Shown here: positions 1-64,000 of the stretch, piece by piece
How the letters are laid out: every line of letters begins with the position of its first letter
Numbering within the stretch: position 1 is the first letter of the stretch
NCBI RefSeq assembly: GCF_002176815.1
Contig: NZ_CP021648.1
Location: forward strand, 310,001 to 374,000
Reading direction: 5' to 3'
DNA length: 64,000 nucleotides
Origin: Acidovorax sp. T1
GTDB lineage: Bacteria > Pseudomonadota > Gammaproteobacteria > Burkholderiales > Burkholderiaceae_C
Made by a program: the position numbers and the translations under genes
The notes under the pieces: generated by a model
Told to the model about the DNA's origin: nothing
Database searches by the model: none
What the model saw: the letters and a program-made list of their open reading frames with translations, nothing else

Positions 1-2
1 GC

Positions 3-281
3 TTCGAGCTGAGTTCGCTGGTGGCGATCTCCATGATGGTCGACCGCGGCCTGGGCGTGGCCGTCGTGCCCGACACCGCGCTCGACTGGCCCGACGGCCA
101 CAACGTCGTGCGGCTGGCGCTGCCCGGACAGACCGAGTCGCGCCGCTTTGGCACGCTGTGGCTGCGCTCCTCGCCGCGGTTGGCACGCATACGCCGGCTG
201 GTCGAATGCGCCCAGGCGGTGGTGCTGGAGCGCGGCTATGCCGTTCCCGGCAGCAGGCCCTCTGCGGGTTATGCCGAATAG
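3..281 (+). CDS. LysR-type regulator, C-terminal fragment (runs off window start)
   Basis: The open frame enters from the left edge and ends in TAA at 281. The visible residues contain the stretch MMVDRGLGVAVVPDTA, which resembles the end of the LysR substrate-binding domain, where a 'G.Gia.lP' strand is usual. The DNA-binding half lies outside the window. The gene is co-directional with the pmd operon that starts 86 bp downstream, so it could be a pathway regulator of the PmdR kind, but position is the only support for that. It could also be an unrelated LysR gene. Confidence 0.7.
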   Translation, partial: FELSSLVAISMMVDRGLGVAVVPDTALDWPDGHNVVRLALPGQTESRRFGTLWLRSSPRLARIRRLVECAQAVVLERGYAVPGSRPSAGYAE

Positions 282-366
282 CTATACCTGCTAGCGGGCG
301 ATAAGGCTGGTGGGGTCCGCTGCAAGTGTTCAGAATGTGCAGCAATACACAGGAGAGACAACAGCA

Positions 367-1485
367 ATGCAAACGGCCATTCCCTGCCTTTTGATGCGTG
401 GCGGCACCTCGAAAGGCCCGTTCTTTCGCGCCGAAGACCTGCCGCAAGACCTGGCAACGCGCGACAAGGTGCTGCTCGCGGCGCTGGGTTCGCCCGACAA
501 GCGCCAGATCGACGGCATTGGCGGCGCCCACCCGCTGACCAGCAAGGTCGGCATGGTGTCGCTGAGCCAGCGCGAAGGCATTGATCTCGAATTCCTGTTT
601 GCCCAGCTCCAGCCCGAGAAAGACACCGTAGACACCACGCCCAACTGCGGCAACATGCTGGCCGCGGTCGTGCCGTTCGCTCTCGAGACCGGTATGGTCA
701 GCGCGCGCGGCGAGACCAGCACCTTTCGCGTGCTGACGCTCAACACCGACATGGCGGCCGACATCACGGTGCAGACGCCGGGCGGCCAGATTTCCTATGA
801 GGGCCAGGCGCGCATCGACGGCGCACCGGGCCAGTCGGCACCCGTGGACATCAGCTTTCTCGACACCGCGGGCTCGGTCTGCTCCAGCCTGCTGCCCACG
901 GGCCAGCCCAGGGACACCATCACCGTCACCGGAGAAGGCTTTGACGACTTCACGCTGGACGTGACCTGCATAGACAACGGCATGCCGCTGGTCATACTGC
1001 GCGCCGCCGACGTGGGCCGCACGGGCCAGGAAAGCGTTGCCGAACTCAATGCCGACACCGACCTCAAGCGCCGCATCGAGGCGCTGCGCCTGCAGATCTC
1101 GCAGCGCATGGGCCTGGGCGACGTGACGCAGAAGAACTACCCGAAGATGACGCTGATCGCGCCGCCCGCGCATGGCGGGGCGCTGACCACGCGCAGCTTC
1201 ATTCCCCACGCCTGCCATGACGCCATCGGCGTGCTTGCGGCGGTGACCGTGGGCACAGCGGTGAAGATGCCCGGCACGGTCTGCGAGGGCGTGGCCCAGG
1301 TGCCCCAGGGCGCGGGCAGCGTCACGGTCTCGGTCGAGCATCCCACGGGCGAGTTCAGCGTCACGCTGGACAGCGATCCGGACCAGCCTTCGGTCGTGAC
1401 CAAGGCCGCGCTGCTGCGCACCGCGCGCCTGCTGATGCGCGGCGAAGTGATGGTGCCGCGCAGCGCCTGGGACGGCAAGCGCTGA
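367..1485 (+). CDS. pmdU: 4-oxalomesaconate tautomerase (PrpF family)
   Basis: A 372-residue protein of the PrpF/DUF453 fold. The N-terminus CLLMRGGTSKGPFF and the internal TPNCGNML signature are typical of this family. In the protocatechuate 4,5-cleavage pathway it interconverts keto and enol forms of 4-oxalomesaconate before hydration. The open frame extends upstream to 310, but the ATG at 367 is preferred because an AGGAGAG ribosome site precedes it and the conserved N-terminus begins there. It is the first gene of an eight-gene co-directional cluster in the order pmdUKEFDABC, which matches the published Comamonas arrangement. A second PrpF-family gene lies at 48489-49580. Confidence 0.9.
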   Translation: MQTAIPCLLMRGGTSKGPFFRAEDLPQDLATRDKVLLAALGSPDKRQIDGIGGAHPLTSKVGMVSLSQREGIDLEFLFAQLQPEKDTVDTTPNCGNMLAAVVPFALETGMVSARGETSTFRVLTLNTDMAADITVQTPGGQISYEGQARIDGAPGQSAPVDISFLDTAGSVCSSLLPTGQPRDTITVTGEGFDDFTLDVTCIDNGMPLVILRAADVGRTGQESVAELNADTDLKRRIEALRLQISQRMGLGDVTQKNYPKMTLIAPPAHGGALTTRSFIPHACHDAIGVLAAVTVGTAVKMPGTVCEGVAQVPQGAGSVTVSVEHPTGEFSVTLDSDPDQPSVVTKAALLRTARLLMRGEVMVPRSAWDGKR

Positions 1486-1557
1486 TTGCCGGGCGCAAGA
1501 TGTTTGCAATGGCCAGCGTCGATCCGGGCGCCGGCCGCGAGAGTGAAGTGAAGCGTT

Positions 1558-2934
1558 ATGTCCTCCAAGTCCCCGCGTGAGACAGGCTCTGCCGTGAATG
1601 TGCAGACCCTGCTCAACGAACACCCGTTCTCGGGTTTCCAGTGGCGCATCTTCGCGCTGTGTTTCTTCATCGTGCTGCTCGACGGCTTCGACACTTCGGC
1701 CATCGGCTACATCGCCCCGCATCTGATGACCGAGTGGGGCGTGAGCAAGCCCGATCTCGCGCCGGTGCTCAGCGCCGCCTTGTTCGGCCTGGCCGCGGGC
1801 GCGCTCAGCGCCGGACCGCTGGCCGACAAGCTCGGCCGCAAGGTGGTGCTGGTCGGCTCGGTGGCGCTGTTTGCCCTGGCCTGCCTGGGTTCGGCGTTTT
1901 CGCCCAATCTGTGGACCCTCACGGCGCTGCGCTTCGTCACCGGCGTGGGTCTGGGCGCGGCCATGCCCAACGCGGTGACGCTGATGAGCGAGTACTGCCC
2001 CGACAGCCGGCGCGCGACGCTGACCAATGCGATGTTCTGCGGCTTTCCGCTGGGCGCGGCGTTTGGCGGCTTTCTCGCGGCCTGGATGATTCCACTGCTG
2101 GGCTGGCGCAGCGTGCTGATACTGGGTGGCGTGCTGCCGCTGGTGCTGGTCGCGCTGCTGCTGTGGCAATTGCCCGAGTCGGTGCGCTATATGGTGGCCA
2201 AAGGCTACCCGATGGAGCGCGTGCGCCGCGTGCTGCTGCGCATCGCGGGCGACAGCGTCAAGAGCGTGCAGCGCTTCGTGCTGACCGAGACCGCGCCGGA
2301 GTCGGACGCCAAGAGCGGCATAGGCGTGGTGCTGTCGGCGCAGTACCGCGTGGGCTCGGTCATGATGTGGCTGGCCTATTTCATGGGCCTGGTGATCTTC
2401 TATGCGCTGATCAACTGGATGCCCATCCTGTTTCGCGACGCCGGCCTGGACCCCAAGACCGGCGCGCTGGTCGCGGCGCTGTTCCCGCTGGGCGGCGTAG
2501 GCGCGGTGTTCTTCGGCTGGCTGATGGACCGCTTCAATGCCACGCGCATCATTGCCGTCGGCTATGCGCTGACTGCGGTGTCGATCTGGTGGATAGGCCA
2601 GACCGCGGGCAACCTCGGCTGGCTGGTGGTGTCGGTGTTTCTTGCCGGCACGATCATGAACACCGCCCAGTCGTCGATGCCGGCGCTGGCTGCGGCCTTC
2701 TATCCGACGCGCGGCCGGGCCACGGGCGTGGCCTGGATGCTGGGCATAGGCCGCTTCGGCGGCATTGCCGGCTCGTTCCTGGTTGCCGAGCTGTCGGCGC
2801 GCCACCTTGGTTTCAGCGAGATCTTCAGCGTGGTTGCGGTGGCCGGCCTGGTCGCCACCGGCGCGCTGATCGTCAAGGAAGTTTTCAGTCCCAAGCCCCA
2901 TGGCGAGACCGTGGGCCGCACCGCCGCGCATTAA
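1558..2934 (+). CDS. pmdK: MFS aromatic acid:H+ symporter, probable protocatechuate/4-hydroxybenzoate transporter
   Basis: A 458-residue, 12-helix major facilitator. TM1 contains LLDGFDTSAIGYIAP, matching the D-G-[YF]-D motif of the aromatic acid:H+ symporter (PcaK) family. The loop motif GPLADKLGRK lies between TM2 and TM3, and a second copy (WLMDRFNATR) opens the C-terminal half. It sits between pmdU and pmdE, 30 bp before the next gene, so it is part of the operon and most likely imports the pathway's aromatic acids across the inner membrane. The exact substrate cannot be read from sequence. The ribosome site is weak (GAAG). Confidence 0.88.
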   Translation: MSSKSPRETGSAVNVQTLLNEHPFSGFQWRIFALCFFIVLLDGFDTSAIGYIAPHLMTEWGVSKPDLAPVLSAALFGLAAGALSAGPLADKLGRKVVLVGSVALFALACLGSAFSPNLWTLTALRFVTGVGLGAAMPNAVTLMSEYCPDSRRATLTNAMFCGFPLGAAFGGFLAAWMIPLLGWRSVLILGGVLPLVLVALLLWQLPESVRYMVAKGYPMERVRRVLLRIAGDSVKSVQRFVLTETAPESDAKSGIGVVLSAQYRVGSVMMWLAYFMGLVIFYALINWMPILFRDAGLDPKTGALVAALFPLGGVGAVFFGWLMDRFNATRIIAVGYALTAVSIWWIGQTAGNLGWLVVSVFLAGTIMNTAQSSMPALAAAFYPTRGRATGVAWMLGIGRFGGIAGSFLVAELSARHLGFSEIFSVVAVAGLVATGALIVKEVFSPKPHGETVGRTAAH

Positions 2935-2964
2935 GCCCATTCAGAATTACAGGAGAACATTGCG

Positions 2965-3993
2965 ATGATCATTGACGTACACGGCCACTACACCACGGCT
3001 CCCGCAGCGCTGGGCGCCTGGCGCGACCTGCAGATTGCCGGCCTCAAGGACCCCAGCCAGGCCCCGTCGGCCAGTTCGCTGAAGATCAGCGACGACGAGA
3101 TCCGCGACACCATAGAGAACAACCAGCTCAAGCTGATGAAGCAGCGCGGCTCCGACCTGACGATCTTCAGCCCGCGCGCCAGCTTCATGGCCCACCACAT
3201 CGGCGACTTCGAGACTTCGTCGACCTGGGCGGCGATCTGCAACGAGCTGTGCTATCGCGTCAGCGAACTGTTTCCCGAGCACTTCATTCCCGCGGCCATG
3301 CTGCCGCAGTCGCCGGGCGTCGATCCCGCGACCTGCATTCCCGAGCTGGTGAAATGCGTGGAGCAATACGGCAACGTGGGCATCAACCTCAACCCCGATC
3401 CCTCGGGCGGCCACTGGACTTCGCCGCCGCTGTCGGACCGCAGCTGGTATCCCATCTACGAGAAGATGGTCGAGTACGACATTCCCGCGATGGTCCACGT
3501 GAGCACCAGCTGCAACAGCTGCTTCCACACCACGGGCGCGCACTACCTGAACGCCGACACCACGGCCTTCATGCAATGCCTGACCAGCGACCTGTTCAAG
3601 GACTTCCCCACGCTCAAGTTCCTGATCCCGCATGGCGGCGGCGCCGTGCCCTACCACTGGGGCCGTTTTCGCGGCCTGGCGCAGGAACTGAAAAAACCGC
3701 TGCTCGACGAGCACCTGCTCAACAACATCTTCTTCGACACCTGCGTCTACCACCAGCCGGGCATTGATTTGCTCACCAAGGTGATCCCGGTCAAGAACAT
3801 TTTGTTTGCCAGCGAGATGATTGGCGCGGTGCGCGGCATCGATCCGACCACGGGCCATTACTACGACGACACCAAGCGCTACATCGAGGACACGGTGAAC
3901 CTCAACGAGGAAGAGCGCTTCCAGGTCTACGAAGGCAATGCGCGCCGCGTGTTCACGCGCCTCGACGCCGCGCTCAAGAAGAAGGGCCTGTAA
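2965..3993 (+). CDS. pmdE: 4-oxalomesaconate hydratase (amidohydrolase superfamily)
   Basis: A 342-residue metal-dependent amidohydrolase-fold protein of the LigJ type. The metal-binding start [11 protein letters not shown], the central HVSTSCN segment and [15 protein letters not shown] are the recognisable family features. It adds water to 4-oxalomesaconate to give 4-carboxy-4-hydroxy-2-oxoadipate (CHA). An AGGAG ribosome site lies 9 bp upstream of the ATG. It is followed after 29 bp by the CHA aldolase gene that uses its product, which supports the assignment. Confidence 0.9.
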
Positions 3994-4022
3994 GCAGGCC
4001 GACAACAGACAGGAGACTAGCA

Positions 4023-4706
4023 ATGTACGAACTCGGTGTGGTTTACCGCAATATCGAACGTGCCGACAAGGCGGCCGCCGACGGCCTGGCAGCATTGGGC
4101 TCGGCAACGGTGCACGAGGCCATGGGCCGCGTGGGCCTGCTCAAGCCCTATATGCGTCCCATCTATGCGGGTCAGCAGGTGTCGGGCACGGCCGTCACCG
4201 TGCTGCTGCAGCCCGGCGACAACTGGATGATGCATGTCGTTGCCGAGCAGATCCAGCCCGGCGACGTGGTCGTCGCGGCCATCACTTCGGAATGCACGGA
4301 CGGCTATTTCGGCGACCTGCTGGCCACCAGCTTCCAGGCGCGCGGCGCGCGCGCGCTGATCATCGACGCCGGCGTGCGCGATGTGAAGACACTGCAGGAA
4401 ATGAACTTCCCGGTCTGGAGCCGCGCCATCTCGTCGCGCGGCACGATCAAGGCGACGCTGGGCTCGGTCAACATTCCCGTGGTCTGCGCCGGCATGTGGG
4501 TCACTCCCGGCGACGTGATCGTCGCCGATGACGACGGCGTGGTCTGCGTGCCCGCGGCCAGGGCCGTCGCCACGCTGGAGGCCGCGCAAAAGCGCGAGAG
4601 CTTCGAAGGCGAAAAGCGCGCCAAGCTGGCCTCGGGCGTGCTGGGCCTCGACATGTACAAGATGCGCGAGCCGCTGGCCCAGGCAGGCCTGCGTTACATC
4701 GACTGA
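4023..4706 (+). CDS. pmdF: 4-carboxy-4-hydroxy-2-oxoadipate aldolase (HMG/CHA aldolase)
   Basis: A 227-residue protein of the RraA-like class II pyruvate aldolase family. The catalytic Arg-Asp pair is visible in [12 protein letters not shown], and the metal/pyruvate region [12 protein letters not shown] follows. It splits CHA to pyruvate and oxaloacetate and can also act on 4-hydroxy-4-methyl-2-oxoglutarate. It is the last enzyme of the pathway although encoded mid-operon. An AGGAG site sits 8 bp before the ATG, and the next gene starts 13 bp after the stop. Confidence 0.92.
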
Positions 4707-4719
4707 AGGACTGCAAAAA

Positions 4720-5637
4720 ATGGCAAATTTTGAAAAGACCCCCGGCTGGCTCGACTGGTACAGCGGCCCGGCCAAGCCGAAATTCCAGGTGCCCGCGGGC
4801 GCGGTCGATGCCCATTGCCATGTGTTTGGCCCGGGCAACGAATTCCCGTTCGCGCCCGAGCGCAAGTACACGCCCTGCGACGCCAGCAAGCAGCAGCTGT
4901 TTGCGCTGCGCGACCATCTGGGCTTTGCGCGCAATGTGATCGTGCAGGCCACCTGCCACGGTGCCGACAACAGCGCCATGGTCGATGCCTGCAAGTCCGC
5001 GGGCGGCAAGGCGCGCGGCGTGGCCACCGTGAAGCGCAGCATCAGTGATGAAGAGCTGCAGGCGCTGCATGACGCCGGCGTGCGCGGCGTGCGCTTCAAC
5101 TTCGTCAAGCGCCTGGTCGACTTCACGCCCAAGGACGAGCTGCTCGAAATCGCCGGCCGCATCCAGAAGCTGGGCTGGCATGTGGTGATCTACTTCGAGG
5201 CCGTCGACCTGCCCGAGCTGTGGGATTTCTTCACCAGCCTGCCGACCACGGTGGTCGTGGACCACATGGGCCGCCCCGATGTGAGCAAGCCCATCGACGG
5301 CCCCGAGTTCGAGCTGTTTCTCAAGTTCATGCGCGAGCACCCCAATGTCTGGAGCAAGGTCTCGTGCCCCGAGCGCCTGTCCATCACCGGCCCCAAGGCG
5401 CTTGATGGCGAACAGAATGCCTACCAGGACGTGGTGCCGTTCGCGCGCCGTGTGGTCGAGGAGTTCCCCGATCGCGTGCTGTGGGGCACCGACTGGCCGC
5501 ACCCCAACCTCAAGGACCATATGCCCGACGACGGCCTGCTGGTGGACTTCATTCCCCACATCGCGCCCACGGCCGAACTGCAGCGCAAGCTGCTGGTGGA
5601 CAATCCCATGCGTCTTTACTGGCCAGAGGAAGTCTGA
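4720..5637 (+). CDS. pmdD: 2-pyrone-4,6-dicarboxylate hydrolase
   Basis: A 305-residue LigI-type amidohydrolase that opens 2-pyrone-4,6-dicarboxylate (PDC) to 4-oxalomesaconate. The motif DAHCHVFGP near residue 30 and the C-terminal WGTDWPHPN segment are diagnostic. The reading frame stays open back to 4528, but that extension overlaps pmdF. The start chosen at 4720 has a purine-rich ribosome site (GAAGGA) and gives the family's usual length. Its stop is 2 bp before the pmdA start, so translation is probably coupled. Confidence 0.92.
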   Translation: MANFEKTPGWLDWYSGPAKPKFQVPAGAVDAHCHVFGPGNEFPFAPERKYTPCDASKQQLFALRDHLGFARNVIVQATCHGADNSAMVDACKSAGGKARGVATVKRSISDEELQALHDAGVRGVRFNFVKRLVDFTPKDELLEIAGRIQKLGWHVVIYFEAVDLPELWDFFTSLPTTVVVDHMGRPDVSKPIDGPEFELFLKFMREHPNVWSKVSCPERLSITGPKALDGEQNAYQDVVPFARRVVEEFPDRVLWGTDWPHPNLKDHMPDDGLLVDFIPHIAPTAELQRKLLVDNPMRLYWPEEV

Positions 5638-5639
5638 TC

Positions 5640-6083
5640 ATGGCTCTGCATAAACCCTATACCGATGTGCCCGGCACCATCATCTTTGACGCCCAGCAGT
5701 CCCGCAAGGGCTACTGGCTCAACCAGTTCTGCATGTCGCTGATGAAGGCCGAGAACCGCGCGCGCTTCAAGGCCGACGAGCGCGCCTACCTCGACGAGTG
5801 GGCGATGACCGAAGAGCAGAAGCAGGCCGTGCTCGCGCGCGACCTGAACTGGTGCATGCGCACCGGCGGCAACATCTACTTTCTGGCCAAGATCGGCGCG
5901 ACCGACGGCAAGAGCTTCCAGCAGATGGCAGGCTCTATGACCGGCATGACCGAAGACGAATACCGCGCCATGATGCTTGCCGGCGGCCGCTCGGCCAACG
6001 GCAACCGCGTTGTCGGCGAAGACGGCGACGCCCAGGCGCACCGCCAGCCCCAAGGAAACTCTGCCCGCAAGGAGGGCAACTGA
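5640..6083 (+). CDS. pmdA: protocatechuate 4,5-dioxygenase, alpha (small) subunit
   Basis: A 147-residue LigA-type small subunit of the extradiol protocatechuate 4,5-dioxygenase. It is all-helical and contains NLNWCMRTGGNIYFLAKIGA, which closes over the active site of the beta subunit. The start at 5640 (GGAAG ribosome site inside the end of pmdD) is preferred over the longer open frame from 5481. The stop is immediately followed by the beta-subunit ATG, as expected for a 1:1 heteromer. Confidence 0.94.
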   Translation: MALHKPYTDVPGTIIFDAQQSRKGYWLNQFCMSLMKAENRARFKADERAYLDEWAMTEEQKQAVLARDLNWCMRTGGNIYFLAKIGATDGKSFQQMAGSMTGMTEDEYRAMMLAGGRSANGNRVVGEDGDAQAHRQPQGNSARKEGN

Positions 6084-7906
<1,823 letters not shown>

Positions 7907-7943
7907 AGCTTCGGGCAAGCTTGCCTGACTTCGCAACCCCACG

Positions 7944-7982
7944 GCCAGCGCCTGCAGACAGCAGGCGCTGGCTTTGCCTTTT
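7944..7982 (+). terminator. Rho-independent terminator of the pmd operon
   Basis: A perfect 12-bp stem (GCCAGCGCCTGC with its exact complement) closes a 5-nt AGACA loop and is followed by the T-rich run TTTGCCTTTT. It sits between pmdC and the aldo/keto reductase gene, so the reductase is probably transcribed separately or by read-through. Confidence 0.85.
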
Positions 7983-7995
7983 CAAGGATTGACCC

Positions 7996-9009
7996 ATGCA
8001 GACACGCAAAATCGGCCCCTTCGACGTCACTTCCGTCGGTCTGGGCTGCATGAATCTGAGCCATGCCTACGGCACGCCGCCCAGCGCCGAGCAGGGCCGC
8101 GAGCTGCTCGCCCATGCGCTCGACCAGGGCGTGACGCTGTTCGACACCGCGGCCCTCTACGGCTTTGGCGCGAATGAAACCTTGGTCGGCCCGGTGCTGG
8201 CGCCGCACCGCGACCGCATCACGCTGTGCAGCAAGGGCGGCATGGCCGGGGTGGTGGGCGAGGACGGCGTGACGCGCCGCGTGATCGATGGCCGGCCGGC
8301 CACGCTGCGGCGCAATTGCGAGGACAGCCTGCGCCGCCTGGGCACCGACGTGATCGACCTCTACTACCTGCACCGCTGGGACAAGTCGGTGCCTATCGAG
8401 GAATCGGTGGGCGAGATGGGCCGGCTGCTGCAGGAGGGCAAGGTGCGCGCGCTGGGCCTGTCCGAAGTCTCGGCCGAGACGCTTTCGCGCGCCCACCGCG
8501 AGCACCCGATCACCGCGCTGCAAAGCGAGTACTCGCTGTGGTCGCGCAACGCCGAACTCGGCACGCTGCAGCGCTGCGCCGAGCTGGGCATTGCCTATGT
8601 GGCTTTCAGTCCGCTGGGCCGTGGCTTTCTGGGCGGCGATCTGCTCGATGCGGCGACGCTGGGCGAAAAGGACGTGCGCACGGCCATGCCGCGTTTCTCG
8701 GCGGAAAACTACCCGCGCAACCTGCGTCTGCTCGCGCCCATGCGCGAGATCGCCGAACAGGCCGACTGCAGCCTGGCCGCGCTGGCGATTGCCTGGGTGT
8801 TGCACCAGGGCGAGCATGTGATCGCGCTGCCCGGCACCACGCAGCGCAAGCACCTGGATGAAGACCTGCATGGCGCCGAAATCAAGCTGTCTAGCGCCCA
8901 GCTCGAGCAACTCGACGCGCTGTTCCAGCCATCGGCGATCGTCGGCAGCCGCTACGCGCCGCAGGGGCACCGCGAAGTCGATACCGAGGAATTCGTGCGC
9001 GCCGACTGA
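7996..9009 (+). CDS. aldo/keto reductase
   Basis: A 337-residue AKR-fold oxidoreductase similar to the YajO/AKR13 type. The catalytic residues are visible in order: Asp and Tyr in FDTAALYGFGANE, Lys in LCSKGGM, His in YYLHRWD. The C-terminal ALPGTTQRKHLDED is the usual NADPH-binding loop. An AAGGA ribosome site precedes the ATG. It follows the pmd operon but is separated by a terminator; a role in aromatic catabolism is not shown by the sequence and the substrate is unknown. Confidence 0.85.
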   Translation: MQTRKIGPFDVTSVGLGCMNLSHAYGTPPSAEQGRELLAHALDQGVTLFDTAALYGFGANETLVGPVLAPHRDRITLCSKGGMAGVVGEDGVTRRVIDGRPATLRRNCEDSLRRLGTDVIDLYYLHRWDKSVPIEESVGEMGRLLQEGKVRALGLSEVSAETLSRAHREHPITALQSEYSLWSRNAELGTLQRCAELGIAYVAFSPLGRGFLGGDLLDAATLGEKDVRTAMPRFSAENYPRNLRLLAPMREIAEQADCSLAALAIAWVLHQGEHVIALPGTTQRKHLDEDLHGAEIKLSSAQLEQLDALFQPSAIVGSRYAPQGHREVDTEEFVRAD

Positions 9010-9033
9010 GCGCCTGGCGTGCAAGCCATGTAA

Positions 9034-9069
9034 AAAGCCGCTGCAGTTGCCTGCAGCGGCTTTCTTTTC
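9034..9069. terminator. Bidirectional terminator between aldo/keto reductase and Bug genes
   Basis: A 13-bp stem (AAAGCCGCTGCAG with its complement) has a 4-nt loop, A's on the left and a T-rich tail on the right. It lies between two convergent genes and can serve both strands. Confidence 0.85.
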
Positions 9070-9097
9070 CAGCACCCGGCAATACCGGGCGCCCGGA

Positions 9098-10099
9098 TCA
9101 CAGCTCCAGGTTCGCGCGCCGGATCACGTCCCCAAAGCGCTTGTTCTCTTCGACCATGAAGGTCTTGAATTCCTGCGGTGTCGGGAAGTAGTTCTCGTAG
9201 CCGAAGGTCTGGAACTTGGGCTGCACATCGGGCTCGGCCAGCGCCTTCATGGTGTCGCGGCGGATCTTGTCGACCACGGCCGCGGGCGTGCTCTTGGACA
9301 CTGCAAACGCGTTCCAGCCGGTGACGATGGCATTGGCCGGGCCGCCCGATTCGGCGACCGTGGGAACGTCTTCGTAGCCCTTGAGGCGGTGGGGCGCGAG
9401 CACGGCTAGGAAGCGCAGCTTGCCCGAACGCGCGAGCGGACCCGCGGTGCCGGACGATCCCAGCGCGAACGCGAGCTCGCCCGTGGCGACGCTGGTGTAG
9501 AGCTGGCTGGTTTCCTTGTAGATCACATGCTCCATCTTGGTGCCGGTCAGCGATTCGAGCAGCGCCGAGCCCAGGTGCACGGGATTGCCCACGGACCACG
9601 AGCCGTAGTTGAGCTTGCCGGGACGCGCCTTGGCATCGGCAATCAGGTCGGCGACGGTCTTGTAAGGGCTGTCGGTCGCGACGCAGACGAAGAAGAAGGT
9701 GCGAAACAGCGGCAGAACGACTTCGAAGTCCTTGTCGATGTTGTAGGGCAGCTTCTTGAACAGGTGGGGGTAGGCCGCGAGGTGGACGTTGTCCAGCTGG
9801 ATGATGTCCGTGCCGTCGGTCGCGCCGCGCTTGAACGCATCGATGGCGATGAAACCGTTGCCGCCGGGGCGGTTCTCGACGATCACCGGCTGGTTCCAAA
9901 GGCGCGACAGCTTGTCTGCGACCAGGCGCGAGGTGCCGTCGGGGCCGCCGCCCACGGGAAACGGATTGATGATGCGCACCTGCTTGGTGGGCCAGTTGGT
10001 CGCGGTCTGGGCGCGTGCCGGGGCCATGGCGCCGAGCGCGAGCGCGCCCAACGCAAGGCCGGCGCTGCGGCGGTTCATTTGACGTGTGTCTATGGTCAT
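9098..10099 (-). CDS. Bug/TctC-family tripartite tricarboxylate-type solute-binding protein
   Basis: A 333-residue periplasmic binding protein. A signal sequence with a hydrophobic core (LALGALALGAMAPARAQ) is followed by the family start WPTKQVRIINPFPVGGGPDGTSR and VIVENRPGGNG. These proteins bind carboxylates or small aromatics, often without a dedicated membrane partner. It is divergent from a LysR gene, with about 165 bp between them, which suggests that regulator controls it. No TctA/TctB genes are present. The ligand is unknown; protocatechuate-related acids are plausible from context only. Confidence 0.88.
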   Translation of the reverse strand: MTIDTRQMNRRSAGLALGALALGAMAPARAQTATNWPTKQVRIINPFPVGGGPDGTSRLVADKLSRLWNQPVIVENRPGGNGFIAIDAFKRGATDGTDIIQLDNVHLAAYPHLFKKLPYNIDKDFEVVLPLFRTFFFVCVATDSPYKTVADLIADAKARPGKLNYGSWSVGNPVHLGSALLESLTGTKMEHVIYKETSQLYTSVATGELAFALGSSGTAGPLARSGKLRFLAVLAPHRLKGYEDVPTVAESGGPANAIVTGWNAFAVSKSTPAAVVDKIRRDTMKALAEPDVQPKFQTFGYENYFPTPQEFKTFMVEENKRFGDVIRRANLEL

Positions 10100-10264
10100 T
10101 TTGTCTCCGTTATCGGCTGATCGCGTTTTTTAGCGCGTTCGCTCTTGTGCAGGCTAGGGGCGAACGCAGCTTATTCTGCATTGTGGCAGGCCGGCCGGTA
10201 TTACCTAGACGCCCGCCTCTCTACCAGCTATAGCAAAATGGCATGGTTACAGTTTGAGTGCGCC

Positions 10265-11173
10265 ATGAATCTTCAGCAGATAGAAACTTTTGTCCAGGTG
10301 GCCGAGACCGGCAGCTTCAGCAAGGCCGCGCTCTTGCTCGATATTGCGCAGCCGGCGCTCAGCCGCCAGGTGCGCACCCTGGAAATCGAGCTGCGCGAGA
10401 CCTTGCTGATACGCACCGGCCGCGGCGTGACGCTTACCGACGCGGGCCGGCGCCTGCTCGAGCATGGCCATGCCATCATGCAGCGCGTGGCCCTGGCCAA
10501 GGAAGACCTGGGCAGCCAGCGCGACGAACCCGTGGGGCGCATCGTGGTCGGTCTTCCGCCCAGCCTCGCGCGCCGGCTCACGCTGCCGCTGATCGATGTC
10601 TTCAGCCGTGAAATGCCCAAGGCGGGCCTGGCCGTGGTCGAAGGCTTTTCGGTCAACATGGCCGAATGGCTCACATCGGGGCGCATGGACCTGGCCCTGG
10701 TCTACACGCCCGAGCCCCAGCCCCAGGTCGAGGTCACGCCCGTGCTCGAGGAGCGGCTATGCCTTATAGGACCGGCGAGCATGGGCCATCGCACTGCAGT
10801 GCGCTTCGAGGAGCTCTCGGGCTATCCGCTGGTCATGCCGCAGCGCGGCCAGATCTTCCGCAAGCTGATGGAAGCCCAGGCGACGCTGTCGCAGGTCAAG
10901 CTCAACGTGGTCTGGGAAGTTTCCAGCGTCCCCGCCATCCTGGACCTGGTGCGTGGCGGCTACGGCTATGCGGCGCTCACGGCGAGTGCGCTCAGCAGCC
11001 ATGACCATCAGGACGAGCTGGCCTGCATTCCCATCGAGTCACCGGGCATAGTGAGCACGCTGTGCATGGCGCAGTCGGCAAAGAAGAAAAGCACGCCGCT
11101 GATACGCCGCACTTCGGAGTTGCTGCGTGGCCTGTGCCTGGAGGCGGCTGTGAGGCCTTTGAAGGGGGAGTGA
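10265..11173 (+). CDS. LysR-type transcriptional regulator, candidate regulator of the adjacent pmd/Bug genes
   Basis: A 302-residue LysR protein. The N-terminal winged HTH reads MNLQQIETFVQVAETGSFSK, then AALLLDIAQPALSRQVR, followed by an effector-binding domain. The start at 10265 is chosen because LysR proteins begin at this M-[ND]-L-x-Q; the upstream open frame from 10145 has no family similarity. It is divergent from the Bug gene at 9098-10099 and lies about 2.4 kb downstream of the pmd operon. It could be a PmdR-type activator, but no binding site was proven. Confidence 0.85.
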   Translation: MNLQQIETFVQVAETGSFSKAALLLDIAQPALSRQVRTLEIELRETLLIRTGRGVTLTDAGRRLLEHGHAIMQRVALAKEDLGSQRDEPVGRIVVGLPPSLARRLTLPLIDVFSREMPKAGLAVVEGFSVNMAEWLTSGRMDLALVYTPEPQPQVEVTPVLEERLCLIGPASMGHRTAVRFEELSGYPLVMPQRGQIFRKLMEAQATLSQVKLNVVWEVSSVPAILDLVRGGYGYAALTASALSSHDHQDELACIPIESPGIVSTLCMAQSAKKKSTPLIRRTSELLRGLCLEAAVRPLKGE

Positions 11174-11195
11174 CTGGGAGGCCTGGCCTCACAGC
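11147..11195. terminator. Hairpin across convergent LysR/IclR gene ends
   Basis: A perfect 11-bp inverted repeat (GCTGTGAGGCC and complement) with a 27-nt loop spans both stop codons. There is no T-tract, so intrinsic termination is uncertain. The convergent position suggests an end-of-transcript structure. Confidence 0.4.
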
Positions 11196-11989
11196 AACGG
11201 CCGCAACTCCTGCGCCGCGTCGCGCAGCAGCGGCAGCAGATTGCGCTCCAGGGCCTGGGCCGTCATGTGCTGCGAAGACATCACGGCGTTGAGCGCGGCC
11301 ACGGTCTGGCCCGCGCTGTTGCGCAGCGGCACGGCGATCGCCTGCACACCCAGCTCGTGCTCTTCCTGGGCAATGCAGTAGTCCTGGGCGCGCACCTGGT
11401 CCAGACAGGCGCGCAGCTCGGGAGGCTGGGTCAGCGTGTGCAGCGTCAGCCGGTGCAGCGTGCGGCAGGCCAGCCATTCCTCCAGCGCCTGCAAGGGCAG
11501 GGCGGCCAGCAGCACGCGGCCGGTCGACGAAGCATGCGCGGGCAGCCGGCTGCCCAGATGCACGCCGTGGGCAAACAGCTGCTGGGCCGCGCCCTGGGCT
11601 GTGCTGCACGCGATCACCACGGTTTCGCTGCCCGCAAGAATCGCTGCGGAAAACGAGAACGCGGCCAGCGCGCTCAGGCGATTGAGCACGGGTTGCACGG
11701 TGCGCGGCAGGCGGGCGCTGGCCAGATAGCTGCCCGACAGGCCCAGCACCTTGGGCGTGAGCCAGAAATGGTGGCCGTCGGATTCAAGATAGCCCAGGTG
11801 CGCCAGCGTCAGCAGATGGCGGCGCGCGGCGGCGCGCGTGAGACCTGCGCGCTCCGCGGCCAGCGTGGCGTTGAGCCGCTGGCGCTCCGTGTCGAAGCAT
11901 TCGAGCACGGCCAGGCCCTTGCCCAGGCCGGCGATGTAATCGGCCGCGGCAATGCCGGGGCCGGGCGATGAGGAAGGCAAGGGCGTCAT
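11189..11989 (-). CDS. IclR-family regulator, probable regulator of pobA
   Basis: A protein of about 266 residues. The N-terminal HTH domain lies around GLGKGLAVLECFD, then LAAERAGLTRAAARRHLLTL. The effector domain contains SSTGRVLLAALP and the family C-terminus GVQAIAVPLRNSAGQTVAALN. IclR members of the PobR/PcaU group control 4-hydroxybenzoate and protocatechuate genes. It is divergent from pobA with a perfect 23-bp palindrome between them. The frame continues to 12037, but that start lies inside the palindrome, so the ATG at 11989 is preferred; neither has a clear ribosome site. Confidence 0.85.
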   Translation of the reverse strand: MTPLPSSSPGPGIAAADYIAGLGKGLAVLECFDTERQRLNATLAAERAGLTRAAARRHLLTLAHLGYLESDGHHFWLTPKVLGLSGSYLASARLPRTVQPVLNRLSALAAFSFSAAILAGSETVVIACSTAQGAAQQLFAHGVHLGSRLPAHASSTGRVLLAALPLQALEEWLACRTLHRLTLHTLTQPPELRACLDQVRAQDYCIAQEEHELGVQAIAVPLRNSAGQTVAALNAVMSSQHMTAQALERNLLPLLRDAAQELRPLL

Positions 11990-12023
11990 GGGCAGGCGTG
12001 AAGTATTGCGCGATTGCCGCACA

Positions 12024-12046
12024 TTTTGCGCGATCATCGCGCAAAA
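12024..12046. promoter_or_regulatory. Perfect 23-bp palindrome, candidate IclR operator for pobA
   Basis: The two 11-bp arms TTTTGCGCGAT and ATCGCGCAAAA are exact complements around a single C at 12035. A further half-site-like ATTGCGCGAT lies at 12005-12014. The palindrome is centred 84 bp upstream of the pobA start, in the divergent control region. IclR proteins bind such palindromes as dimers; assignment to the neighbouring IclR protein is inference. Confidence 0.65.
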
Positions 12047-12091
12047 GTCGATCCCGGTTTGCGCTGGCGCAGAGCATCGCTTCTACGCTAG

Positions 12092-13294
<1,203 letters not shown>

Positions 13295-13303
13295 GCGGCT
13301 GCA

Positions 13304-13333
13304 AGGAAAAAAAGGCGCTGCATGCGCAGCGCC
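13304..13333 (-). terminator. Terminator of the TauD-like gene
   Basis: On the minus strand an 8-bp stem (GGCGCTGC with GCAGCGCC, ATGC-type loop) is followed by a run of seven T's. The plus strand lacks a T-tract, so it serves the minus-strand gene at 13372. Confidence 0.65.
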
Positions 13334-13371
13334 CGAATTCCCTGAGGGGAAGAGACATTCGTTGCGGCGGC

Positions 13372-14347
13372 TCAGTAGGCCGCACCATGGGCGGCCAGCA
13401 CCGGATCGCCCTGGAGCGCCGTCGAAGCGCGGCCGTCGGCGCCCACGGGCACTTCGCCGACCAGCGTGCTGCGATAGAGCTGGCGGTCGTATTTGAGCGC
13501 GAAGATGTCCTGCGGCGCGACATGGGCGGTGGAGCGGTTGTCCCAGAAGGCAATCGAGCCGGCTTCCCATTTGAAGCGCACGGTGAATTCGCTGGCCACC
13601 GCATGTTCCCACAGCAGTTCCAGCAGAACGCGCGATTCGCGCGTGCGCAGGCCGGAGATGGTCTTGAGAAAACCGGGGCTGATGTAGAGCACCTGTTCTC
13701 CGGTCTCGGGGTGCACGGTGACCAGCGGATGCTCGCTGACCAGCGTATTGTTTTTGATCAGTTGCAGATATTCGGGCGTGGGGCTGGCGCCCGTGGGCGG
13801 GCTGAAGCGGTGCTCGCCGCGCAGGCCTTGCAGGAAAGCCTTCAACGGCTCGGACAGCGCGTCGTAGGCGGCGGCCAGATTGGTCCACTGCGTGTCGCCG
13901 CCATAGGGCGGAATGGTCACGCCGCGCAGGATGGAGGCCGCGGGCGGGTTGTGCGCGGCGGTGACGTCGGCATGCCAGCCAGTCCAGGGGCGGCGCTCGG
14001 GTTCGCTTCCATGGCTGTTGGCGCGGCGGTGCTTGGCAATCGAGTACAGCTCGGGATGGCCTTCGACATGGCCGAACACCGGATGGCCTATGGTCAGTTC
14101 GCCGAACTGGCGCGCAAACGCCACATGCTGTTCATGGCTCAGATGCTGCTCGCGAAAGAACACCACCTTCCAGCGCAGCAGCGCCGAACGGATGCTGTGC
14201 ACTTCGGCCGGCGTCAGCGGCTGGCTCAGATCCACGCCGCCAATCAGCGCGCCGATATGCGCCGACTGCGGCACGGCGCTGATATGCGGCGTAGCCTGCA
14301 GCGCGGTCTCGAGACGATCGCTCAGCAACTCTTTGGCGCTGGTGTTC
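13372..14347 (-). CDS. TauD/TfdA-family 2-oxoglutarate dioxygenase, 5' end abutted by IS1071
   Basis: A Fe(II)/2-oxoglutarate-dependent oxygenase. The metal triad is visible as His-x-Asp in GWHADVTAAH and the distal His in FWDNRSTAHVAPQDI. Family members hydroxylate taurine, aryloxyalkanoates or similar substrates; the substrate here is unknown. The open frame continues to 14397, but the first 16 or so residues are encoded by the IS1071 terminal repeat. About 33 native residues precede the conserved HIGALIGGVDL, so either the native start was just beyond the junction and is lost, or a GTG around residue 24 of the native part is used. The native promoter has been displaced. Confidence 0.75.
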
Positions 14348-17300
14348 GGGGTCTCCTCGTTTTCAGTGCAATAAGTGACGGTACGAAAAGCTAGCACTGG
14401 CGCGGAGGTGGTGTTGGTAGATCGTTGATTTCATTGACTTTCCTGTTCACTTTCAAATCTGCGATTCGTGGCGTCAAACCGTGGTCGGTTTCATCCATTG
14501 GTGCCAGTTATCGATGCATTTGGCCGCGAAGGCAGGATTTGGTCAGCATAGCGGTCAACCGGGAAGCGAAACACACCCCGCAAGTTGATGCTCTCCAGCC
14601 TGGTGGGCGCAATCTTCCCGATCAGTTCCGGTGGAATGACCTGGCGGCGGTTCGACCAGCGATCCAGGACCGCCTGCATCTGTGAGGTATTCCACGCCAT
14701 CACGATGTTGGCCATCAGGCTCAACGCATCGGCCACAGCCTGCATTTCATCGACACGTTTGGCCTGCGCCGGGCTGATCCGGCCGGTATAAATGGCGCGC
14801 TTGAGGGCGTTAACAGCCTCGCCCCGATTGAGCACCCGGCGCAACTCGTTCCTGAAAGCGTCCTTGACAAAGTAGTCAGCCAAAAACGCCGTACGCAGCA
14901 ACCGCCCCAATTGCACGCCAGCCTCATAGATTGGATCGCCCTGGGCGGCAGAACCGAACCGCGCAAGAGCTGCCACCGCACTGGCATGTCCGCTCATGAC
15001 CGAGGCTGCCAGGTGCACCAGACTATCCCAATGCTTTTCGATCAAAGCGACGTCGACATTGGCTTCGCACACCGCAGCGATTTCTGCGGGCACTTTGGTG
15101 CCGCGTGGCACAAAGAGGTGGCGCTGTTTGAGTTCCTTCAACCGCGGGCAAAGATCAAAACCAAGCAAACGGGCATGTGACATGGCAAAGTCGGTGTAGC
15201 CATGGGTATCCACAGCAAGCTGGCTGGTCTCCAGCTTTTCTTGGCGGATGACACCTTCAATGGCCACGCTCGCCTGGCGCTCATTGAGCACAAAGGGCTG
15301 CGCATGGAAGATGCCCCACCGGTCTTTTACATGGGAGTAGATTCCAATGGAAGGTGTGTTGCGCCGAGGATCAAGCCGGGCTTGCCACACCCGTTTGGTG
15401 GTCTCCATGCTCATCATGTCAGAAGATGCCAAATCGGACCGCCCCCAGGTGGCGGCAATCGGGTGTCGCTGCATGAATTCCAGCACAGCCTGGCAGGCCT
15501 GGCTCAGACGCCGTTCGTCCCGCGCCCAGCGCATGGCCTGGCGAATGCTGGTGGCAGACAATTGCGGAATCATGCGCGCGCATTCGACCGCAGTCAGACT
15601 GGTGCCGTGGGCCATGATGCCGGCATAGACCATCAGCAGCTCGTCGGTAGAGCGCGGCTCACGTCCGAGCATGATCCAGCTAAAGCGCACCTGGGCGTCA
15701 ACGGCCAGAATCACTTCCGGCAATTGAACCTCACCGATGCGGTGATCCAAAGCCGCGCGCAGCTTGGTCACTTCTGGGTCTTCGTCCTCTGCGGGCAATG
15801 GCGACAAATGGAGTTCATCATCCACGCGCAGTACGCCACTGCGGGCTGCAGCGGCCACCGCATCGACACCGGCAGTTACTCTGGCCAGCAAAGGCTTCAA
15901 GAAAGTGGCAGCCTTGCTGGGTAACGATAGACGGGCATAGTGTTTCTTGGACTCTGCCTGCCAACGCTCGTCCGTGAAGAACAAGCGCGCACGACCCCGA
16001 AAGCTCAGGCTGTGCTCAATCCAGACCGAGCCATTGCGCACCGCGCGGCGCAGGGCAAACAGGGTGGCCACCTCCAACGCCTGAAACGCCCGTTCCCGGT
16101 CTGGGCTGGAGATCGAAACCTGCCAGATCATTCCCAGACTTGGTGCCACCACTTCAACTGGCAGCTTTCTGGATCCTTTGAGATATAAAGCTTGCAGCTT
16201 GGCAAGGTACTCGATGGCAGGATGCTCGCCGGTGGCCTGCCAGGGCAGCTTTGCAATGGCGACGAGCAACGACCGCACGGGGCGAATTCCATCAATCAAT
16301 CCCTCCCGTACCAACGAAGCCCGACTTGGTGGCTTGCGCTTCTGAGTCGCAATGACAAGGGCATCAAGACGTGCACGCAATTCTGAGTCAGGCACAGCTC
16401 CCTTGGCACTCAAGGCTTCCAATTCTCCCAACAACGTTTTGTACATTGCGGCCCAATTGACGGTAGCGGGGACATCGGCGGCAGCCTGACGCCACAGATC
16501 GGCGATCCGGCGCTGCACCATAAGGATCAACTGGTCTGTGGTGGTGAACAGGCAATACCGAAGAAAGCATGCGACCTCCACGGTGCGCGCTGGCTCTTTG
16601 ATCTTGGCTCCGGCTGAGGGCGGCCTGGAGACAAGTCGGCGCGCGTAGCGGCGCAAGATGAGATCGGGGATGTCTGCCAGGTGCTTATGAACGTCCAGCG
16701 TGTAAAGCAGGTCGATGCGCTCCAGTACCTCGCTGATTTGGCGGGTTGAGTGTTTCGCCGGTGCAGCCCATAGCCAACTCTGCTGGGTTTGTCCATCTGG
16801 GCGCAGCTCTGAAACTGAGGCTCGCCAGCGATCAAGTGTTGCTGGATCAACGCTGGCGGCGATGGCGGTGCCTGTTTCAACTTCAAGCTGGGCAAGTGCC
16901 GCCGCAATCAGTGTCCGAATTGCCCGCTCGTGCACGATCACCAGCTTGTTCTTGTACAGCCATTGACGCGCCCGCACGAGTAGCTGATCGCGGTCGGCGC
17001 AGCGCGCCACTTCGTCGCGCAGTTCACGTACCAGTGAGCGGCGCTGGTGCTCGCTCATCCACTGGAATCCAAGGACCGTGCAGGCTACTTGTTGGTGATC
17101 GAATAGCGTGCGCCCGCGTTCATACATGGCTCTCAGCGAGGCGACTTCTGGTGCTGCAATGCCAAGCTCGTTGCCAAGGTGGCGCCACAAGGCTACTGGA
17201 ATTACCCGAAAGGCACCGAGCAAACGCCCACTCATGCGCAGGAAACCAATATGGAGCGCCAGACCAAGCTTGTGGGAATCACCTCGGCGTGCATTGATTG

Positions 17301-17477
17301 CGTCGCGCTCGGCACCATCGAAGGTGAAAAATGCCTTCATCTCGAAGTCGCTGATATCGCGGGGGACCCTGATGGCCACCCAAATTCCCCCGTCTATGGC
17401 CACCTCAAACTCCCCCACCTGAACTGATCGGGGATAGGGGTTTAACGCCGGCGTCGTCGGCACCTGTTGGCAGGACA

Positions 17478-19136
17478 TTGATCCAGTCTTCCCCGAGGGA
17501 AGGCCAAGGAGTGAATGTCTTGAAGTCCAACCAACGCGCCACCATAGAGACACTGCTGGAGCGCAACACATCGCAACGCGAGATCGCCCGCATCACGGGC
17601 ATCGACCGCAAGACGGTCAGGAGCTACCACCAGCGCTGGCTGGAGCAACTGCAGTCAAATTCCCCCGGGGTGGCCACCGGCTCGGCAGGTCAAATTCCCC
17701 CACCCTGGCCACCGGCTCCTGGGCCGGTGGCCACCTCCCTGTGCGAACCCTGGCGCGAGTTCATCGAAGCCCAGCTGCGGCTGAAGCGAAACGCCACGGC
17801 CATCTACCAGGACCTGGTCGACCAGCACGGCTTTGATGGCCAGTACAACTCGGTCAAACGCTTCTGTGCAAAGTTGCGGCACAAGGAGCCCGAGCAGTTC
17901 GATCGCCTGTCCTTCCTGCCCGGCGAGGAGATGCAGGTGGACTACGGCGAGGGCGCGCCCACCCGCGTGCCCGGCAGCGACCGGTACCGCAAGCCCCGCC
18001 TGTTCGTGGCCACCTTGCGGTATTCCCGTGCCAGTTTCCGGTGCGTGGTCTGGAAGTCCAGCCAGCAGATCTGGGCCGAGCTGCACGAGCGGGCCCTGCG
18101 GTACTTCGGGGGCTGCCCCCAGTACGTGGTGCTGGACAATCTGAAGGAAGGCGTCCTCAAGCCCGACCTGTACGAGCCCGATCTCAACCCGGTGTACGCC
18201 GCCGCCCTGGCGCACTACGGCGTGGTGGCCGACCCGGCGCGGGTGCGAGACCCCAACCGCAAGGGCACGGTGGAGCATGCCATCGGCCATACCCAGGCCA
18301 CGGCCTTGAAGGGCCGGCGCTTTGAGTCCATCGAGGCCCAGAACGAGTTCCTGGCGCACTGGGAGAAGAGCTGGGCATCCAAGCGCATCCACGGCACCGA
18401 GCGACGCCAGGTGCAGGCCATGTTCGAGGAAGAGCGCAGCCACCTCAAACCCCTGCCAGTGCTGGGAATGCAGTATTTCGACGAGGCGGTGCGCACCGTC
18501 TGCGACGACAGCTGTGTGCGGGTGGATCACAGCAGCTACGCCGCTCGCCCGGCGAACATCGGCTCCAAGGTGTTGGTGCGCATCTACGCCCAGCGCATCG
18601 AGATTCGTGACATGCACACCCGTGCCTTGCTGCGCACCCACGCCAAGGCCGAGCGTCCCGGCACGGTGATTCTGCCCATGGAGGAGCGGGTGTTCAATCC
18701 GTCTCGCGAGACCCGCCTGATCCTGCGTCAGGCCGGCGAGATTGGTGAGCACGCCAGCCGGCTGTGTGAGCTGCTCTTTGCCATCGAGGGTCGTGTCGGG
18801 CAGCGCAAGCTCTGGGGCATTGTGGGACTCATGCGCCGTTACCCGGCGCACTGCATCAATGCCGCCTGCGCCCAGGCCCTGGAGCAAGGGGTCTACAGCT
18901 ACAAGCGCGTGCTGGCGCTGACCGAAGCCCTCTTTGCCCAGGCGATGGCGGCCATCGAGGCTACCTGCGGCGAAGCACCCGCCGCCGGTGCCCACGCGCT
19001 GACGCAGCAGCATGAGCTCATCCGAGACGCTGAGGAGTACAGCGATCTCTTCGCGCTCGCCGCCGCCACGGCAAACACCACCACCACCACCACCACCACC
19101 AACAACACCACCAACGCACCGGGAGTTCAGCCATGA
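17478..19136 (+). CDS. istA: IS21-family transposase IstA, copy A
   Basis: A 552-residue DDE transposase. The N-terminal HTH is in NTSQREIARITGIDRKTVRS. The catalytic core shows Asp in MQVDYGEG, Asp in YVVLDNLKEG and Glu in KGTVEHAIGH. It carries out strand transfer together with IstB. The C-terminus holds eight consecutive Thr codons (ACC repeats) then Asn-Asn-Thr-Thr. The stop overlaps the istB start, suggesting translational coupling. A GTG near 17511 is an alternative start. The 5' coding region contains internal copies of the element's terminal repeat. Confidence 0.92.
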   Translation: MIQSSPREGQGVNVLKSNQRATIETLLERNTSQREIARITGIDRKTVRSYHQRWLEQLQSNSPGVATGSAGQIPPPWPPAPGPVATSLCEPWREFIEAQLRLKRNATAIYQDLVDQHGFDGQYNSVKRFCAKLRHKEPEQFDRLSFLPGEEMQVDYGEGAPTRVPGSDRYRKPRLFVATLRYSRASFRCVVWKSSQQIWAELHERALRYFGGCPQYVVLDNLKEGVLKPDLYEPDLNPVYAAALAHYGVVADPARVRDPNRKGTVEHAIGHTQATALKGRRFESIEAQNEFLAHWEKSWASKRIHGTERRQVQAMFEEERSHLKPLPVLGMQYFDEAVRTVCDDSCVRVDHSSYAARPANIGSKVLVRIYAQRIEIRDMHTRALLRTHAKAERPGTVILPMEERVFNPSRETRLILRQAGEIGEHASRLCELLFAIEGRVGQRKLWGIVGLMRRYPAHCINAACAQALEQGVYSYKRVLALTEALFAQAMAAIEATCGEAPAAGAHALTQQHELIRDAEEYSDLFALAAATANTTTTTTTTNNTTNAPGVQP

Positions 19137-19897
19137 ACATGATCGAGATCGAACGCGCGCTGCGCGAGCTGCGCCTGTCCGGCATCGCCGAGACCCTGTC
19201 CACCCGCGTGATGCAGGCCCAGGCCGCCCAGCAGCCTTTCCTGGAGACCTTCGCCGCCATGCTGCAAGACGAGCTGGACCGCCGGCGCTCTCGCCTGACC
19301 GAGCGCCGCTTCAAGCGCTCGGGTCTGGATGAGCGCCCCTCGCTGGCTGACTTCGACTGGCGTTTCAACCCGAAGCTGCCGCGCAGCGCCTGCTTCGAGT
19401 TGCACACCCTGAAGTTCATCGGCGAGGGGGCCAACGCGCTGATCATCGGCAAGCCGGGCACCGGCAAGAGCCATGTGGCCAAGGCCGTGGCCTACCAGGC
19501 CACGCTGCAGGGCTATGACGTGCGTTACCTGGAAGCCGACACCGAGTTCGCCCGTTACGCGCTGGCCACTACGGCAGAGCGCACCGAGCTGCTCAAGGAC
19601 TGGGTCGCGCCGGACCTGCTCGTCCTCGATGACCTGTTCCTGGCCAGACGCATCAGCGAGCATGCCGCTGAAGTCCTACAGGCCATCGTGCACCAGCGCT
19701 ACAAGCTGCGCCGCGCTGTTCTCATCACGTCCAACCGCGTGGTGCAGGACTGGGGCAAATACCTCGGCGACGCCACCATGGCCAGCACCATCCTGGATCG
19801 CCTCATGCACCGCTGCGCGATGCTGGAGTTCGAGGGCAAGAGCTACCGCCTCAAGGAGGCCGCTGCACGCATCGCCATCACACCCGAGTCGTCATAA
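19133..19897 (+). CDS. istB: IS21-family helper ATPase IstB, copy A
   Basis: A 254-residue AAA+ ATPase related to DnaC. Walker A is GKPGTGKSH and Walker B is LLVLDDLF, with sensor-like VLITSNR. It assembles on target DNA and directs IstA. The start overlaps the end of istA by 4 bp. It is essentially identical to the copy at 29718-30482. Confidence 0.94.
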   Translation: MNMIEIERALRELRLSGIAETLSTRVMQAQAAQQPFLETFAAMLQDELDRRRSRLTERRFKRSGLDERPSLADFDWRFNPKLPRSACFELHTLKFIGEGANALIIGKPGTGKSHVAKAVAYQATLQGYDVRYLEADTEFARYALATTAERTELLKDWVAPDLLVLDDLFLARRISEHAAEVLQAIVHQRYKLRRAVLITSNRVVQDWGKYLGDATMASTILDRLMHRCAMLEFEGKSYRLKEAAARIAITPESS

Positions 19898-20157
19898 TCC
19901 GACCGTCCTGCCTGGGGGAATTTGGGGTGGCCAAGGGTGGGGGAATTTGACCTGGCCATCGGGGGCGGGGGAGCCCACGCATCCCCAAAAACGTTGTGTG
20001 CCAACCCTGCATCGTGAACCTCAAAAGTGGGAGGCCACCATACCCGTTTACAAAGCGAACAGGAAAGTCAATGAAATCAACGATCTACCCAGACCACCCC
20101 CGCGCCAGTGCTAGCTTTGCGTACCGTCACTTATTGCACTGAAAACGAGGGGACCCC

Positions 20158-20562
20158 TTAACTGGATCCCACATGCACAAGGACGAAGCAGCCCCCTCCC
20201 GCGCCGATGCAATTTACCGGCGAGAGCAAATTTCCCGCCATGAGCTCCTGCGGGGAGCCCTGCTGGTCCCGTTCGAGAACGAGGCCGACGCCATCTGCGT
20301 CGCCAACGACATCGCCTGCGGCTTGTGCCGTTACGTGTGGATCGAGAACATCGGCCGCGCGCACCGATTAGCCGCAGCACCGGAGGCCGGCATGTGCATC
20401 GTCAACAGCCAAAAGCTGCGCGACCTGCGCCAGCCGTTCGGCCGCGCCAAGGCCTCCGGCACCAATCGCGAAGGCGGCACCTGGAGCTACGAGGTGTTCC
20501 TGGAGCCCAAGAACATCGCGGTATGCCTGGGTTCGCACCACATTCCGCACTGGGGGACCTAA
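20158..20562 (+). pseudogene. hpaE: 5-carboxymethyl-2-hydroxymuconate semialdehyde dehydrogenase, C-terminal remnant
   Basis: This is the last 130 or so residues of an HpaE-type aldehyde dehydrogenase. The tail NSQKLRDLRQPFGRAKASG, then GGTWSYEVF and GSHHIPHWG, is characteristic of this enzyme. The catalytic Cys and NAD-binding regions are absent because the 5' part is cut at the IS1071 end. Even the remaining part has drifted: the usual FGGVK is FGRAK, and the expected EEIFGP region reads as degenerate sequence. It sits directly ahead of hpaD, matching the hpaE-D order of homoprotocatechuate clusters. Confidence 0.85.
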
Positions 20563-20566
20563 AGAC

Positions 20567-21430
20567 ATGGGCAAGCTCGCGCTGGCGGCCAAGATCACGC
20601 ACGTGCCGTCGATGTACCTCTCGGAGTTCCCGGGACCCAACCAGGGATGCCGGGAGGCGGCGATCAACGGGCACAAGGAGATTGACCGCCGCTGCCGGGA
20701 GCTGGGCGTGGACACCATCGTGGTGTTCGACGTGCACTGGCAGGTGAACAGCGAGTACCACATCAACTGCGGGCCGAGGTTCGAAGGCGTGTACACCAGC
20801 AACGAGCTGCCGCACTTCATCAAGAACTTGCCTTTCTCGTACCCGGGCAATCCCGGGCTCGGGCACCTGATCGCCGACGTCGCCAACGAAATGGGAGTCA
20901 AGAGCCGCGCCCACTCCGACACCACGCTGGAGCTGGAGTACGGCACGCTGGTGCCCATGCGTTACATGAACGGCGACCAGCACTACAAGGTGGTCAGCGT
21001 CAGCGGCTGGTGCGACTGGCACGACCTGCACGAATCCGGCCGCTTCGGGCTGGCGGTGCGCAAGGCCATCGAGGAGCGCCACCACGGCACGGTGGCCGTG
21101 TTCGCCAGCGGTTCGCTGTCGCACCACTTCGCCGATAACGGCCGCGCGCCCGATTTCATGCACAAGGTGTACGACCCGTTCCTGGAGCAGGTGGACCAGC
21201 GCGTGGTGGACCTGTGGAAGTCCGGCGACTGGAAGACGTTCGTGGGCATGCTGCCGATGTACGCCGACAAGTGCTGGGGCGAAGGCGGCATGCACGACAC
21301 CGCCATGCTGCTGGGCCTGCTGGGCTGGGACCGCTACCGCGCGCCGGTGGAGATCGTCACGCCCTACTTCGGCAGCTCGGGCACCGGCCAGATCAACGCA
21401 ATCTTCCCGGTCACGCCGCTGCCGGCCTGA
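20567..21430 (+). CDS. hpaD: 3,4-dihydroxyphenylacetate (homoprotocatechuate) 2,3-dioxygenase
   Basis: A 287-residue LigB-superfamily extradiol dioxygenase. MGKLALAAKITHVPSMYLSE, HWQVNSEYHINC, TSNELPHFI, ASGSLSHHF and YGTLVPMRYMN match the E. coli HpaD type throughout. It cleaves homoprotocatechuate to 5-carboxymethyl-2-hydroxymuconate semialdehyde. The frame is intact and full length, with a GGGGGACC ribosome site. Its neighbours hpaE, hpaF and hpaH are all broken, so the downstream pathway cannot run from this locus. It may be a surviving passenger from the locus into which the fcb genes were once inserted. Confidence 0.92.
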   Translation: MGKLALAAKITHVPSMYLSEFPGPNQGCREAAINGHKEIDRRCRELGVDTIVVFDVHWQVNSEYHINCGPRFEGVYTSNELPHFIKNLPFSYPGNPGLGHLIADVANEMGVKSRAHSDTTLELEYGTLVPMRYMNGDQHYKVVSVSGWCDWHDLHESGRFGLAVRKAIEERHHGTVAVFASGSLSHHFADNGRAPDFMHKVYDPFLEQVDQRVVDLWKSGDWKTFVGMLPMYADKCWGEGGMHDTAMLLGLLGWDRYRAPVEIVTPYFGSSGTGQINAIFPVTPLPA

Positions 21431-21440
21431 GGTGCACCCC

Positions 21441-21852
21441 ATGCCGCACCTAGTGATCCTCTACACGCCGAACGTCGAGCTCGATACCGGCATGTTGGCC
21501 CTGTGCCGGCAGCTGGCCGCCTGCATGCTCGGCGCGAATGACGAGGGCGGCAGGCAGGTGGTTCCCGACCGGCGGCACGCGCGTGCTGGCATACCCCGCC
21601 GCGGATCACGCGGTGGCGGACGCCGAGGGCGACTACGCCCTCAACTAAACGAACCTGCAGATGAGCACCGGGCGCAGCGATGCGGTCAAGAAGCTAGCGG
21701 GCGAAACCATCTTGGAGCGCACCAAGGCCTGCCTCGCGCCAGCGTTCGAGCGCCGCCTGATTGGCCTGAGCGTACAAGTGGGCGAACGCCCCGGCCAGGT
21801 GTATGACGGTAAGCACAGCACGCTGCATTCCCACCTCACCAACGAGAACTGA
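21441..21852 (+). pseudogene. hpaF: 5-carboxymethyl-2-hydroxymuconate delta-isomerase, frameshifted
   Basis: The ATG at 21441 begins MPHLVILYTPNVELDTGML, an HpaF-like N-terminus with the catalytic Pro. The frame shifts near 21555-21562; the next frame continues FPTGGTRVLAYPAADH to DYALN and then meets a TAA near 21648. A further segment, STGRSDAVKKLAGETILERT, continues the family pattern to an end at 21852. One frameshift plus one nonsense or shift event make it inactive. The order D-F matches hpa clusters. Confidence 0.75.
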
Positions 21853-21854
21853 AT

Positions 21855-22015
21855 ATGCAGGACGAGGACCTCATCGAGCAGCGCGCCGCCGAACTGCGAT
21901 AGAGCGAGAAATCGCGCGCGCAGCTAGTCTCAAGACCGTGCGAACTGTCCAGGGACTCCATATCCGCGAGAGTTTTCTGACTCCAAGAAGGCCCTCGAAA
22001 TCTGGCAGCGTCTGC
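21855..22015 (+). pseudogene. hpaH: 2-oxohept-3-enedioate hydratase, 5' remnant
   Basis: The ATG at 21855 gives MQDEDLIEQRAAELR, then an in-frame stop. In a shifted frame RAEIARAASLKTV continues in a way that resembles the N-terminus of HpaH-type hydratases. Similarity then fades. It lies where hpaH is expected after hpaF. The identification rests on order plus short similarity only. Confidence 0.5.
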
Positions 22016-22242
22016 GGTCTTGCTCACCTGTAGATCGAGCCGGCGGGGAGGCTTCGCGCTTCGCCGTGTGCTGGTCTTCCGCTGCTTCTTCTGCCGAGCC
22101 TGCTGCTGCTGTCGGTCCTTCGACTATCAAATCCAAGAGGAGTTCGCCTCGGTAAATGCCCCAATCCAGGTGCTGCTGGCCCTCGGATCTGCCCTGGGCC
22201 AGCATGCGGGCGCACGAGGGAAATCAATAGGTCCATAGAAAA
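22016..22242. other. Non-coding or fully degenerate stretch before the fcb operon
   Basis: No convincing gene is seen in any frame. The short open frames have no recognisable family features. It contains the left arm of a TCAATAG ... CTATTGA inverted repeat that extends into the fcb control site. It probably holds the junction between decayed hpa DNA and the fcb module. Confidence 0.5.
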
Positions 22243-22275
22243 TCTATTGACTAATCGAATTTTGGCCGCTATAGT
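22243..22275 (+). promoter_or_regulatory. fcb operon promoter with candidate TetR operator
   Basis: A sigma70-type promoter is visible: -35 TTGACT at 22247-22252, a 17-bp spacer, and -10 TATAGT at 22270-22275. The box TCTATTGA-N4-TCGAATT (22243-22261) overlaps the -35. The same box with the same spacing occurs upstream of the TetR gene at 28622-28640. Overlap with the -35 would suit repression. Confidence 0.7.
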
Positions 22276-22309
22276 TCGCCTCCACTACTCGTCACAAGGA
22301 GCATTTCAC

Positions 22310-23119
22310 ATGTACGAAGCCATCGGTCACCGCGTTCAGGACGGCGTCGCGGAAATCACGATCAACCTGCCGCGCCATCGGAATGCGCTGTCGGTCAAGG
22401 CGATGCAAGAGATCACCGACGCGCTGAATCGAGCCGAGGAAGACGACAACGTGGGAGCGGTGATGATTACCGGCGCTGCTGACGCGTTCTGCGCTGGCTT
22501 CTACCTGCGCGAGATTCCGCTCGACAACGGTGTCGCCGGCATCCGTGACCACTTCCGAGTCGCTGCCCTCTGGTGGCACCAGATGATCCACAAGATCATT
22601 CGTGTGAAGAGGCCGGTGTTGGCGGCCGTTAATGGCGTCGCAGCCGGCGGCGGTCTGGGCGTGCTGCTGGCCAGCGATATGGCCATCTGCTCAGATAACG
22701 CCAAATTCGTGTGCGCCTGGCACAGCATTGGCATTGGAAATGACACGGCGACGAGCTACAGCCTCACGCGCGCAGTTGGTATGCGCAGAGCAATGGAGCT
22801 CATGCTGACCAACCGGACGCTGCAGCCGTCGGAGGCCTGCGACTGGGGCATCGTCAATCGCGTCTATCCCCAGGCGCAATTCCGAGACATCGCGTGGAAG
22901 GCTGCTCGCGAACTCGCATCGGTGCCCACGCACCTGCAGGTGATGGCCAAGGAGCGGTTCCACGCCGGCTGGATGCAGCCGGTCGAGGAATGCACGGAGT
23001 TTGAGATTCAGAACGTGATCTCGTCTGTGACCCATCCGCACTTCATGCCGCGGCTCAAGCGATTCCTGGACGGCGATAAGGCTGATCGCGCGCAGGTCGA
23101 GTTGCCCTCGGGCTTTTGA
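22310..23119 (+). CDS. fcbB: 4-chlorobenzoyl-CoA dehalogenase
   Basis: A 269-residue crotonase-fold enzyme that replaces the chlorine of 4-chlorobenzoyl-CoA with hydroxyl by an aryl-enzyme ester mechanism. The key residues of the Pseudomonas CBS3 enzyme fall at the same numbers: His90 (ALWWHQM), Trp137 (FVCAWH) and the nucleophile Asp145 (GIGNDTA). Gly114 of the oxyanion hole lies in AAGGGLG. The length equals that enzyme. The start at 22310 is preferred over the open frame from 22247 because AAGGA lies 9 bp upstream and the family N-terminus MYEAIGHRV starts there. It is first in the fcb operon and followed 11 bp later by the ligase gene. Confidence 0.96.
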   Translation: MYEAIGHRVQDGVAEITINLPRHRNALSVKAMQEITDALNRAEEDDNVGAVMITGAADAFCAGFYLREIPLDNGVAGIRDHFRVAALWWHQMIHKIIRVKRPVLAAVNGVAAGGGLGVLLASDMAICSDNAKFVCAWHSIGIGNDTATSYSLTRAVGMRRAMELMLTNRTLQPSEACDWGIVNRVYPQAQFRDIAWKAARELASVPTHLQVMAKERFHAGWMQPVEECTEFEIQNVISSVTHPHFMPRLKRFLDGDKADRAQVELPSGF

Positions 23120-23130
23120 AGGAGCGGCGG

Positions 23131-24648
23131 ATGCAGACAGTCAATGAGTTGCTCCGCCGGGCAGCCACCCGCGCGCCAGATCACTGTGCGTTGGCGGACC
23201 CGGCACGTGGGCTCCGTCTAACGCACGCAGAGCTACAGACGCGGGTGGAAGCTGTGGCCGCCCGCCTGCATGCAGACGGGCTTCGGCCGCAGCAGAGGGT
23301 CGCGGTGGTCGCCCCCAACTCCGCCGACGTGGTCATTGCAATCCTCGCGTTGCATCGGCTCGGCGCAGTTCCTGCGCTTCTCAATCCGCGTTTGAAGTCC
23401 GCTGAACTTGCCGAGCTGATCAAGCGCGGGGAAATGGCGGCTGCCGTCATAGCTGTCGGCCAGCAGGTCGCGGATACCATTTTCCAGAGCGGCAGCAGAG
23501 CGCAGATCATTTTTCTCGGCGACTTGGTACGAGATGGGGAGCCTTGCGACTCCTATGGTCCGCCGATTGAGGATCCGCAGCGCGAGCCAGCGCAGCCGGC
23601 GTTCATCTTCTATACCTCGGGAACCACTGGCCTGCCTAAGGCCGCGATCATTCCGCAGCGAGCTGCGGAAAGTCGAGTGCTGTTCATGTCGACGCAGGTC
23701 GGACTGCGTCATGGACAGCACAATGTGGTGCTGGGTCTGATGCCGCTCTACCACGTGGTGGGCTTCTTCGCGGTCCTGGTCGCCGCACTCGCTCTCGATG
23801 GCACCTATGTCGTAGTAGAGGAATTCCGACCCGTGGATGCGCTCCAGCTCGTGCAGCAGGAGCTGGTCACATCGCTATTCGCGACGCCGACGCACCTCGA
23901 TGCGTTGGCTGCCGCAGCAGCGCAGGCTGGCTCGAGCCTCAAACTGGATTCGTTGCGCCACATCACTTTTGCGGGTGCGACTATGCCCGATGCCGTGCTC
24001 GAGGCCGTTCACCAGCATCTGCCCGGCGAGAAAGTGAACATCTATGGCACCACTGAGGCGATGAACTCGCTCTACATGCGACAGCCGAAGACGGGTACCG
24101 AAATGGTGCCTGGGTTCTTCTCGGAAGTGCGGATCGTTCGTGTCGGCGGCGGTGTCGACGAGGTGATGGCGAACGGAGAAGAGGGGGAGTTGATCGTGGC
24201 CGCCTCTGATTCAGCCTTCGTCGGTTACTTGAATCAGCCCCAAGCCACTGCGGAAAAGCTGCAGGACGGCTGGTATAGGACCAGCGACGCTGCCGTGTGG
24301 ACACCTGAAGGTACCGTTCGAATCCTCGGTCGGGTGGACGACATGATCATCTCCGGCGGCGAGAACATTCACCCGTCCGAAATCGAGCGCGTGCTCGGAG
24401 CCGCACCTGGCGTGGCTGAGGTAGTCGTGATTGGCCTCGCAGACCAGCGGTGGGGGCAGTCTGTGACCGCCTGTGTGGTCCCTCGGCCTGGAGAGACCTT
24501 ATCCGAAGATGCGCTCGACGCCTTCTGCCGCTCCAGTGAGCTTGCTGATTTCAAGCGGCCCAAGCGCTACTTCATCTTGGATCAGCTACCGAAGAATGCA
24601 TTGAACAAGGTACTGCGGCGCCAGCTGGTGCAGCAGGTGTCAAGTTAG
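23131..24648 (+). CDS. fcbA: 4-chlorobenzoate:CoA ligase
   Basis: A 505-residue ANL-superfamily adenylating enzyme. The P-loop-like YTSGTTGLPKAAI, the YGTTEAMN motif, the hinge region DDMIISGGENIHPSEIE and the C-terminal catalytic Lys in NALNKVLRRQ are all present. It converts 4-chlorobenzoate, ATP and CoA to the thioester that FcbB dehalogenates. The ATG at 23131 (AAGGAGCGG upstream) is chosen over the in-frame ATG at 23116. The gene order B-A matches Comamonas DJ-12 and Pseudomonas fcb clusters. Confidence 0.95.
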   Translation: MQTVNELLRRAATRAPDHCALADPARGLRLTHAELQTRVEAVAARLHADGLRPQQRVAVVAPNSADVVIAILALHRLGAVPALLNPRLKSAELAELIKRGEMAAAVIAVGQQVADTIFQSGSRAQIIFLGDLVRDGEPCDSYGPPIEDPQREPAQPAFIFYTSGTTGLPKAAIIPQRAAESRVLFMSTQVGLRHGQHNVVLGLMPLYHVVGFFAVLVAALALDGTYVVVEEFRPVDALQLVQQELVTSLFATPTHLDALAAAAAQAGSSLKLDSLRHITFAGATMPDAVLEAVHQHLPGEKVNIYGTTEAMNSLYMRQPKTGTEMVPGFFSEVRIVRVGGGVDEVMANGEEGELIVAASDSAFVGYLNQPQATAEKLQDGWYRTSDAAVWTPEGTVRILGRVDDMIISGGENIHPSEIERVLGAAPGVAEVVVIGLADQRWGQSVTACVVPRPGETLSEDALDAFCRSSELADFKRPKRYFILDQLPKNALNKVLRRQLVQQVSS

Positions 24649-24692
24649 CCGTCTGCGCACCTAGCGCTATCACATCACCAAGGAGACAACAG

Positions 24693-25673
24693 ATGCGTAT
24701 TCATCGTCGCCAGTTTTCTATCGCCGCCGCCGCAAGTGTTGCCTCGGCCGCGCTGCCTGTAAGGGCACAAGAGTTGGTTCTGCGGGCCGTTAGTGCTTTC
24801 CCCGAGAAGACTTCTCAATCGATTCACTTCGAGAAGTTCATCGAGCGGGTCAACTCTACCGGCAAGGGCGTGCTGCGCATCAACTATGTGGGTGGTCCTC
24901 GTGCGATCCCGACTTTTGAAGTGGGTAATGCTGTCAAGAGCGGCGTTGTCGATATCGCAAACTGCCATGGCGGCTACTACGCAAATCTGTTCCCTGAAGC
25001 TGACGCTCTGAAGCTGATGCAAGTTACGCCTCAGGAGCTGCGCCGCAGTGGGGGCTTCGATGCGATCAACCGCATCTGGAACGCAAAGGGAAACATGCAG
25101 TACTTGGCGATGATCTACGCGTACTCGCCCTACCACCTTTTCCTCAACAAAAAGATCAGCAAGCCATCGGAGCTTGCGGGCATGAAGATCCGGATCTCTC
25201 CGCTTTACCGTGACTTTCTGTCGGCGCTAGGCGTGCAGGTCGTCAACGTGGCCCCGGGTGAAATCTACACGGCCCTCGAGCGTGGAGTAGTGGAAGGGTA
25301 TGGCTGGCCGATCTACAGCATCTTTGACCTCGGTTGGCATGAGAAGACCAAGTACCGCGTTGAGCCGGGGTTCTATAACACCGAGACCAGCATCATCATG
25401 AATCTCGACTCGTATAAGCGGCTGACGTCAGCGCAACGAGCCGTGCTTGACCCAGCACTCGCGTACGCCGAAGGGCTCAATGAGGATTACAAGACGATCA
25501 ATGCCCGCGAAGAAAAGAAGCAGGCTGACGCGGGCATTCAGGTGATTCGGTTCGAGGGTGAAGAAGGTCGAGAGTTTGTACGTCGTGCATACGACGAAGG
25601 TTGGAAGGGCATCATTGCGCGCGCACCGGAGAATGGTCCGCTTCTGCGTCGCTATTTGGCTTCCACCCAATGA
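24693..25673 (+). CDS. fcbT1: TRAP transporter solute-binding protein for 4-chlorobenzoate
   Basis: A 326-residue DctP-family periplasmic binding protein. A twin-arginine-like signal (RIHRRQFSIAAAASVASA) is followed by the mature start near VRAQEL. LSAL-type ligand-binding features and the GMKIRISPLYRDFLSALG segment are family-typical. It would capture 4-chlorobenzoate in the periplasm for the FcbT2/T3 permease. An AAGGAGA ribosome site is present. The stop overlaps the fcbT2 start (ATGA). Confidence 0.92.
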   Translation: MRIHRRQFSIAAAASVASAALPVRAQELVLRAVSAFPEKTSQSIHFEKFIERVNSTGKGVLRINYVGGPRAIPTFEVGNAVKSGVVDIANCHGGYYANLFPEADALKLMQVTPQELRRSGGFDAINRIWNAKGNMQYLAMIYAYSPYHLFLNKKISKPSELAGMKIRISPLYRDFLSALGVQVVNVAPGEIYTALERGVVEGYGWPIYSIFDLGWHEKTKYRVEPGFYNTETSIIMNLDSYKRLTSAQRAVLDPALAYAEGLNEDYKTINAREEKKQADAGIQVIRFEGEEGREFVRRAYDEGWKGIIARAPENGPLLRRYLASTQ

Positions 25674-26227
25674 AGTCAGCGATGGCCCCGATCTCCGTGC
25701 GCGGTGAGGCGCTGAGCCGTGTCGATGGCTGGACGTGCAGAGCCGAGGAAATTCTCGCTGCAGTTGCATGCGGTCTCGTGCTGCTCATGGTGCTCGTCAT
25801 CTGTGCTGATGTGACCCTGCGCGCCACGATGCGATCGGGGCTGACTTCAGCCAGTGCGGTGGCAGAGTACTCGCTTTACGCGATTACCTTCCTAGCAGCC
25901 CCGCTCCTGCTGCGCAAGGGGCAGCACATTCGGGTAGACCTAGTTCTTAGGGCCATGCCGCCCAGAGCGGCATGGCTTCTGGAGTGGGCCGTGGATGCCT
26001 GTGGTGCGGCAATTAGTGGGCTGTTCTTGACATCCTCTGTGCACGTCCTGGTGCAAAGCTATTCTCAGTCTGCGATGGTGATGCGCGAGATGATGTTTCC
26101 GGAGTGGTGGCTGTACATTCCAATGCCGATCTCACTCGCGCTTCTGACAATCGAGTTTCTGCTGCGTATGCGACGCCTAGTTCAAGGTGAGCGCCAGATG
26201 AGAGAAGAGGCCACTTCGGCCGCTTGA
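25670..26227 (+). CDS. fcbT2: TRAP transporter small membrane subunit (DctQ type)
   Basis: A 185-residue protein with four predicted transmembrane segments (around ILAAVACGLVLLMVLVICAD, YAITFLAAPLLL, AAISGLFLTSS and PISLALLTIEFLL). It carries the DctQ-type RKGQHIRVDLV segment. It pairs with FcbT3 in the inner membrane. The start at 25670 overlaps the fcbT1 stop by 4 bp; a longer open frame begins at 25601 but lies within fcbT1. Confidence 0.9.
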   Translation: MKSAMAPISVRGEALSRVDGWTCRAEEILAAVACGLVLLMVLVICADVTLRATMRSGLTSASAVAEYSLYAITFLAAPLLLRKGQHIRVDLVLRAMPPRAAWLLEWAVDACGAAISGLFLTSSVHVLVQSYSQSAMVMREMMFPEWWLYIPMPISLALLTIEFLLRMRRLVQGERQMREEATSAA

Positions 26228-26239
26228 GGAGAACAATAA

Positions 26240-27559
26240 ATGAACTGGCAATTGGCAGCATGGCTGCTTCTGGGTGGGACTACGGTTCTTCTCTTCTTGG
26301 GGCTGCCGGTCGCCTACTCGTTCTTTGCCATCAATGTGGTGGGCGCCTGGCTTTTTCTCGGAGGTGATAGCGCACTGGGGCAGCTCGTCCGGAACGGATT
26401 GGTGGCTGTCGCCAGTTTCTCCCTCACGCCGATTCCTCTTTTTATTCTGATGGGCGAACTCCTGTTCCATACGGGGTTGGCACAGAGAGCAATCGATGGT
26501 ATCGACAAGGTTATCCCTCGCCTTCCAGGGAGACTCGCAGTCATAGCCGTCGTCGCTGGAACCTTCTTTTCAGCCATTTCAGGTTCCACGATTGCGACCA
26601 CCGCGATGCTTGGGAGCCTCATGCTTCCCATGATGCTAGCCAGGGGCTATGAGCCAAAACTCGGCATGGGGCCGATAATTGCGATCGGCGGTGTTGACAT
26701 GCTGATTCCGCCGTCAGCTCTGGCTGTGTTGCTAGGCAGCTTGGCGGGCATCTCGATATCGAAGCTGCTGATTGGCGGGGTCTTGCCGGGCTTGCTGCTA
26801 GCCATTTCGTTCGTTGCCTACATCGTGGCTTCAGCCAAGTTGCGCCCAGAGTCAGCGCCCCGAGAGGAGCTGGTGGTGCTCCGTGGGTGGGAGCGCTGGC
26901 GCGAGCTGGTCGTCTACGTGCTGCCGCTGAGCCTCATCTTTGTGGCCATCGTCGCCGTCATCTCTGGAGGTGTAGCAACCCCGACAGAGGCCGCGGCTAT
27001 CGGCTGCGCTGCCACGCTAGCGATCACCCTGATGTACCGGGCGTTGCGGTGGCAGTCGCTCGTCCAAGCTCTTCAAGGCACAGTCGCGATCTCGGGCATG
27101 ATCTTGTTCATCATCGTGGCGGCTACGACCTTCTCACAGGTGTTGAGCTTTTCCGGTGCCACCAACGGTATCGTCGATCTTGTTCAGTCCTCAGGGCTAC
27201 CGCCCGCCGGTGTGGTCGCAATCATGTTGGCTATTCTGATCTTCCTTGGGCTGTTCGTTGACCAGGTCAGCATGATGCTGCTGACATTGCCTTTCTACAT
27301 GCCCATTGTGAAGTCGCTTGGAATCGACCAGATTTGGTTCGGCGTCATGTACCTGATCTGCATGCAACTAGGTCTGCTGATGCCCCCGCACGGCATGCTG
27401 TTGTACACGATGAAAGGGGTAGCCCCGAAGCACATCACGATGGGCCAGGTTTTTGCCAGTGCGATGCCCTACGTTGGCCTGTCATTCACCATGCTGATTC
27501 TGATTTTCTTCTGGCCCGGGATCGCTACCTGGCTGCCCGATGTGTTCGTGGGACGTTAA
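26240..27559 (+). CDS. fcbT3: TRAP transporter large permease subunit (DctM type)
   Basis: A 439-residue polytopic DctM protein. Family motifs include GLPVAYSFFAIN, PLFILMGELLFHTGLAQRA, FSAISGSTIATTAMLG and the MPPHGMLLY segment. It forms the ion-coupled channel for 4-chlorobenzoate uptake with FcbT1 and FcbT2. A GAGGAGA ribosome site lies 12 bp after fcbT2, and the thioesterase gene follows 2 bp after the stop. Confidence 0.93.
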   Translation: MNWQLAAWLLLGGTTVLLFLGLPVAYSFFAINVVGAWLFLGGDSALGQLVRNGLVAVASFSLTPIPLFILMGELLFHTGLAQRAIDGIDKVIPRLPGRLAVIAVVAGTFFSAISGSTIATTAMLGSLMLPMMLARGYEPKLGMGPIIAIGGVDMLIPPSALAVLLGSLAGISISKLLIGGVLPGLLLAISFVAYIVASAKLRPESAPREELVVLRGWERWRELVVYVLPLSLIFVAIVAVISGGVATPTEAAAIGCAATLAITLMYRALRWQSLVQALQGTVAISGMILFIIVAATTFSQVLSFSGATNGIVDLVQSSGLPPAGVVAIMLAILIFLGLFVDQVSMMLLTLPFYMPIVKSLGIDQIWFGVMYLICMQLGLLMPPHGMLLYTMKGVAPKHITMGQVFASAMPYVGLSFTMLILIFFWPGIATWLPDVFVGR

Positions 27560-27561
27560 GC

Positions 27562-27990
27562 ATGTCGAGGCAAGTTACGTTCGAGCAGCGAGTTGAGTTT
27601 GGCGACTGCGATCCTGTGGGTATCGTGTGGTTCCCGAACTACTTCAGGTGGCTGGACGCCGCTTCGCGGCACTTCTTCATCTCCTGCGGCGTCCCGCCTT
27701 GGCGCACTACGCTCGCTGAGCGAGGCATCGTCGGAACGCCGCTCGTCAGCAGCAATGCAAATTTCTCATCGCCCGTAAGCTATGACGATGTGCTGTTGAT
27801 CGAGACCGAGGTCCGGGAGTGGGGTAAGAAAAGTTTCGTCCAGCACCATCGCGTGCTTCGCCTGTCCAACTCCGGTGAGGCGCCTCAGTTAGTGATGCAG
27901 GCGGACGAGACTCGGGTATTTGCTGGCTATCAGGAAGGTCGGCTTCGCGCCATTCCCATACCTGAGGACTACTTGGCCCTATGTAGCTAA
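27562..27990 (+). CDS. fcbC: 4-hydroxybenzoyl-CoA thioesterase
   Basis: A 142-residue single hot-dog-fold thioesterase. VEFGDCDPVGIVWFPNYFRW contains the catalytic Asp17 at the same number as the Pseudomonas CBS3 enzyme, and the C-terminus LRAIPIPEDYLALCS matches that family. It hydrolyses 4-hydroxybenzoyl-CoA to 4-hydroxybenzoate, the substrate of PobA. It is the last gene of the operon, and its stop overlaps the convergent TetR gene's stop by a few bases. Confidence 0.95.
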   Translation: MSRQVTFEQRVEFGDCDPVGIVWFPNYFRWLDAASRHFFISCGVPPWRTTLAERGIVGTPLVSSNANFSSPVSYDDVLLIETEVREWGKKSFVQHHRVLRLSNSGEAPQLVMQADETRVFAGYQEGRLRAIPIPEDYLALCS

Positions 27991-28601
27991 CGCTCTTCCC
28001 CGGCGGCGACTATGCCGCCTAAGACCAGATCTGCAAAATGATCCGCAATATCCGCAATAGTCGCATCGGAGCGCTTGCCCCACCAAGAGGCAACCGTGTT
28101 GCACATGCCGAGGATTCCGAGTGTCACCAGGCGGCAATCGAGGTCTTTCCGGAAGTCTCCGCGTCTAGTCCCTGAACGCAGGATAGTCTCCAAGTTACTC
28201 TCGTACTCACGGATCTGCCGACCGATCTCGTGGCGTGCTTCGTCCCCTAGGTCGTTGCGGTGCGCTAGGAATACCTTGTAGAACTCGGGTCTTACTTCAA
28301 GCGACTCAAGGTGTCGCTTGATCATTTCGCGGATTTTCTCGGCGGGCGCCTGTCGCGATTGTCGAATTTCAGTCGAGAAACTCACGTAACCCTCGATCGC
28401 GTAGACACAAATTTCCGCGAGTGCAGCCTCCTTAGACCGGATGTAGTAATAGAGGCTACCTTGTTGCACCCCGAGAGCATCGGCTATGTCCTTAGTCGTG
28501 GCGACGTGATAGCCGCGTTGGGAGAACTGGCGTGCAGCCTCCTGCAGCACTCGAAGGTACTTCGCGGTGTACTTGTCAGTCGAGCGTTGAGGGTTGCTCA
28601 A
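27987..28601 (-). CDS. TetR-family regulator, probable repressor of the fcb operon
   Basis: A 204-residue TetR protein. The N-terminal HTH is in HVATTKDIADALGVQQGSLY and the following YYIRSKEAAL is family-typical; the ligand domain is unassigned. The start appears to be TTG at 28601. It is convergent with fcbC, and its upstream region carries the same TCTATTGA-N4-TCGAATT box as the fcb promoter, implying autoregulation and operon control. A CoA ester such as 4-chlorobenzoyl-CoA is a plausible inducer for this group; that is inference. Confidence 0.85.
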   Translation of the reverse strand: MSNPQRSTDKYTAKYLRVLQEAARQFSQRGYHVATTKDIADALGVQQGSLYYYIRSKEAALAEICVYAIEGYVSFSTEIRQSRQAPAEKIREMIKRHLESLEVRPEFYKVFLAHRNDLGDEARHEIGRQIREYESNLETILRSGTRRGDFRKDLDCRLVTLGILGMCNTVASWWGKRSDATIADIADHFADLVLGGIVAAGEER

Positions 28602-28621
28602 TGTGAGAAACTCATGTGCAT

Positions 28622-28640
28622 TCTATTGATCGTTCGAATT
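28622..28640. promoter_or_regulatory. Candidate TetR operator in the regulator's own promoter
   Basis: TCTATTGA (28622-28629), a 4-bp spacer TCGT, then TCGAATT (28634-28640) repeats the fcb promoter box exactly in its two conserved blocks and spacing. It lies about 20 bp upstream of the TetR start codon. Confidence 0.65.
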
Positions 28641-29717
28641 CTAGCTTGAGCGGAGGGCTTGGCGCTGACCCCGTACCCGATTCAGTACCGCTCGGAAGTA
28701 GAGATTCCCGGCTTTGTTGATTTCCACGCAAAGCTGACCCGGGGGGGGTGCGGATAAAAACTTGGACTGGTTTTATGCCGCAAGTCCAAGGCTCACCCGG
28801 TATTCGATCGGGCTGAGGGCCCCCAGGGAGATCTTGATCCGCTTCTCGTTGTACCAACGGATGTAGTCGTCGAGCACCTCAATGAACTGCTCAACTGTGA
28901 CGCTCTTCCAGTCCCGAGGATAGAACAGTTCATTCTTCAACCGACCGAAGAAGCCCTCGCACGCTGCGTTGTCAGGCGAGCAGGCCTTGCGGGACATCGA
29001 GCGTGTGAGCTTGGCCTCGCTCATTCTGGATAGCCAGCCAGGCCAGCGGTAGTGACCTCCGCGGTCTGAGTGGACCACTGGTCGATCGCTTGTCTCTGTG
29101 ACGGTCTCGATGGCTGCATCCAGCATGGTGTTGACCAGCTCTGCATCCGGACTCGTGCCGATGGTCCAGCTCACCACCATCCCGTCGAAGCAATCGATGA
29201 TCGGCGACAGGTAGACCTTGCCTGCAGGGATCTGGAACTCCGTGATGTCGGTCAGCCATTTCTTGTTGGGGGCTGCTGCCTGGAAGTCACGGTTGATGAT
29301 GTTCTCTGGTGCCGGGCTGATCTCGCCCAGGTAAGACGCATACCGACGCCTCTTGGGTTTTGCAACGACCAGGCTCTCTTGCTTCATCAGCCGCTGTATC
29401 ACCTTCTCGGAGATCGGGCCTTGCTCTCTGGCCAGTGAGGCTTGCAGCCTGCGGTAGCCATAGCAGCGGTGATTGGACTCGAAGATCTCGGTGATGGACT
29501 GGCGCACCCTCACGTACTTGTCTCCGATTGCCGCGCGGGCCCGATGGTAGAAGTACGAGCTACGCGCAAGACTCAACTGTGCAAGGAGCTCTGGCAGGCC
29601 ATAGTGCTCCCTGAGGGCGTCAATCAGCAGTGTCTTCTCCCGGTTAGACACCCCGATGGCCAGGTCAAATTCCCCCACCCTTGGCCACCCCAAATTCCCC
29701 CAGGCAGGACGGTCGGA

Positions 29718-30482
29718 TTATGACGACTCGGGTGTGATGGCGATGCGTGCAGCGGCCTCCTTGAGGCGGTAGCTCTTGCCCTCGAACTCCAGCATCGCGC
29801 AGCGGTGCATGAGGCGATCCAGGATGGTGCTGGCCATGGTGGCGTCGCCGAGGTATTTGCCCCAGTCCTGCACCACGCGGTTGGACGTGATGAGAACAGC
29901 GCGGCGCAGCTTGTAGCGCTGGTGCACGATGGCCTGTAGGACTTCAGCGGCATGCTCGCTGATGCGTCTGGCCAGGAACAGGTCATCGAGGACGAGCAGG
30001 TCCGGCGCGACCCAGTCCTTGAGCAGCTCGGTGCGCTCTGCCGTAGTGGCCAGCGCGTAACGGGCGAACTCGGTGTCGGCTTCCAGGTAACGCACGTCAT
30101 AGCCCTGCAGCGTGGCCTGGTAGGCCACGGCCTTGGCCACATGGCTCTTGCCGGTGCCCGGCTTGCCGATGATCAGCGCGTTGGCCCCCTCGCCGATGAA
30201 CTTCAGGGTGTGCAACTCGAAGCAGGCGCTGCGCGGCAGCTTCGGGTTGAAACGCCAGTCGAAGTCAGCCAGCGAGGGGCGCTCATCCAGACCCGAGCGC
30301 TTGAAGCGGCGCTCGGTCAGGCGAGAGCGCCGGCGGTCCAGCTCGTCTTGCAGCATGGCGGCGAAGGTCTCCAGGAAAGGCTGCTGGGCGGCCTGGGCCT
30401 GCATCACGCGGGTGGACAGGGTCTCGGCGATGCCGGACAGGCGCAGCTCGCGCAGCGCGCGTTCGATCTCGATCATGTTCAT
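29718..30482 (-). CDS. istB: IS21-family helper ATPase IstB, copy B
   Basis: A 254-residue AAA+ ATPase, the same protein as copy A (Walker A GKPGTGKSH, Walker B LLVLDDLF). The frame is open back to 30605 because of the shift in the istA tail, but the ATG at 30482 (MNMIEIERALRELR) is the natural start. Confidence 0.93.
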   Translation of the reverse strand: MNMIEIERALRELRLSGIAETLSTRVMQAQAAQQPFLETFAAMLQDELDRRRSRLTERRFKRSGLDERPSLADFDWRFNPKLPRSACFELHTLKFIGEGANALIIGKPGTGKSHVAKAVAYQATLQGYDVRYLEADTEFARYALATTAERTELLKDWVAPDLLVLDDLFLARRISEHAAEVLQAIVHQRYKLRRAVLITSNRVVQDWGKYLGDATMASTILDRLMHRCAMLEFEGKSYRLKEAAARIAITPESS

Positions 30483-32139
30483 GGCTGAACTCCCGGTGCG
30501 TTGGTGGTGTTGTTGGTGGTGGTGGTGGTGGTGTGGTGGTGTTTGCCGTGGCGGCGGCGAGCGCGAAGAGATCGCTGTACTCCTCAGCGTCTCGGATGAG
30601 CTCATGCTGCTGCGTCAGCGCGTGGGCACCGGCGGCGGGTGCTTCGCCGCAGGTAGCCTCGATGGCCGCCATCGCCTGGGCAAAGAGGGCTTCGGTCAGC
30701 GCCAGCACGCGCTTGTAGCTGTAGACCCCTTGCTCCAGGGCCTGGGCGCAGGCGGCATTGATGCAGTGCGCCGGGTAACGGCGCATGAGTCCCACAATGC
30801 CCCAGAGCTTGCGCTGCCCGACACGACCCTCGATGGCAAAGAGCAGCTCACACAGCCGGCTGGCGTGCTCACCAATCTCGCCGGCCTGACGCAGGATCAG
30901 GCGGGTCTCGCGAGACGGATTGAACACCCGCTCCTCCATGGGCAGAATCACCGTGCCGGGACGCTCGGCCTTGGCGTGGGTGCGCAGCAAGGCACGGGTG
31001 TGCATGTCACGAATCTCGATGCGCTGGGCGTAGATGCGCACCAACACCTTGGAGCCGATGTTCGCCGGGCGAGCGGCGTAGCTGCTGTGATCCACCCGCA
31101 CACAGCTGTCGTCGCAGACGGTGCGCACCGCCTCGTCGAAATACTGCATTCCCAGCACTGGCAGGGGTTTGAGGTGGCTGCGCTCTTCCTCGAACATGGC
31201 CTGCACCTGGCGTCGCTCGGTGCCGTGGATGCGCTTGGATGCCCAGCTCTTCTCCCAGTGCGCCAGGAACTCGTTCTGGGCCTCGATGGACTCAAAGCGC
31301 CGGCCCTTCAAGGCCGTGGCCTGGGTATGGCCGATGGCATGCTCCACCGTGCCCTTGCGGTTGGGGTCTCGCACCCGCGCCGGGTCGGCCACCACGCCGT
31401 AGTGCGCCAGGGCGGCGGCGTACACCGGGTTGAGATCGGGCTCGTACAGGTCGGGCTTGAGGACGCCTTCCTTCAGATTGTCCAGCACCACGTACTGGGG
31501 GCAGCCCCCGAAGTACCGCAGGGCCCGCTCGTGCAGCTCGGCCCAGATCTGCTGGCTGGACTTCCAGACCACGCACCGGAAACTGGCACGGGAATACCGC
31601 AAGGTGGCCACGAACAGGCGGGGCTTGCGGTACCGGTCGCTGCCGGGCACGCGGGTGGGCGCGCCCTCGCCGTAGTCCACCTGCATCTCCTCGCCGGGCA
31701 GGAAGGACAGGCGATCGAACTGCTCGGGCTCCTTGTGCCGCAACTTTGCACAGAAGCGTTTGACCGAGTTGTACTGGCCATCAAAGCCGTGCTGGTCGAC
31801 CAGGTCCTGGTAGATGGCCGTGGCGTTTCGCTTCAGCCGCAGCTGGGCTTCGATGAACTCGCGCCAGGGTTCGCACAGGGAGGTGGCCACCGGCCCAGGA
31901 GCCGGTGGCCAGGGTGGGGGAATTTGACCTGCCGAGCCGGTGGCCACCCCGGGGGAATTTGACTGCAGTTGCTCCAGCCAGCGCTGGTGGTAGCTCCTGA
32001 CCGTCTTGCGGTCGATGCCCGTGATGCGGGCGATCTCGCGTTGCGATGTGTTGCGCTCCAGCAGTGTCTCTATGGTGGCGCGTTGGTTGGACTTCAAGAC
32101 ATTCACTCCTTGGCCTTCCCTCGGGGAAGACTGGATCAA
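30283..32139 (-). CDS. istA: IS21-family transposase IstA, copy B, C-terminus extended by frameshift
   Basis: Identical in its catalytic part to copy A. In the ACC-repeat tract (about 30515-30543) copy B has two extra bases, so the frame leaves the Thr run, reads Pro codons, passes the normal stop and continues inside istB out of frame to 30283. The predicted product is 618 residues instead of 552. The DDE core is unaffected, but the extension and loss of the istA-stop/istB-start overlap may alter coupling or activity. Confidence 0.85.
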   Translation of the reverse strand: MIQSSPREGQGVNVLKSNQRATIETLLERNTSQREIARITGIDRKTVRSYHQRWLEQLQSNSPGVATGSAGQIPPPWPPAPGPVATSLCEPWREFIEAQLRLKRNATAIYQDLVDQHGFDGQYNSVKRFCAKLRHKEPEQFDRLSFLPGEEMQVDYGEGAPTRVPGSDRYRKPRLFVATLRYSRASFRCVVWKSSQQIWAELHERALRYFGGCPQYVVLDNLKEGVLKPDLYEPDLNPVYAAALAHYGVVADPARVRDPNRKGTVEHAIGHTQATALKGRRFESIEAQNEFLAHWEKSWASKRIHGTERRQVQAMFEEERSHLKPLPVLGMQYFDEAVRTVCDDSCVRVDHSSYAARPANIGSKVLVRIYAQRIEIRDMHTRALLRTHAKAERPGTVILPMEERVFNPSRETRLILRQAGEIGEHASRLCELLFAIEGRVGQRKLWGIVGLMRRYPAHCINAACAQALEQGVYSYKRVLALTEALFAQAMAAIEATCGEAPAAGAHALTQQHELIRDAEEYSDLFALAAATANTTTPPPPPPTTPPTHREFSHEHDRDRTRAARAAPVRHRRDPVHPRDAGPGRPAAFPGDLRRHAARRAGPPALSPDRAPLQALGSG

Positions 32140-32984
32140 TGTCCTGCCAACAGGTGCCGACGACGCCGGCGTTAAACCCCTATCCCCGATCAGTTCAGGT
32201 GGGGGAGTTTGAGGTGGCCATAGACGGGGGAATTTGGGTGGCCATCAGGGGACAGGAGCTGCAGATCGACGCCCAGGCCTTTTTTTAACAGTTCATTGGC
32301 CTTGTTCAAGAGGTCCTGCTCAAGGCGCAGTTGCCTGACTTCGTGGCGCAGTATCTCAACTTGGCGCTCGAGCTCTTCACGCTCTTGCGCCTGCGGTGAT
32401 CGATCGGTGTGTTTCATTGATGCGGGTGCCTCACGCCCCAGAAGCTGGTTCTTCCAGTTGTACAACGTTGGCCGGCACACGCCGAGCCTGTCGGCAACAG
32501 CCTGTGCACTTTCCTGCCGGGTGCAAAGCTCCATCACTCCCGCGTGCTTCAAGCTCTCGGGATATCTTCGCTGGCCCACACTGCCGACAAGGGCCATCCT
32601 GGCTTCAGGGAATGCCTCGCGGACCCACTTGGTTAGCGTTCCACGCCCTGGATAGCCCAGCGCCCTCATGGTGGCAGCGATGCATCGATCATGTGTGAGG
32701 TAGTGCTCGATGGCCGCTGCCTTCTGGCCCTGCGAGAACTTCGGCTCCCGACGGGCATATCCCAGCGGCAGGTCGAGCCGCTGCTGATACTCGCGGTACC
32801 ACCCCTTCAATGCATTCTTGGTTGGGTAACCCAGCTGACGGATGGTCGGGCTGGTGCGTTTGCCGAGCTTGATGTAGAGCTCAACGGCTCGGATTCGGTC
32901 TTCGTAGGAATACATGAACTACCTTCTAGTAGTCCAAGTTTTCGTCCGCACCCCCACCTTCAAGTCCCATACCCAGGAGCCATC

Positions 32985-35528
32985 ATGACAATCGGACGTC
33001 GACAATTCATCAAGGGCAGTCTTGCAGTCGCTGCCATAGGCGGGCTACCATTTTCACTCAGCCAGCCTGCGTTGGCGGCGTTAACGCCTCGAAAAGATCG
33101 ATCTTGGGAGGATGGATACCGCAACATCTTTAAAGGCGAGACGATCGTCCGAACGATCAATATGCCCAACTGTACGGGTTCCTGCGCATGGAACGTGATT
33201 GTCAAAGATGGCATCGTGCAGCGTGTTGAGCAGCCTCTAGACTACCCGGACGACGAGTACAACCCGCGCGGTTGCATGAAGGGTGCCACCTATCACCGCC
33301 GGGTGTACTCGCCCAATCGGGTCAAGTTTCCGATGAAGCGGGTTGGGCCGCGCGGTGCGGGGCAATGGAAGCGGATTAGTTGGGATGAAGCGTTTGACTA
33401 TCTTGCTACAGAAATCAAGCGAATTTCTGCGAAGTATGGTGCCAATACGGTGTGGATCTACCCGCCGGTACCTGCCACGGGTATCGTCAAACAGGGTGCG
33501 GGCTTCCGTTTTGCATCGGTCAATGGTTTCGGCCTTGGGACCTTTTACAACTGGTACGGCGACCTGCCATTGGCACATCCCATTACCTGGAACGTGCAGA
33601 CCGAAGAGCATGAATTCAAAGACATGCTCCACACCAAGTACGCCATCATCTGGGGGTCTGACATCTTGCAGACCCGCATGCCTGACGCACACTTCTTCAC
33701 CGATGCGCGCGCAAAAGGTGTCAAGCTAGTTTACATCGCACCCTATTACGACCCCACGGCCACGGCGGTAGACGAGTGGATTCGCGTACGTCCTGGTACA
33801 GATGGCGCCTTGGCTCTGGGTATGTGCCATGTGGTGGTCAAACGCGGTCTGACTGACGATAACCACCTGCGCCGGACCACAAGCGGTCCGCTATTGGTGC
33901 GCAAAGACAATGGCAAGTATCTGAAGTCCATCGACGTCATGGCAGGCGGCGATGCCAAGACTTTTATGGTTTTTGATCCGCAATCGGCAAAGGCAGTGCC
34001 GGATACCTATTTCAGTGCGACAAATGCACTGACTGGCACGTGGGACATTCCGTTGAAGGACGGCAAGACTGTGAGTTGCACAACGGCCCACACGTTGATG
34101 CTGAAAAAGCTGGAAGATTACGATCCGGCCACCGTGGCGGAAATCACCGGTGTGCCCGCCGCTGTCATCGAACGCATTGCGGTCGAATATGCGACGACCA
34201 AACCTTCCAGCATCTGGTCCGGGACCGGCATCAATCACTGGTATCACGGCGACCTGATCGGTCGGGCAGTGATTGAGCTGGCCTGCCTGACCGGTAACGT
34301 GGGCGTGCACGGTGGTGGCGTGAGCCCCTGGGCTGGTCAGTACCTGATGCGGCTGAATCCGACGGAGTATTTCTTCCCCAAGAAGAATAATGGCAATCCC
34401 AATGATCGTTACCGTGCCGTGCCTTTGGATACCGCCTATGTGGTCAATGGGCCGACGGACACCATGGCCGACAAGGCCAAATTATGGCGACAGATCCGTT
34501 GTATTTGGGCCGCCGGTGGCAATCTGCTTGGCGAGGCATCCGATCAAAGCAATCTGACCCGCAAGGTGTTGCCCGAAATTGAATTGATTGTCTCACCCGA
34601 GATCGAGATGAGCACCACCGCTCAATTGGCCGATATCGTGCTGCCGGTTGTCAGCTGGTTCGAACTGCCCTATGACATCGCCACCACGCCAGCGCATCCC
34701 TATATTCAGTTGGCTGAGGGCTCCATTCAACCGATGTTCGAGGCCAAGACTGACATCGAGATTTACTACGAAATGTGCAAACGCCTGGGTACCGGTGACA
34801 TATTCAAGTTCAACCGCCCTGAGCCCGCCATTGAATTGCTGCTGGAAACCGGTGGGCCGCAAGTCAAGGGCATCACATTCGAGCGCTTGAAGAAAGAGCG
34901 CTGCATCCGGGTTAACCTTCCAAGCTCACCTTACGCATCGTTTACCGAAGAAATTGAGGGCAAGCAAAAATTCAAGACGGCATCCGGAAGGCAGGAGTTG
35001 TACAAAGACGAAGACCGATTTATCGAGATGGGAGAGCAGTTGCCAGTGCACAAGGAGCCACACATGGCCACGCCGTATGGCCCCTCGAAGGTCTGGAGCG
35101 AAGCGAAAAAGGAGAGTAACCCCTATTACAAGACCTATCCCATGGTTTACCACGCCCGGCACACCCGCTGGAGTGTCCACTCATCGTGGCGTACCACGGA
35201 AGAGATTCTTAAGCTTGACGACATCGGCCAACCGCTGTTGGAATTGAACCCGATTGATGCAATCAAACGCGGATTGGTTGCCGGGGACTGGGCTACGGCC
35301 TACAACCAGAACGGCTATGTCAAGGCCAAGGTCAAGGTGCGCGAATCGGTCCCGCCTGGTGCTGTCTTGATCTATTTTGGCTGGCAGCGCGACCAAATTC
35401 GTGAGGGCCATTGGAACGCCCTAACACACAACGACATCAATCCGATTCACGAAATCTACTTCATTCCCAATGTTTGGGGCCCAGTTTCTGGCCACTTTGA
35501 CCAGTTGTGTGAAGTCAAGAAGGCTTAA
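32985..35528 (+). CDS. Tat-exported type II DMSO-reductase-family molybdoenzyme, catalytic subunit
   Basis: An 847-residue Mo-bisMGD enzyme. A twin-arginine signal (GRRQFIKG) is followed by PNCTGSCAWNV (Cys63, Cys67) and NPRGCMKG (Cys97). The NarG-like core YGDLPLAHPITW and WGSDILQTRMPDAHFF places it in the NarG/EbdA/SerA/ClrA branch. It is shorter than those relatives (about 900-1250 residues). At the position of the NarG FS0 His it has Asn59, and at the position of the Mo-ligand Asp it has Glu207 in a by-eye alignment. The ATG at 32985 has AGGAG upstream; an IS3 element ends 30 bp upstream and has replaced the native promoter region. The substrate is unknown; hydroxylation, dehydrogenation or oxyanion reduction are all possible. 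Confidence 0.85.
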   Translation: MTIGRRQFIKGSLAVAAIGGLPFSLSQPALAALTPRKDRSWEDGYRNIFKGETIVRTINMPNCTGSCAWNVIVKDGIVQRVEQPLDYPDDEYNPRGCMKGATYHRRVYSPNRVKFPMKRVGPRGAGQWKRISWDEAFDYLATEIKRISAKYGANTVWIYPPVPATGIVKQGAGFRFASVNGFGLGTFYNWYGDLPLAHPITWNVQTEEHEFKDMLHTKYAIIWGSDILQTRMPDAHFFTDARAKGVKLVYIAPYYDPTATAVDEWIRVRPGTDGALALGMCHVVVKRGLTDDNHLRRTTSGPLLVRKDNGKYLKSIDVMAGGDAKTFMVFDPQSAKAVPDTYFSATNALTGTWDIPLKDGKTVSCTTAHTLMLKKLEDYDPATVAEITGVPAAVIERIAVEYATTKPSSIWSGTGINHWYHGDLIGRAVIELACLTGNVGVHGGGVSPWAGQYLMRLNPTEYFFPKKNNGNPNDRYRAVPLDTAYVVNGPTDTMADKAKLWRQIRCIWAAGGNLLGEASDQSNLTRKVLPEIELIVSPEIEMSTTAQLADIVLPVVSWFELPYDIATTPAHPYIQLAEGSIQPMFEAKTDIEIYYEMCKRLGTGDIFKFNRPEPAIELLLETGGPQVKGITFERLKKERCIRVNLPSSPYASFTEEIEGKQKFKTASGRQELYKDEDRFIEMGEQLPVHKEPHMATPYGPSKVWSEAKKESNPYYKTYPMVYHARHTRWSVHSSWRTTEEILKLDDIGQPLLELNPIDAIKRGLVAGDWATAYNQNGYVKAKVKVRESVPPGAVLIYFGWQRDQIREGHWNALTHNDINPIHEIYFIPNVWGPVSGHFDQLCEVKKA

Positions 35529-35542
35529 CAAGGAGCAACAAC

Positions 35543-36409
35543 ATGTCTGAAGAACTCTGGCAAAAATTCTATGGCAAGCCTAATCCGAAGTACGGGAACA
35601 AGGTCCAGTATGGAATGCTTCTTGACATCAATAAGTGCATCGGTTGCCATACATGCACCATGTCATGCAAACAAACCTGGACCAGCGGTCCGGGTCAGGA
35701 AAACATGTATTGGAATAGCGTATCGACGCAGCCATTTGGCAAGTACCCTCGGAAAAATGGTAGCAAGAATCCCACAGACTGGGACTACCGTTTTTCCAAT
35801 CTGTACCAAGACACGCCCAAAGGCAAATTTCCAAAGCTTTGGCAGTTCTATCTGGCAAGGCCATGCAACCACTGCGCCAATCCCGCTTGTCTCCCGGCCT
35901 GCCCGACACGCTCAATCTACAAGACGGAGGATGGGGTTGTTCTCATTGACCAAAACACGTGTGAAGGCTTTCAGAACTGCGTAAAAGCTTGCCCCTACGA
36001 CAAAATCTATTACAACGCAGTCACAAAAAAATCTCAAAAGTGCATGTTCTGCTTCCCACTGCTTGAAAAGGGACAAGAGCCACAATGTGTCAAGACCTGC
36101 GTTGGCAAGATCCGAATCTTTGGAAACCTTATGGATCCGGAAAGCACGATCTCAAAAATGATCCGGGACCCGTCGCTGGGCGTTAAGGCCTATGACCCGG
36201 AGACCAGCCTCAAGGCCACCCACCGTGTGATGACTCCACAGGAGCCACGGCAGTACCGCCCAGACTTCGGAACAATTCCTTCTGTTTGGTACATACCTCC
36301 CAGGAACATCCCTAAGGAAGAAGTTGAAAAGTACTTCGGATACGGCATGGGTGGATTGCTCGACGAGCCACACCACGTTGAAGCCCCGACCAAGATGAAA
36401 GACATCTAG
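35543..36409 (+). CDS. Iron-sulfur electron-transfer subunit of the molybdoenzyme
   Basis: A 288-residue protein of the NarH/EbdB/ClrB type. Cysteine groups are CIGCHTCTMSC (residues 32-42), CNHCANPACLPACP, CEGFQNCVKACPYDK with CMFC, and CVKTC. In the third motif the usual second Cys is Phe, as in NarH-type subunits where a Trp marks a [3Fe-4S] cluster. It would carry electrons between the catalytic subunit and a haem partner. It has no own signal peptide, so hitchhiking export with the Tat-tagged subunit is expected. AAGGAG precedes the ATG, 14 bp after the catalytic gene. Confidence 0.88.
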   Translation: MSEELWQKFYGKPNPKYGNKVQYGMLLDINKCIGCHTCTMSCKQTWTSGPGQENMYWNSVSTQPFGKYPRKNGSKNPTDWDYRFSNLYQDTPKGKFPKLWQFYLARPCNHCANPACLPACPTRSIYKTEDGVVLIDQNTCEGFQNCVKACPYDKIYYNAVTKKSQKCMFCFPLLEKGQEPQCVKTCVGKIRIFGNLMDPESTISKMIRDPSLGVKAYDPETSLKATHRVMTPQEPRQYRPDFGTIPSVWYIPPRNIPKEEVEKYFGYGMGGLLDEPHHVEAPTKMKDI

Positions 36410-36429
36410 CGCCAAAAGGAACAACCAAA

Positions 36430-37155
36430 ATGAATACAACACTATCCTGCGACGCGCCGTCGAGCCAGCCATTGTCCCCGCGGGACCGCGCGCAGTTGTA
36501 CCACTTCCTTGAGCTGGCCTTCGCACATCCCGGTGAAGATGGGCACGCTTATTTTTCTGAGGAAAGCACTGAGCGCGACTTCCAGGGCCGCTACAAAGGG
36601 GTCGGTCAAGCCGGTGGAATTCTCGATCAGAAGGGTGAGACAGCAGCAAGCCAATTCTTTGCTGGGATTCGCCGGATGAGTTTCGAAGATGCCGAGGCTG
36701 CCCACATATCCCTTTTCACAAACAACTATCCACACCTTCCATGTCCACCGTATGGATCGTTGTTCACGACAGTCGACAGTGACAAGCGCCTGGCAGAAAT
36801 GCTCGCGATCAAGGAGTTTTACCAAAGCCATGGTGTCGACATGTCTGAAACTTTCGACGACTTACCAGACCACTTGTGCGTGGAGCTGGAGTTTTTGCAA
36901 CTGCTGTGTTTTCGGGAGGGCGAGGCCGTAGATCGTTCTGATGCTGAATTGCTTGCGGGCGTGCGAGATGCACAGGCGGAATTTTTGGATCGCTTCTTGC
37001 TAAAATTTACCGACTGCCTTGCAGACATTGCAATCAAACTGGTCCCTGAAAATCCCTACAGCCATCTCCTTGACTCCATGCGCTATCTAGTGCATGTGCA
37101 TCGCTCGCAACTTGATGCTGCCAATCAATCTGCCATTCCCGGGAGCCCATCATGA
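36430..37155 (+). CDS. TorD/NarJ-type molybdoenzyme chaperone
   Basis: A 241-residue all-helical protein with the TorD/DmsD-like CPPYGSLFTTVD segment and LPDHLCVELEFLQLLC (the ..DHl..EL.Fl motif). Such proteins guard the apo-catalytic subunit until cofactor insertion and Tat export. The position after the Fe-S subunit gene matches the A-B-D order of ClrABD/SerABD/EbdABD operons. An AAGGAAC ribosome site is present. Its stop overlaps the next ATG by 4 bp. Confidence 0.85.
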   Translation: MNTTLSCDAPSSQPLSPRDRAQLYHFLELAFAHPGEDGHAYFSEESTERDFQGRYKGVGQAGGILDQKGETAASQFFAGIRRMSFEDAEAAHISLFTNNYPHLPCPPYGSLFTTVDSDKRLAEMLAIKEFYQSHGVDMSETFDDLPDHLCVELEFLQLLCFREGEAVDRSDAELLAGVRDAQAEFLDRFLLKFTDCLADIAIKLVPENPYSHLLDSMRYLVHVHRSQLDAANQSAIPGSPS

Positions 37156-37609
37156 AAAACCCGCTTTTACTGCTTTGTTTGACTGTCGGGCTCGCCATCG
37201 GATTGTGCGGTGCAAGTGTGGCCGCCGACAAGACCTGGATACCTCAAAGGGCTCCTCAAAGAAGGCGTCGGCGAAGATGGACGTGACCCCGCATTTCAAG
37301 CCGACTGGCAAGACTGTTTCTGCAGCCAGGGGCGAGCCCATATTTGTTGATCACTGCGCGTTGTGTCATGGACTTCATGGACGCGGCGATGGACCACGTT
37401 CAGCATTTTTTCAACCCGGCGTGCAGTTCATTCCCGACTTTGCAACGCCGGGGTACCTAAATGGTCGCGACGAGCAATTGCTGCAAAGCGTACGCGAGGG
37501 ACTTTCGCGATTGCCTGAACCCGCGATATTGATGCCCCAATTCAAATACATACTGGCAGACGATGAAATTCGCAGTGTGCTGGCCTATCTAAAGACCCTC
37601 GCAGTAATG
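37152..37609 (+). pseudogene. Periplasmic c-type cytochrome, frameshifted and cut at its end by IS1071
   Basis: The ATG at 37152 begins a clear signal peptide (MKNPLLLLCLTVGLAIGLCG ending near ASVAAD). After DKTW the frame runs into Pro/Arg-rich sequence and a stop, while the cytochrome continues in another frame as SKKASAKMDVTPHFKP and EPIFVDHCALCHGLHG, the CxxCH haem site. A single-base change near 37228-37240 explains this. The C-terminus IRSVLAYLKTLAVMG runs straight into the IS1071 tip, whose sequence supplies the last residues. As written it cannot make an exported cytochrome. It was probably the electron partner of the molybdoenzyme. Confidence 0.8.
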
Positions 37610-40600
37610 GGGGTCTCCTCGTTTTCAGTGCAATAAGTGACGGTACGAAAAGCTAGCACTGGCGCGGAGGTGGTGTTGGTAGATCGTTGATTTCATTGAC
37701 TTTCCTGTTCACTTTCAAATCTGCGATTCGTGGCGTCAAACCGTGGTCGGTTTCATCCATTGGTGCCAGTTATCGATGCATTTGGCCGCGAAGGCAGGAT
37801 TTGGTCAGCATAGCGGTCAACCGGGAAGCGAAACACACCCCGCAAGTTGATGCTCTCCAGCCTGGTGGGCGCAATCTTCCCGATCAGTTCCGGTGGAATG
37901 ACCTGGCGGCGGTTCGACCAGCGATCCAGGACCGCCTGCATCTGTGAGGTATTCCACGCCATCACGATGTTGGCCATCAGGCTCAACGCATCGGCCACAG
38001 CCTGCATTTCATCGACACGTTTGGCCTGCGCCGGGCTGATCCGGCCGGTATAAATGGCGCGCTTGAGGGCGTTAACAGCCTCGCCCCGATTGAGCACCCG
38101 GCGCAACTCGTTCCTGAAAGCGTCCTTGACAAAGTAGTCAGCCAAAAACGCCGTACGCAGCAACCGCCCCAATTGCACGCCAGCCTCATAGATTGGATCG
38201 CCCTGGGCGGCAGAACCGAACCGCGCAAGAGCTGCCACCGCACTGGCATGTCCGCTCATGACCGAGGCTGCCAGGTGCACCAGACTATCCCAATGCTTTT
38301 CGATCAAAGCGACGTCGACATTGGCTTCGCACACCGCAGCGATTTCTGCGGGCACTTTGGTGCCGCGTGGCACAAAGAGGTGGCGCTGTTTGAGTTCCTT
38401 CAACCGCGGGCAAAGATCAAAACCAAGCAAACGGGCATGTGACATGGCAAAGTCGGTGTAGCCATGGGTATCCACAGCAAGCTGGCTGGTCTCCAGCTTT
38501 TCTTGGCGGATGACACCTTCAATGGCCACGCTCGCCTGGCGCTCATTGAGCACAAAGGGCTGCGCATGGAAGATGCCCCACCGGTCTTTTACATGGGAGT
38601 AGATTCCAATGGAAGGTGTGTTGCGCCGAGGATCAAGCCGGGCTTGCCACACCCGTTTGGTGGTCTCCATGCTCATCATGTCAGAAGATGCCAAATCGGA
38701 CCGCCCCCAGGTGGCGGCAATCGGGTGTCGCTGCATGAATTCCAGCACAGCCTGGCAGGCCTGGCTCAGACGCCGTTCGTCCCGCGCCCAGCGCATGGCC
38801 TGGCGAATGCTGGTGGCAGACAATTGCGGAATCATGCGCGCGCATTCGACCGCAGTCAGACTGGTGCCGTGGGCCATGATGCCGGCATAGACCATCAGCA
38901 GCTCGTCGGTAGAGCGCGGCTCACGTCCGAGCATGATCCAGCTAAAGCGCACCTGGGCGTCAACGGCCAGAATCACTTCCGGCAATTGAACCTCACCGAT
39001 GCGGTGATCCAAAGCCGCGCGCAGCTTGGTCACTTCTGGGTCTTCGTCCTCTGCGGGCAATGGCGACAAATGGAGTTCATCATCCACGCGCAGTACGCCA
39101 CTGCGGGCTGCAGCGGCCACCGCATCGACACCGGCAGTTACTCTGGCCAGCAAAGGCTTCAAGAAAGTGGCAGCCTTGCTGGGTAACGATAGACGGGCAT
39201 AGTGTTTCTTGGACTCTGCCTGCCAACGCTCGTCCGTGAAGAACAAGCGCGCACGACCCCGAAAGCTCAGGCTGTGCTCAATCCAGACCGAGCCATTGCG
39301 CACCGCGCGGCGCAGGGCAAACAGGGTGGCCACCTCCAACGCCTGAAACGCCCGTTCCCGGTCTGGGCTGGAGATCGAAACCTGCCAGATCATTCCCAGA
39401 CTTGGTGCCACCACTTCAACTGGCAGCTTTCTGGATCCTTTGAGATATAAAGCTTGCAGCTTGGCAAGGTACTCGATGGCAGGATGCTCGCCGGTGGCCT
39501 GCCAGGGCAGCTTTGCAATGGCGACGAGCAACGACCGCACGGGGCGAATTCCATCAATCAATCCCTCGCGGACCAGGGAGGCCCTGCTCGGTGGTTTGCG
39601 TTTCTGGGTTTCGGTGATCAAGGCTTCAAGACGGGCACGCAACTCAGCATCTGGCACCGCACCTTGCGCGCTCAAGGCAACAAGTTCGCCGAGCAGCGTT
39701 TTGTACATTGCGGCCCAATTGACGGTAGCGGGGACATCGGCGGCAGCCTGACGCCACAGATCGGCGATCCGGCGCTGCACCATAAGGATCAACTGGTCTG
39801 TGGTGGTGAACAGGCAATACCGAAGAAAGCATGCGACCTCCACGGTGCGCGCTGGCTCTTTGATCTTGGCTCCGGCTGAGGGCGGCCTGGAGACAAGTCG
39901 GCGCGCGTAGCGGCGCAAGATGAGATCGGGGATGTCTGCCAGGTGCTTATGAACGTCCAGCGTGTAAAGCAGGTCGATGCGCTCCAGTACCTCGCTGATT
40001 TGGCGGGTTGAGTGTTTCGCCGGTGCAGCCCATAGCCAACTCTGCTGGGTTTGTCCATCTGGGCGCAGCTCTGAAACTGAGGCTCGCCAGCGATCAAGTG
40101 TTGCTGGATCAACGCTGGCGGCGATGGCGGTGCCTGTTTCAACTTCAAGCTGGGCAAGTGCCGCCGCAATCAGTGTCCGAATTGCCCGCTCGTGCACGAT
40201 CACCAGCTTGTTCTTGTACAGCCATTGACGCGCCCGCACGAGTAGCTGATCGCGGTCGGCGCAGCGCGCCACTTCGTCGCGCAGTTCACGTACCAGTGAG
40301 CGGCGCTGGTGCTCGCTCATCCACTGGAATCCAAGGACCGTGCAGGCTACTTGTTGGTGATCGAATAGCGTGCGCCCGCGTTCATACATGGCTCTCAGCG
40401 AGGCGACTTCTGGTGCTGCAATGCCAAGCTCGTTGCCAAGGTGGCGCCACAAGGCTACTGGAATTACCCGAAAGGCACCGAGCAAACGCCCACTCATGCG
40501 CAGGAAACCAATATGGAGCGCCAGACCAAGCTTGTGGGAATCACCTCGGCGTGCATTGATTGCGTCGCGCTCGGCACCATCGAAGGTGAAAAATGCCTTC

Positions 40601-40813
40601 ATCTCGAAGTCGCTGATATCGCGGGGGAGCCCACGCATCCCCAAAAACGTTGTGTGCCAACCCTGCATCGTGAACCTCAAAAGTGGGAGGCCACCATACC
40701 CGTTTACAAAGCGAACAGGAAAGTCAATGAAATCAACGGTCTACCCAGACCACCCCCGCGCCAGTGCTAGCTTTGCGTACCGTCACTTATTGCACTGAAA
40801 ACGAGGAGACCCC
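37610..40813 (-). mobile_element. IS1071 copy 2, complete (3204 bp)
   Basis: Tips GGGGTCTCCTCG at 37610 and its complement ending at 40813 give exactly 3204 bp, the known length. Terminal repeats of about 110 bp lie at 37610-37719 and 40704-40813. The flanks TAATG and GGGTC do not match, so there is no target duplication. Same orientation as copy 1. It is the right boundary of the composite element. Confidence 0.96.
37753..40680 (-). CDS. tnpA: IS1071 transposase (Tn3 family)
   Basis: A 975-residue Tn3-family DDE transposase, the only gene of IS1071; the usual length of about 970 fits an ATG at 40668 equally well. No resolvase is present, as is normal for IS1071. Residues around the segment 39568-39696 differ from copy 1 (for example VALSAQGAVPDAEL against EALSAKGAVPDSEL). 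Confidence 0.95.
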   Translation of the reverse strand: MRFTMQGWHTTFLGMRGLPRDISDFEMKAFFTFDGAERDAINARRGDSHKLGLALHIGFLRMSGRLLGAFRVIPVALWRHLGNELGIAAPEVASLRAMYERGRTLFDHQQVACTVLGFQWMSEHQRRSLVRELRDEVARCADRDQLLVRARQWLYKNKLVIVHERAIRTLIAAALAQLEVETGTAIAASVDPATLDRWRASVSELRPDGQTQQSWLWAAPAKHSTRQISEVLERIDLLYTLDVHKHLADIPDLILRRYARRLVSRPPSAGAKIKEPARTVEVACFLRYCLFTTTDQLILMVQRRIADLWRQAAADVPATVNWAAMYKTLLGELVALSAQGAVPDAELRARLEALITETQKRKPPSRASLVREGLIDGIRPVRSLLVAIAKLPWQATGEHPAIEYLAKLQALYLKGSRKLPVEVVAPSLGMIWQVSISSPDRERAFQALEVATLFALRRAVRNGSVWIEHSLSFRGRARLFFTDERWQAESKKHYARLSLPSKAATFLKPLLARVTAGVDAVAAAARSGVLRVDDELHLSPLPAEDEDPEVTKLRAALDHRIGEVQLPEVILAVDAQVRFSWIMLGREPRSTDELLMVYAGIMAHGTSLTAVECARMIPQLSATSIRQAMRWARDERRLSQACQAVLEFMQRHPIAATWGRSDLASSDMMSMETTKRVWQARLDPRRNTPSIGIYSHVKDRWGIFHAQPFVLNERQASVAIEGVIRQEKLETSQLAVDTHGYTDFAMSHARLLGFDLCPRLKELKQRHLFVPRGTKVPAEIAAVCEANVDVALIEKHWDSLVHLAASVMSGHASAVAALARFGSAAQGDPIYEAGVQLGRLLRTAFLADYFVKDAFRNELRRVLNRGEAVNALKRAIYTGRISPAQAKRVDEMQAVADALSLMANIVMAWNTSQMQAVLDRWSNRRQVIPPELIGKIAPTRLESINLRGVFRFPVDRYADQILPSRPNASITGTNG

Positions 40814-41295
40814 GGGTCCTGCCTGAGCTGGGTGACCAGGTCCTGGGTGCTGCGCAGCGGCGAGTCGGCGCGCACCACCACCGTGACGAACTCGCGGAAC
40901 AGCGTGGCCAGCGGCGTGCCTTTTTGCAGGTGGTCGGGCAGCGCGTTCTGTGCCAGGCTGTTGCCGTAGCTGGTGCTGAGCGTCATCAGCGCATGCGCGT
41001 CGCCCGGGTGGCGGTGCAGGCCTTCGAGCGCGACGATGCCATGCGCACTCGATTTGTTGCTGACGATGAAGCCGGGCGCGAGCTTTTCGCGCGTCAGCAG
41101 CTCGGTGAGCTTGCGTGCCGCGACATCGAGCGCCGCGCCCGCGCCGCTGGGCACGATGAATTCGGTCGACTTGCGCGGTTTCCAGTCGGCGTCGCCTTGC
41201 GCCTGCGCCTGCGCCGGCAGCCAGGCGCTGCAAGCCAGCGCCATGAGCGCGGCAAGGGCGGGGCGCAGTGACAGGGGACGGGGCGTGGTCGGCAT
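40814..41295 (-). pseudogene. Bug/TctC-family binding protein, C-terminal half removed at IS1071 junction
   Basis: About 160 native residues remain of a family that is usually about 320. A signal peptide (ALAALMALACSAWLPAQAQA) is followed by KSTEFIVPSGAGAALDVAA and FIVSNKSSAHG. After LRQDPG the frame enters the IS1071 tip and stops within it. The ligand-binding C-lobe is missing, so it should not bind solute. Confidence 0.88.
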
Positions 41296-41434
41296 GGCGT
41301 GGTTCCTTGGAAGGCAAGATCGCAGCTTTTTGCTGCGTTGATCTGCACTTTAGGAAGCATGGCCTGCGCGGGGAACAAAGCTTTTCGCATGAGCTTGCGC
41401 GGGAAACGTGTAAGCGCCTCTGCGCCTGGCAGTC

Positions 41435-42115
41435 TCAGTCGGTGATGTACTCGGGATGGCGCTGGCGGATGTCGGAGACGCGGCTGAGCGTGCCCGACAG
41501 ATGCGCGCGCAGCGCGGCCTGGGCGGCGTCGGGCGCGCCGCTGGCCAGGGCTTCGACGATGCGGCGGTGGTCGCGCACCACGCGCTCGGCGTTGCCGGCA
41601 GAAGGCAGGTCGAGGCGGCGCAGCCGGTCGAGGTGGCCGCTGCGCCGGCGCACCAGCTCGTACAGATCGGGGGCGCCCGCGGCTTCGTACATGGTGCGGT
41701 GAAAGGCCTGGTCGGCGGCGATGAACTCCTCGGCGCCGCTGGTGGCCAGCGCCGCCTGGACATCGACCATGGACCGCAGGCGTGCGTGCAGCGCGCTGTC
41801 GCCGGCCAGCGCGAGCGTGCGCACCACTTCCAGTTCGATCGCGCAGCGCAGGAACTGCGCCTGCTCGGCCGAAGGCAGGTCGATGCGGCTCACGCGCGTG
41901 GCGTGCTGGGCAAAGATGTCGACCAGACCTTCCTGGCGCAACTGCATCAGCGCATCGCGCACTGGCGTCTGGCTCAGCTCGAAGCGTTCGGCGATTTCGG
42001 CGCGTGACAGGGGCGTGCCTGGCGCGAGCTCCAGGGAAATGATGGCTTCGCGCAGCCATCCGAAAACCTGCGGGGCGGCCTGGCGAGTGCGGTCGAGCTT
42101 GTGGATTGTCTTCAT
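41435..42115 (-). CDS. GntR-family regulator (FadR subfamily, FCD domain)
   Basis: A 226-residue regulator. The N-terminal winged HTH contains LSRAEIAERFELSQTPVRDAL, and the C-terminal helical FCD domain has conserved metal/ligand positions such as DQAFHRTMY and DHRRIVEAL. It is divergent from a Bug/glucarate-dehydratase-like operon with a near-perfect palindrome between them, suggesting control of those genes. FCD-type regulators commonly sense sugar acids or related carboxylates, which would suit the adjacent enzyme. Confidence 0.9.
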   Translation of the reverse strand: MKTIHKLDRTRQAAPQVFGWLREAIISLELAPGTPLSRAEIAERFELSQTPVRDALMQLRQEGLVDIFAQHATRVSRIDLPSAEQAQFLRCAIELEVVRTLALAGDSALHARLRSMVDVQAALATSGAEEFIAADQAFHRTMYEAAGAPDLYELVRRRSGHLDRLRRLDLPSAGNAERVVRDHRRIVEALASGAPDAAQAALRAHLSGTLSRVSDIRQRHPEYITD

Positions 42116-42162
42116 CGGGTGTCGCTGTATGGGCCTTGATTTTAAGGTCTTGCAGCATTGAC

Positions 42163-42180
42163 GCGCTAATACATTAGTGC
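42163..42180. promoter_or_regulatory. Candidate GntR operator
   Basis: An 18-bp inverted repeat, GCGCTAATACATTAGTGC, has one mismatched pair and lies in the 106-bp space between the divergent GntR and Bug genes. Confidence 0.5.
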
Positions 42181-42221
42181 TTCAATTGGCCTGCATTTCA
42201 ATAATTCCCGGAGACAAATCC

Positions 42222-43202
42222 ATGCACCGTCGCCTTGCCCTGGTTGCTGCCGCCTGCAGCAGCCTTTGCCTTTTCGCCACCGCCGCCCATGCCGCCGACT
42301 GGCCCACGGCCAAGCCCATCACCTGGGTCGTGCCTTTTGCCCCCGGCGGATCGACCGACGTGGTGGCGCGCATGGTGGGCCACGAGCTGTCCGCGGCGCT
42401 CAAGCAGTCGGTGGTGATCGACAACCGCCCGGGCGCGGGCGGTGCGATCGGCGTGCAGGCCGTGGCGCGTTCGCCGGCCGATGGCTATACGCTGATCGGC
42501 GGAACGATCAGCACCCATGCGATCAACTCCGCGCTCTACAAGAAGCTGCCATACGACCCGGTCAAGGACTTCGAGCCCGTGACGCTGATCGCCTATGTGC
42601 CCAACGTGCTGATGGTCAACAGTTCGCTGGGCATCAACACCGTGCAGGAACTGGTCGCATGGATCCGCAAGAACCCGGAGAAAGCCTCCTATGCCTCGTC
42701 GGGCGCGGGCACCTCGACCCATCTGACCGGAGCGCAGATGGCCGAACTGCTCAAGGTGCCCATGCAGCACATCGCCTACAAGGGCAGCCCGCAGGCGCTG
42801 CAGGACGTGGCCGCGGGCAATGTACCTTTTCTTTTCGACCAGCTCACCGCCGGACTGCCGCTGGTCAAGGCCGGCAAGCTCAAGTTTCTCGCCGTGACGA
42901 CCAAGACGCGTTCGCCTCTGGCCCCCGATGTGCCCACCACGGCGGAAGCGGGCTTCCCGGGCCTGGATCTGGTGTCCTGGCAGGCGGTCTACGCCCCCAA
43001 GGGCACGCCCAAGGATGTCGTGACCCGGCTCAACACCGAAGTCGTCAAGGCCCTCAAGTCGCCGGAACTCAAGGGCAAGCTCGAGACGCAGTTCGGCATG
43101 CAGGTGGTGGGCAGCACGCCGGCCGAGCTCGCTGCCGTGACAGCGGCCGACATGGCGCGCCTGGGTGAGTTGGTCCGCAAGACCGGAGCCACCACCGAGT
43201 AA
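42222..43202 (+). CDS. Bug/TctC-family solute-binding protein
   Basis: A 326-residue periplasmic binding protein. The signal peptide ends near AAHAADWP; the family core WVVPFAPGGSTDVVARMVG and VVIDNRPGAGGAIG follows. The ATG at 42222 is preceded by CGGAG; the frame is open to 42177. It is 38 bp upstream of the enolase-superfamily gene and probably supplies its substrate, likely an acid sugar or related carboxylate. Confidence 0.9.
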   Translation: MHRRLALVAAACSSLCLFATAAHAADWPTAKPITWVVPFAPGGSTDVVARMVGHELSAALKQSVVIDNRPGAGGAIGVQAVARSPADGYTLIGGTISTHAINSALYKKLPYDPVKDFEPVTLIAYVPNVLMVNSSLGINTVQELVAWIRKNPEKASYASSGAGTSTHLTGAQMAELLKVPMQHIAYKGSPQALQDVAAGNVPFLFDQLTAGLPLVKAGKLKFLAVTTKTRSPLAPDVPTTAEAGFPGLDLVSWQAVYAPKGTPKDVVTRLNTEVVKALKSPELKGKLETQFGMQVVGSTPAELAAVTAADMARLGELVRKTGATTE

Positions 43203-43240
43203 CGCTTGGACAGACACAGCAACCGAGACACCACAGAACC

Positions 43241-44515
43241 ATGGCACGCGACATCACCATCACCCACGTCCGTATAACTCCCATCGCTTTTCGCGACGGA
43301 CCGCTGCTCAACGCGGCCGGAATCCACGAACCCTGGGCACTGCGGGCCATCGTCGAGATCGAGACCAGCGACGGCCGCATAGGCATCTCCGAGACCTATG
43401 GCGACGAGCCCATGCTCAAGGTGCTGGAGCAGGCCAGACCACTGCTGATCGGCCTGTCGCCGTTTGCGCTCAACACCATGGAGGAGCGCGTGCGCGCCAC
43501 GATCACGGCCGTGCCCGGTGCAGTGGAGTTCGAGCTGGCGCCAGGCTCGCATGCGGCCAAGAACGCGCCCAAGGTGATCAGCACCTTCGAAGTCGGCATG
43601 CTCGACCTGCAAGGCCAGATCGTCGGCGCCCCCGTGGTCGACCTGCTGGGCGGCGCGGTGCGCAAGTCGGTGCCCTACAGCGCCTATCTGTTCTTCAAAT
43701 ATGCGGAGCATATCGGCCAGCCCTATGCGCCCGACGCCTGGGGCGAAGGCATCAGCCCCGAACAGATCGTCGAGCAGGCGCGGCGCATGATCGGGCTCTA
43801 TGGCTTCCAGAGCATCAAGCTCAAGGGCGGGGTGTTCGAGCCAGCACACGAAGTGGCCTGCATGCAGGCGCTGGCCAAGGCCTTTCCGGGGCTGCCGCTG
43901 CGCCTGGACCCGAACGCCAACTGGTCGCTGGCCGCGAGCATCGCCGCCGCACCCGCGCTCGATGAAATCCTCGAGTACTACGAGGACCCGACTCCCGGTC
44001 TCGAAGGCATGGCCGAACTGGCAAAGCACACCAAGCTGCCCCTGGCGACCAACATGGTGATCACCACCATGGAAGACTTCCGCAAGGGCTGCGAGATGGG
44101 CTCGGTCAAGGTGTTGCTGTCGGACCACCATTACTGGGGCGGCCTGCGCGCCACGCAGACGCTGGCGCGCATGTGCCGGCTCTGGGGCCTGGGCATGTCG
44201 ATGCACTCGAACTCGCATCTGGGCATCAGCCTGATGGCCATGACCCATGTCGCGGCCAGCGTGCCCAATCTGACCTATGCCTGCGACACCCACTATCCCT
44301 GGCAGGAGGAGGAAGTCGTCAAGGGCGGACGCATACGCTTCGAGCAGGGTTCGGTGGTCGTGCCCACGACGCCTGGCCTGGGCGTGGAGCTGGACCGCGA
44401 GGCGCTGGCCACGCTGCATGCGCAGTATCTGGAATGCGGCGTGCGCAATCGCGACGATCTGCAGCAGATGCGGCGTTACGACCCCTCGTTCACAGGTAAG
44501 ACGCCGCGCTTTTGA
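43241..44515 (+). CDS. Enolase-superfamily dehydratase, glucarate-dehydratase-like
   Basis: A 424-residue mandelate racemase/muconate lactonizing family protein. The base motif Lys-x-Lys is in SIKLKGGVFEP, acidic metal ligands follow in RLDPNANWS and YYEDPTPG, and the catalytic His is in SMHSNSHLGIS. The pattern best resembles the glucarate dehydratase subgroup, which dehydrates glucarate or idarate. The substrate is not proven. The gene lies in an operon-like arrangement behind a Bug binding protein under a divergent GntR gene. Confidence 0.82.
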   Translation: MARDITITHVRITPIAFRDGPLLNAAGIHEPWALRAIVEIETSDGRIGISETYGDEPMLKVLEQARPLLIGLSPFALNTMEERVRATITAVPGAVEFELAPGSHAAKNAPKVISTFEVGMLDLQGQIVGAPVVDLLGGAVRKSVPYSAYLFFKYAEHIGQPYAPDAWGEGISPEQIVEQARRMIGLYGFQSIKLKGGVFEPAHEVACMQALAKAFPGLPLRLDPNANWSLAASIAAAPALDEILEYYEDPTPGLEGMAELAKHTKLPLATNMVITTMEDFRKGCEMGSVKVLLSDHHYWGGLRATQTLARMCRLWGLGMSMHSNSHLGISLMAMTHVAASVPNLTYACDTHYPWQEEEVVKGGRIRFEQGSVVVPTTPGLGVELDREALATLHAQYLECGVRNRDDLQQMRRYDPSFTGKTPRF

Positions 44516-44606
44516 CCCGGCGCTCGGGCTGGGCGCTTGCGTTGGCGCAAAAAAGTGTGGGGCGTTGGCGCCAGCACCCGGGCCGCGGCGTTAAGCTCGG
44601 GAATCT

Positions 44607-45374
44607 ATGACGAACGTCACTTTTCCACCCCCGTACATCCACCCCGACCAGGCGGCCAGCCAGCTGCGCAGCCAGGGGTATGCCGTTTTGTCTCCCGCCG
44701 ACGTCGCGGCCTGGATCGGTGCGACGCCGGCGCAGCTGCAGACGCTGGCCGACGACTGGTCCGATCTGCCGCCCGACGAGCATCTCAAGGACGGCGGTCG
44801 TTACCGGCGCCGCCGCCACTCGTGCTTCATCGCCGAGGACGGGCAGCTGGAGCAGGTCGCGCACCGCGCGCACTGGCAGCCGGTGGAGTACAACGCGCTG
44901 CACGGCGGCATGCTGCGCATGTTCGCGCCCATGCATGAGCATGTCGTGGCCCAGCCCGCATGGCGCAAGCTGCTGATACAGCTCGGTCACCTGTCGGACC
45001 AGGTGTTTCGCCTGCACGCGCCGCCCGCGCCCTGGTTCATCGAATCGCACCAGTTCCGCATCGATACCCAGCACGGCATTGGCCGGCCCACGCCCGAAGG
45101 CGCGCACCGCGACGGCGTCGATCTGGTGGCGGTGTTTCTGGTCGGCCGCGAGAACGTGAAAGGCGGCGAGACCCGCGTTTTCGAAGCTTCGGGACCGCAA
45201 GGCCAGCGCTTCACGCTGACCGAACCCTGGTCGCTGATGCTGCTCGACGACGCGCGCATGATCCATGAGACCACGCCCATTCAGCCCGTGGCAGATGGCG
45301 GCTATCGTGATACGCTGGTGGTCACCTGCCGCCGCGGTGGTTTTCAGGGCGCGCAATTCGATGAACCCGCGTGA
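44607..45374 (+). CDS. 2-oxoglutarate/Fe(II) oxygenase family protein (2OG-Fe_Oxy_2 type)
   Basis: A 255-residue protein with a probable metal triad: His and Asp in EGAHRDGVDLVAVFL and the distal His in DDARMIHETTP, followed by RDTLVVTCRR with the 2OG-binding Arg. The pattern resembles the BsmA/isoleucine-dioxygenase group of amino-acid hydroxylases. No neighbour gives a substrate. It starts 91 bp after the dehydratase gene and may be a separate unit. Confidence 0.75.
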   Translation: MTNVTFPPPYIHPDQAASQLRSQGYAVLSPADVAAWIGATPAQLQTLADDWSDLPPDEHLKDGGRYRRRRHSCFIAEDGQLEQVAHRAHWQPVEYNALHGGMLRMFAPMHEHVVAQPAWRKLLIQLGHLSDQVFRLHAPPAPWFIESHQFRIDTQHGIGRPTPEGAHRDGVDLVAVFLVGRENVKGGETRVFEASGPQGQRFTLTEPWSLMLLDDARMIHETTPIQPVADGGYRDTLVVTCRRGGFQGAQFDEPA

Positions 45375-45471
45375 CTTGACAACTATCAATGCCTGCGGCC
45401 TGGTGGCATGCCACACTGCAGTCATTGGGCCCGCGCTGCGGCCTGTCGTGTTCATCTAGAGGAGAGACATT

Positions 45472-45909
45472 ATGTTCAAGCACATTCTGGTTCCGGTCGA
45501 CGGCTCGTCCACATCGCTGCTCGCGGTCTCCAAGGCCGCTGAACTGGCCAAGGTCTTCGGCAGCAGCGTGACCGCTGTCTATGTGGTCGATCCCTATCCT
45601 TTCACCGGCGTGGGCGCCGACTTCGCCTACGGCCAGGCCCAGTACCTGAGCGCGGCCACGGCCGAAGCCAACACAGCGCTCGAAGCCGTGCGCAAGATCA
45701 TGGACGAATCCGGCCTGGCGGTGAATACCGTGGTCGGCGAGGGCCATGCGGTGCATGAAGGCATCGTGCGCGTGGTGGAGAATACGGGCGCCGACCTGAT
45801 CGTCATCGGCTCGAACGGCCGCCGCGGCCTCGAAAAGCTGATGCTGGGCAGTGTGACCCAGCGCGTGCTGCGTTCGGTCCATATCCCGGTGCTGGTCGTC
45901 AAGCCTTGA
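45472..45909 (+). CDS. Universal stress protein (UspA family)
   Basis: A 145-residue single-domain Usp. MFKHILVPVDGSSTS and the ATP-binding GSNGRRGLEKLMLGSVTQRVL motif are clear. A strong GGAGAGA ribosome site is present and a good terminator follows. General stress function; the partner is unknown. Confidence 0.93.
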   Translation: MFKHILVPVDGSSTSLLAVSKAAELAKVFGSSVTAVYVVDPYPFTGVGADFAYGQAQYLSAATAEANTALEAVRKIMDESGLAVNTVVGEGHAVHEGIVRVVENTGADLIVIGSNGRRGLEKLMLGSVTQRVLRSVHIPVLVVKP

Positions 45910-45928
45910 TGGCGGCGTTGCGCCCATG

Positions 45929-45957
45929 AAAAAGCCGCTGGGAACAGCGGCTTTTTT
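45929..45957 (+). terminator. Rho-independent terminator after the universal stress gene
   Basis: A 12-bp stem (AAAAAGCCGCTG and complement) with loop GGAA is followed by a T-run TTTTTT. The A-rich left arm also allows action on the minus strand. Confidence 0.88.
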
Positions 45958-45987
45958 GTGGGCAGGGGGTTTGGGAGCAACAACGGG

Positions 45988-46301
45988 CCTAAATCCCCCG
46001 TTCGTCCTGAGCGAGGTAAGCAAGCCGAGGTCTCGCAAGGCGTCAAAAAGAAACAGCGGGCTTTATCCCCCGTTCGTCCTGAGCCTGCCTCGCCGGCCGC
46101 GTCGAAGGATGAACGACCCGCGCTCAAGTCATGAGGACGGGGCGTTCATGGTGCGACGCGCCCGGCCAGGGAAGCTCACCACGAACGGTTTGGAAGCGCT
46201 CGTCGCTGTTTGTCCCAATAGACCGCCTTCTAAGTCATTGATTTATTTGAAAAAAGCTGTTTCTTGAGAGCCTGCCTCGCCGGCCGGGTCGAAGGATGAA
46301 C
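45988..46301. repeat. Cluster of three related intergenic repeats
   Basis: Copies start near 45996, 46070 and 46267. Two share CCCCCGTTCGTCCTGAGC at the left side, and two share GAGCCTGCCTCGCCGGCC followed by GTCGAAGGATGAACG. The CGTTCGTCCT and AGGATGAACG ends are near-complementary, so each full copy can fold. They resemble the short mobile repeats scattered in Comamonadaceae intergenic DNA. No gene is seen in 45910-46342. Confidence 0.65.
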
Positions 46302-46342
46302 GGCCTGCGCTCAAGCCGTGAGGCCGGCACCCGCCAACAGAC

Positions 46343-47404
46343 TCAGAACGAATGCACCATGCCCGCCGACAGACCCGTGGCGCGCGCCTTGTTGGCCGCG
46401 CCCTGGAAGCCATGGCGCCAGCGCGTGTTGTCGACCTCGGCGTAGAGCTTGGTGCGGCGCGAGAGCTTGTATTCGGCAAAGGCCACGAGGCGGCCGTAGC
46501 CGTCGTCGGCGGCGCCGGTGCGCGTGCGGTCCACCTTGTAGTAGGCGGCCGTGAGTTCGGTCTGACCGCTCACGGCCCAGGTCGCGCCCGCGGACAGCAT
46601 GCGCTGTACGGTGTGCTGGTTGGCCGCGGTTTCGGCCTTGCTGCGCCCGGCATTGGCCGCGAGCCGCAGCTTGCCCCACTGGTAGGCCGCACCCAGCGTC
46701 GCGCCATCAAGCTCGCGCTGGTTGAGGTCCTTGAACGTCTGGAACGCGCCCGATACCGTCAAGCCGTCGGCCGCATAGGCCAGGCCCAGGCCGCGTGACG
46801 ACAGCGCGCCGCTTTGCCCCGCGACCTCGCCCAGACCCAGCATGGCGCGCGCCGTCAGGCCACCCCAGCGGCCCGTGTATTTGAGCGAATTGTCGAGACG
46901 GTACGAGCCCGAAGTCGAGCCCGCGCTGCCGAACTGGATGCCCAGGCCATGCTGGCTCAGCGCCGCCACGCCGATGCTGGGGTTGAAGCCCGCAAAGCGC
47001 ATGGCCAGCGGATCGACGGGCGAGACCGCGTCGGCCAGCGTGGTCGTCTGGCGGCCCAGTGCCAGCGTACCCCAGCCGCCCTGCAGCCCGACCCATGATG
47101 CGCGGTCGAAGTACTTGCTGGCGTTGGCCGATGTGCCGGTGTCGGCGTTGATGCCGCTTTCCAGCTGGAACAGCGCTTTTGTGCCGCCGCCCAGGTCTTC
47201 GCTGGCGCGGATTCCCCAGCGGCTGGTGGTATTGATTCCGCTGCCCAGACTGCTGGTCGAAGCGGCCGCGGGCGCGTTGCCGGCCGTCAGGCCGCTGCCG
47301 TGGCGCGCGCCCAGGTCAACGATGCCGTACAGCGTGACGCTGCTGGTCTGCGCCGTGACGCAGGTGCTGGCGAGCAGGGCGCACAGCGTGGCTATGGTTT
47401 TCAT
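46343..47404 (-). CDS. Gram-negative porin (Omp32 type)
   Basis: A 353-residue outer-membrane beta-barrel. A signal peptide (ending STCVTAQ) is followed by SSVTLYGIVDLGARHGSG, the GGGTKALFQLESG strand, and a C-terminal Phe in SAGMVHSF, the outer-membrane insertion signal. It lies 42 bp downstream of a Bug gene in the same direction, so it may form an uptake unit with it for the same anionic substrate. Confidence 0.92.
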   Translation of the reverse strand: MKTIATLCALLASTCVTAQTSSVTLYGIVDLGARHGSGLTAGNAPAAASTSSLGSGINTTSRWGIRASEDLGGGTKALFQLESGINADTGTSANASKYFDRASWVGLQGGWGTLALGRQTTTLADAVSPVDPLAMRFAGFNPSIGVAALSQHGLGIQFGSAGSTSGSYRLDNSLKYTGRWGGLTARAMLGLGEVAGQSGALSSRGLGLAYAADGLTVSGAFQTFKDLNQRELDGATLGAAYQWGKLRLAANAGRSKAETAANQHTVQRMLSAGATWAVSGQTELTAAYYKVDRTRTGAADDGYGRLVAFAEYKLSRRTKLYAEVDNTRWRHGFQGAANKARATGLSAGMVHSF

Positions 47405-47446
47405 TCTTGTCTCCCTCTTGTTGAAATGTGAAATGGCGCAGCGTCT

Positions 47447-48451
47447 TCAATCGGGCGTGAGCTGGGCCTTGAGCACCACGCCCTTCCACTTGGCGATCTC
47501 CTGGCGTACGGTCTGGCCCAACTGCTCGGGGGTGCTGCTGTCGACCACCGCGCCCTGCTCCTCGATGCGGCGCACCACGTCCTTGTCGGCAAGCGCGGCA
47601 TTCAGGGCCTTGTTGAGCTGGTCGACCACGGGGCGCGGCGTCTTGCCCGGCGCGAACATCGCGTACCACTGCGTGACTTCCACGCCCTTGATGCCGGCTT
47701 CCGCGAGCGTAGGCACATCGGGCAGCAGCGACGAGCGCTTGGAGCCGGCGATCGCCAGCGCGCGCAGCTTGCCGCTCTTGACATGGGTATAGGCGGAAAA
47801 CAGGCTGGGGAACATGACCTGGGTCTGGCCGGCCATGGTGTCGTTCATCGCGGGCGCCGCGCCGCGGTAGGGCACATGCGCCATCTGCGCGCCGCTTTCG
47901 AGCTTGAAGATCTCGGCCGTGAAATGCGGCGCCGTGCCGTTGCCGGCCGAGGCGTAGTTGTAGTCCTGGGGCTTGGCCTTGGTCAGTGCGACCAGTTCGG
48001 CCACCGTCTTCACCGGCACCTTGGGGTTGACCACCATCAGCGTGGCCGAATAGCTGACCATGCCTATGGGCTCGAACTGCGTGATCGGGTCGTAGCGCAG
48101 CTTCTGCAGCGCCGGGCTCATGCCGTGCGTGCCGATGTAGCCGAAAAGAATGGTGTGGCCGTCGGGCGTGGCGCGCGCCACATGTTCGGCCGCGATCGCG
48201 CCGTTGGCACCCGCCTTGTTGTCGACGATCACCTGCTGGCCCAGCAGGCCAGACATCTTCTGCGCCACGACGCGCGCCATGGCGTCGTTGCCGCCGCCGG
48301 CAGCCGTGGGCACGACCAGGGTGATGGCCTTTTCGGGAAAGGCCGCGTGGGCCAGGGGCGTGAGCCAGGGCGCGCAGGCGGCGATGAGCGCGGCCGAGGC
48401 CAGCAGTGAACGGCGCGAAAGGCACGAGGAATAGGCGTTGGATTTTTTCAT
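47447..48451 (-). CDS. Bug/TctC-family solute-binding protein
   Basis: A 334-residue periplasmic protein. The signal peptide (SLLASAALIAACAPWLTPLAHA) is followed by FPEKAITLVVPTAAGGGNDA and VIVDNKAGANG. It sits between a PrpF-type tautomerase gene and a porin gene in an apparent operon. The ligand is probably a di- or tricarboxylate handled by the PrpF-type enzyme; this is inferred from context. Confidence 0.9.
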   Translation of the reverse strand: MKKSNAYSSCLSRRSLLASAALIAACAPWLTPLAHAAFPEKAITLVVPTAAGGGNDAMARVVAQKMSGLLGQQVIVDNKAGANGAIAAEHVARATPDGHTILFGYIGTHGMSPALQKLRYDPITQFEPIGMVSYSATLMVVNPKVPVKTVAELVALTKAKPQDYNYASAGNGTAPHFTAEIFKLESGAQMAHVPYRGAAPAMNDTMAGQTQVMFPSLFSAYTHVKSGKLRALAIAGSKRSSLLPDVPTLAEAGIKGVEVTQWYAMFAPGKTPRPVVDQLNKALNAALADKDVVRRIEEQGAVVDSSTPEQLGQTVRQEIAKWKGVVLKAQLTPD

Positions 48452-48488
48452 TTTTTGTCTCCTGTCTTGGAAGGCTTGAGTCTTGGAA

Positions 48489-49580
48489 TCATTCGGTCAA
48501 TGCGTGTTCTGCAACGTACAGCGTGCCCTCCAGGATCTTGCGTGCGGTGCGCACCAGCGCGGCCTGCACGAGTTTGAATTGGCCGTCGACTTCGCTGAGT
48601 TCGACGTCCACATGAATGCGGCCCGCGGGATGCAGCACCTCGACGCGGCGCGTGCCCGCGCTCGCGGCCTGGAAGCTGTCGGTGATCACCGTGCCCGGCA
48701 GCACATGGGCCGCGGCGACGCCTATGGCCCCGGTCACGGCATGCGAGCGGTGGCAGCGCAGCGGCGTGAAGTAGCGCGAGACCACGCTGCCCGCCTGCGC
48801 CCCCGGCGACACGATCACCGGCTTGGGCAGCACGCTGTTCGAGACATCGCCCATGCCCATGCGCAGTCCGGCTTCGCGGCGCAGCGATTCGAGCCTGGCC
48901 AGCAGTGCCGTATCGGCGTCGAGCTGGGCCGGCGTCTCGTCGCCGCGCAGGCCCAGGTCGGCGGCGCGCACCAGCACCATCACCTGCGCGGCGTCTATGC
49001 AGGTGACCTGCAGGCCCTGGATGGTGTCCACGCGCTGGCCCGTGGGGAAGATCTGGCCCGTGACCGCGCCCCAGGCGTCGAGGAAGTTCATCAGCACCGG
49101 TGCGGCCGTGCCCTGCACGCCGTCGATGTGCACGTCACCGTCGTACTGCACGCGCCCGCCGGCGGTGCAGACCTGGACATTGATGCGCGAACGCGTGTTG
49201 ACGTTGTAGACACGCACCGTCGTGGTCGGGCTGTCGGCCGCGGCGGGCACCAGCCCCTGCTCGATGGCGAACGGGCCGACACCGGCGAGCATGTTGCCGC
49301 AGTTGGGCCGGGTGTCGACGCGCGCCTCCTCGACGCTGACCTGGGCGAACAGGTAGTCGACGTCGCAGTCGGTATGCACCGACTTCGAGACGATCGCCAC
49401 CTTGCTGGTCAACGAGTTGCCGCCGCCCAGTCCGTCGACCTGCAGTTCGTGGGGCGAGCCAAGTGCCGCGATCAGCGTGCGGTCACGCGCCGCGGGGTCG
49501 CCGGGCAGCCAGTCGGCGAGGAAGAACGGACCCCGGGAGGTGCCGCCACGCATCAGTACGCAAGGAAGGTTGTAGCTCAT
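48489..49580 (-). CDS. PrpF/4-oxalomesaconate-tautomerase-family isomerase
   Basis: A 363-residue paralogue of PmdU. CVLMRGGTSRGPFFLADWLPG and TRPNCGNMLAGVGPF are the family signatures. Members isomerise double bonds in aconitate- or mesaconate-like acids. It leads an operon with Bug and porin genes and is divergent from a LysR gene, so it most likely belongs to a separate tricarboxylate-type catabolic unit rather than the pmd route. Confidence 0.87.
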   Translation of the reverse strand: MSYNLPCVLMRGGTSRGPFFLADWLPGDPAARDRTLIAALGSPHELQVDGLGGGNSLTSKVAIVSKSVHTDCDVDYLFAQVSVEEARVDTRPNCGNMLAGVGPFAIEQGLVPAAADSPTTTVRVYNVNTRSRINVQVCTAGGRVQYDGDVHIDGVQGTAAPVLMNFLDAWGAVTGQIFPTGQRVDTIQGLQVTCIDAAQVMVLVRAADLGLRGDETPAQLDADTALLARLESLRREAGLRMGMGDVSNSVLPKPVIVSPGAQAGSVVSRYFTPLRCHRSHAVTGAIGVAAAHVLPGTVITDSFQAASAGTRRVEVLHPAGRIHVDVELSEVDGQFKLVQAALVRTARKILEGTLYVAEHALTE

Positions 49581-49612
49581 GGGTTCGCATGGTGCGACGC
49601 TTGCGATCTTCT

Positions 49613-49733
49613 GTGAATTGCATTGTTGGCAATGATTGATGCGCCAGGCGCAATAGCCTTCCAGCCCATTTACATGGTGAAATCGCCTGCGTGAATTGCA
49701 ATGTTCTCAACGTTTGATGCATCCCATGCATCA
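49613..49733. promoter_or_regulatory. Divergent control region with paired direct repeats and a palindrome
   Basis: Two imperfect 33-bp direct repeats start GTGAATTGCA at 49613 and 49691 (about 26 of 33 positions agree; 78-bp spacing). A perfect 8-bp-arm palindrome TGATGCAT-CCC-ATGCATCA follows at 49715-49733. They lie between the PrpF operon and its divergent LysR gene and are the likely LysR binding sites. Confidence 0.5.
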
Positions 49734-49758
49734 GAGAAATGCCTTGAAAGCGATCGCC

Positions 49759-50685
49759 ATGAACAATAAATTCGACCTCGGTGACATCCAGGCCTTCGCG
49801 GCCGTAGCCGAGCTGCAGAGCTTTCGCGCCGCGGCCGAGTCCATCCATCTGTCCCAGCCCGCGTTCAGCCGCCGCATCGACAAGCTGGAAGAAGCACTGG
49901 GCGTGCGCCTGCTCGATCGCACCACGCGCCGCGTGACGCTCACGGCCGTGGGGCGCGACTTCGCGCGCAAGACGCGCGTCTGGCTCGACGATCTCGACGG
50001 CATGCTGATGGGCCTGGGCGATGTGGCCGCGCGGCGCATGGGCGAAGTGACGATTGCCTGTGTGCCTTCGGCCGTCTATTACTTCCTGCCGCAGGTGGTC
50101 AAGCGCTACCACGAGCGCTTTCCCCGGATTCGCGTGAAGGTGCACGACGCGAGTGCGAACGAAGTGCTGGTGGCCGTGGCGCAAGGCGATGCCGATTTCG
50201 GCCTCAACTTCATCGGTAGCCAGGAGTCCGAGATCGAGTTCAAGCCCGTGCTGGCCGAGCGCTTTGTCGCCGCCTGCCGGCGCGACCATGTGCTGGCCAG
50301 GCGCAAGAAAGTCACCTGGGCCGAACTCGGTCAGCACGATTTCATGTCGGTGGGCAAGACCTCGGGCAACCGCCTGCTGATGGACCTGGCGCTGGCGAAT
50401 GTGCCCGACCGGCCGCAATGCCTCTATGAGGCCAAGCATGTGACCACGCTGCTGGGACTGGTCGAGGCCGGTCTGGGCGTGGCCGCTGTTCCCAGCCTGG
50501 CGATGCCGGGCAAGGACCACCCGACGCTGGTGAGCATTCCGCTGGTCGAGCCCATCGTCACGCGCCAGATGGGCCTGATCAAGCGCCGTGGCAGGTCGCT
50601 GTCACCCGCGGCCCAGCAACTGTACGACCTGCTGGTGGAGACGCGCTCGGCGCGCATTCGCCGCTCGCCCAAGCGGGCCGAGTAG
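49759..50685 (+). CDS. LysR-type transcriptional regulator
   Basis: A 308-residue LysR protein. The HTH region reads FDLGDIQAFAAVAELQSFRA, AAESIHLSQPAFSRRIDKLE. The start at 49759 is chosen for family fit over the open frame from 49696, which would overlap the palindrome. It is divergent from the PrpF/Bug/porin operon, which it probably controls. Confidence 0.88.
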   Translation: MNNKFDLGDIQAFAAVAELQSFRAAAESIHLSQPAFSRRIDKLEEALGVRLLDRTTRRVTLTAVGRDFARKTRVWLDDLDGMLMGLGDVAARRMGEVTIACVPSAVYYFLPQVVKRYHERFPRIRVKVHDASANEVLVAVAQGDADFGLNFIGSQESEIEFKPVLAERFVAACRRDHVLARRKKVTWAELGQHDFMSVGKTSGNRLLMDLALANVPDRPQCLYEAKHVTTLLGLVEAGLGVAAVPSLAMPGKDHPTLVSIPLVEPIVTRQMGLIKRRGRSLSPAAQQLYDLLVETRSARIRRSPKRAE

Positions 50686-50699
50686 GCGCGGCCCGGCGC

Positions 50700-51524
50700 T
50701 CAGCCGCCCGACAGGCTCGTGTAAAGCATATAGGTCGCCAGGCTGGCCAGCAGCAGCGCAAAAACCTTCTTCAACGCTGCCACGTTCAGCGCGTGCGCCG
50801 CCCGTGCACCCAGCGGGGCGGTGCAGACGCTGCACAGCACGATCAGCACCAGCGCCGGCAGATAGAAATATCCCCAGCTGCCGGCCGCCGGGGCAGGCAG
50901 GCCCCAGCCGCCCACGACATAGCCCAGCACATTCGCCACGGCGATGGGAAAGCCGAGTGCGGCGCTGGTCGCGATGGCCTGGTGCATGGGCACGTTGCAG
51001 CGCGTCATATAGGGCACCGACAGGAAACCGCCGCCCGCGCCCACCAGCCCCGAGATGAAACCAATGGCGCCGCCCATGGCGCTCAGGCCCAGCGGCCCAT
51101 GCACGTCCTGGCGCGCGCTGGCCGTTCTTGCCGCGCCCTTGAACATGCGCCATGCGGAGTAGCCGACGAAGGCGGCGAAGAACAGGCCCAGCGCCTGACC
51201 CTTGATGAAAGTGAACGCACCCGCGCCGGCCAGCAGCCCGCCGCCCACGATGCCCGGCACCAGGCCGCGCACGATGCGCCAGCGCACGGCGCCGCGCCGG
51301 TGGTGTGCCCAGACGCTGGACAGCGAAGTGAACAGGATGGTCGCCATCGCGGTCGCGATCGCCATCTTGATGGCGATGTCGCCGCTCACGCCCTGCTTGC
51401 CGAGAATGAACACCAGGCAGGGCACGAGCACCATGCCGCCGCCAACGCCCAGCAGGCCGGCGAGAAAGCCGCTGCCCAGGCCTATGGTCAGCAGCATCAC
51501 GATCAATGCGATATCCAGGTTCAC
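50700..51524 (-). CDS. TauE/SafE-family permease
   Basis: A 274-residue membrane protein with about eight hydrophobic segments. The repeated GLGSGFLAGLLGVGGGMVLVP and GFISGLVGAGGGFLSVP halves are the TauE/SafE family signature. Members export sulfite, sulfoacetate or similar anions. The nearest neighbours do not give a substrate. Confidence 0.88.
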   Translation of the reverse strand: MNLDIALIVMLLTIGLGSGFLAGLLGVGGGMVLVPCLVFILGKQGVSGDIAIKMAIATAMATILFTSLSSVWAHHRRGAVRWRIVRGLVPGIVGGGLLAGAGAFTFIKGQALGLFFAAFVGYSAWRMFKGAARTASARQDVHGPLGLSAMGGAIGFISGLVGAGGGFLSVPYMTRCNVPMHQAIATSAALGFPIAVANVLGYVVGGWGLPAPAAGSWGYFYLPALVLIVLCSVCTAPLGARAAHALNVAALKKVFALLLASLATYMLYTSLSGG

Positions 51525-51605
51525 GGCAGCGCTCTCCGGCAGGTAGTCAAGTGCGCTGGACGGTGGTCCAGCGCTTGGCTCACTGTAGCGCAGCTGCCGG
51601 CGATG

Positions 51606-52028
51606 TCAGCGCAGTGGCGCTGCGTCCGCGTGGCCGGCCACGCGCGCATTGCCGGGGCGGCGGCGCTTGAGCACGGCGATCAGCACATGGGCGCCGATGG
51701 TCAGGGCCAGCAGCGTCAGCGCGCCCAGACCCCATATCACCCAGGCCAGCACCGAGACGGCGCCCGACAGGAACGGCACGGTTTCCAGCGCGGCCTGCAC
51801 CATCGGGCCCAGCGAGGCGATCATGGATTGCAGGGCCTGGGCCAGCTCCGGCGGAATCCAGAGGTTGATCCATTCGGGCCACAGCGACGCGCCCAGCGCG
51901 GCGCCGCCGCCGGCCAGGGCGCCCGCGCTGGCCACGGCCCATACAGTGACTGCGTGCAGGCCCCAGCAGGCCAGCGACCACAGCGCCAGCAGCGCGAACG
52001 AGAGAAACCAGGCAAGTGCGTAAAACAT
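51606..52028 (-). CDS. Conserved-looking inner-membrane protein of unknown function
   Basis: A 140-residue protein with hydrophobic segments around LAWFLSFALLALWSLACWG, VASAGALAGGGAALGASLW and VLAWVIWGLGALTLLALTIG, and a basic C-terminus (LKRRRPGNAR). The family is not recognised. It is divergent from the NhaR-type LysR gene, with 98 bp between, and may be its target. Confidence 0.65.
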   Translation of the reverse strand: MFYALAWFLSFALLALWSLACWGLHAVTVWAVASAGALAGGGAALGASLWPEWINLWIPPELAQALQSMIASLGPMVQAALETVPFLSGAVSVLAWVIWGLGALTLLALTIGAHVLIAVLKRRRPGNARVAGHADAAPLR

Positions 52029-52126
52029 GGAATGGGAAATTCTGAAAATGGCAATGTGAAAGTATGGCCAAATCGTTGTTTGGAAAACACCAGCTTCAGC
52101 CGAATCAGGTATTCGGTTTTTACGAA

Positions 52127-53020
52127 ATGACGACTTTGCTGAATTTCCGCCATCTTTACTATTTCTGGCTGGTGGCGAAGGAGGGCGGCTTTGCGCGCGC
52201 CGCCGACCGCCTGGGAATGGCCGTGCAGACCATCAGCGTGCAGGTGCGCGAACTCGAAAAGGACCTTGGCCACCAGCTGCTCAAGCCCGCGGGCCGCGGC
52301 GTCGCCTTGACCGAGGCCGGACAGGCCGCGTATGCGCGCGCCGAAGAGATCTTCGCGCTGGGCCAGGGCATTGCCGAGGAAGTGCGCGCCGCCGGCAGCG
52401 CGCCGCTCGCGCGCCTGTCTGTAGGGCTGTCCGACGGCATTTCCAAGCTCGCGGCCCATGCCTTGCTCGAGCCGATACTCGCGACGCCCCGGCTGCGCCT
52501 CGTGTGCCATGAAGGCGAACTCGACGAACTGCTGTCCGAGCTGGCGCTGCATGAACTCGATGTGGTGCTCGCGGGCCAGGCCGCGCCGCGCAATGTGAAC
52601 CAGCGCTTGTCGAGCGAACGCATCGCGCGCTCGGCGCTGCATTGGTATGGCCCGGCCTCACTCGTCAGGAAGTCCACGCGCGAGCGCTTTCCGCAGTCGC
52701 TGCAGGATCTGCCCGTGCTGCTGCCCACGGCCCATTCGCCGCTGCGCGCCACGCTCGACAGCTGGTTCGAGGACCTCGGGGTGCAGCCGCGCATCGTGGG
52801 TGAATTCGAAGACAGCGCGCTGCTCGCGGTATTCGCCGCGCGCGGCCTGGGGGTGTTCCCCGTGAGCGAGCTCGGCGCCAAGGACGTGGGCCTGGTGCGC
52901 GGGCTGCGCCTGCTGGGTGAATGCCCTGATCTGCACGAGGAAGTGCATGCGATCTGGTCGCGCCGCGGGCGCGATCATCCGCTGGTGCGGCAGATCGTGG
53001 CTGCGGCGCAGGGCGCATGA
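52127..53020 (+). CDS. LysR-type regulator, NhaR subgroup
   Basis: A 297-residue LysR protein. LNFRHLYYFWLVAKEGGFAR and AADRLGMAVQTISVQVRELE at the N-terminus match the NhaR subgroup that responds to Na+ or pH in enterobacteria. The start at 52127 is preferred over the open frame from 52064. The target genes are unknown; no nhaA antiporter gene is in the window. Confidence 0.82.
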   Translation: MTTLLNFRHLYYFWLVAKEGGFARAADRLGMAVQTISVQVRELEKDLGHQLLKPAGRGVALTEAGQAAYARAEEIFALGQGIAEEVRAAGSAPLARLSVGLSDGISKLAAHALLEPILATPRLRLVCHEGELDELLSELALHELDVVLAGQAAPRNVNQRLSSERIARSALHWYGPASLVRKSTRERFPQSLQDLPVLLPTAHSPLRATLDSWFEDLGVQPRIVGEFEDSALLAVFAARGLGVFPVSELGAKDVGLVRGLRLLGECPDLHEEVHAIWSRRGRDHPLVRQIVAAAQGA

Positions 53021-53121
53021 CGCGGCCTTGCCAGCGCCGGACTGCTTGCAGCGGGCCGCCGCGTTGACACCAGGCTTTTGCAATCGAAACTAGAATCGTT
53101 ATCTTTTACGAGTCTCGTTTT

Positions 53122-54543
53122 ATGGTGTTTCCATCGTGGTTTCGGGTCTGCGCTTCGCTTGTCTGTGCGCTGATGCTGTCCCTTGCTGCCGCGGCACATG
53201 CGGGCGAGGCCGATGTCCGCCGCATCTGGCAACTGCTCGATTACCTTGCTGTCGACTATCCGGGGGCAGTCAAGGACGGTGCGGTGATCAATGCGTCGGA
53301 GTTCGAGGAGATGCGCGAGTTCGCCAAGCTCACCGGCGGCCTGGGCCAGATGGCCAAGATGCGCAAGGTCACCATCGTGCGTGGCTACGGCGCCTTTGTG
53401 GGTGCCAACCACCTCGAAGTGGAAGAAACCACCGGCACCGGCCAGGACAAGACCGGCAGCAAAAAGGTGGTGGCGTTCAAGAAGGCCATCATCGCCGCTG
53501 GCAGCCAGGCCGTGCGCCTGCCCTTCATGCCCGACGATCCGCGCGTGGTGGACTCCACCGGCGCACTGGCGCTGCAGGGCGTGCCCCAAAAGATGCTCAT
53601 CGTCGGCGGCGGCATCATCGGCCTGGAAATGGGCACGGTGTACAGCACGCTGGGCGCCCGCCTGGACGTGGTCGAGATGATGGACGGCCTGATGCAGGGC
53701 GCGGACCGCGACCTCGTCAAGGTCTGGGAGAAGATGAACAAGCACCGCTTCGACAACATCCTGCTCAAGACCAAGACCGTGGGCGCCCAGGCCACGCCCG
53801 AAGGCATCCAGGTGCAGTTCGAGGGCCTGGACGGCACGAAGAGCGAAGGCACCTACGACCTGGTGCTGCAGGCCGTGGGCCGCACCCCCAACGGCAAGAA
53901 GATCGCTGCCGACAAGGCCGGCGTGTCTGTGACGGACCGCGGTTTCATCAACGTGGACATCCAGATGCGCACCAATGTGCCGCACATCTTCGCCATCGGC
54001 GACATCGTGGGCCAGCCCATGCTGGCGCACAAGGCGGTGCACGAGGCGCATGTGGCGGCGGAAGTGATCGCCGGCGAATTGCAGGGCAACAAGGAACTGG
54101 CCAGCGCCGCCTTCAACGCCCGCGTGATCCCCAGCGTGGCCTACACCGACCCCGAAGTGGCCTGGGTGGGCCTGACCGAAGACCAGGCCAAGCAGCAGGG
54201 CATCAAGGTCAAGAAGGGCCTGTTCCCCTGGGCGGCCTCGGGCCGCGCCATTGCCAACGGCCGCGACGAAGGCGTCACCAAGCTGCTGTTCGACGACAGC
54301 CCCGAAGCAGGATCAGGAGACGGCCATGCTGGCCGGGGCCACGGCAAGATCCTGGGCGGCGGCATGGTCGGCACGCATGCGGGCGACATGATCGGCGAGA
54401 TCGCCCTGGCCATCGAGATGGGTGCGGACGCTGTCGACATCGGCAAGACCATCCACCCGCATCCGACGCTGGGCGAGAGCATCGGCATGGCGGCGGAAGT
54501 GGCGCATGGCAGCTGCACGGATGTGCCGCCTGCGCGCAAGTAA
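53122..54543 (+). pseudogene. lpd: In-frame chimera: FTR1-type iron permease N-terminus fused to a headless dihydrolipoamide dehydrogenase
   Basis: Residues 1 to about 67 hold a signal peptide (VCALMLSLAAAAHAGEAD) and RRIWQLLDYLAVDYPGAVKD, as at the start of cytochrome-linked FTR1 iron permeases. From about residue 68 (near 53323) the sequence is Lpd: LTGGLGQMAKMRKVT, the NAD-binding IVGGGIIGLEMG, IFAIGDIVGQPMLAHKA and the C-terminal active site HPHPTLGESIGMAAE. The FAD-binding GxGxxG and the redox CxxxxC of Lpd are absent, as is the whole permease membrane part. Neither activity is expected. A small insertion near 54303-54340 (DSPEAGSGDGHAGRGHGK) is also unusual. The upstream region has an imperfect Fur-like ATCGTTATC stretch. 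Confidence 0.82.
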
Positions 54544-54564
54544 GTCCGCAGCCAAGCTACCCTG

Positions 54565-54598
54565 ACAAGGCCCGAACTGGCGACGGTTCGGGCCTTGT
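54565..54598 (+). terminator. Hairpin after the lpd fragment
   Basis: A 13-bp stem (ACAAGGCCCGAAC and complement) with an 8-nt loop lies 21 bp after the stop. The T-tract is weak (GCTTTGC). It is probably the native lpd terminator retained with the fragment. Confidence 0.55.
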
Positions 54599-54651
54599 GC
54601 TTTGCGTACCCAAACAATCGCCGCAGAATACTGTGCATTTGTACAGCATTC

Positions 54652-56211
54652 ATGTCAGCCACTTCCAAGCCCAAGCTCTACAACCCACGCCACCCCGAAC
54701 GCACGCTGCTGTACCAAACGGTAGCCGAGCACTACGAGACCTGGCTAGAGTTGGCCAGCGCGGGTCAGTTCGACGGCCAGGGCGACCACCACACCCCCAA
54801 GCCCTTCGTGCGCAAAGCGTTTGCCAAGTATCTTGAGTGCGGCATCTTTGCCCATGGCTTTGCCCGCGCTCGCTGCGGCGACTGTGGGCACGACTACTTC
54901 GTCGCTTTCTCCTGCAAAGGCCGGGGAGTCTGCCCCTCGTGCACCACCCGGCGCATGGTGGAGACAGCAGCGCACCTGAACGATCACGTATTCCCCCGCC
55001 TGCCGGTGCGCCAGTGGGTGCTGTCGGTTCCCAAGCGGCTTCGTTACTTCATGCAGCGCGACGGGCCAGTGCTCAATATGGTGCTGCGCATCTTCCTGCG
55101 GGTGATTGCGCAAAGCCTGCAGGCGCACTGCATTGGCGCGGCCAATGCAGACAAGGAAAGCCTGCACATCGGCGCAGTGGCCTTCATCCACAGGTTCGGC
55201 TCCAGCCTGAACGAACACGTCCACTTCCACGTCTGTGTGGTGGACGGGGTGTTTGAGGAGGTGGCAGGCGAGGGCAGCGCTGATGCCGCAATGCAAGTCT
55301 CTGCGTCAGGTGTCGTATTCCACCCTGCCACCGGCATCGATGCGACACCCGTGGCACAAGTGCAGACCACACTGCAAAAACGTATCCTGCGCGCCTTTGT
55401 GGGCCGTGGGCTGCTGGAGAACTTCGAGGCAAAAGAGATGCTGGGGTACAAACACAGCGGTTTCTCGGTGGATGCCGGGGTGTGCATTGAATCCCACGAC
55501 CGTCCAGGCCTTGAGCGGCTCTTGCGCTATTGCGCCCGCCCACCCTTTGCGATGGACAGGCTGCGCAAAGAGGGAAGCAAACTGGTGTACCGCTGCGGCA
55601 AGCAGCGCAGCGAACCCACCAGCGACAAGCGCGGTGCCAAGGTTGATGAGCTGCACCTCACACCGCTGGAGCTGATCGACCGCATTGCCGCGCTGGTTCC
55701 CCCGCCACGCACCCACCGGCACCGCTATTTTGGCGTGTTGGCACCCAACTCGCCGCTCAGGGCTGCGGTGACGGCGCTGGCGACACCGGCGCAAGCCGCT
55801 CCCGTGCTGGGCGCGTCGATCAGCACGGGGGAGTGCGCGCCTGGTGTGGTACCGATGAGCAGCGCGCTGCCATCCCAGAGCGAGCCGGTGCTGCCCAAGC
55901 GTGCAGCGCACTACCTGTGGGCGGTGCTGATCGCCCGCATCTACGAGGTGTTCCCCCTCTTGTGTCCGCTGTGTGGCGGGCATATGCGCATCATCGCGTT
56001 CATTACGCACAGCGCTGACATCCGGCACATCCTGGACCACATCGGGGCAGATTCAGAGCCACCCCGCATCTCCCCGGCGCGCGGGCCACCGCTGTGGGAT
56101 GACTGTAGTGATGCGCAGATGGATGACGGGGCGCAAACCGAGCCAGCAGACTGGGACCTAGCGGCGCAACCGGCACCGGACTTTGAGGTCGATCAGCGCA
56201 TCAGTTGGTGA
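54652..56211 (+). CDS. IS91-family (rolling-circle) transposase
   Basis: A 519-residue protein. The N-terminal zinc-binding region contains CGDCGHDYFVAFSCKGRGVC followed by PSCTTRRM. The HUH motif is in NEHVHFHVCVV, and candidate catalytic Tyr residues are in LLRYCARPPFA. A second Cys cluster, FPLLCPLCGGHMR, lies near the C-terminus. Such enzymes nick one strand at the element's origin and can carry adjacent DNA. The ATG at 54652 is preferred over the open frame from 54595. It directly follows the lpd fragment. Element ends were not located. Confidence 0.87.
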   Translation: MSATSKPKLYNPRHPERTLLYQTVAEHYETWLELASAGQFDGQGDHHTPKPFVRKAFAKYLECGIFAHGFARARCGDCGHDYFVAFSCKGRGVCPSCTTRRMVETAAHLNDHVFPRLPVRQWVLSVPKRLRYFMQRDGPVLNMVLRIFLRVIAQSLQAHCIGAANADKESLHIGAVAFIHRFGSSLNEHVHFHVCVVDGVFEEVAGEGSADAAMQVSASGVVFHPATGIDATPVAQVQTTLQKRILRAFVGRGLLENFEAKEMLGYKHSGFSVDAGVCIESHDRPGLERLLRYCARPPFAMDRLRKEGSKLVYRCGKQRSEPTSDKRGAKVDELHLTPLELIDRIAALVPPPRTHRHRYFGVLAPNSPLRAAVTALATPAQAAPVLGASISTGECAPGVVPMSSALPSQSEPVLPKRAAHYLWAVLIARIYEVFPLLCPLCGGHMRIIAFITHSADIRHILDHIGADSEPPRISPARGPPLWDDCSDAQMDDGAQTEPADWDLAAQPAPDFEVDQRISW

Positions 56212-56500
56212 ATGAACAAAGCGGCGATTTTGACTTGCCGCGAACTGGCTCTGCGCCCGGTACACGCCGAGCGCCGCAAATCACTCTCCTGAACGCCAAA
56301 CCCTGGTGGTGAACCTGACACCTGGGCGGGAAAATCGAGTGTCTCAGCCGGCTTGATGGCGCTTCCGCGGTGCGATACTTGGCCTCATGCGGTTAAAACG
56401 CCTATCCGTGTCTCAACCTTTTCCAATGGCATCCCCTTTCGATTGCGACGGTCCAACGATATCGCGATCATCCCACTTGCGAAGCACAGGTATCAAGGCG
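56212..56500. other. Downstream flank of the IS91-type transposase, no gene seen
   Basis: About 290 bp with no convincing coding sequence on either strand. It probably contains the terminus of the IS91-type element, but no origin or terminus could be assigned. Confidence 0.4.
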
Positions 56501-57199
56501 TCAGGCCAGCAATCCCATCACGACGGCGCGAGCGACCGTGGCGGTGCGGTTGATGGTGCCCAATTTCTCCGCTGCGTTGCGGGTGTGGAACTTCACTGTC
56601 GCGACCGAGATCTCCATGATTTCGGAAGTCTCGCCGACTGTCTTGCCGTCGGCGGCCCAGCGCAACACGTCTCTTTCGCGGACGGACAGCGAGATGTTCC
56701 ACCGCGCGGCCACGATTCGCCGGAAACCCTGGTGCGCTGTATTCGCGAGCCAGCGCATGCGGTGCTCCTTCGCGGCCAACTCATTGACCGTCAACGGCTT
56801 GCCTGATCTCGCCAGGGTCAGCATGCCTCCGACGCATGGGGTTTCCAGGATGGACTTTGCCCAACCGACGCGCAGGCCCGCATCGCGGGCGTCGTTCCAA
56901 AGGTCAGGTGTCTTCGCGAAGACGTTGTCGCTCCAAACGATCGGTTGTTGCGATTGGCGACCCAAGAGGATTGTCGGATCGACGTCAAGGTACTTCTTCT
57001 CCGCGTAACGCCCTTGCCATGCTTTCGGGTAGTTGTTGAGCATGAGAGTCTTCGGGTTCGTGACCGGTACGGGAACCCGCATTCCGTAAGCGCAGTAGTC
57101 GAAACCCAGTTCCCCAGCGGCACGCGCCACCGTTGCGAACAGAACGTTCTCGTTGTTCACCTCATCAATTTCGCGAAGAAGCTCATCTGCCCAGGTCAC
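56501..57199 (-). CDS. LuxR-type quorum-sensing regulator without a partner synthase (solo)
   Basis: A 232-residue protein with an N-terminal autoinducer-binding domain and a C-terminal LuxR HTH (LSVRERDVLRWAADGKTVGE). The usual ligand-pocket residues can be seen in YCAYGM, YPKAWQGRYAEKKYLDVDP and VWSDNVF. The start is a GTG at 57199 with GGAGG 5 bp upstream; this gives the normal family length, whereas the open frame to 57349 adds unrelated sequence. No luxI-type gene is present in the window. It follows the gentisate operon on the same strand after 200 bp. Confidence 0.87.
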   Translation of the reverse strand: MTWADELLREIDEVNNENVLFATVARAAGELGFDYCAYGMRVPVPVTNPKTLMLNNYPKAWQGRYAEKKYLDVDPTILLGRQSQQPIVWSDNVFAKTPDLWNDARDAGLRVGWAKSILETPCVGGMLTLARSGKPLTVNELAAKEHRMRWLANTAHQGFRRIVAARWNISLSVRERDVLRWAADGKTVGETSEIMEISVATVKFHTRNAAEKLGTINRTATVARAVVMGLLA

Positions 57200-57339
57200 G
57201 AACACCTCCAAACGCAAAGCGTGGCGTGGCCACTTGACCGCGCCAATCCGGGATGGCCTGCAGCGCCGGCATCGGAGCGACAGCAGGGGGCACACAGCCG
57301 ATGACTTGGGCGTGCTGGCAGGCCCTCTCCAACACACAG

Positions 57340-57370
57340 GCGGCGGCATCCTTTGGACGCACGCCGCCGC
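57340..57370. other. Hairpin between the Bug gene and the LuxR gene
   Basis: An 8-bp inverted repeat GCGGCGGC ... GCCGCCGC has a 15-nt loop. It lies 29 bp beyond the stop of the last gentisate-operon gene. It lacks a T-tract on the minus strand, so its role in termination is uncertain. Confidence 0.4.
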
Positions 57371-57398
57371 TTTTCGCTGTGACGGAGGGGTTGCCCGC

Positions 57399-58367
57399 CT
57401 AGTCCGCCGTTATGTTTCCCTTCTTCACCACGTCAGCCCAGCGTTGTGCGTCCTTGGCAACCAAGGCGCCGAATTCAGCCGGAGTAGAGGTGGCGGGAAC
57501 CATGCCTTGCGCTTCGAACGCCTTTGCGATGTCTGGTTGCTTCAGGATCTTGGAGATTTCCTGATTGAGACGCGCGATCACGTCAGCCGGTGTCCCTTTC
57601 GGCGCCAGCACGCCGTACCACATGTCGATGTTGTCAGCGGTCACTCCGGCCTCAGCCAGGGTCGGGACGTTCGGGAGTTGCGGCAGGCGGGTGGCACTGC
57701 CTGTCGCGATCGCCTTCAGTTTGCCTGCCTGGATATGCTGCAGCGCGACGTGCACTGGCAGGAACATGTAGTCAATGCGGCCTCCCAGCAAATCGGTGAC
57801 CGCGCCTGCGGTGCCCTTGTAGGGGACGTGCAGCATGTCCGAGTTGCTGCGTTGGAGGAAGAGGGCCATCGACAGGTGGTGAGGCGTTCCGACTCCAGGC
57901 GTGGCGTAGGTCAGTTGTCCGGGCTTCGACTTGGCTGCGCTCACCACGTCGCTGACCGAGTTGGCCTTTTGCACGTTCGGGTTGGTCACCAGCAGAAGCG
58001 TGCCCCATGACGTCTGAGCGACCGGCGCGAAGTCGTTGACGGGATCATAGGACAGCGTCTTGTACAGGCTCTTGTTCATGACCAGCGTGTTGACCTGGAC
58101 CAGGAGGGTGTGCCCGTCTGGCTTGGCTCGCGCAACCTTCTCGCTGCCGATATTGCCGCTGGCACCTGCTACGTTGTCCACGACCACGGGCTGCTTCAGG
58201 ACCGCGGGCAGATGGGCCGCGAGCTGGCGTGCGATCAGGTCGATGCCGGTGCCCGGGGTGTATGGCACGACCAGCGTGATGGGCTGTGTCGGCCAAGCGG
58301 ATGCCGTCGTGGCGGCCAAGCACATCGCTGCCGCGGGCAGCAGCGCCTTCATCCATTTTTTGAACAT
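57399..58367 (-). CDS. Bug/TctC-family solute-binding protein of the gentisate operon
   Basis: A 322-residue periplasmic protein. The signal peptide (LLPAAAMCLAATTASA) is followed by WPTQPITLVVPYTPGTGIDL and VVVDNVAGASGNIG. It is the last gene of the operon, 30 bp after the maleylpyruvate isomerase gene, so 3-hydroxybenzoate, salicylate or gentisate is the likely ligand by context. Confidence 0.88.
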   Translation of the reverse strand: MFKKWMKALLPAAAMCLAATTASAWPTQPITLVVPYTPGTGIDLIARQLAAHLPAVLKQPVVVDNVAGASGNIGSEKVARAKPDGHTLLVQVNTLVMNKSLYKTLSYDPVNDFAPVAQTSWGTLLLVTNPNVQKANSVSDVVSAAKSKPGQLTYATPGVGTPHHLSMALFLQRSNSDMLHVPYKGTAGAVTDLLGGRIDYMFLPVHVALQHIQAGKLKAIATGSATRLPQLPNVPTLAEAGVTADNIDMWYGVLAPKGTPADVIARLNQEISKILKQPDIAKAFEAQGMVPATSTPAEFGALVAKDAQRWADVVKKGNITAD

Positions 58368-58397
58368 GTGGGTGTCTCCTTGTGAATGTCCTGGTGT

Positions 58398-59042
58398 CTA
58401 TTCCGCATCGGGTTGCGCTGCTGGTGCGGCTTGCTGGAAAGCCGCAAGGGTGGCCAGGTGGGCGTCGATTCGAACGATGTTGGGATAGGGTTCGAGTGGC
58501 ACCTGGAAGCGGCGCGCGCTGAAGACTTGCGGCACCAGGCAGCAATCGGCGAAGGTCGGCGTGTCGCCGAAGCAGCACAGGCCGCTGCGACCGTCGCGTG
58601 CCAGACGTGTCTCCAGTGCATCGAATGCCTGTGTGATCCAGTGGGCGATCCAGGCCGATTTCTGTTCAGCGCTGACCCCCAGCGTCTTCTCAAGGTATTG
58701 AAGCACCCGCAGGTTGTTGAGTGGATGAACGTCGCAGGCGATCTGGGCGGCGATGGCACGCACCCAGCCACGATCGGCCGCGCTGGAAGGCAGGAGCGGC
58801 GTGTCGGGGTATTGCTCTTCGAGGTACTCCATGATCGCGAGCGACTGGGTCAACCGTGTGTCGCCGTCCTCCAGTGTGGGCACCAGGCGCTCGGGGTTGA
58901 GGGCGCCATAGGCGTCGCCATGCTGCTCGCCGCCGCCGCGTGTGAGGTGAACCGGCAGGCTGTCATAAGGCAGACCCTTGAGGTTGAGTGCGATGCGAAC
59001 GCGGTACGCGGCCGAGCTGCGGAAATAGCCATGAAGCTGCAC
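58398..59042 (-). CDS. nagL: Maleylpyruvate isomerase (zeta-class GST, MaiA-like)
   Basis: A 214-residue zeta-class GST-fold enzyme. The glutathione site FRSSAAYRVRIALNLKG and the SLAIMEYLEEQYP region match maleylacetoacetate/maleylpyruvate isomerases. It isomerises maleylpyruvate to fumarylpyruvate with glutathione. The neighbouring gentisate dioxygenase and fumarylpyruvate hydrolase genes favour the maleylpyruvate role over the tyrosine-pathway role. Confidence 0.9.
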   Translation of the reverse strand: MQLHGYFRSSAAYRVRIALNLKGLPYDSLPVHLTRGGGEQHGDAYGALNPERLVPTLEDGDTRLTQSLAIMEYLEEQYPDTPLLPSSAADRGWVRAIAAQIACDVHPLNNLRVLQYLEKTLGVSAEQKSAWIAHWITQAFDALETRLARDGRSGLCCFGDTPTFADCCLVPQVFSARRFQVPLEPYPNIVRIDAHLATLAAFQQAAPAAQPDAE

Positions 59043-59053
59043 GGTTCGATTCC

Positions 59054-59758
59054 TCAGTCGATTCGCACCGACAGCGGTGTGAGGCCGTCGATCTTCACGA
59101 CCAGCGTCTGGCCAGCGGTGACGGCGCCCACGCCTTCGGGGGTGCCAGTGAAGATCAGGTCGCCGGGCTGCAGGGTGAAGAGCGTGGACAGGTTCGCGAT
59201 GACCTCGTCCACCGACCAGATCAGATGTCCGATGGTCGACTGCTGGCGAACAGCGCCATTCACTTCGAGCACGATGCTCGCTTGGTTCACGCCGGCCGCG
59301 TCGGCGCGGCGGGTGATGGGGGCGATCGGCGCAGAGAAGTCGAAGGCCTTGCCCACTTCCCAGGGACGGCCCTTTTCGCGCGCAGCCATCTGCAGGTCGC
59401 GCCGCGTCATGTCCAGGCCCACGGCATAGCCGTAGACGTGTTCTGCTGCGTCCTGGGCGGCGATGTCGCGGCCGCCCTTGCCGATGGCCACCACCAGCTC
59501 GGCCTCGTAGTGGTAGTTCTGCGTCAGCGGTGGGTAGGGGATGGTCGCAGTGCTGCCCGCAGCCACCGGCACGATGGAGGCATCGTCGTTGGGCTTGCAG
59601 AAGAAGAAGGGCGGCTCACGGTCGGGGTCGAAGCCCATCTCGCGTGCATGCGCCGCGTAGTTGCGGCCCACGCAGTAGACCCGGCGTACCGGGAAGAGGT
59701 CGGAGGTGCCGGCAATGGGGACGCCGACGATGGGCATGGGGGTGATGGCGAAAGACAT
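59054..59758 (-). CDS. nagK: Fumarylpyruvate hydrolase (FAH family)
   Basis: A 234-residue FAH-fold hydrolase. VYCVGRNYAAHAREMG, NYHYEAELVVAIGKGG (metal-binding Glu residues) and GDLIFTGTPEGVGAV are diagnostic. It cleaves fumarylpyruvate to fumarate and pyruvate. The ATG at 59758 is preferred over the open frame to 59995, which overlaps the dioxygenase gene. It lies 11 bp upstream of nagL. Confidence 0.92.
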   Translation of the reverse strand: MSFAITPMPIVGVPIAGTSDLFPVRRVYCVGRNYAAHAREMGFDPDREPPFFFCKPNDDASIVPVAAGSTATIPYPPLTQNYHYEAELVVAIGKGGRDIAAQDAAEHVYGYAVGLDMTRRDLQMAAREKGRPWEVGKAFDFSAPIAPITRRADAAGVNQASIVLEVNGAVRQQSTIGHLIWSVDEVIANLSTLFTLQPGDLIFTGTPEGVGAVTAGQTLVVKIDGLTPLSVRID

Positions 59759-59795
59759 GTGGTCTGGCAAGAAAAGTGAGTTCGAAATGGAAATA

Positions 59796-60875
59796 TCAGC
59801 GTCCGGCGGGGTGAGAACCGACCGACGTCGATGCCGCGCTGTCCCGGACCTCGTAGACGCCCAGCTTTCTGTGCAGTGGCGACTCGTCGGCGATGAACAG
59901 GAACGCGGGTTCGGTGGCGGACAGGTTGCGCAGGACAACCTCGCTGTAGCCGGGGGCGCAGCAGGTGTCGGCCTGGGCCAGCGCGAACACGGCATCCAGC
60001 ACGCTCACCTCGGCGGAGCCCTCGATCTGATGGAACACCATCGCTGGCGAGCGGGCAGGCAGTTGCAGTGTCTGGCCCGGGCGCAGCATCAGCGCGTAGA
60101 AACCCAGGAGGTTCTCGGCGTCACGGCCGGTTTCCGGGTTCACGTACGTCACTTGCACGCAGTCGAGGCCGGGCTGGTCCTGGGCGAGAGACAGTAGCGC
60201 GTTTCGCGTGTTTTCCCAGGGGTAGCGCAGCAGCGGATAGGGCTTGTCCGAGCGCACGAAATTGGACGTGGGCACCACGCCGGCATGGCTCCAGGACTTG
60301 TCGCCCTGTCCGTCGAGAACCTCTTGCCTGGGGCCGTTGATGTGGTAGCTCGCTTCCATGTAATAGACCAGAGGCAGGTCCAGCACGTCCAGCCACACCA
60401 CCGGTTGGTCGCCGTCGTGGCCGTGCTCGTGCCACATGCCGGTCGGGGTGAGGATCAGGTCGCCGCGGCTCATCGGGCATTTCTCGCCGTCAACCGTCGT
60501 GTAGGCGCCTTCACCCTCGACGACCATGCGCACCGCGTTGGGTGTGTGGCGGTGCGAGGGTGCCCATTCGCCTGGCATGAGCAGTTGCATGCCCAGGTAG
60601 ATGGCCGCGCTGGCCTGCATCTTTTCGAGGCCGTGCCCGGGGTTGGCCAGCACGAGCACGCGTCGCTCGGCCTTCTCGATGGGCGTGAGTTCACCGGCCT
60701 TGAGCAGCAAGGGGCGCAACTGCGCATAAGGCCAGCAGGTCGGCCGGGTGTTGCGCGTGGGAATCTTGGGAGGCAGCACCCCCCGCAGGCTGGGCCACAG
60801 AGGCACCAGGTTCTGGGTTGTCAAGGCATCGCGGTAGTCCTGCGGCAGGTCTTCGAGGCGTCCAAGTTCTTGCAT
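59796..60875 (-). CDS. nagI: Gentisate 1,2-dioxygenase
   Basis: A 359-residue bicupin. The iron-binding SHRHTPNAVRMVVEGEGAYT lies in the N-terminal cupin, and GDLILTPTGMWHEHGHDGD follows with further ligands. It opens gentisate to maleylpyruvate. It is second in the operon, 29 bp after the hydroxylase gene, with an AGGA-type ribosome site. Confidence 0.93.
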   Translation of the reverse strand: MQELGRLEDLPQDYRDALTTQNLVPLWPSLRGVLPPKIPTRNTRPTCWPYAQLRPLLLKAGELTPIEKAERRVLVLANPGHGLEKMQASAAIYLGMQLLMPGEWAPSHRHTPNAVRMVVEGEGAYTTVDGEKCPMSRGDLILTPTGMWHEHGHDGDQPVVWLDVLDLPLVYYMEASYHINGPRQEVLDGQGDKSWSHAGVVPTSNFVRSDKPYPLLRYPWENTRNALLSLAQDQPGLDCVQVTYVNPETGRDAENLLGFYALMLRPGQTLQLPARSPAMVFHQIEGSAEVSVLDAVFALAQADTCCAPGYSEVVLRNLSATEPAFLFIADESPLHRKLGVYEVRDSAASTSVGSHPAGR

Positions 60876-60904
60876 TTCTTGCTCCAGTGGGATATGGCGG
60901 CGGC

Positions 60905-62080
60905 TTATTCCAGGGGAACCGTCAGCGGGTCGTAGGGATAGAGCCAGTTGTTGCGGGAGGCTGCGATGTTGCGGTCGCGGAACGCCTGGCGCATCTCGTT
61001 CGCATCGGCGATGTGGTACAGGTCGGCCATCTCGGTCGATTCGTTGACGACCCGGGCAGCGCGGGGCGCGCGGTGCTGCTCATAGACGCGCAGGGCCTCG
61101 GCAAGCGGTTTGCCCAGATCCAGGGCTCGGGCCAGGACGGCGGCATCCTCGATCGCCATGGCCGCGCCCTGGGCCATGTACGGTAGGGTCGGGTGTACTG
61201 CGTCGCCCAGCAGCGTGACGCGCGGCGTGCTCCAGGTCAGCACTGGCTTGCGGTTGTTCAGTGCCCACCGAAAGCACTGGTCCCGGTCGACATGCTCGAT
61301 GGCCGCCCGAACGATGGGATGCCAGCCGGCGTAGTCCTGGTCGAGCTCGCTCCAGGGCTGACGGGCAGTCCAGGACTCTTCTTCCCAGGGACGCTCGACG
61401 CAGCCGACGAAATTCAGCAACTTGCCGGCGCGCATGTAGTACATCACCGCGTGGTTCTTCGGACCGCACCAGATCGAGGAGACGACGGGAGGACGCAGGT
61501 TCTCGGGAATACGCTCGGTGGGAATGCTGAGACGCCAGGCAACCTGGCCCGTGAACACCGGCGGCTCGGCGTCTACGACGTGCTGGCGTACCACCGATTT
61601 GATGCCGTCCGCGCCCACCAGCAGATCGGAACGCGCTGTCGATCCATCGCTGAAGAGAACCTCGGCATGGTCGCCCGTCTCGCGGACTTCCTGGGCGCGC
61701 ACGCCCAGCCGCACGGCTTGCGGGTCCAGCGCCTTGACCGCGTCCAGCAGGGCCGCGTGCAGGTCGACTCGATGGATCTGGTAGTACGGCGTGCCGTGCG
61801 CGGCTTCATGCGCTGGACCGAGCTTGATTTCGTGCAGCAGCTCACCGTCGTCGAAACGGCGGAATTCAAAGGACGCGGGCTTGACGCCCAGGGTTTCCAG
61901 GGTGGGCTTGAGTCCGAGGTCGTAGAGCACTTTGACCGCGTTGGCGCTCATCTGCACCGCTGCACCGACCTCGCCGAGTTCCGGTGCCTGCTCGAACACG
62001 CGCACACGATGCCCGTGCCGGATCAGGCTCGCGGCGGCAGCCAATCCGCCGATGCCGGCACCGATCAACGTGATTTCCAT
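60905..62080 (-). CDS. mhbM: 3-hydroxybenzoate 6-hydroxylase (FAD monooxygenase; salicylate 5-hydroxylation not excluded)
   Basis: A 391-residue class A flavoprotein. GAGIGGLAAAASLIRHGHRV is the FAD-binding motif, LLVGADGIKSVVR the DG motif and VTLLGDAVHPTLPYMAQGAA the GD motif. The single-component type and the gentisate genes downstream indicate production of gentisate, most likely from 3-hydroxybenzoate. It is first in the operon and divergent from a MarR gene with two palindromes between. Confidence 0.87.
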   Translation of the reverse strand: MEITLIGAGIGGLAAAASLIRHGHRVRVFEQAPELGEVGAAVQMSANAVKVLYDLGLKPTLETLGVKPASFEFRRFDDGELLHEIKLGPAHEAAHGTPYYQIHRVDLHAALLDAVKALDPQAVRLGVRAQEVRETGDHAEVLFSDGSTARSDLLVGADGIKSVVRQHVVDAEPPVFTGQVAWRLSIPTERIPENLRPPVVSSIWCGPKNHAVMYYMRAGKLLNFVGCVERPWEEESWTARQPWSELDQDYAGWHPIVRAAIEHVDRDQCFRWALNNRKPVLTWSTPRVTLLGDAVHPTLPYMAQGAAMAIEDAAVLARALDLGKPLAEALRVYEQHRAPRAARVVNESTEMADLYHIADANEMRQAFRDRNIAASRNNWLYPYDPLTVPLE

Positions 62081-62115
62081 AGTTGCTCCTTAATAGCTTT
62101 GCAATATGACAGTTG

Positions 62116-62170
62116 GTTAGTACACTAACAAGACGCGCATGCTAGTCTGTCATGTGATTAGTTAACTATC
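62116..62170. promoter_or_regulatory. Two candidate MarR operators in the divergent gentisate promoter region
   Basis: Site 1 (62116-62129) is GTTAGT-AC-ACTAAC with perfect arms. Site 2 (62159-62168) is the perfect palindrome TAGTTAACTA, flanked by GAT and TC. Both lie between the hydroxylase and MarR genes, as expected for dimeric MarR binding. Confidence 0.6.
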
Positions 62171-62183
62171 AGTGTTAACCCTT

Positions 62184-62702
62184 ATGACATCCGATTCCAT
62201 GCTGGCTCCGCAGGACCAGATCTATCAGCGCCCAGGTTTTCTGCTGCGGCGAGCTCATCAACTGTCTGTCGGGTTGTTTGAGCAGTACTGCAGGGAATTC
62301 AATCTCACCCCGCCCCAGTACGGCATCCTCTGCGTGCTTTCCTATGCGAAAGACATCGACCAAGTCACGCTTTCGAAAGCGCTCGGCCACGACAAGGTGA
62401 CGACCTTGCACATCGTCAGAGTGTTGGAAGCGAGGGGATTGCTGACTCGCGTGCCGTGTCCTTCTGGTCGACGCCGGATGACGCTCTGTCTGACCGACGA
62501 GGGACGTTCCTTGCGTGAGCGGGCAGCAGCAGGGGCCGCTCGAGCGTATGAGCGGTTGATGTCGCCCCTTGATCCGACCGCGCAGGCTCAATTGTTGGGT
62601 TTGCTCGAGCGGCTCTGCGATGACTTGGAGCACAGTGCCCGCGCTTCGATGGTCAAACTGATTCCTCCGGGGGCTGCGGCCTCGGGTGTGGACGGACCGT
62701 GA
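62184..62702 (+). CDS. MarR-family regulator of the gentisate operon
   Basis: A 172-residue MarR protein. The winged HTH is in DQVTLSKALGHDKVTTLHIV, followed by RGLLTRVPCPSGRRRMTLCLTDEG, the wing. The ATG at 62184 is preferred; a GTG at 62172 is also possible. Divergent placement and palindromes suggest it represses the 3-hydroxybenzoate/gentisate operon until an aromatic ligand binds. Confidence 0.88.
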   Translation: MTSDSMLAPQDQIYQRPGFLLRRAHQLSVGLFEQYCREFNLTPPQYGILCVLSYAKDIDQVTLSKALGHDKVTTLHIVRVLEARGLLTRVPCPSGRRRMTLCLTDEGRSLRERAAAGAARAYERLMSPLDPTAQAQLLGLLERLCDDLEHSARASMVKLIPPGAAASGVDGP

Positions 62703-63069
62703 TTCTGAAGTCCAGTTAGCAAAGCATAGGTACCGACACGGCGCCTCTGATAAGGGTCATTCACGAATTTAGGATTCTTGAAGCCCTGTGATCGACTGGT
62801 CGGTCGATCTATCAGGAACTCTGGGGGCGGCCTCCGCCGCCTCAGTTCGTGCAGTGTGTCGTGCACCGTCGTTCCGTCGCATGTGTGTTGGTGATGCTGG
62901 TCTGGACGAAGCCTACAAAGTCCGTCTCGCCCCCGGTGATTGGGGGCGCAGACGATGAGATGTTCCTCTTTGGCGCGACCGGCTCGAGCGTCACGAACAA
63001 ATGGGGCGATCCCTTTCGCACGTATTCGTAGTCCCGCTCGACCGACGCGCTGGCCTTGTCTGTCGGTTT
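62703..63069. other. Intergenic stretch without a recognisable gene
   Basis: About 370 bp. Short open frames exist on both strands but none has a family feature or convincing ribosome site. Nothing else was recognised before the FNR-type box at 63070. Confidence 0.45.
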
Positions 63070-63083
63070 TTGATTCAGATCAA
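63070..63083 (+). promoter_or_regulatory. Perfect FNR/Dnr-type box upstream of the hemerythrin-like gene
   Basis: TTGATTCAGATCAA fits the consensus TTGAT-N4-ATCAA exactly. Its centre is 102 bp before the gene start; a -10-like TATGTG at 63103-63108 would place the box near -41.5, typical of class II activation by FNR, Anr or Dnr. Confidence 0.75.
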
Positions 63084-63178
63084 AAATGGTTGTTAAAGCG
63101 ACTATGTGCAGACCGAATGTGCCTAGAGTGATCCCTGTGGCGCTGTGCCACAGACGCCCACATTTCCTGGAGCACACA

Positions 63179-63733
63179 ATGACTGAAACCCTGGCCCCCA
63201 CCGCCGATGTCTCGCCCCTGGGCAACTTCTCGCACTGCCACGCTGGCATCATTTCGCACCTCAACACCTTCGGTGAGTTGTCTGCCTTGCTGGAGCCCGC
63301 GGCCCGTGCCCGCCTGATCGCGCGCGAGACGCTGACCTTCTTCCGCGGCGCTGTGTTCGATCACCACAAGGAAGAGGAAAAAGACCTGTTCCCCGCAGTG
63401 CTGCGGCATGCCGTGCCAGGCGCTGAACGCGCGGAGGTGCAGGCCATGGTGGAAAGGCTGACGGCCGAGCACCGCCGCATCGAGGAGCTTTGGCTCGACC
63501 TGGAGCCGCAGTTGGAGAAAGTCGCTAAGGGAGCCGACGTGAAGTTCGACAGCGCCGCCGCACAGGAACTGGTGGGCCGTTACCAGGCGCACGCCCGCTT
63601 CGAGGAAGACCGCCTGCTGCCGCTGGCCCAGCAAATCCTCGGGCGCCACAGCGCCGACTTGGCTGAGCTGGGCTTGGCGCTGCATACCCGCCATGTGGTG
63701 ATGGCGGCGCGTCGCGGGCTCAGGGGGTCATGA
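63179..63733 (+). CDS. Hemerythrin-like (HHE domain) protein
   Basis: A 184-residue four-helix protein. Candidate di-iron ligands are in FSHCHAGIISHL, FDHHKEEEKDLFP, AEHRRIEELW and YQAHARFEEDRLLP. Such proteins bind O2 or NO, or repair iron-sulfur centres under nitrosative stress. The ATG at 63179 is chosen for family fit. The upstream FNR/Dnr-type box predicts induction at low oxygen or by NO, and a sigma-54 activator gene converges on it. Confidence 0.87.
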   Translation: MTETLAPTADVSPLGNFSHCHAGIISHLNTFGELSALLEPAARARLIARETLTFFRGAVFDHHKEEEKDLFPAVLRHAVPGAERAEVQAMVERLTAEHRRIEELWLDLEPQLEKVAKGADVKFDSAAAQELVGRYQAHARFEEDRLLPLAQQILGRHSADLAELGLALHTRHVVMAARRGLRGS

Positions 63734-63827
63734 GGTTGGCAACCATCCCGTTGATTGCTCGCCGCCCGTAGCCTCGACTGGTCGATGCACCACGCTGAAA
63801 CTGCGTAGGCGAAAGAAGTGGGTCGGC

Positions 63828-64000
63828 CTAGTTGGCGCCGCCGTCGATCTTCTTGTGACGGTAGTCCATCTGTGCTCTCGATATGCCGAGCAGACCCGCT
63901 GCGCGCGTGATGTTTCCGCCGGCCTGCCGGATGGCCGCGCGCACGAGCGCGTCCTCCATTTCAGGCAGACGCCCCTTGCCTTGCTGAACCAGCAGTTCAG
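63828..64000 (-). CDS. Sigma-54-dependent activator, C-terminal Fis-type HTH (runs off window end)
   Basis: The minus strand reads MEDALVRAAIRQAGGNITRA, AGLLGISRAQMDYRHKKIDG and then stops at 63828. This is the Fis-like DNA-binding helix-turn-helix that ends NtrC/NorR-type activators. The AAA+ domain lies beyond the window. Next to an NO/O2-responsive hemerythrin gene, a NorR-type NO sensor is plausible but not demonstrable here. Confidence 0.75.
   Translation of the reverse strand, partial: ELLVQQGKGRLPEMEDALVRAAIRQAGGNITRAAGLLGISRAQMDYRHKKIDGGAN

Follow-up and report, generated by a model that had tools for sequence, protein, structure and literature searches.

Within the window, a stretch of 64,000 nucleotides from Acidovorax sp. 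T1, genes for a molybdenum (Mo) enzyme catalytic subunit (A), an Fe-S subunit (B), and a TorD/NarJ-type chaperone (D) are followed by a disrupted c-type cytochrome gene, with an IS3-family element on one side of the operon and a full-length IS1071 on the other (Table 1). An earlier note, made from the sequence alone, had described the first three genes, and sequence and profile matches upheld that they are real, as well as their coordinates and the 847-residue length of the catalytic subunit. The note had also placed a small c-type cytochrome beside the type II-like Mo genes, on an element bearing IS1071 and fcb genes, and this too was borne out.

Table 1. Features of the operon, the fcb region, and the surrounding mobile elements (positions in the window).
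Feature	Position	Strand	Remarks
Second IS1071	14348–20157	-	Same orientation as the full-length copy; split by an IS21-family element (17367–19964)
fcbB	22247–23119	+	FcbB, 543 bits to 1NZY
fcbA	23116–24648	+	FcbA, 1046 bits to 1T5D
Three TRAP transporter genes	24693–27559	+	
4HBT-type thioesterase, fcbC-like	within 27334–27990	+	
TetR-family regulator	27987–28601	-	Adjoins the fcb genes
IS3-family element	28741–32958	-	Terminal repeats 28741–28768 and 32931–32958 (28 nt, 89% complementary)
AGGAG, ribosome-binding-like	32975–32979	+	Retained past the end of the IS3-family element, ahead of the Mo gene ATG
Putative group 3 chlorate reductase catalytic subunit (ClrA3-type)	32985–35528	+	847 aa; Tat-type leader; FS0 cysteines
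Fe-S subunit	35543–36409	+	288 aa; 15 Cys grouped 4+4+3+4
TorD/NarJ-type chaperone	36430–37155	+	Family profile matches
Disrupted c-type cytochrome	37152–37609	+	Haem domain (CALCH) from ∼37238, out of frame with the signal peptide that starts at 37152
IS1071, full-length	37610–40813	-	Tn3-family transposase 37753–40680; both terminal repeats

The fcb genes lie on the same element as the operon, as had been stated, and both are enclosed by the two IS1071 copies, which were recognized by their 3.2-kb length and Tn3-family transposase and carry what we take to be the IS1071 terminal repeat. A clean composite-transposon insertion was rejected, as we saw no matching target duplication around the IS1071-bounded element and the flanking genes differ: the left flank is, by eye, presumably a TauD/TfdA-type gene, and the right flank is a TctC-type receptor gene (40783–41295) truncated at the right end of IS1071, which indicates that one side of the element has been rearranged. 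The exact IS1071 end pattern was found in none of 42 loci examined. The nearest named relatives of a flanking monooxygenase are in Ramlibacter and Ottowia. The IS3-family element is itself split by an IS21-family element (∼29651–32250); this copy and the one within the second IS1071 are in opposite orientation and near-identical (100% in two pieces, with a length difference of ∼2 nt).

Public records label the enzyme only "molybdopterin-dependent oxidoreductase", and NCBIfam and Pfam alone give its catalytic subunit no assignment. The best profile was that of the DMSO reductase family type II (NCBIfam TIGR03479), to which it scored 584 bits, below the curated cut-off of 984.75, and its N-terminus is an RR-type leader scoring 20.2 bits to Pfam TAT_signal, slightly below the cut-off of 22.7. 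The nearest solved structures were those of the perchlorate reductase subunit PcrA (PDB 4YDD, 5CH7, and 5E7O), with 35% identity by structural alignment and 438 bits by sequence. By alignment, Asp193 occupies the position of PcrA Asp170, which we take to be the Mo ligand, and PcrA F164 and Y165, the latter presumably a gate residue, are both retained. PcrA Trp461 is replaced by Tyr453 (the PcrA numbering of F164 and W461 matches the PDB entry titles).

We considered the best 120 of at least 5370 homologues, drawn from 8000 candidates by protein search. Among the matches listed, a set at 59–89% identity to the Mo subunit is followed by a fall to ∼40%; a Rhodoplanes roseus protein (P0017) is 81% identical. 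Also among the matches listed are an outer group at ∼60% identity (P0029–P0032) and a wider set at 33–40% with related active-site motifs (P0037–P0124). The quick tree comprised 58 rows, 43 of them taken from the 120 listed homologues, with fragments (P0028 and P0034–P0036) excluded; the careful tree retained 42 of the 58 after 16 near-duplicate, long, or odd rows were dropped, with ClrA1, PcrA, NarG, and EbdA-like rows as the comparison families. Locus L041 was left aside. In the careful tree, the window's Mo subunit paired with that of Piscinibacter defluvii (L001; support 100/99) inside a 20-row clade, also at 100/99, to which R. roseus and, through its first Mo enzyme, MAG GWC2_42_11 (L017) belong as well, and the quick tree agreed, its corresponding 29 rows having an SH-aLRT of 100. 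Ideonella ClrA (ClrA1), PcrA, NarG, and EbdA-like rows all fell outside this clade. Relations among these outer groups were weak, as PcrA rows cohered at only 84/47 and ClrA1 and NarG sat on flagged long branches. According to a 2022 paper by Barnum and Coates (PMC9751292), MAG GWC2_42_11 encodes Pcr as well as a chlorate reductase (Clr) of group 3. Because its second Mo enzyme, read from a partial gene, is Pcr-like with 823 bits to PcrA, we took its first to be the group 3 Clr. High-support placement in a characterized clade, which the earlier note had named as what would refute its proposal, was thus obtained, in group 3 Clr and not in classical ClrA or EbdA.

The neighbourhood of the gene in relatives is uniform. 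In all 19 clade loci examined (L001–L017, L019, and L026), the chlorite dismutase gene, cld, lies 23–112 bp upstream of the Mo gene on the same strand; best-segment identity to the window's Mo subunit was 69–91% in 18 of these loci and 74% in L026, which comes from plasmids. The B and chaperone genes follow A in each of the 17 loci that reach them and the cytochrome gene in 16 of 16. L026 has no annotated gamma subunit. The upstream gene is annotated in the L026 record as a chlorite dismutase family protein, the L015 product scored 410 bits to a solved chlorite dismutase, and the three relatives' cld products tested all matched PF06778. Additional cld-like stretches occur in L001, L002, and L003. 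Genes surrounding the operon are shared, at 90–100% protein identity, between a Paracoccus binzhouensis contig (L011) and an Alisedimentitalea scapharcae conjugative plasmid (L026), which points to recent transfer. Because of the clade placement and the presence of cld beside the gene in 19 of 19 relatives, we assign chlorate as the substrate, and the Mo subunit is a predicted group 3 chlorate reductase that would convert chlorate to chlorite in the periplasm. The statement that the substrate could not be named no longer stands, and the chlorate reduction that had been offered as an option proved to be the right one on the strength of the same two observations.

The closest solved structures and the retention of F164 and Y165 would suit an enzyme that is mainly a perchlorate reductase, but we regard this as very unlikely. 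Both sequence scores and tree disfavour a PcrA identity: the Mo subunit lies outside the PcrA rows, weakly coherent as these are, and its 438 bits to PcrA compare with 1476 for the second Mo enzyme of L012. The PcrA Trp461 site is occupied by Tyr in 22 and by His in 2 of 24 clade rows. Moreover, a second type II-like Mo enzyme is found near the group 3 Clr operon in 5 of 19 loci (L002, L003, L012, L014, and L017), and sequence comparison with solved structures showed both of the two examined (L012 and L017) to be Pcr-like. The paper that defined group 3 chlorate reductase and its activity is that of Barnum and Coates in 2020, in which R. roseus reportedly grew with chlorate and not with perchlorate.

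Least probable of all, to the point of being nearly negligible, is an EbdA-like anaerobic hydroxylase of alkylaromatics or sterols that is tied to the chlorobenzoate genes. This identity would accommodate the type II-like sequence and the fcb genes on the same element, but the Mo subunit reached only 272 bits to the EbdA model NF042978 (cut-off 2000), and the three EbdA-like rows (1327–1388 bits to that model and thus not authenticated EbdA) grouped elsewhere at 100/100. The side-chain hydroxylation that had been suggested therefore finds no support in profile score or tree, and the adjacency of cld in relatives also argues against an EbdA-like or sterol hydroxylase.

The complete group 3 module (cld-A-B-D-cytochrome) keeps its gene order from A onward in the window but is damaged at both ends. 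Upstream, the IS3-family element occupies the site of the relatives' cld and leaves 26 bp to the Mo start codon. A search of the window with 19 Cld queries revealed no cld remnant (best E 0.38; a positive control on L015 worked), a PF06778 profile search of the host genome gave no match (7 of 14 control genomes were positive), and the L015 Cld query had no match in the host genome at E 1 in a protein search that lacked its own positive control. Downstream, the signal-peptide frame of the cytochrome ends at a stop at 37286, the CxxCH domain lies in a different frame, with homology to relatives' cytochromes starting at 37232–37283, and the 3′ end is replaced by IS1071. The remnant has one haem motif, as do the cytochromes of L015 and L004, while that of P. 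defluvii has two. The earlier note had spoken of a complete A-B-D set plus a c-type cytochrome; a cytochrome c haem domain is indeed present, but the operon is not complete, given the broken frame, the cut 3′ end, and the missing cld. If the frameshift were a sequencing error, only cld and the last residues of the cytochrome would be lacking. The frame is known from a single assembly; nevertheless, that assembly consists of 4 contigs and was scored 100% complete, and IS1071 independently cuts the 3′ end of the gene, so we think an error unlikely.

The Fe-S subunit shares 67–93% identity with the B product of 17 relatives. The A-B-D stretch has 53.5% GC as compared to 63% for the window (operons of seven relatives span 46–62%), which would agree with arrival from elsewhere. 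Constraint was tested on 24 full-length proteins of the clade, and the structure alignment comprised 46. At the 351 columns invariant in the 23 other clade members, the Mo subunit has no changes; the corresponding counts for those members were 0–10 each, with 5 of the 23 also having 0. The dN/dS of the Mo gene versus L001 and L002 was 0.03–0.04, with synonymous sites near saturation.

This apparent absence of decay in A may be due to the loss being recent, but a chlorate reductase still working as an orphan in the host, with another cytochrome feeding it electrons and chlorite being removed chemically or by neighbouring cells, would account for it too, and the sequence fits either. The AGGAG kept ahead of the ATG would also suit a working orphan. 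One paper holds that Cld can be dispensed with if chlorite is taken away by other microbes or by reduced iron or sulfur (PMC9751292), and another mentions one perchlorate reducer that is without pcrC (PMC4623255). Against these stand the absence of cld from the window and host genome, the broken cytochrome frame, and a simple promoter scan (32700–37800) that placed no sigma-70-like site ahead of the Mo gene; its one promoter-like site was inside the Mo gene, as compared to 2.9 in shuffles. We consider a working orphan improbable. More doubtful still is a broader version, in which a chloroaromatic catabolic element carries a chlorate reductase without Cld that is active in an aerobic degrader; the chlorite would be released or cleared by neighbours, making a split pathway spread by IS1071. 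The host genome also has a NarG-like reading frame of 1273 aa (C1:3562952–3566446), whose product could reduce chlorate co-metabolically.

In searches of 47 genus genomes (E 1e-100) and of 399 order and 274 class genomes (both at E 1e-150), the Mo gene matched a single genome each time, that of the host itself. At E 1e-80, fcbB likewise had no match in any of the remaining 46 genus genomes. Although 187 plasmid records matched the operon DNA, none covered 80% of it, and the 20 matches listed had ∼1% coverage each, at the IS1071 end; the fcb region matched two plasmid records, over 1% each. We found no report of IS1071 together with chlorate reductase, or of IS1071 together with 4-chlorobenzoate and fcb, in a literature search that left out most subscription journals; papers on IS1071 and chlorobenzoate do exist. 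The same literature yielded nothing on Rhodoplanes with chlorate, or on group 3 chlorate reductase under that name.

Taken together, these findings argue that the window very probably holds a clrA3-B-D operon for a group 3 chlorate reductase, with a c-type cytochrome gene, which a 4-chlorobenzoate catabolic element captured between its mobile elements and whose partner cld is gone. The TIGR03479 score below cut-off, the weak outer-group relations, the lack of decay in the Mo subunit, and the chance that the cytochrome frameshift is a sequencing error count against this reading. Most likely, the copy is a recently captured, incomplete fragment, and the chlorate pathway in the host is incomplete and not used for growth. 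We infer that, in an undamaged system, the chaperone would load the A-B dimer before its export by Tat, and a periplasmic c-type cytochrome would donate electrons that pass through the clusters of B to FS0 of A and on to Mo-bisMGD, where chlorate would give up one oxygen to become chlorite; in intact operons, Cld would then convert chlorite to chloride and O2. Mobile elements would have captured the operon, with cld loss and cytochrome damage occurring at the time or afterwards. The analysis names a probable substrate for an enzyme filed publicly under a generic label, and it suggests acquisition of a group 3 chlorate reductase beside IS1071, a usual carrier of pollutant catabolism genes. It also urges caution, as clrA3 alone is no proof of chlorate respiration.

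The group 3 chlorate reductase family is known; what is unusual is a copy without cld and with a broken cytochrome on an IS1071/fcb element. The window shares its catalytic clade and its A-B-chaperone-cytochrome order with the group 3 enzymes of R. roseus and MAG GWC2_42_11, but unlike intact group 3 operons it has an IS3-family element where cld would be, a frameshifted and cut cytochrome, and a location on the IS1071/fcb element. Ideonella dechloratans (L035) has a group 1 chlorate reductase, also with type II-like A and B subunits and a chaperone, and with IS elements, IS21 among them, flanking it at either end; however, its ClrA is 27% identical to the window's Mo subunit and lies outside the group 3 clade, and the locus carries a cld of its own as well as an annotated gamma subunit. 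Perchlorate reductase PcrAB, as represented by the three solved structures, likewise lies outside the clade at 35% identity and has Trp461 where the window has Tyr.
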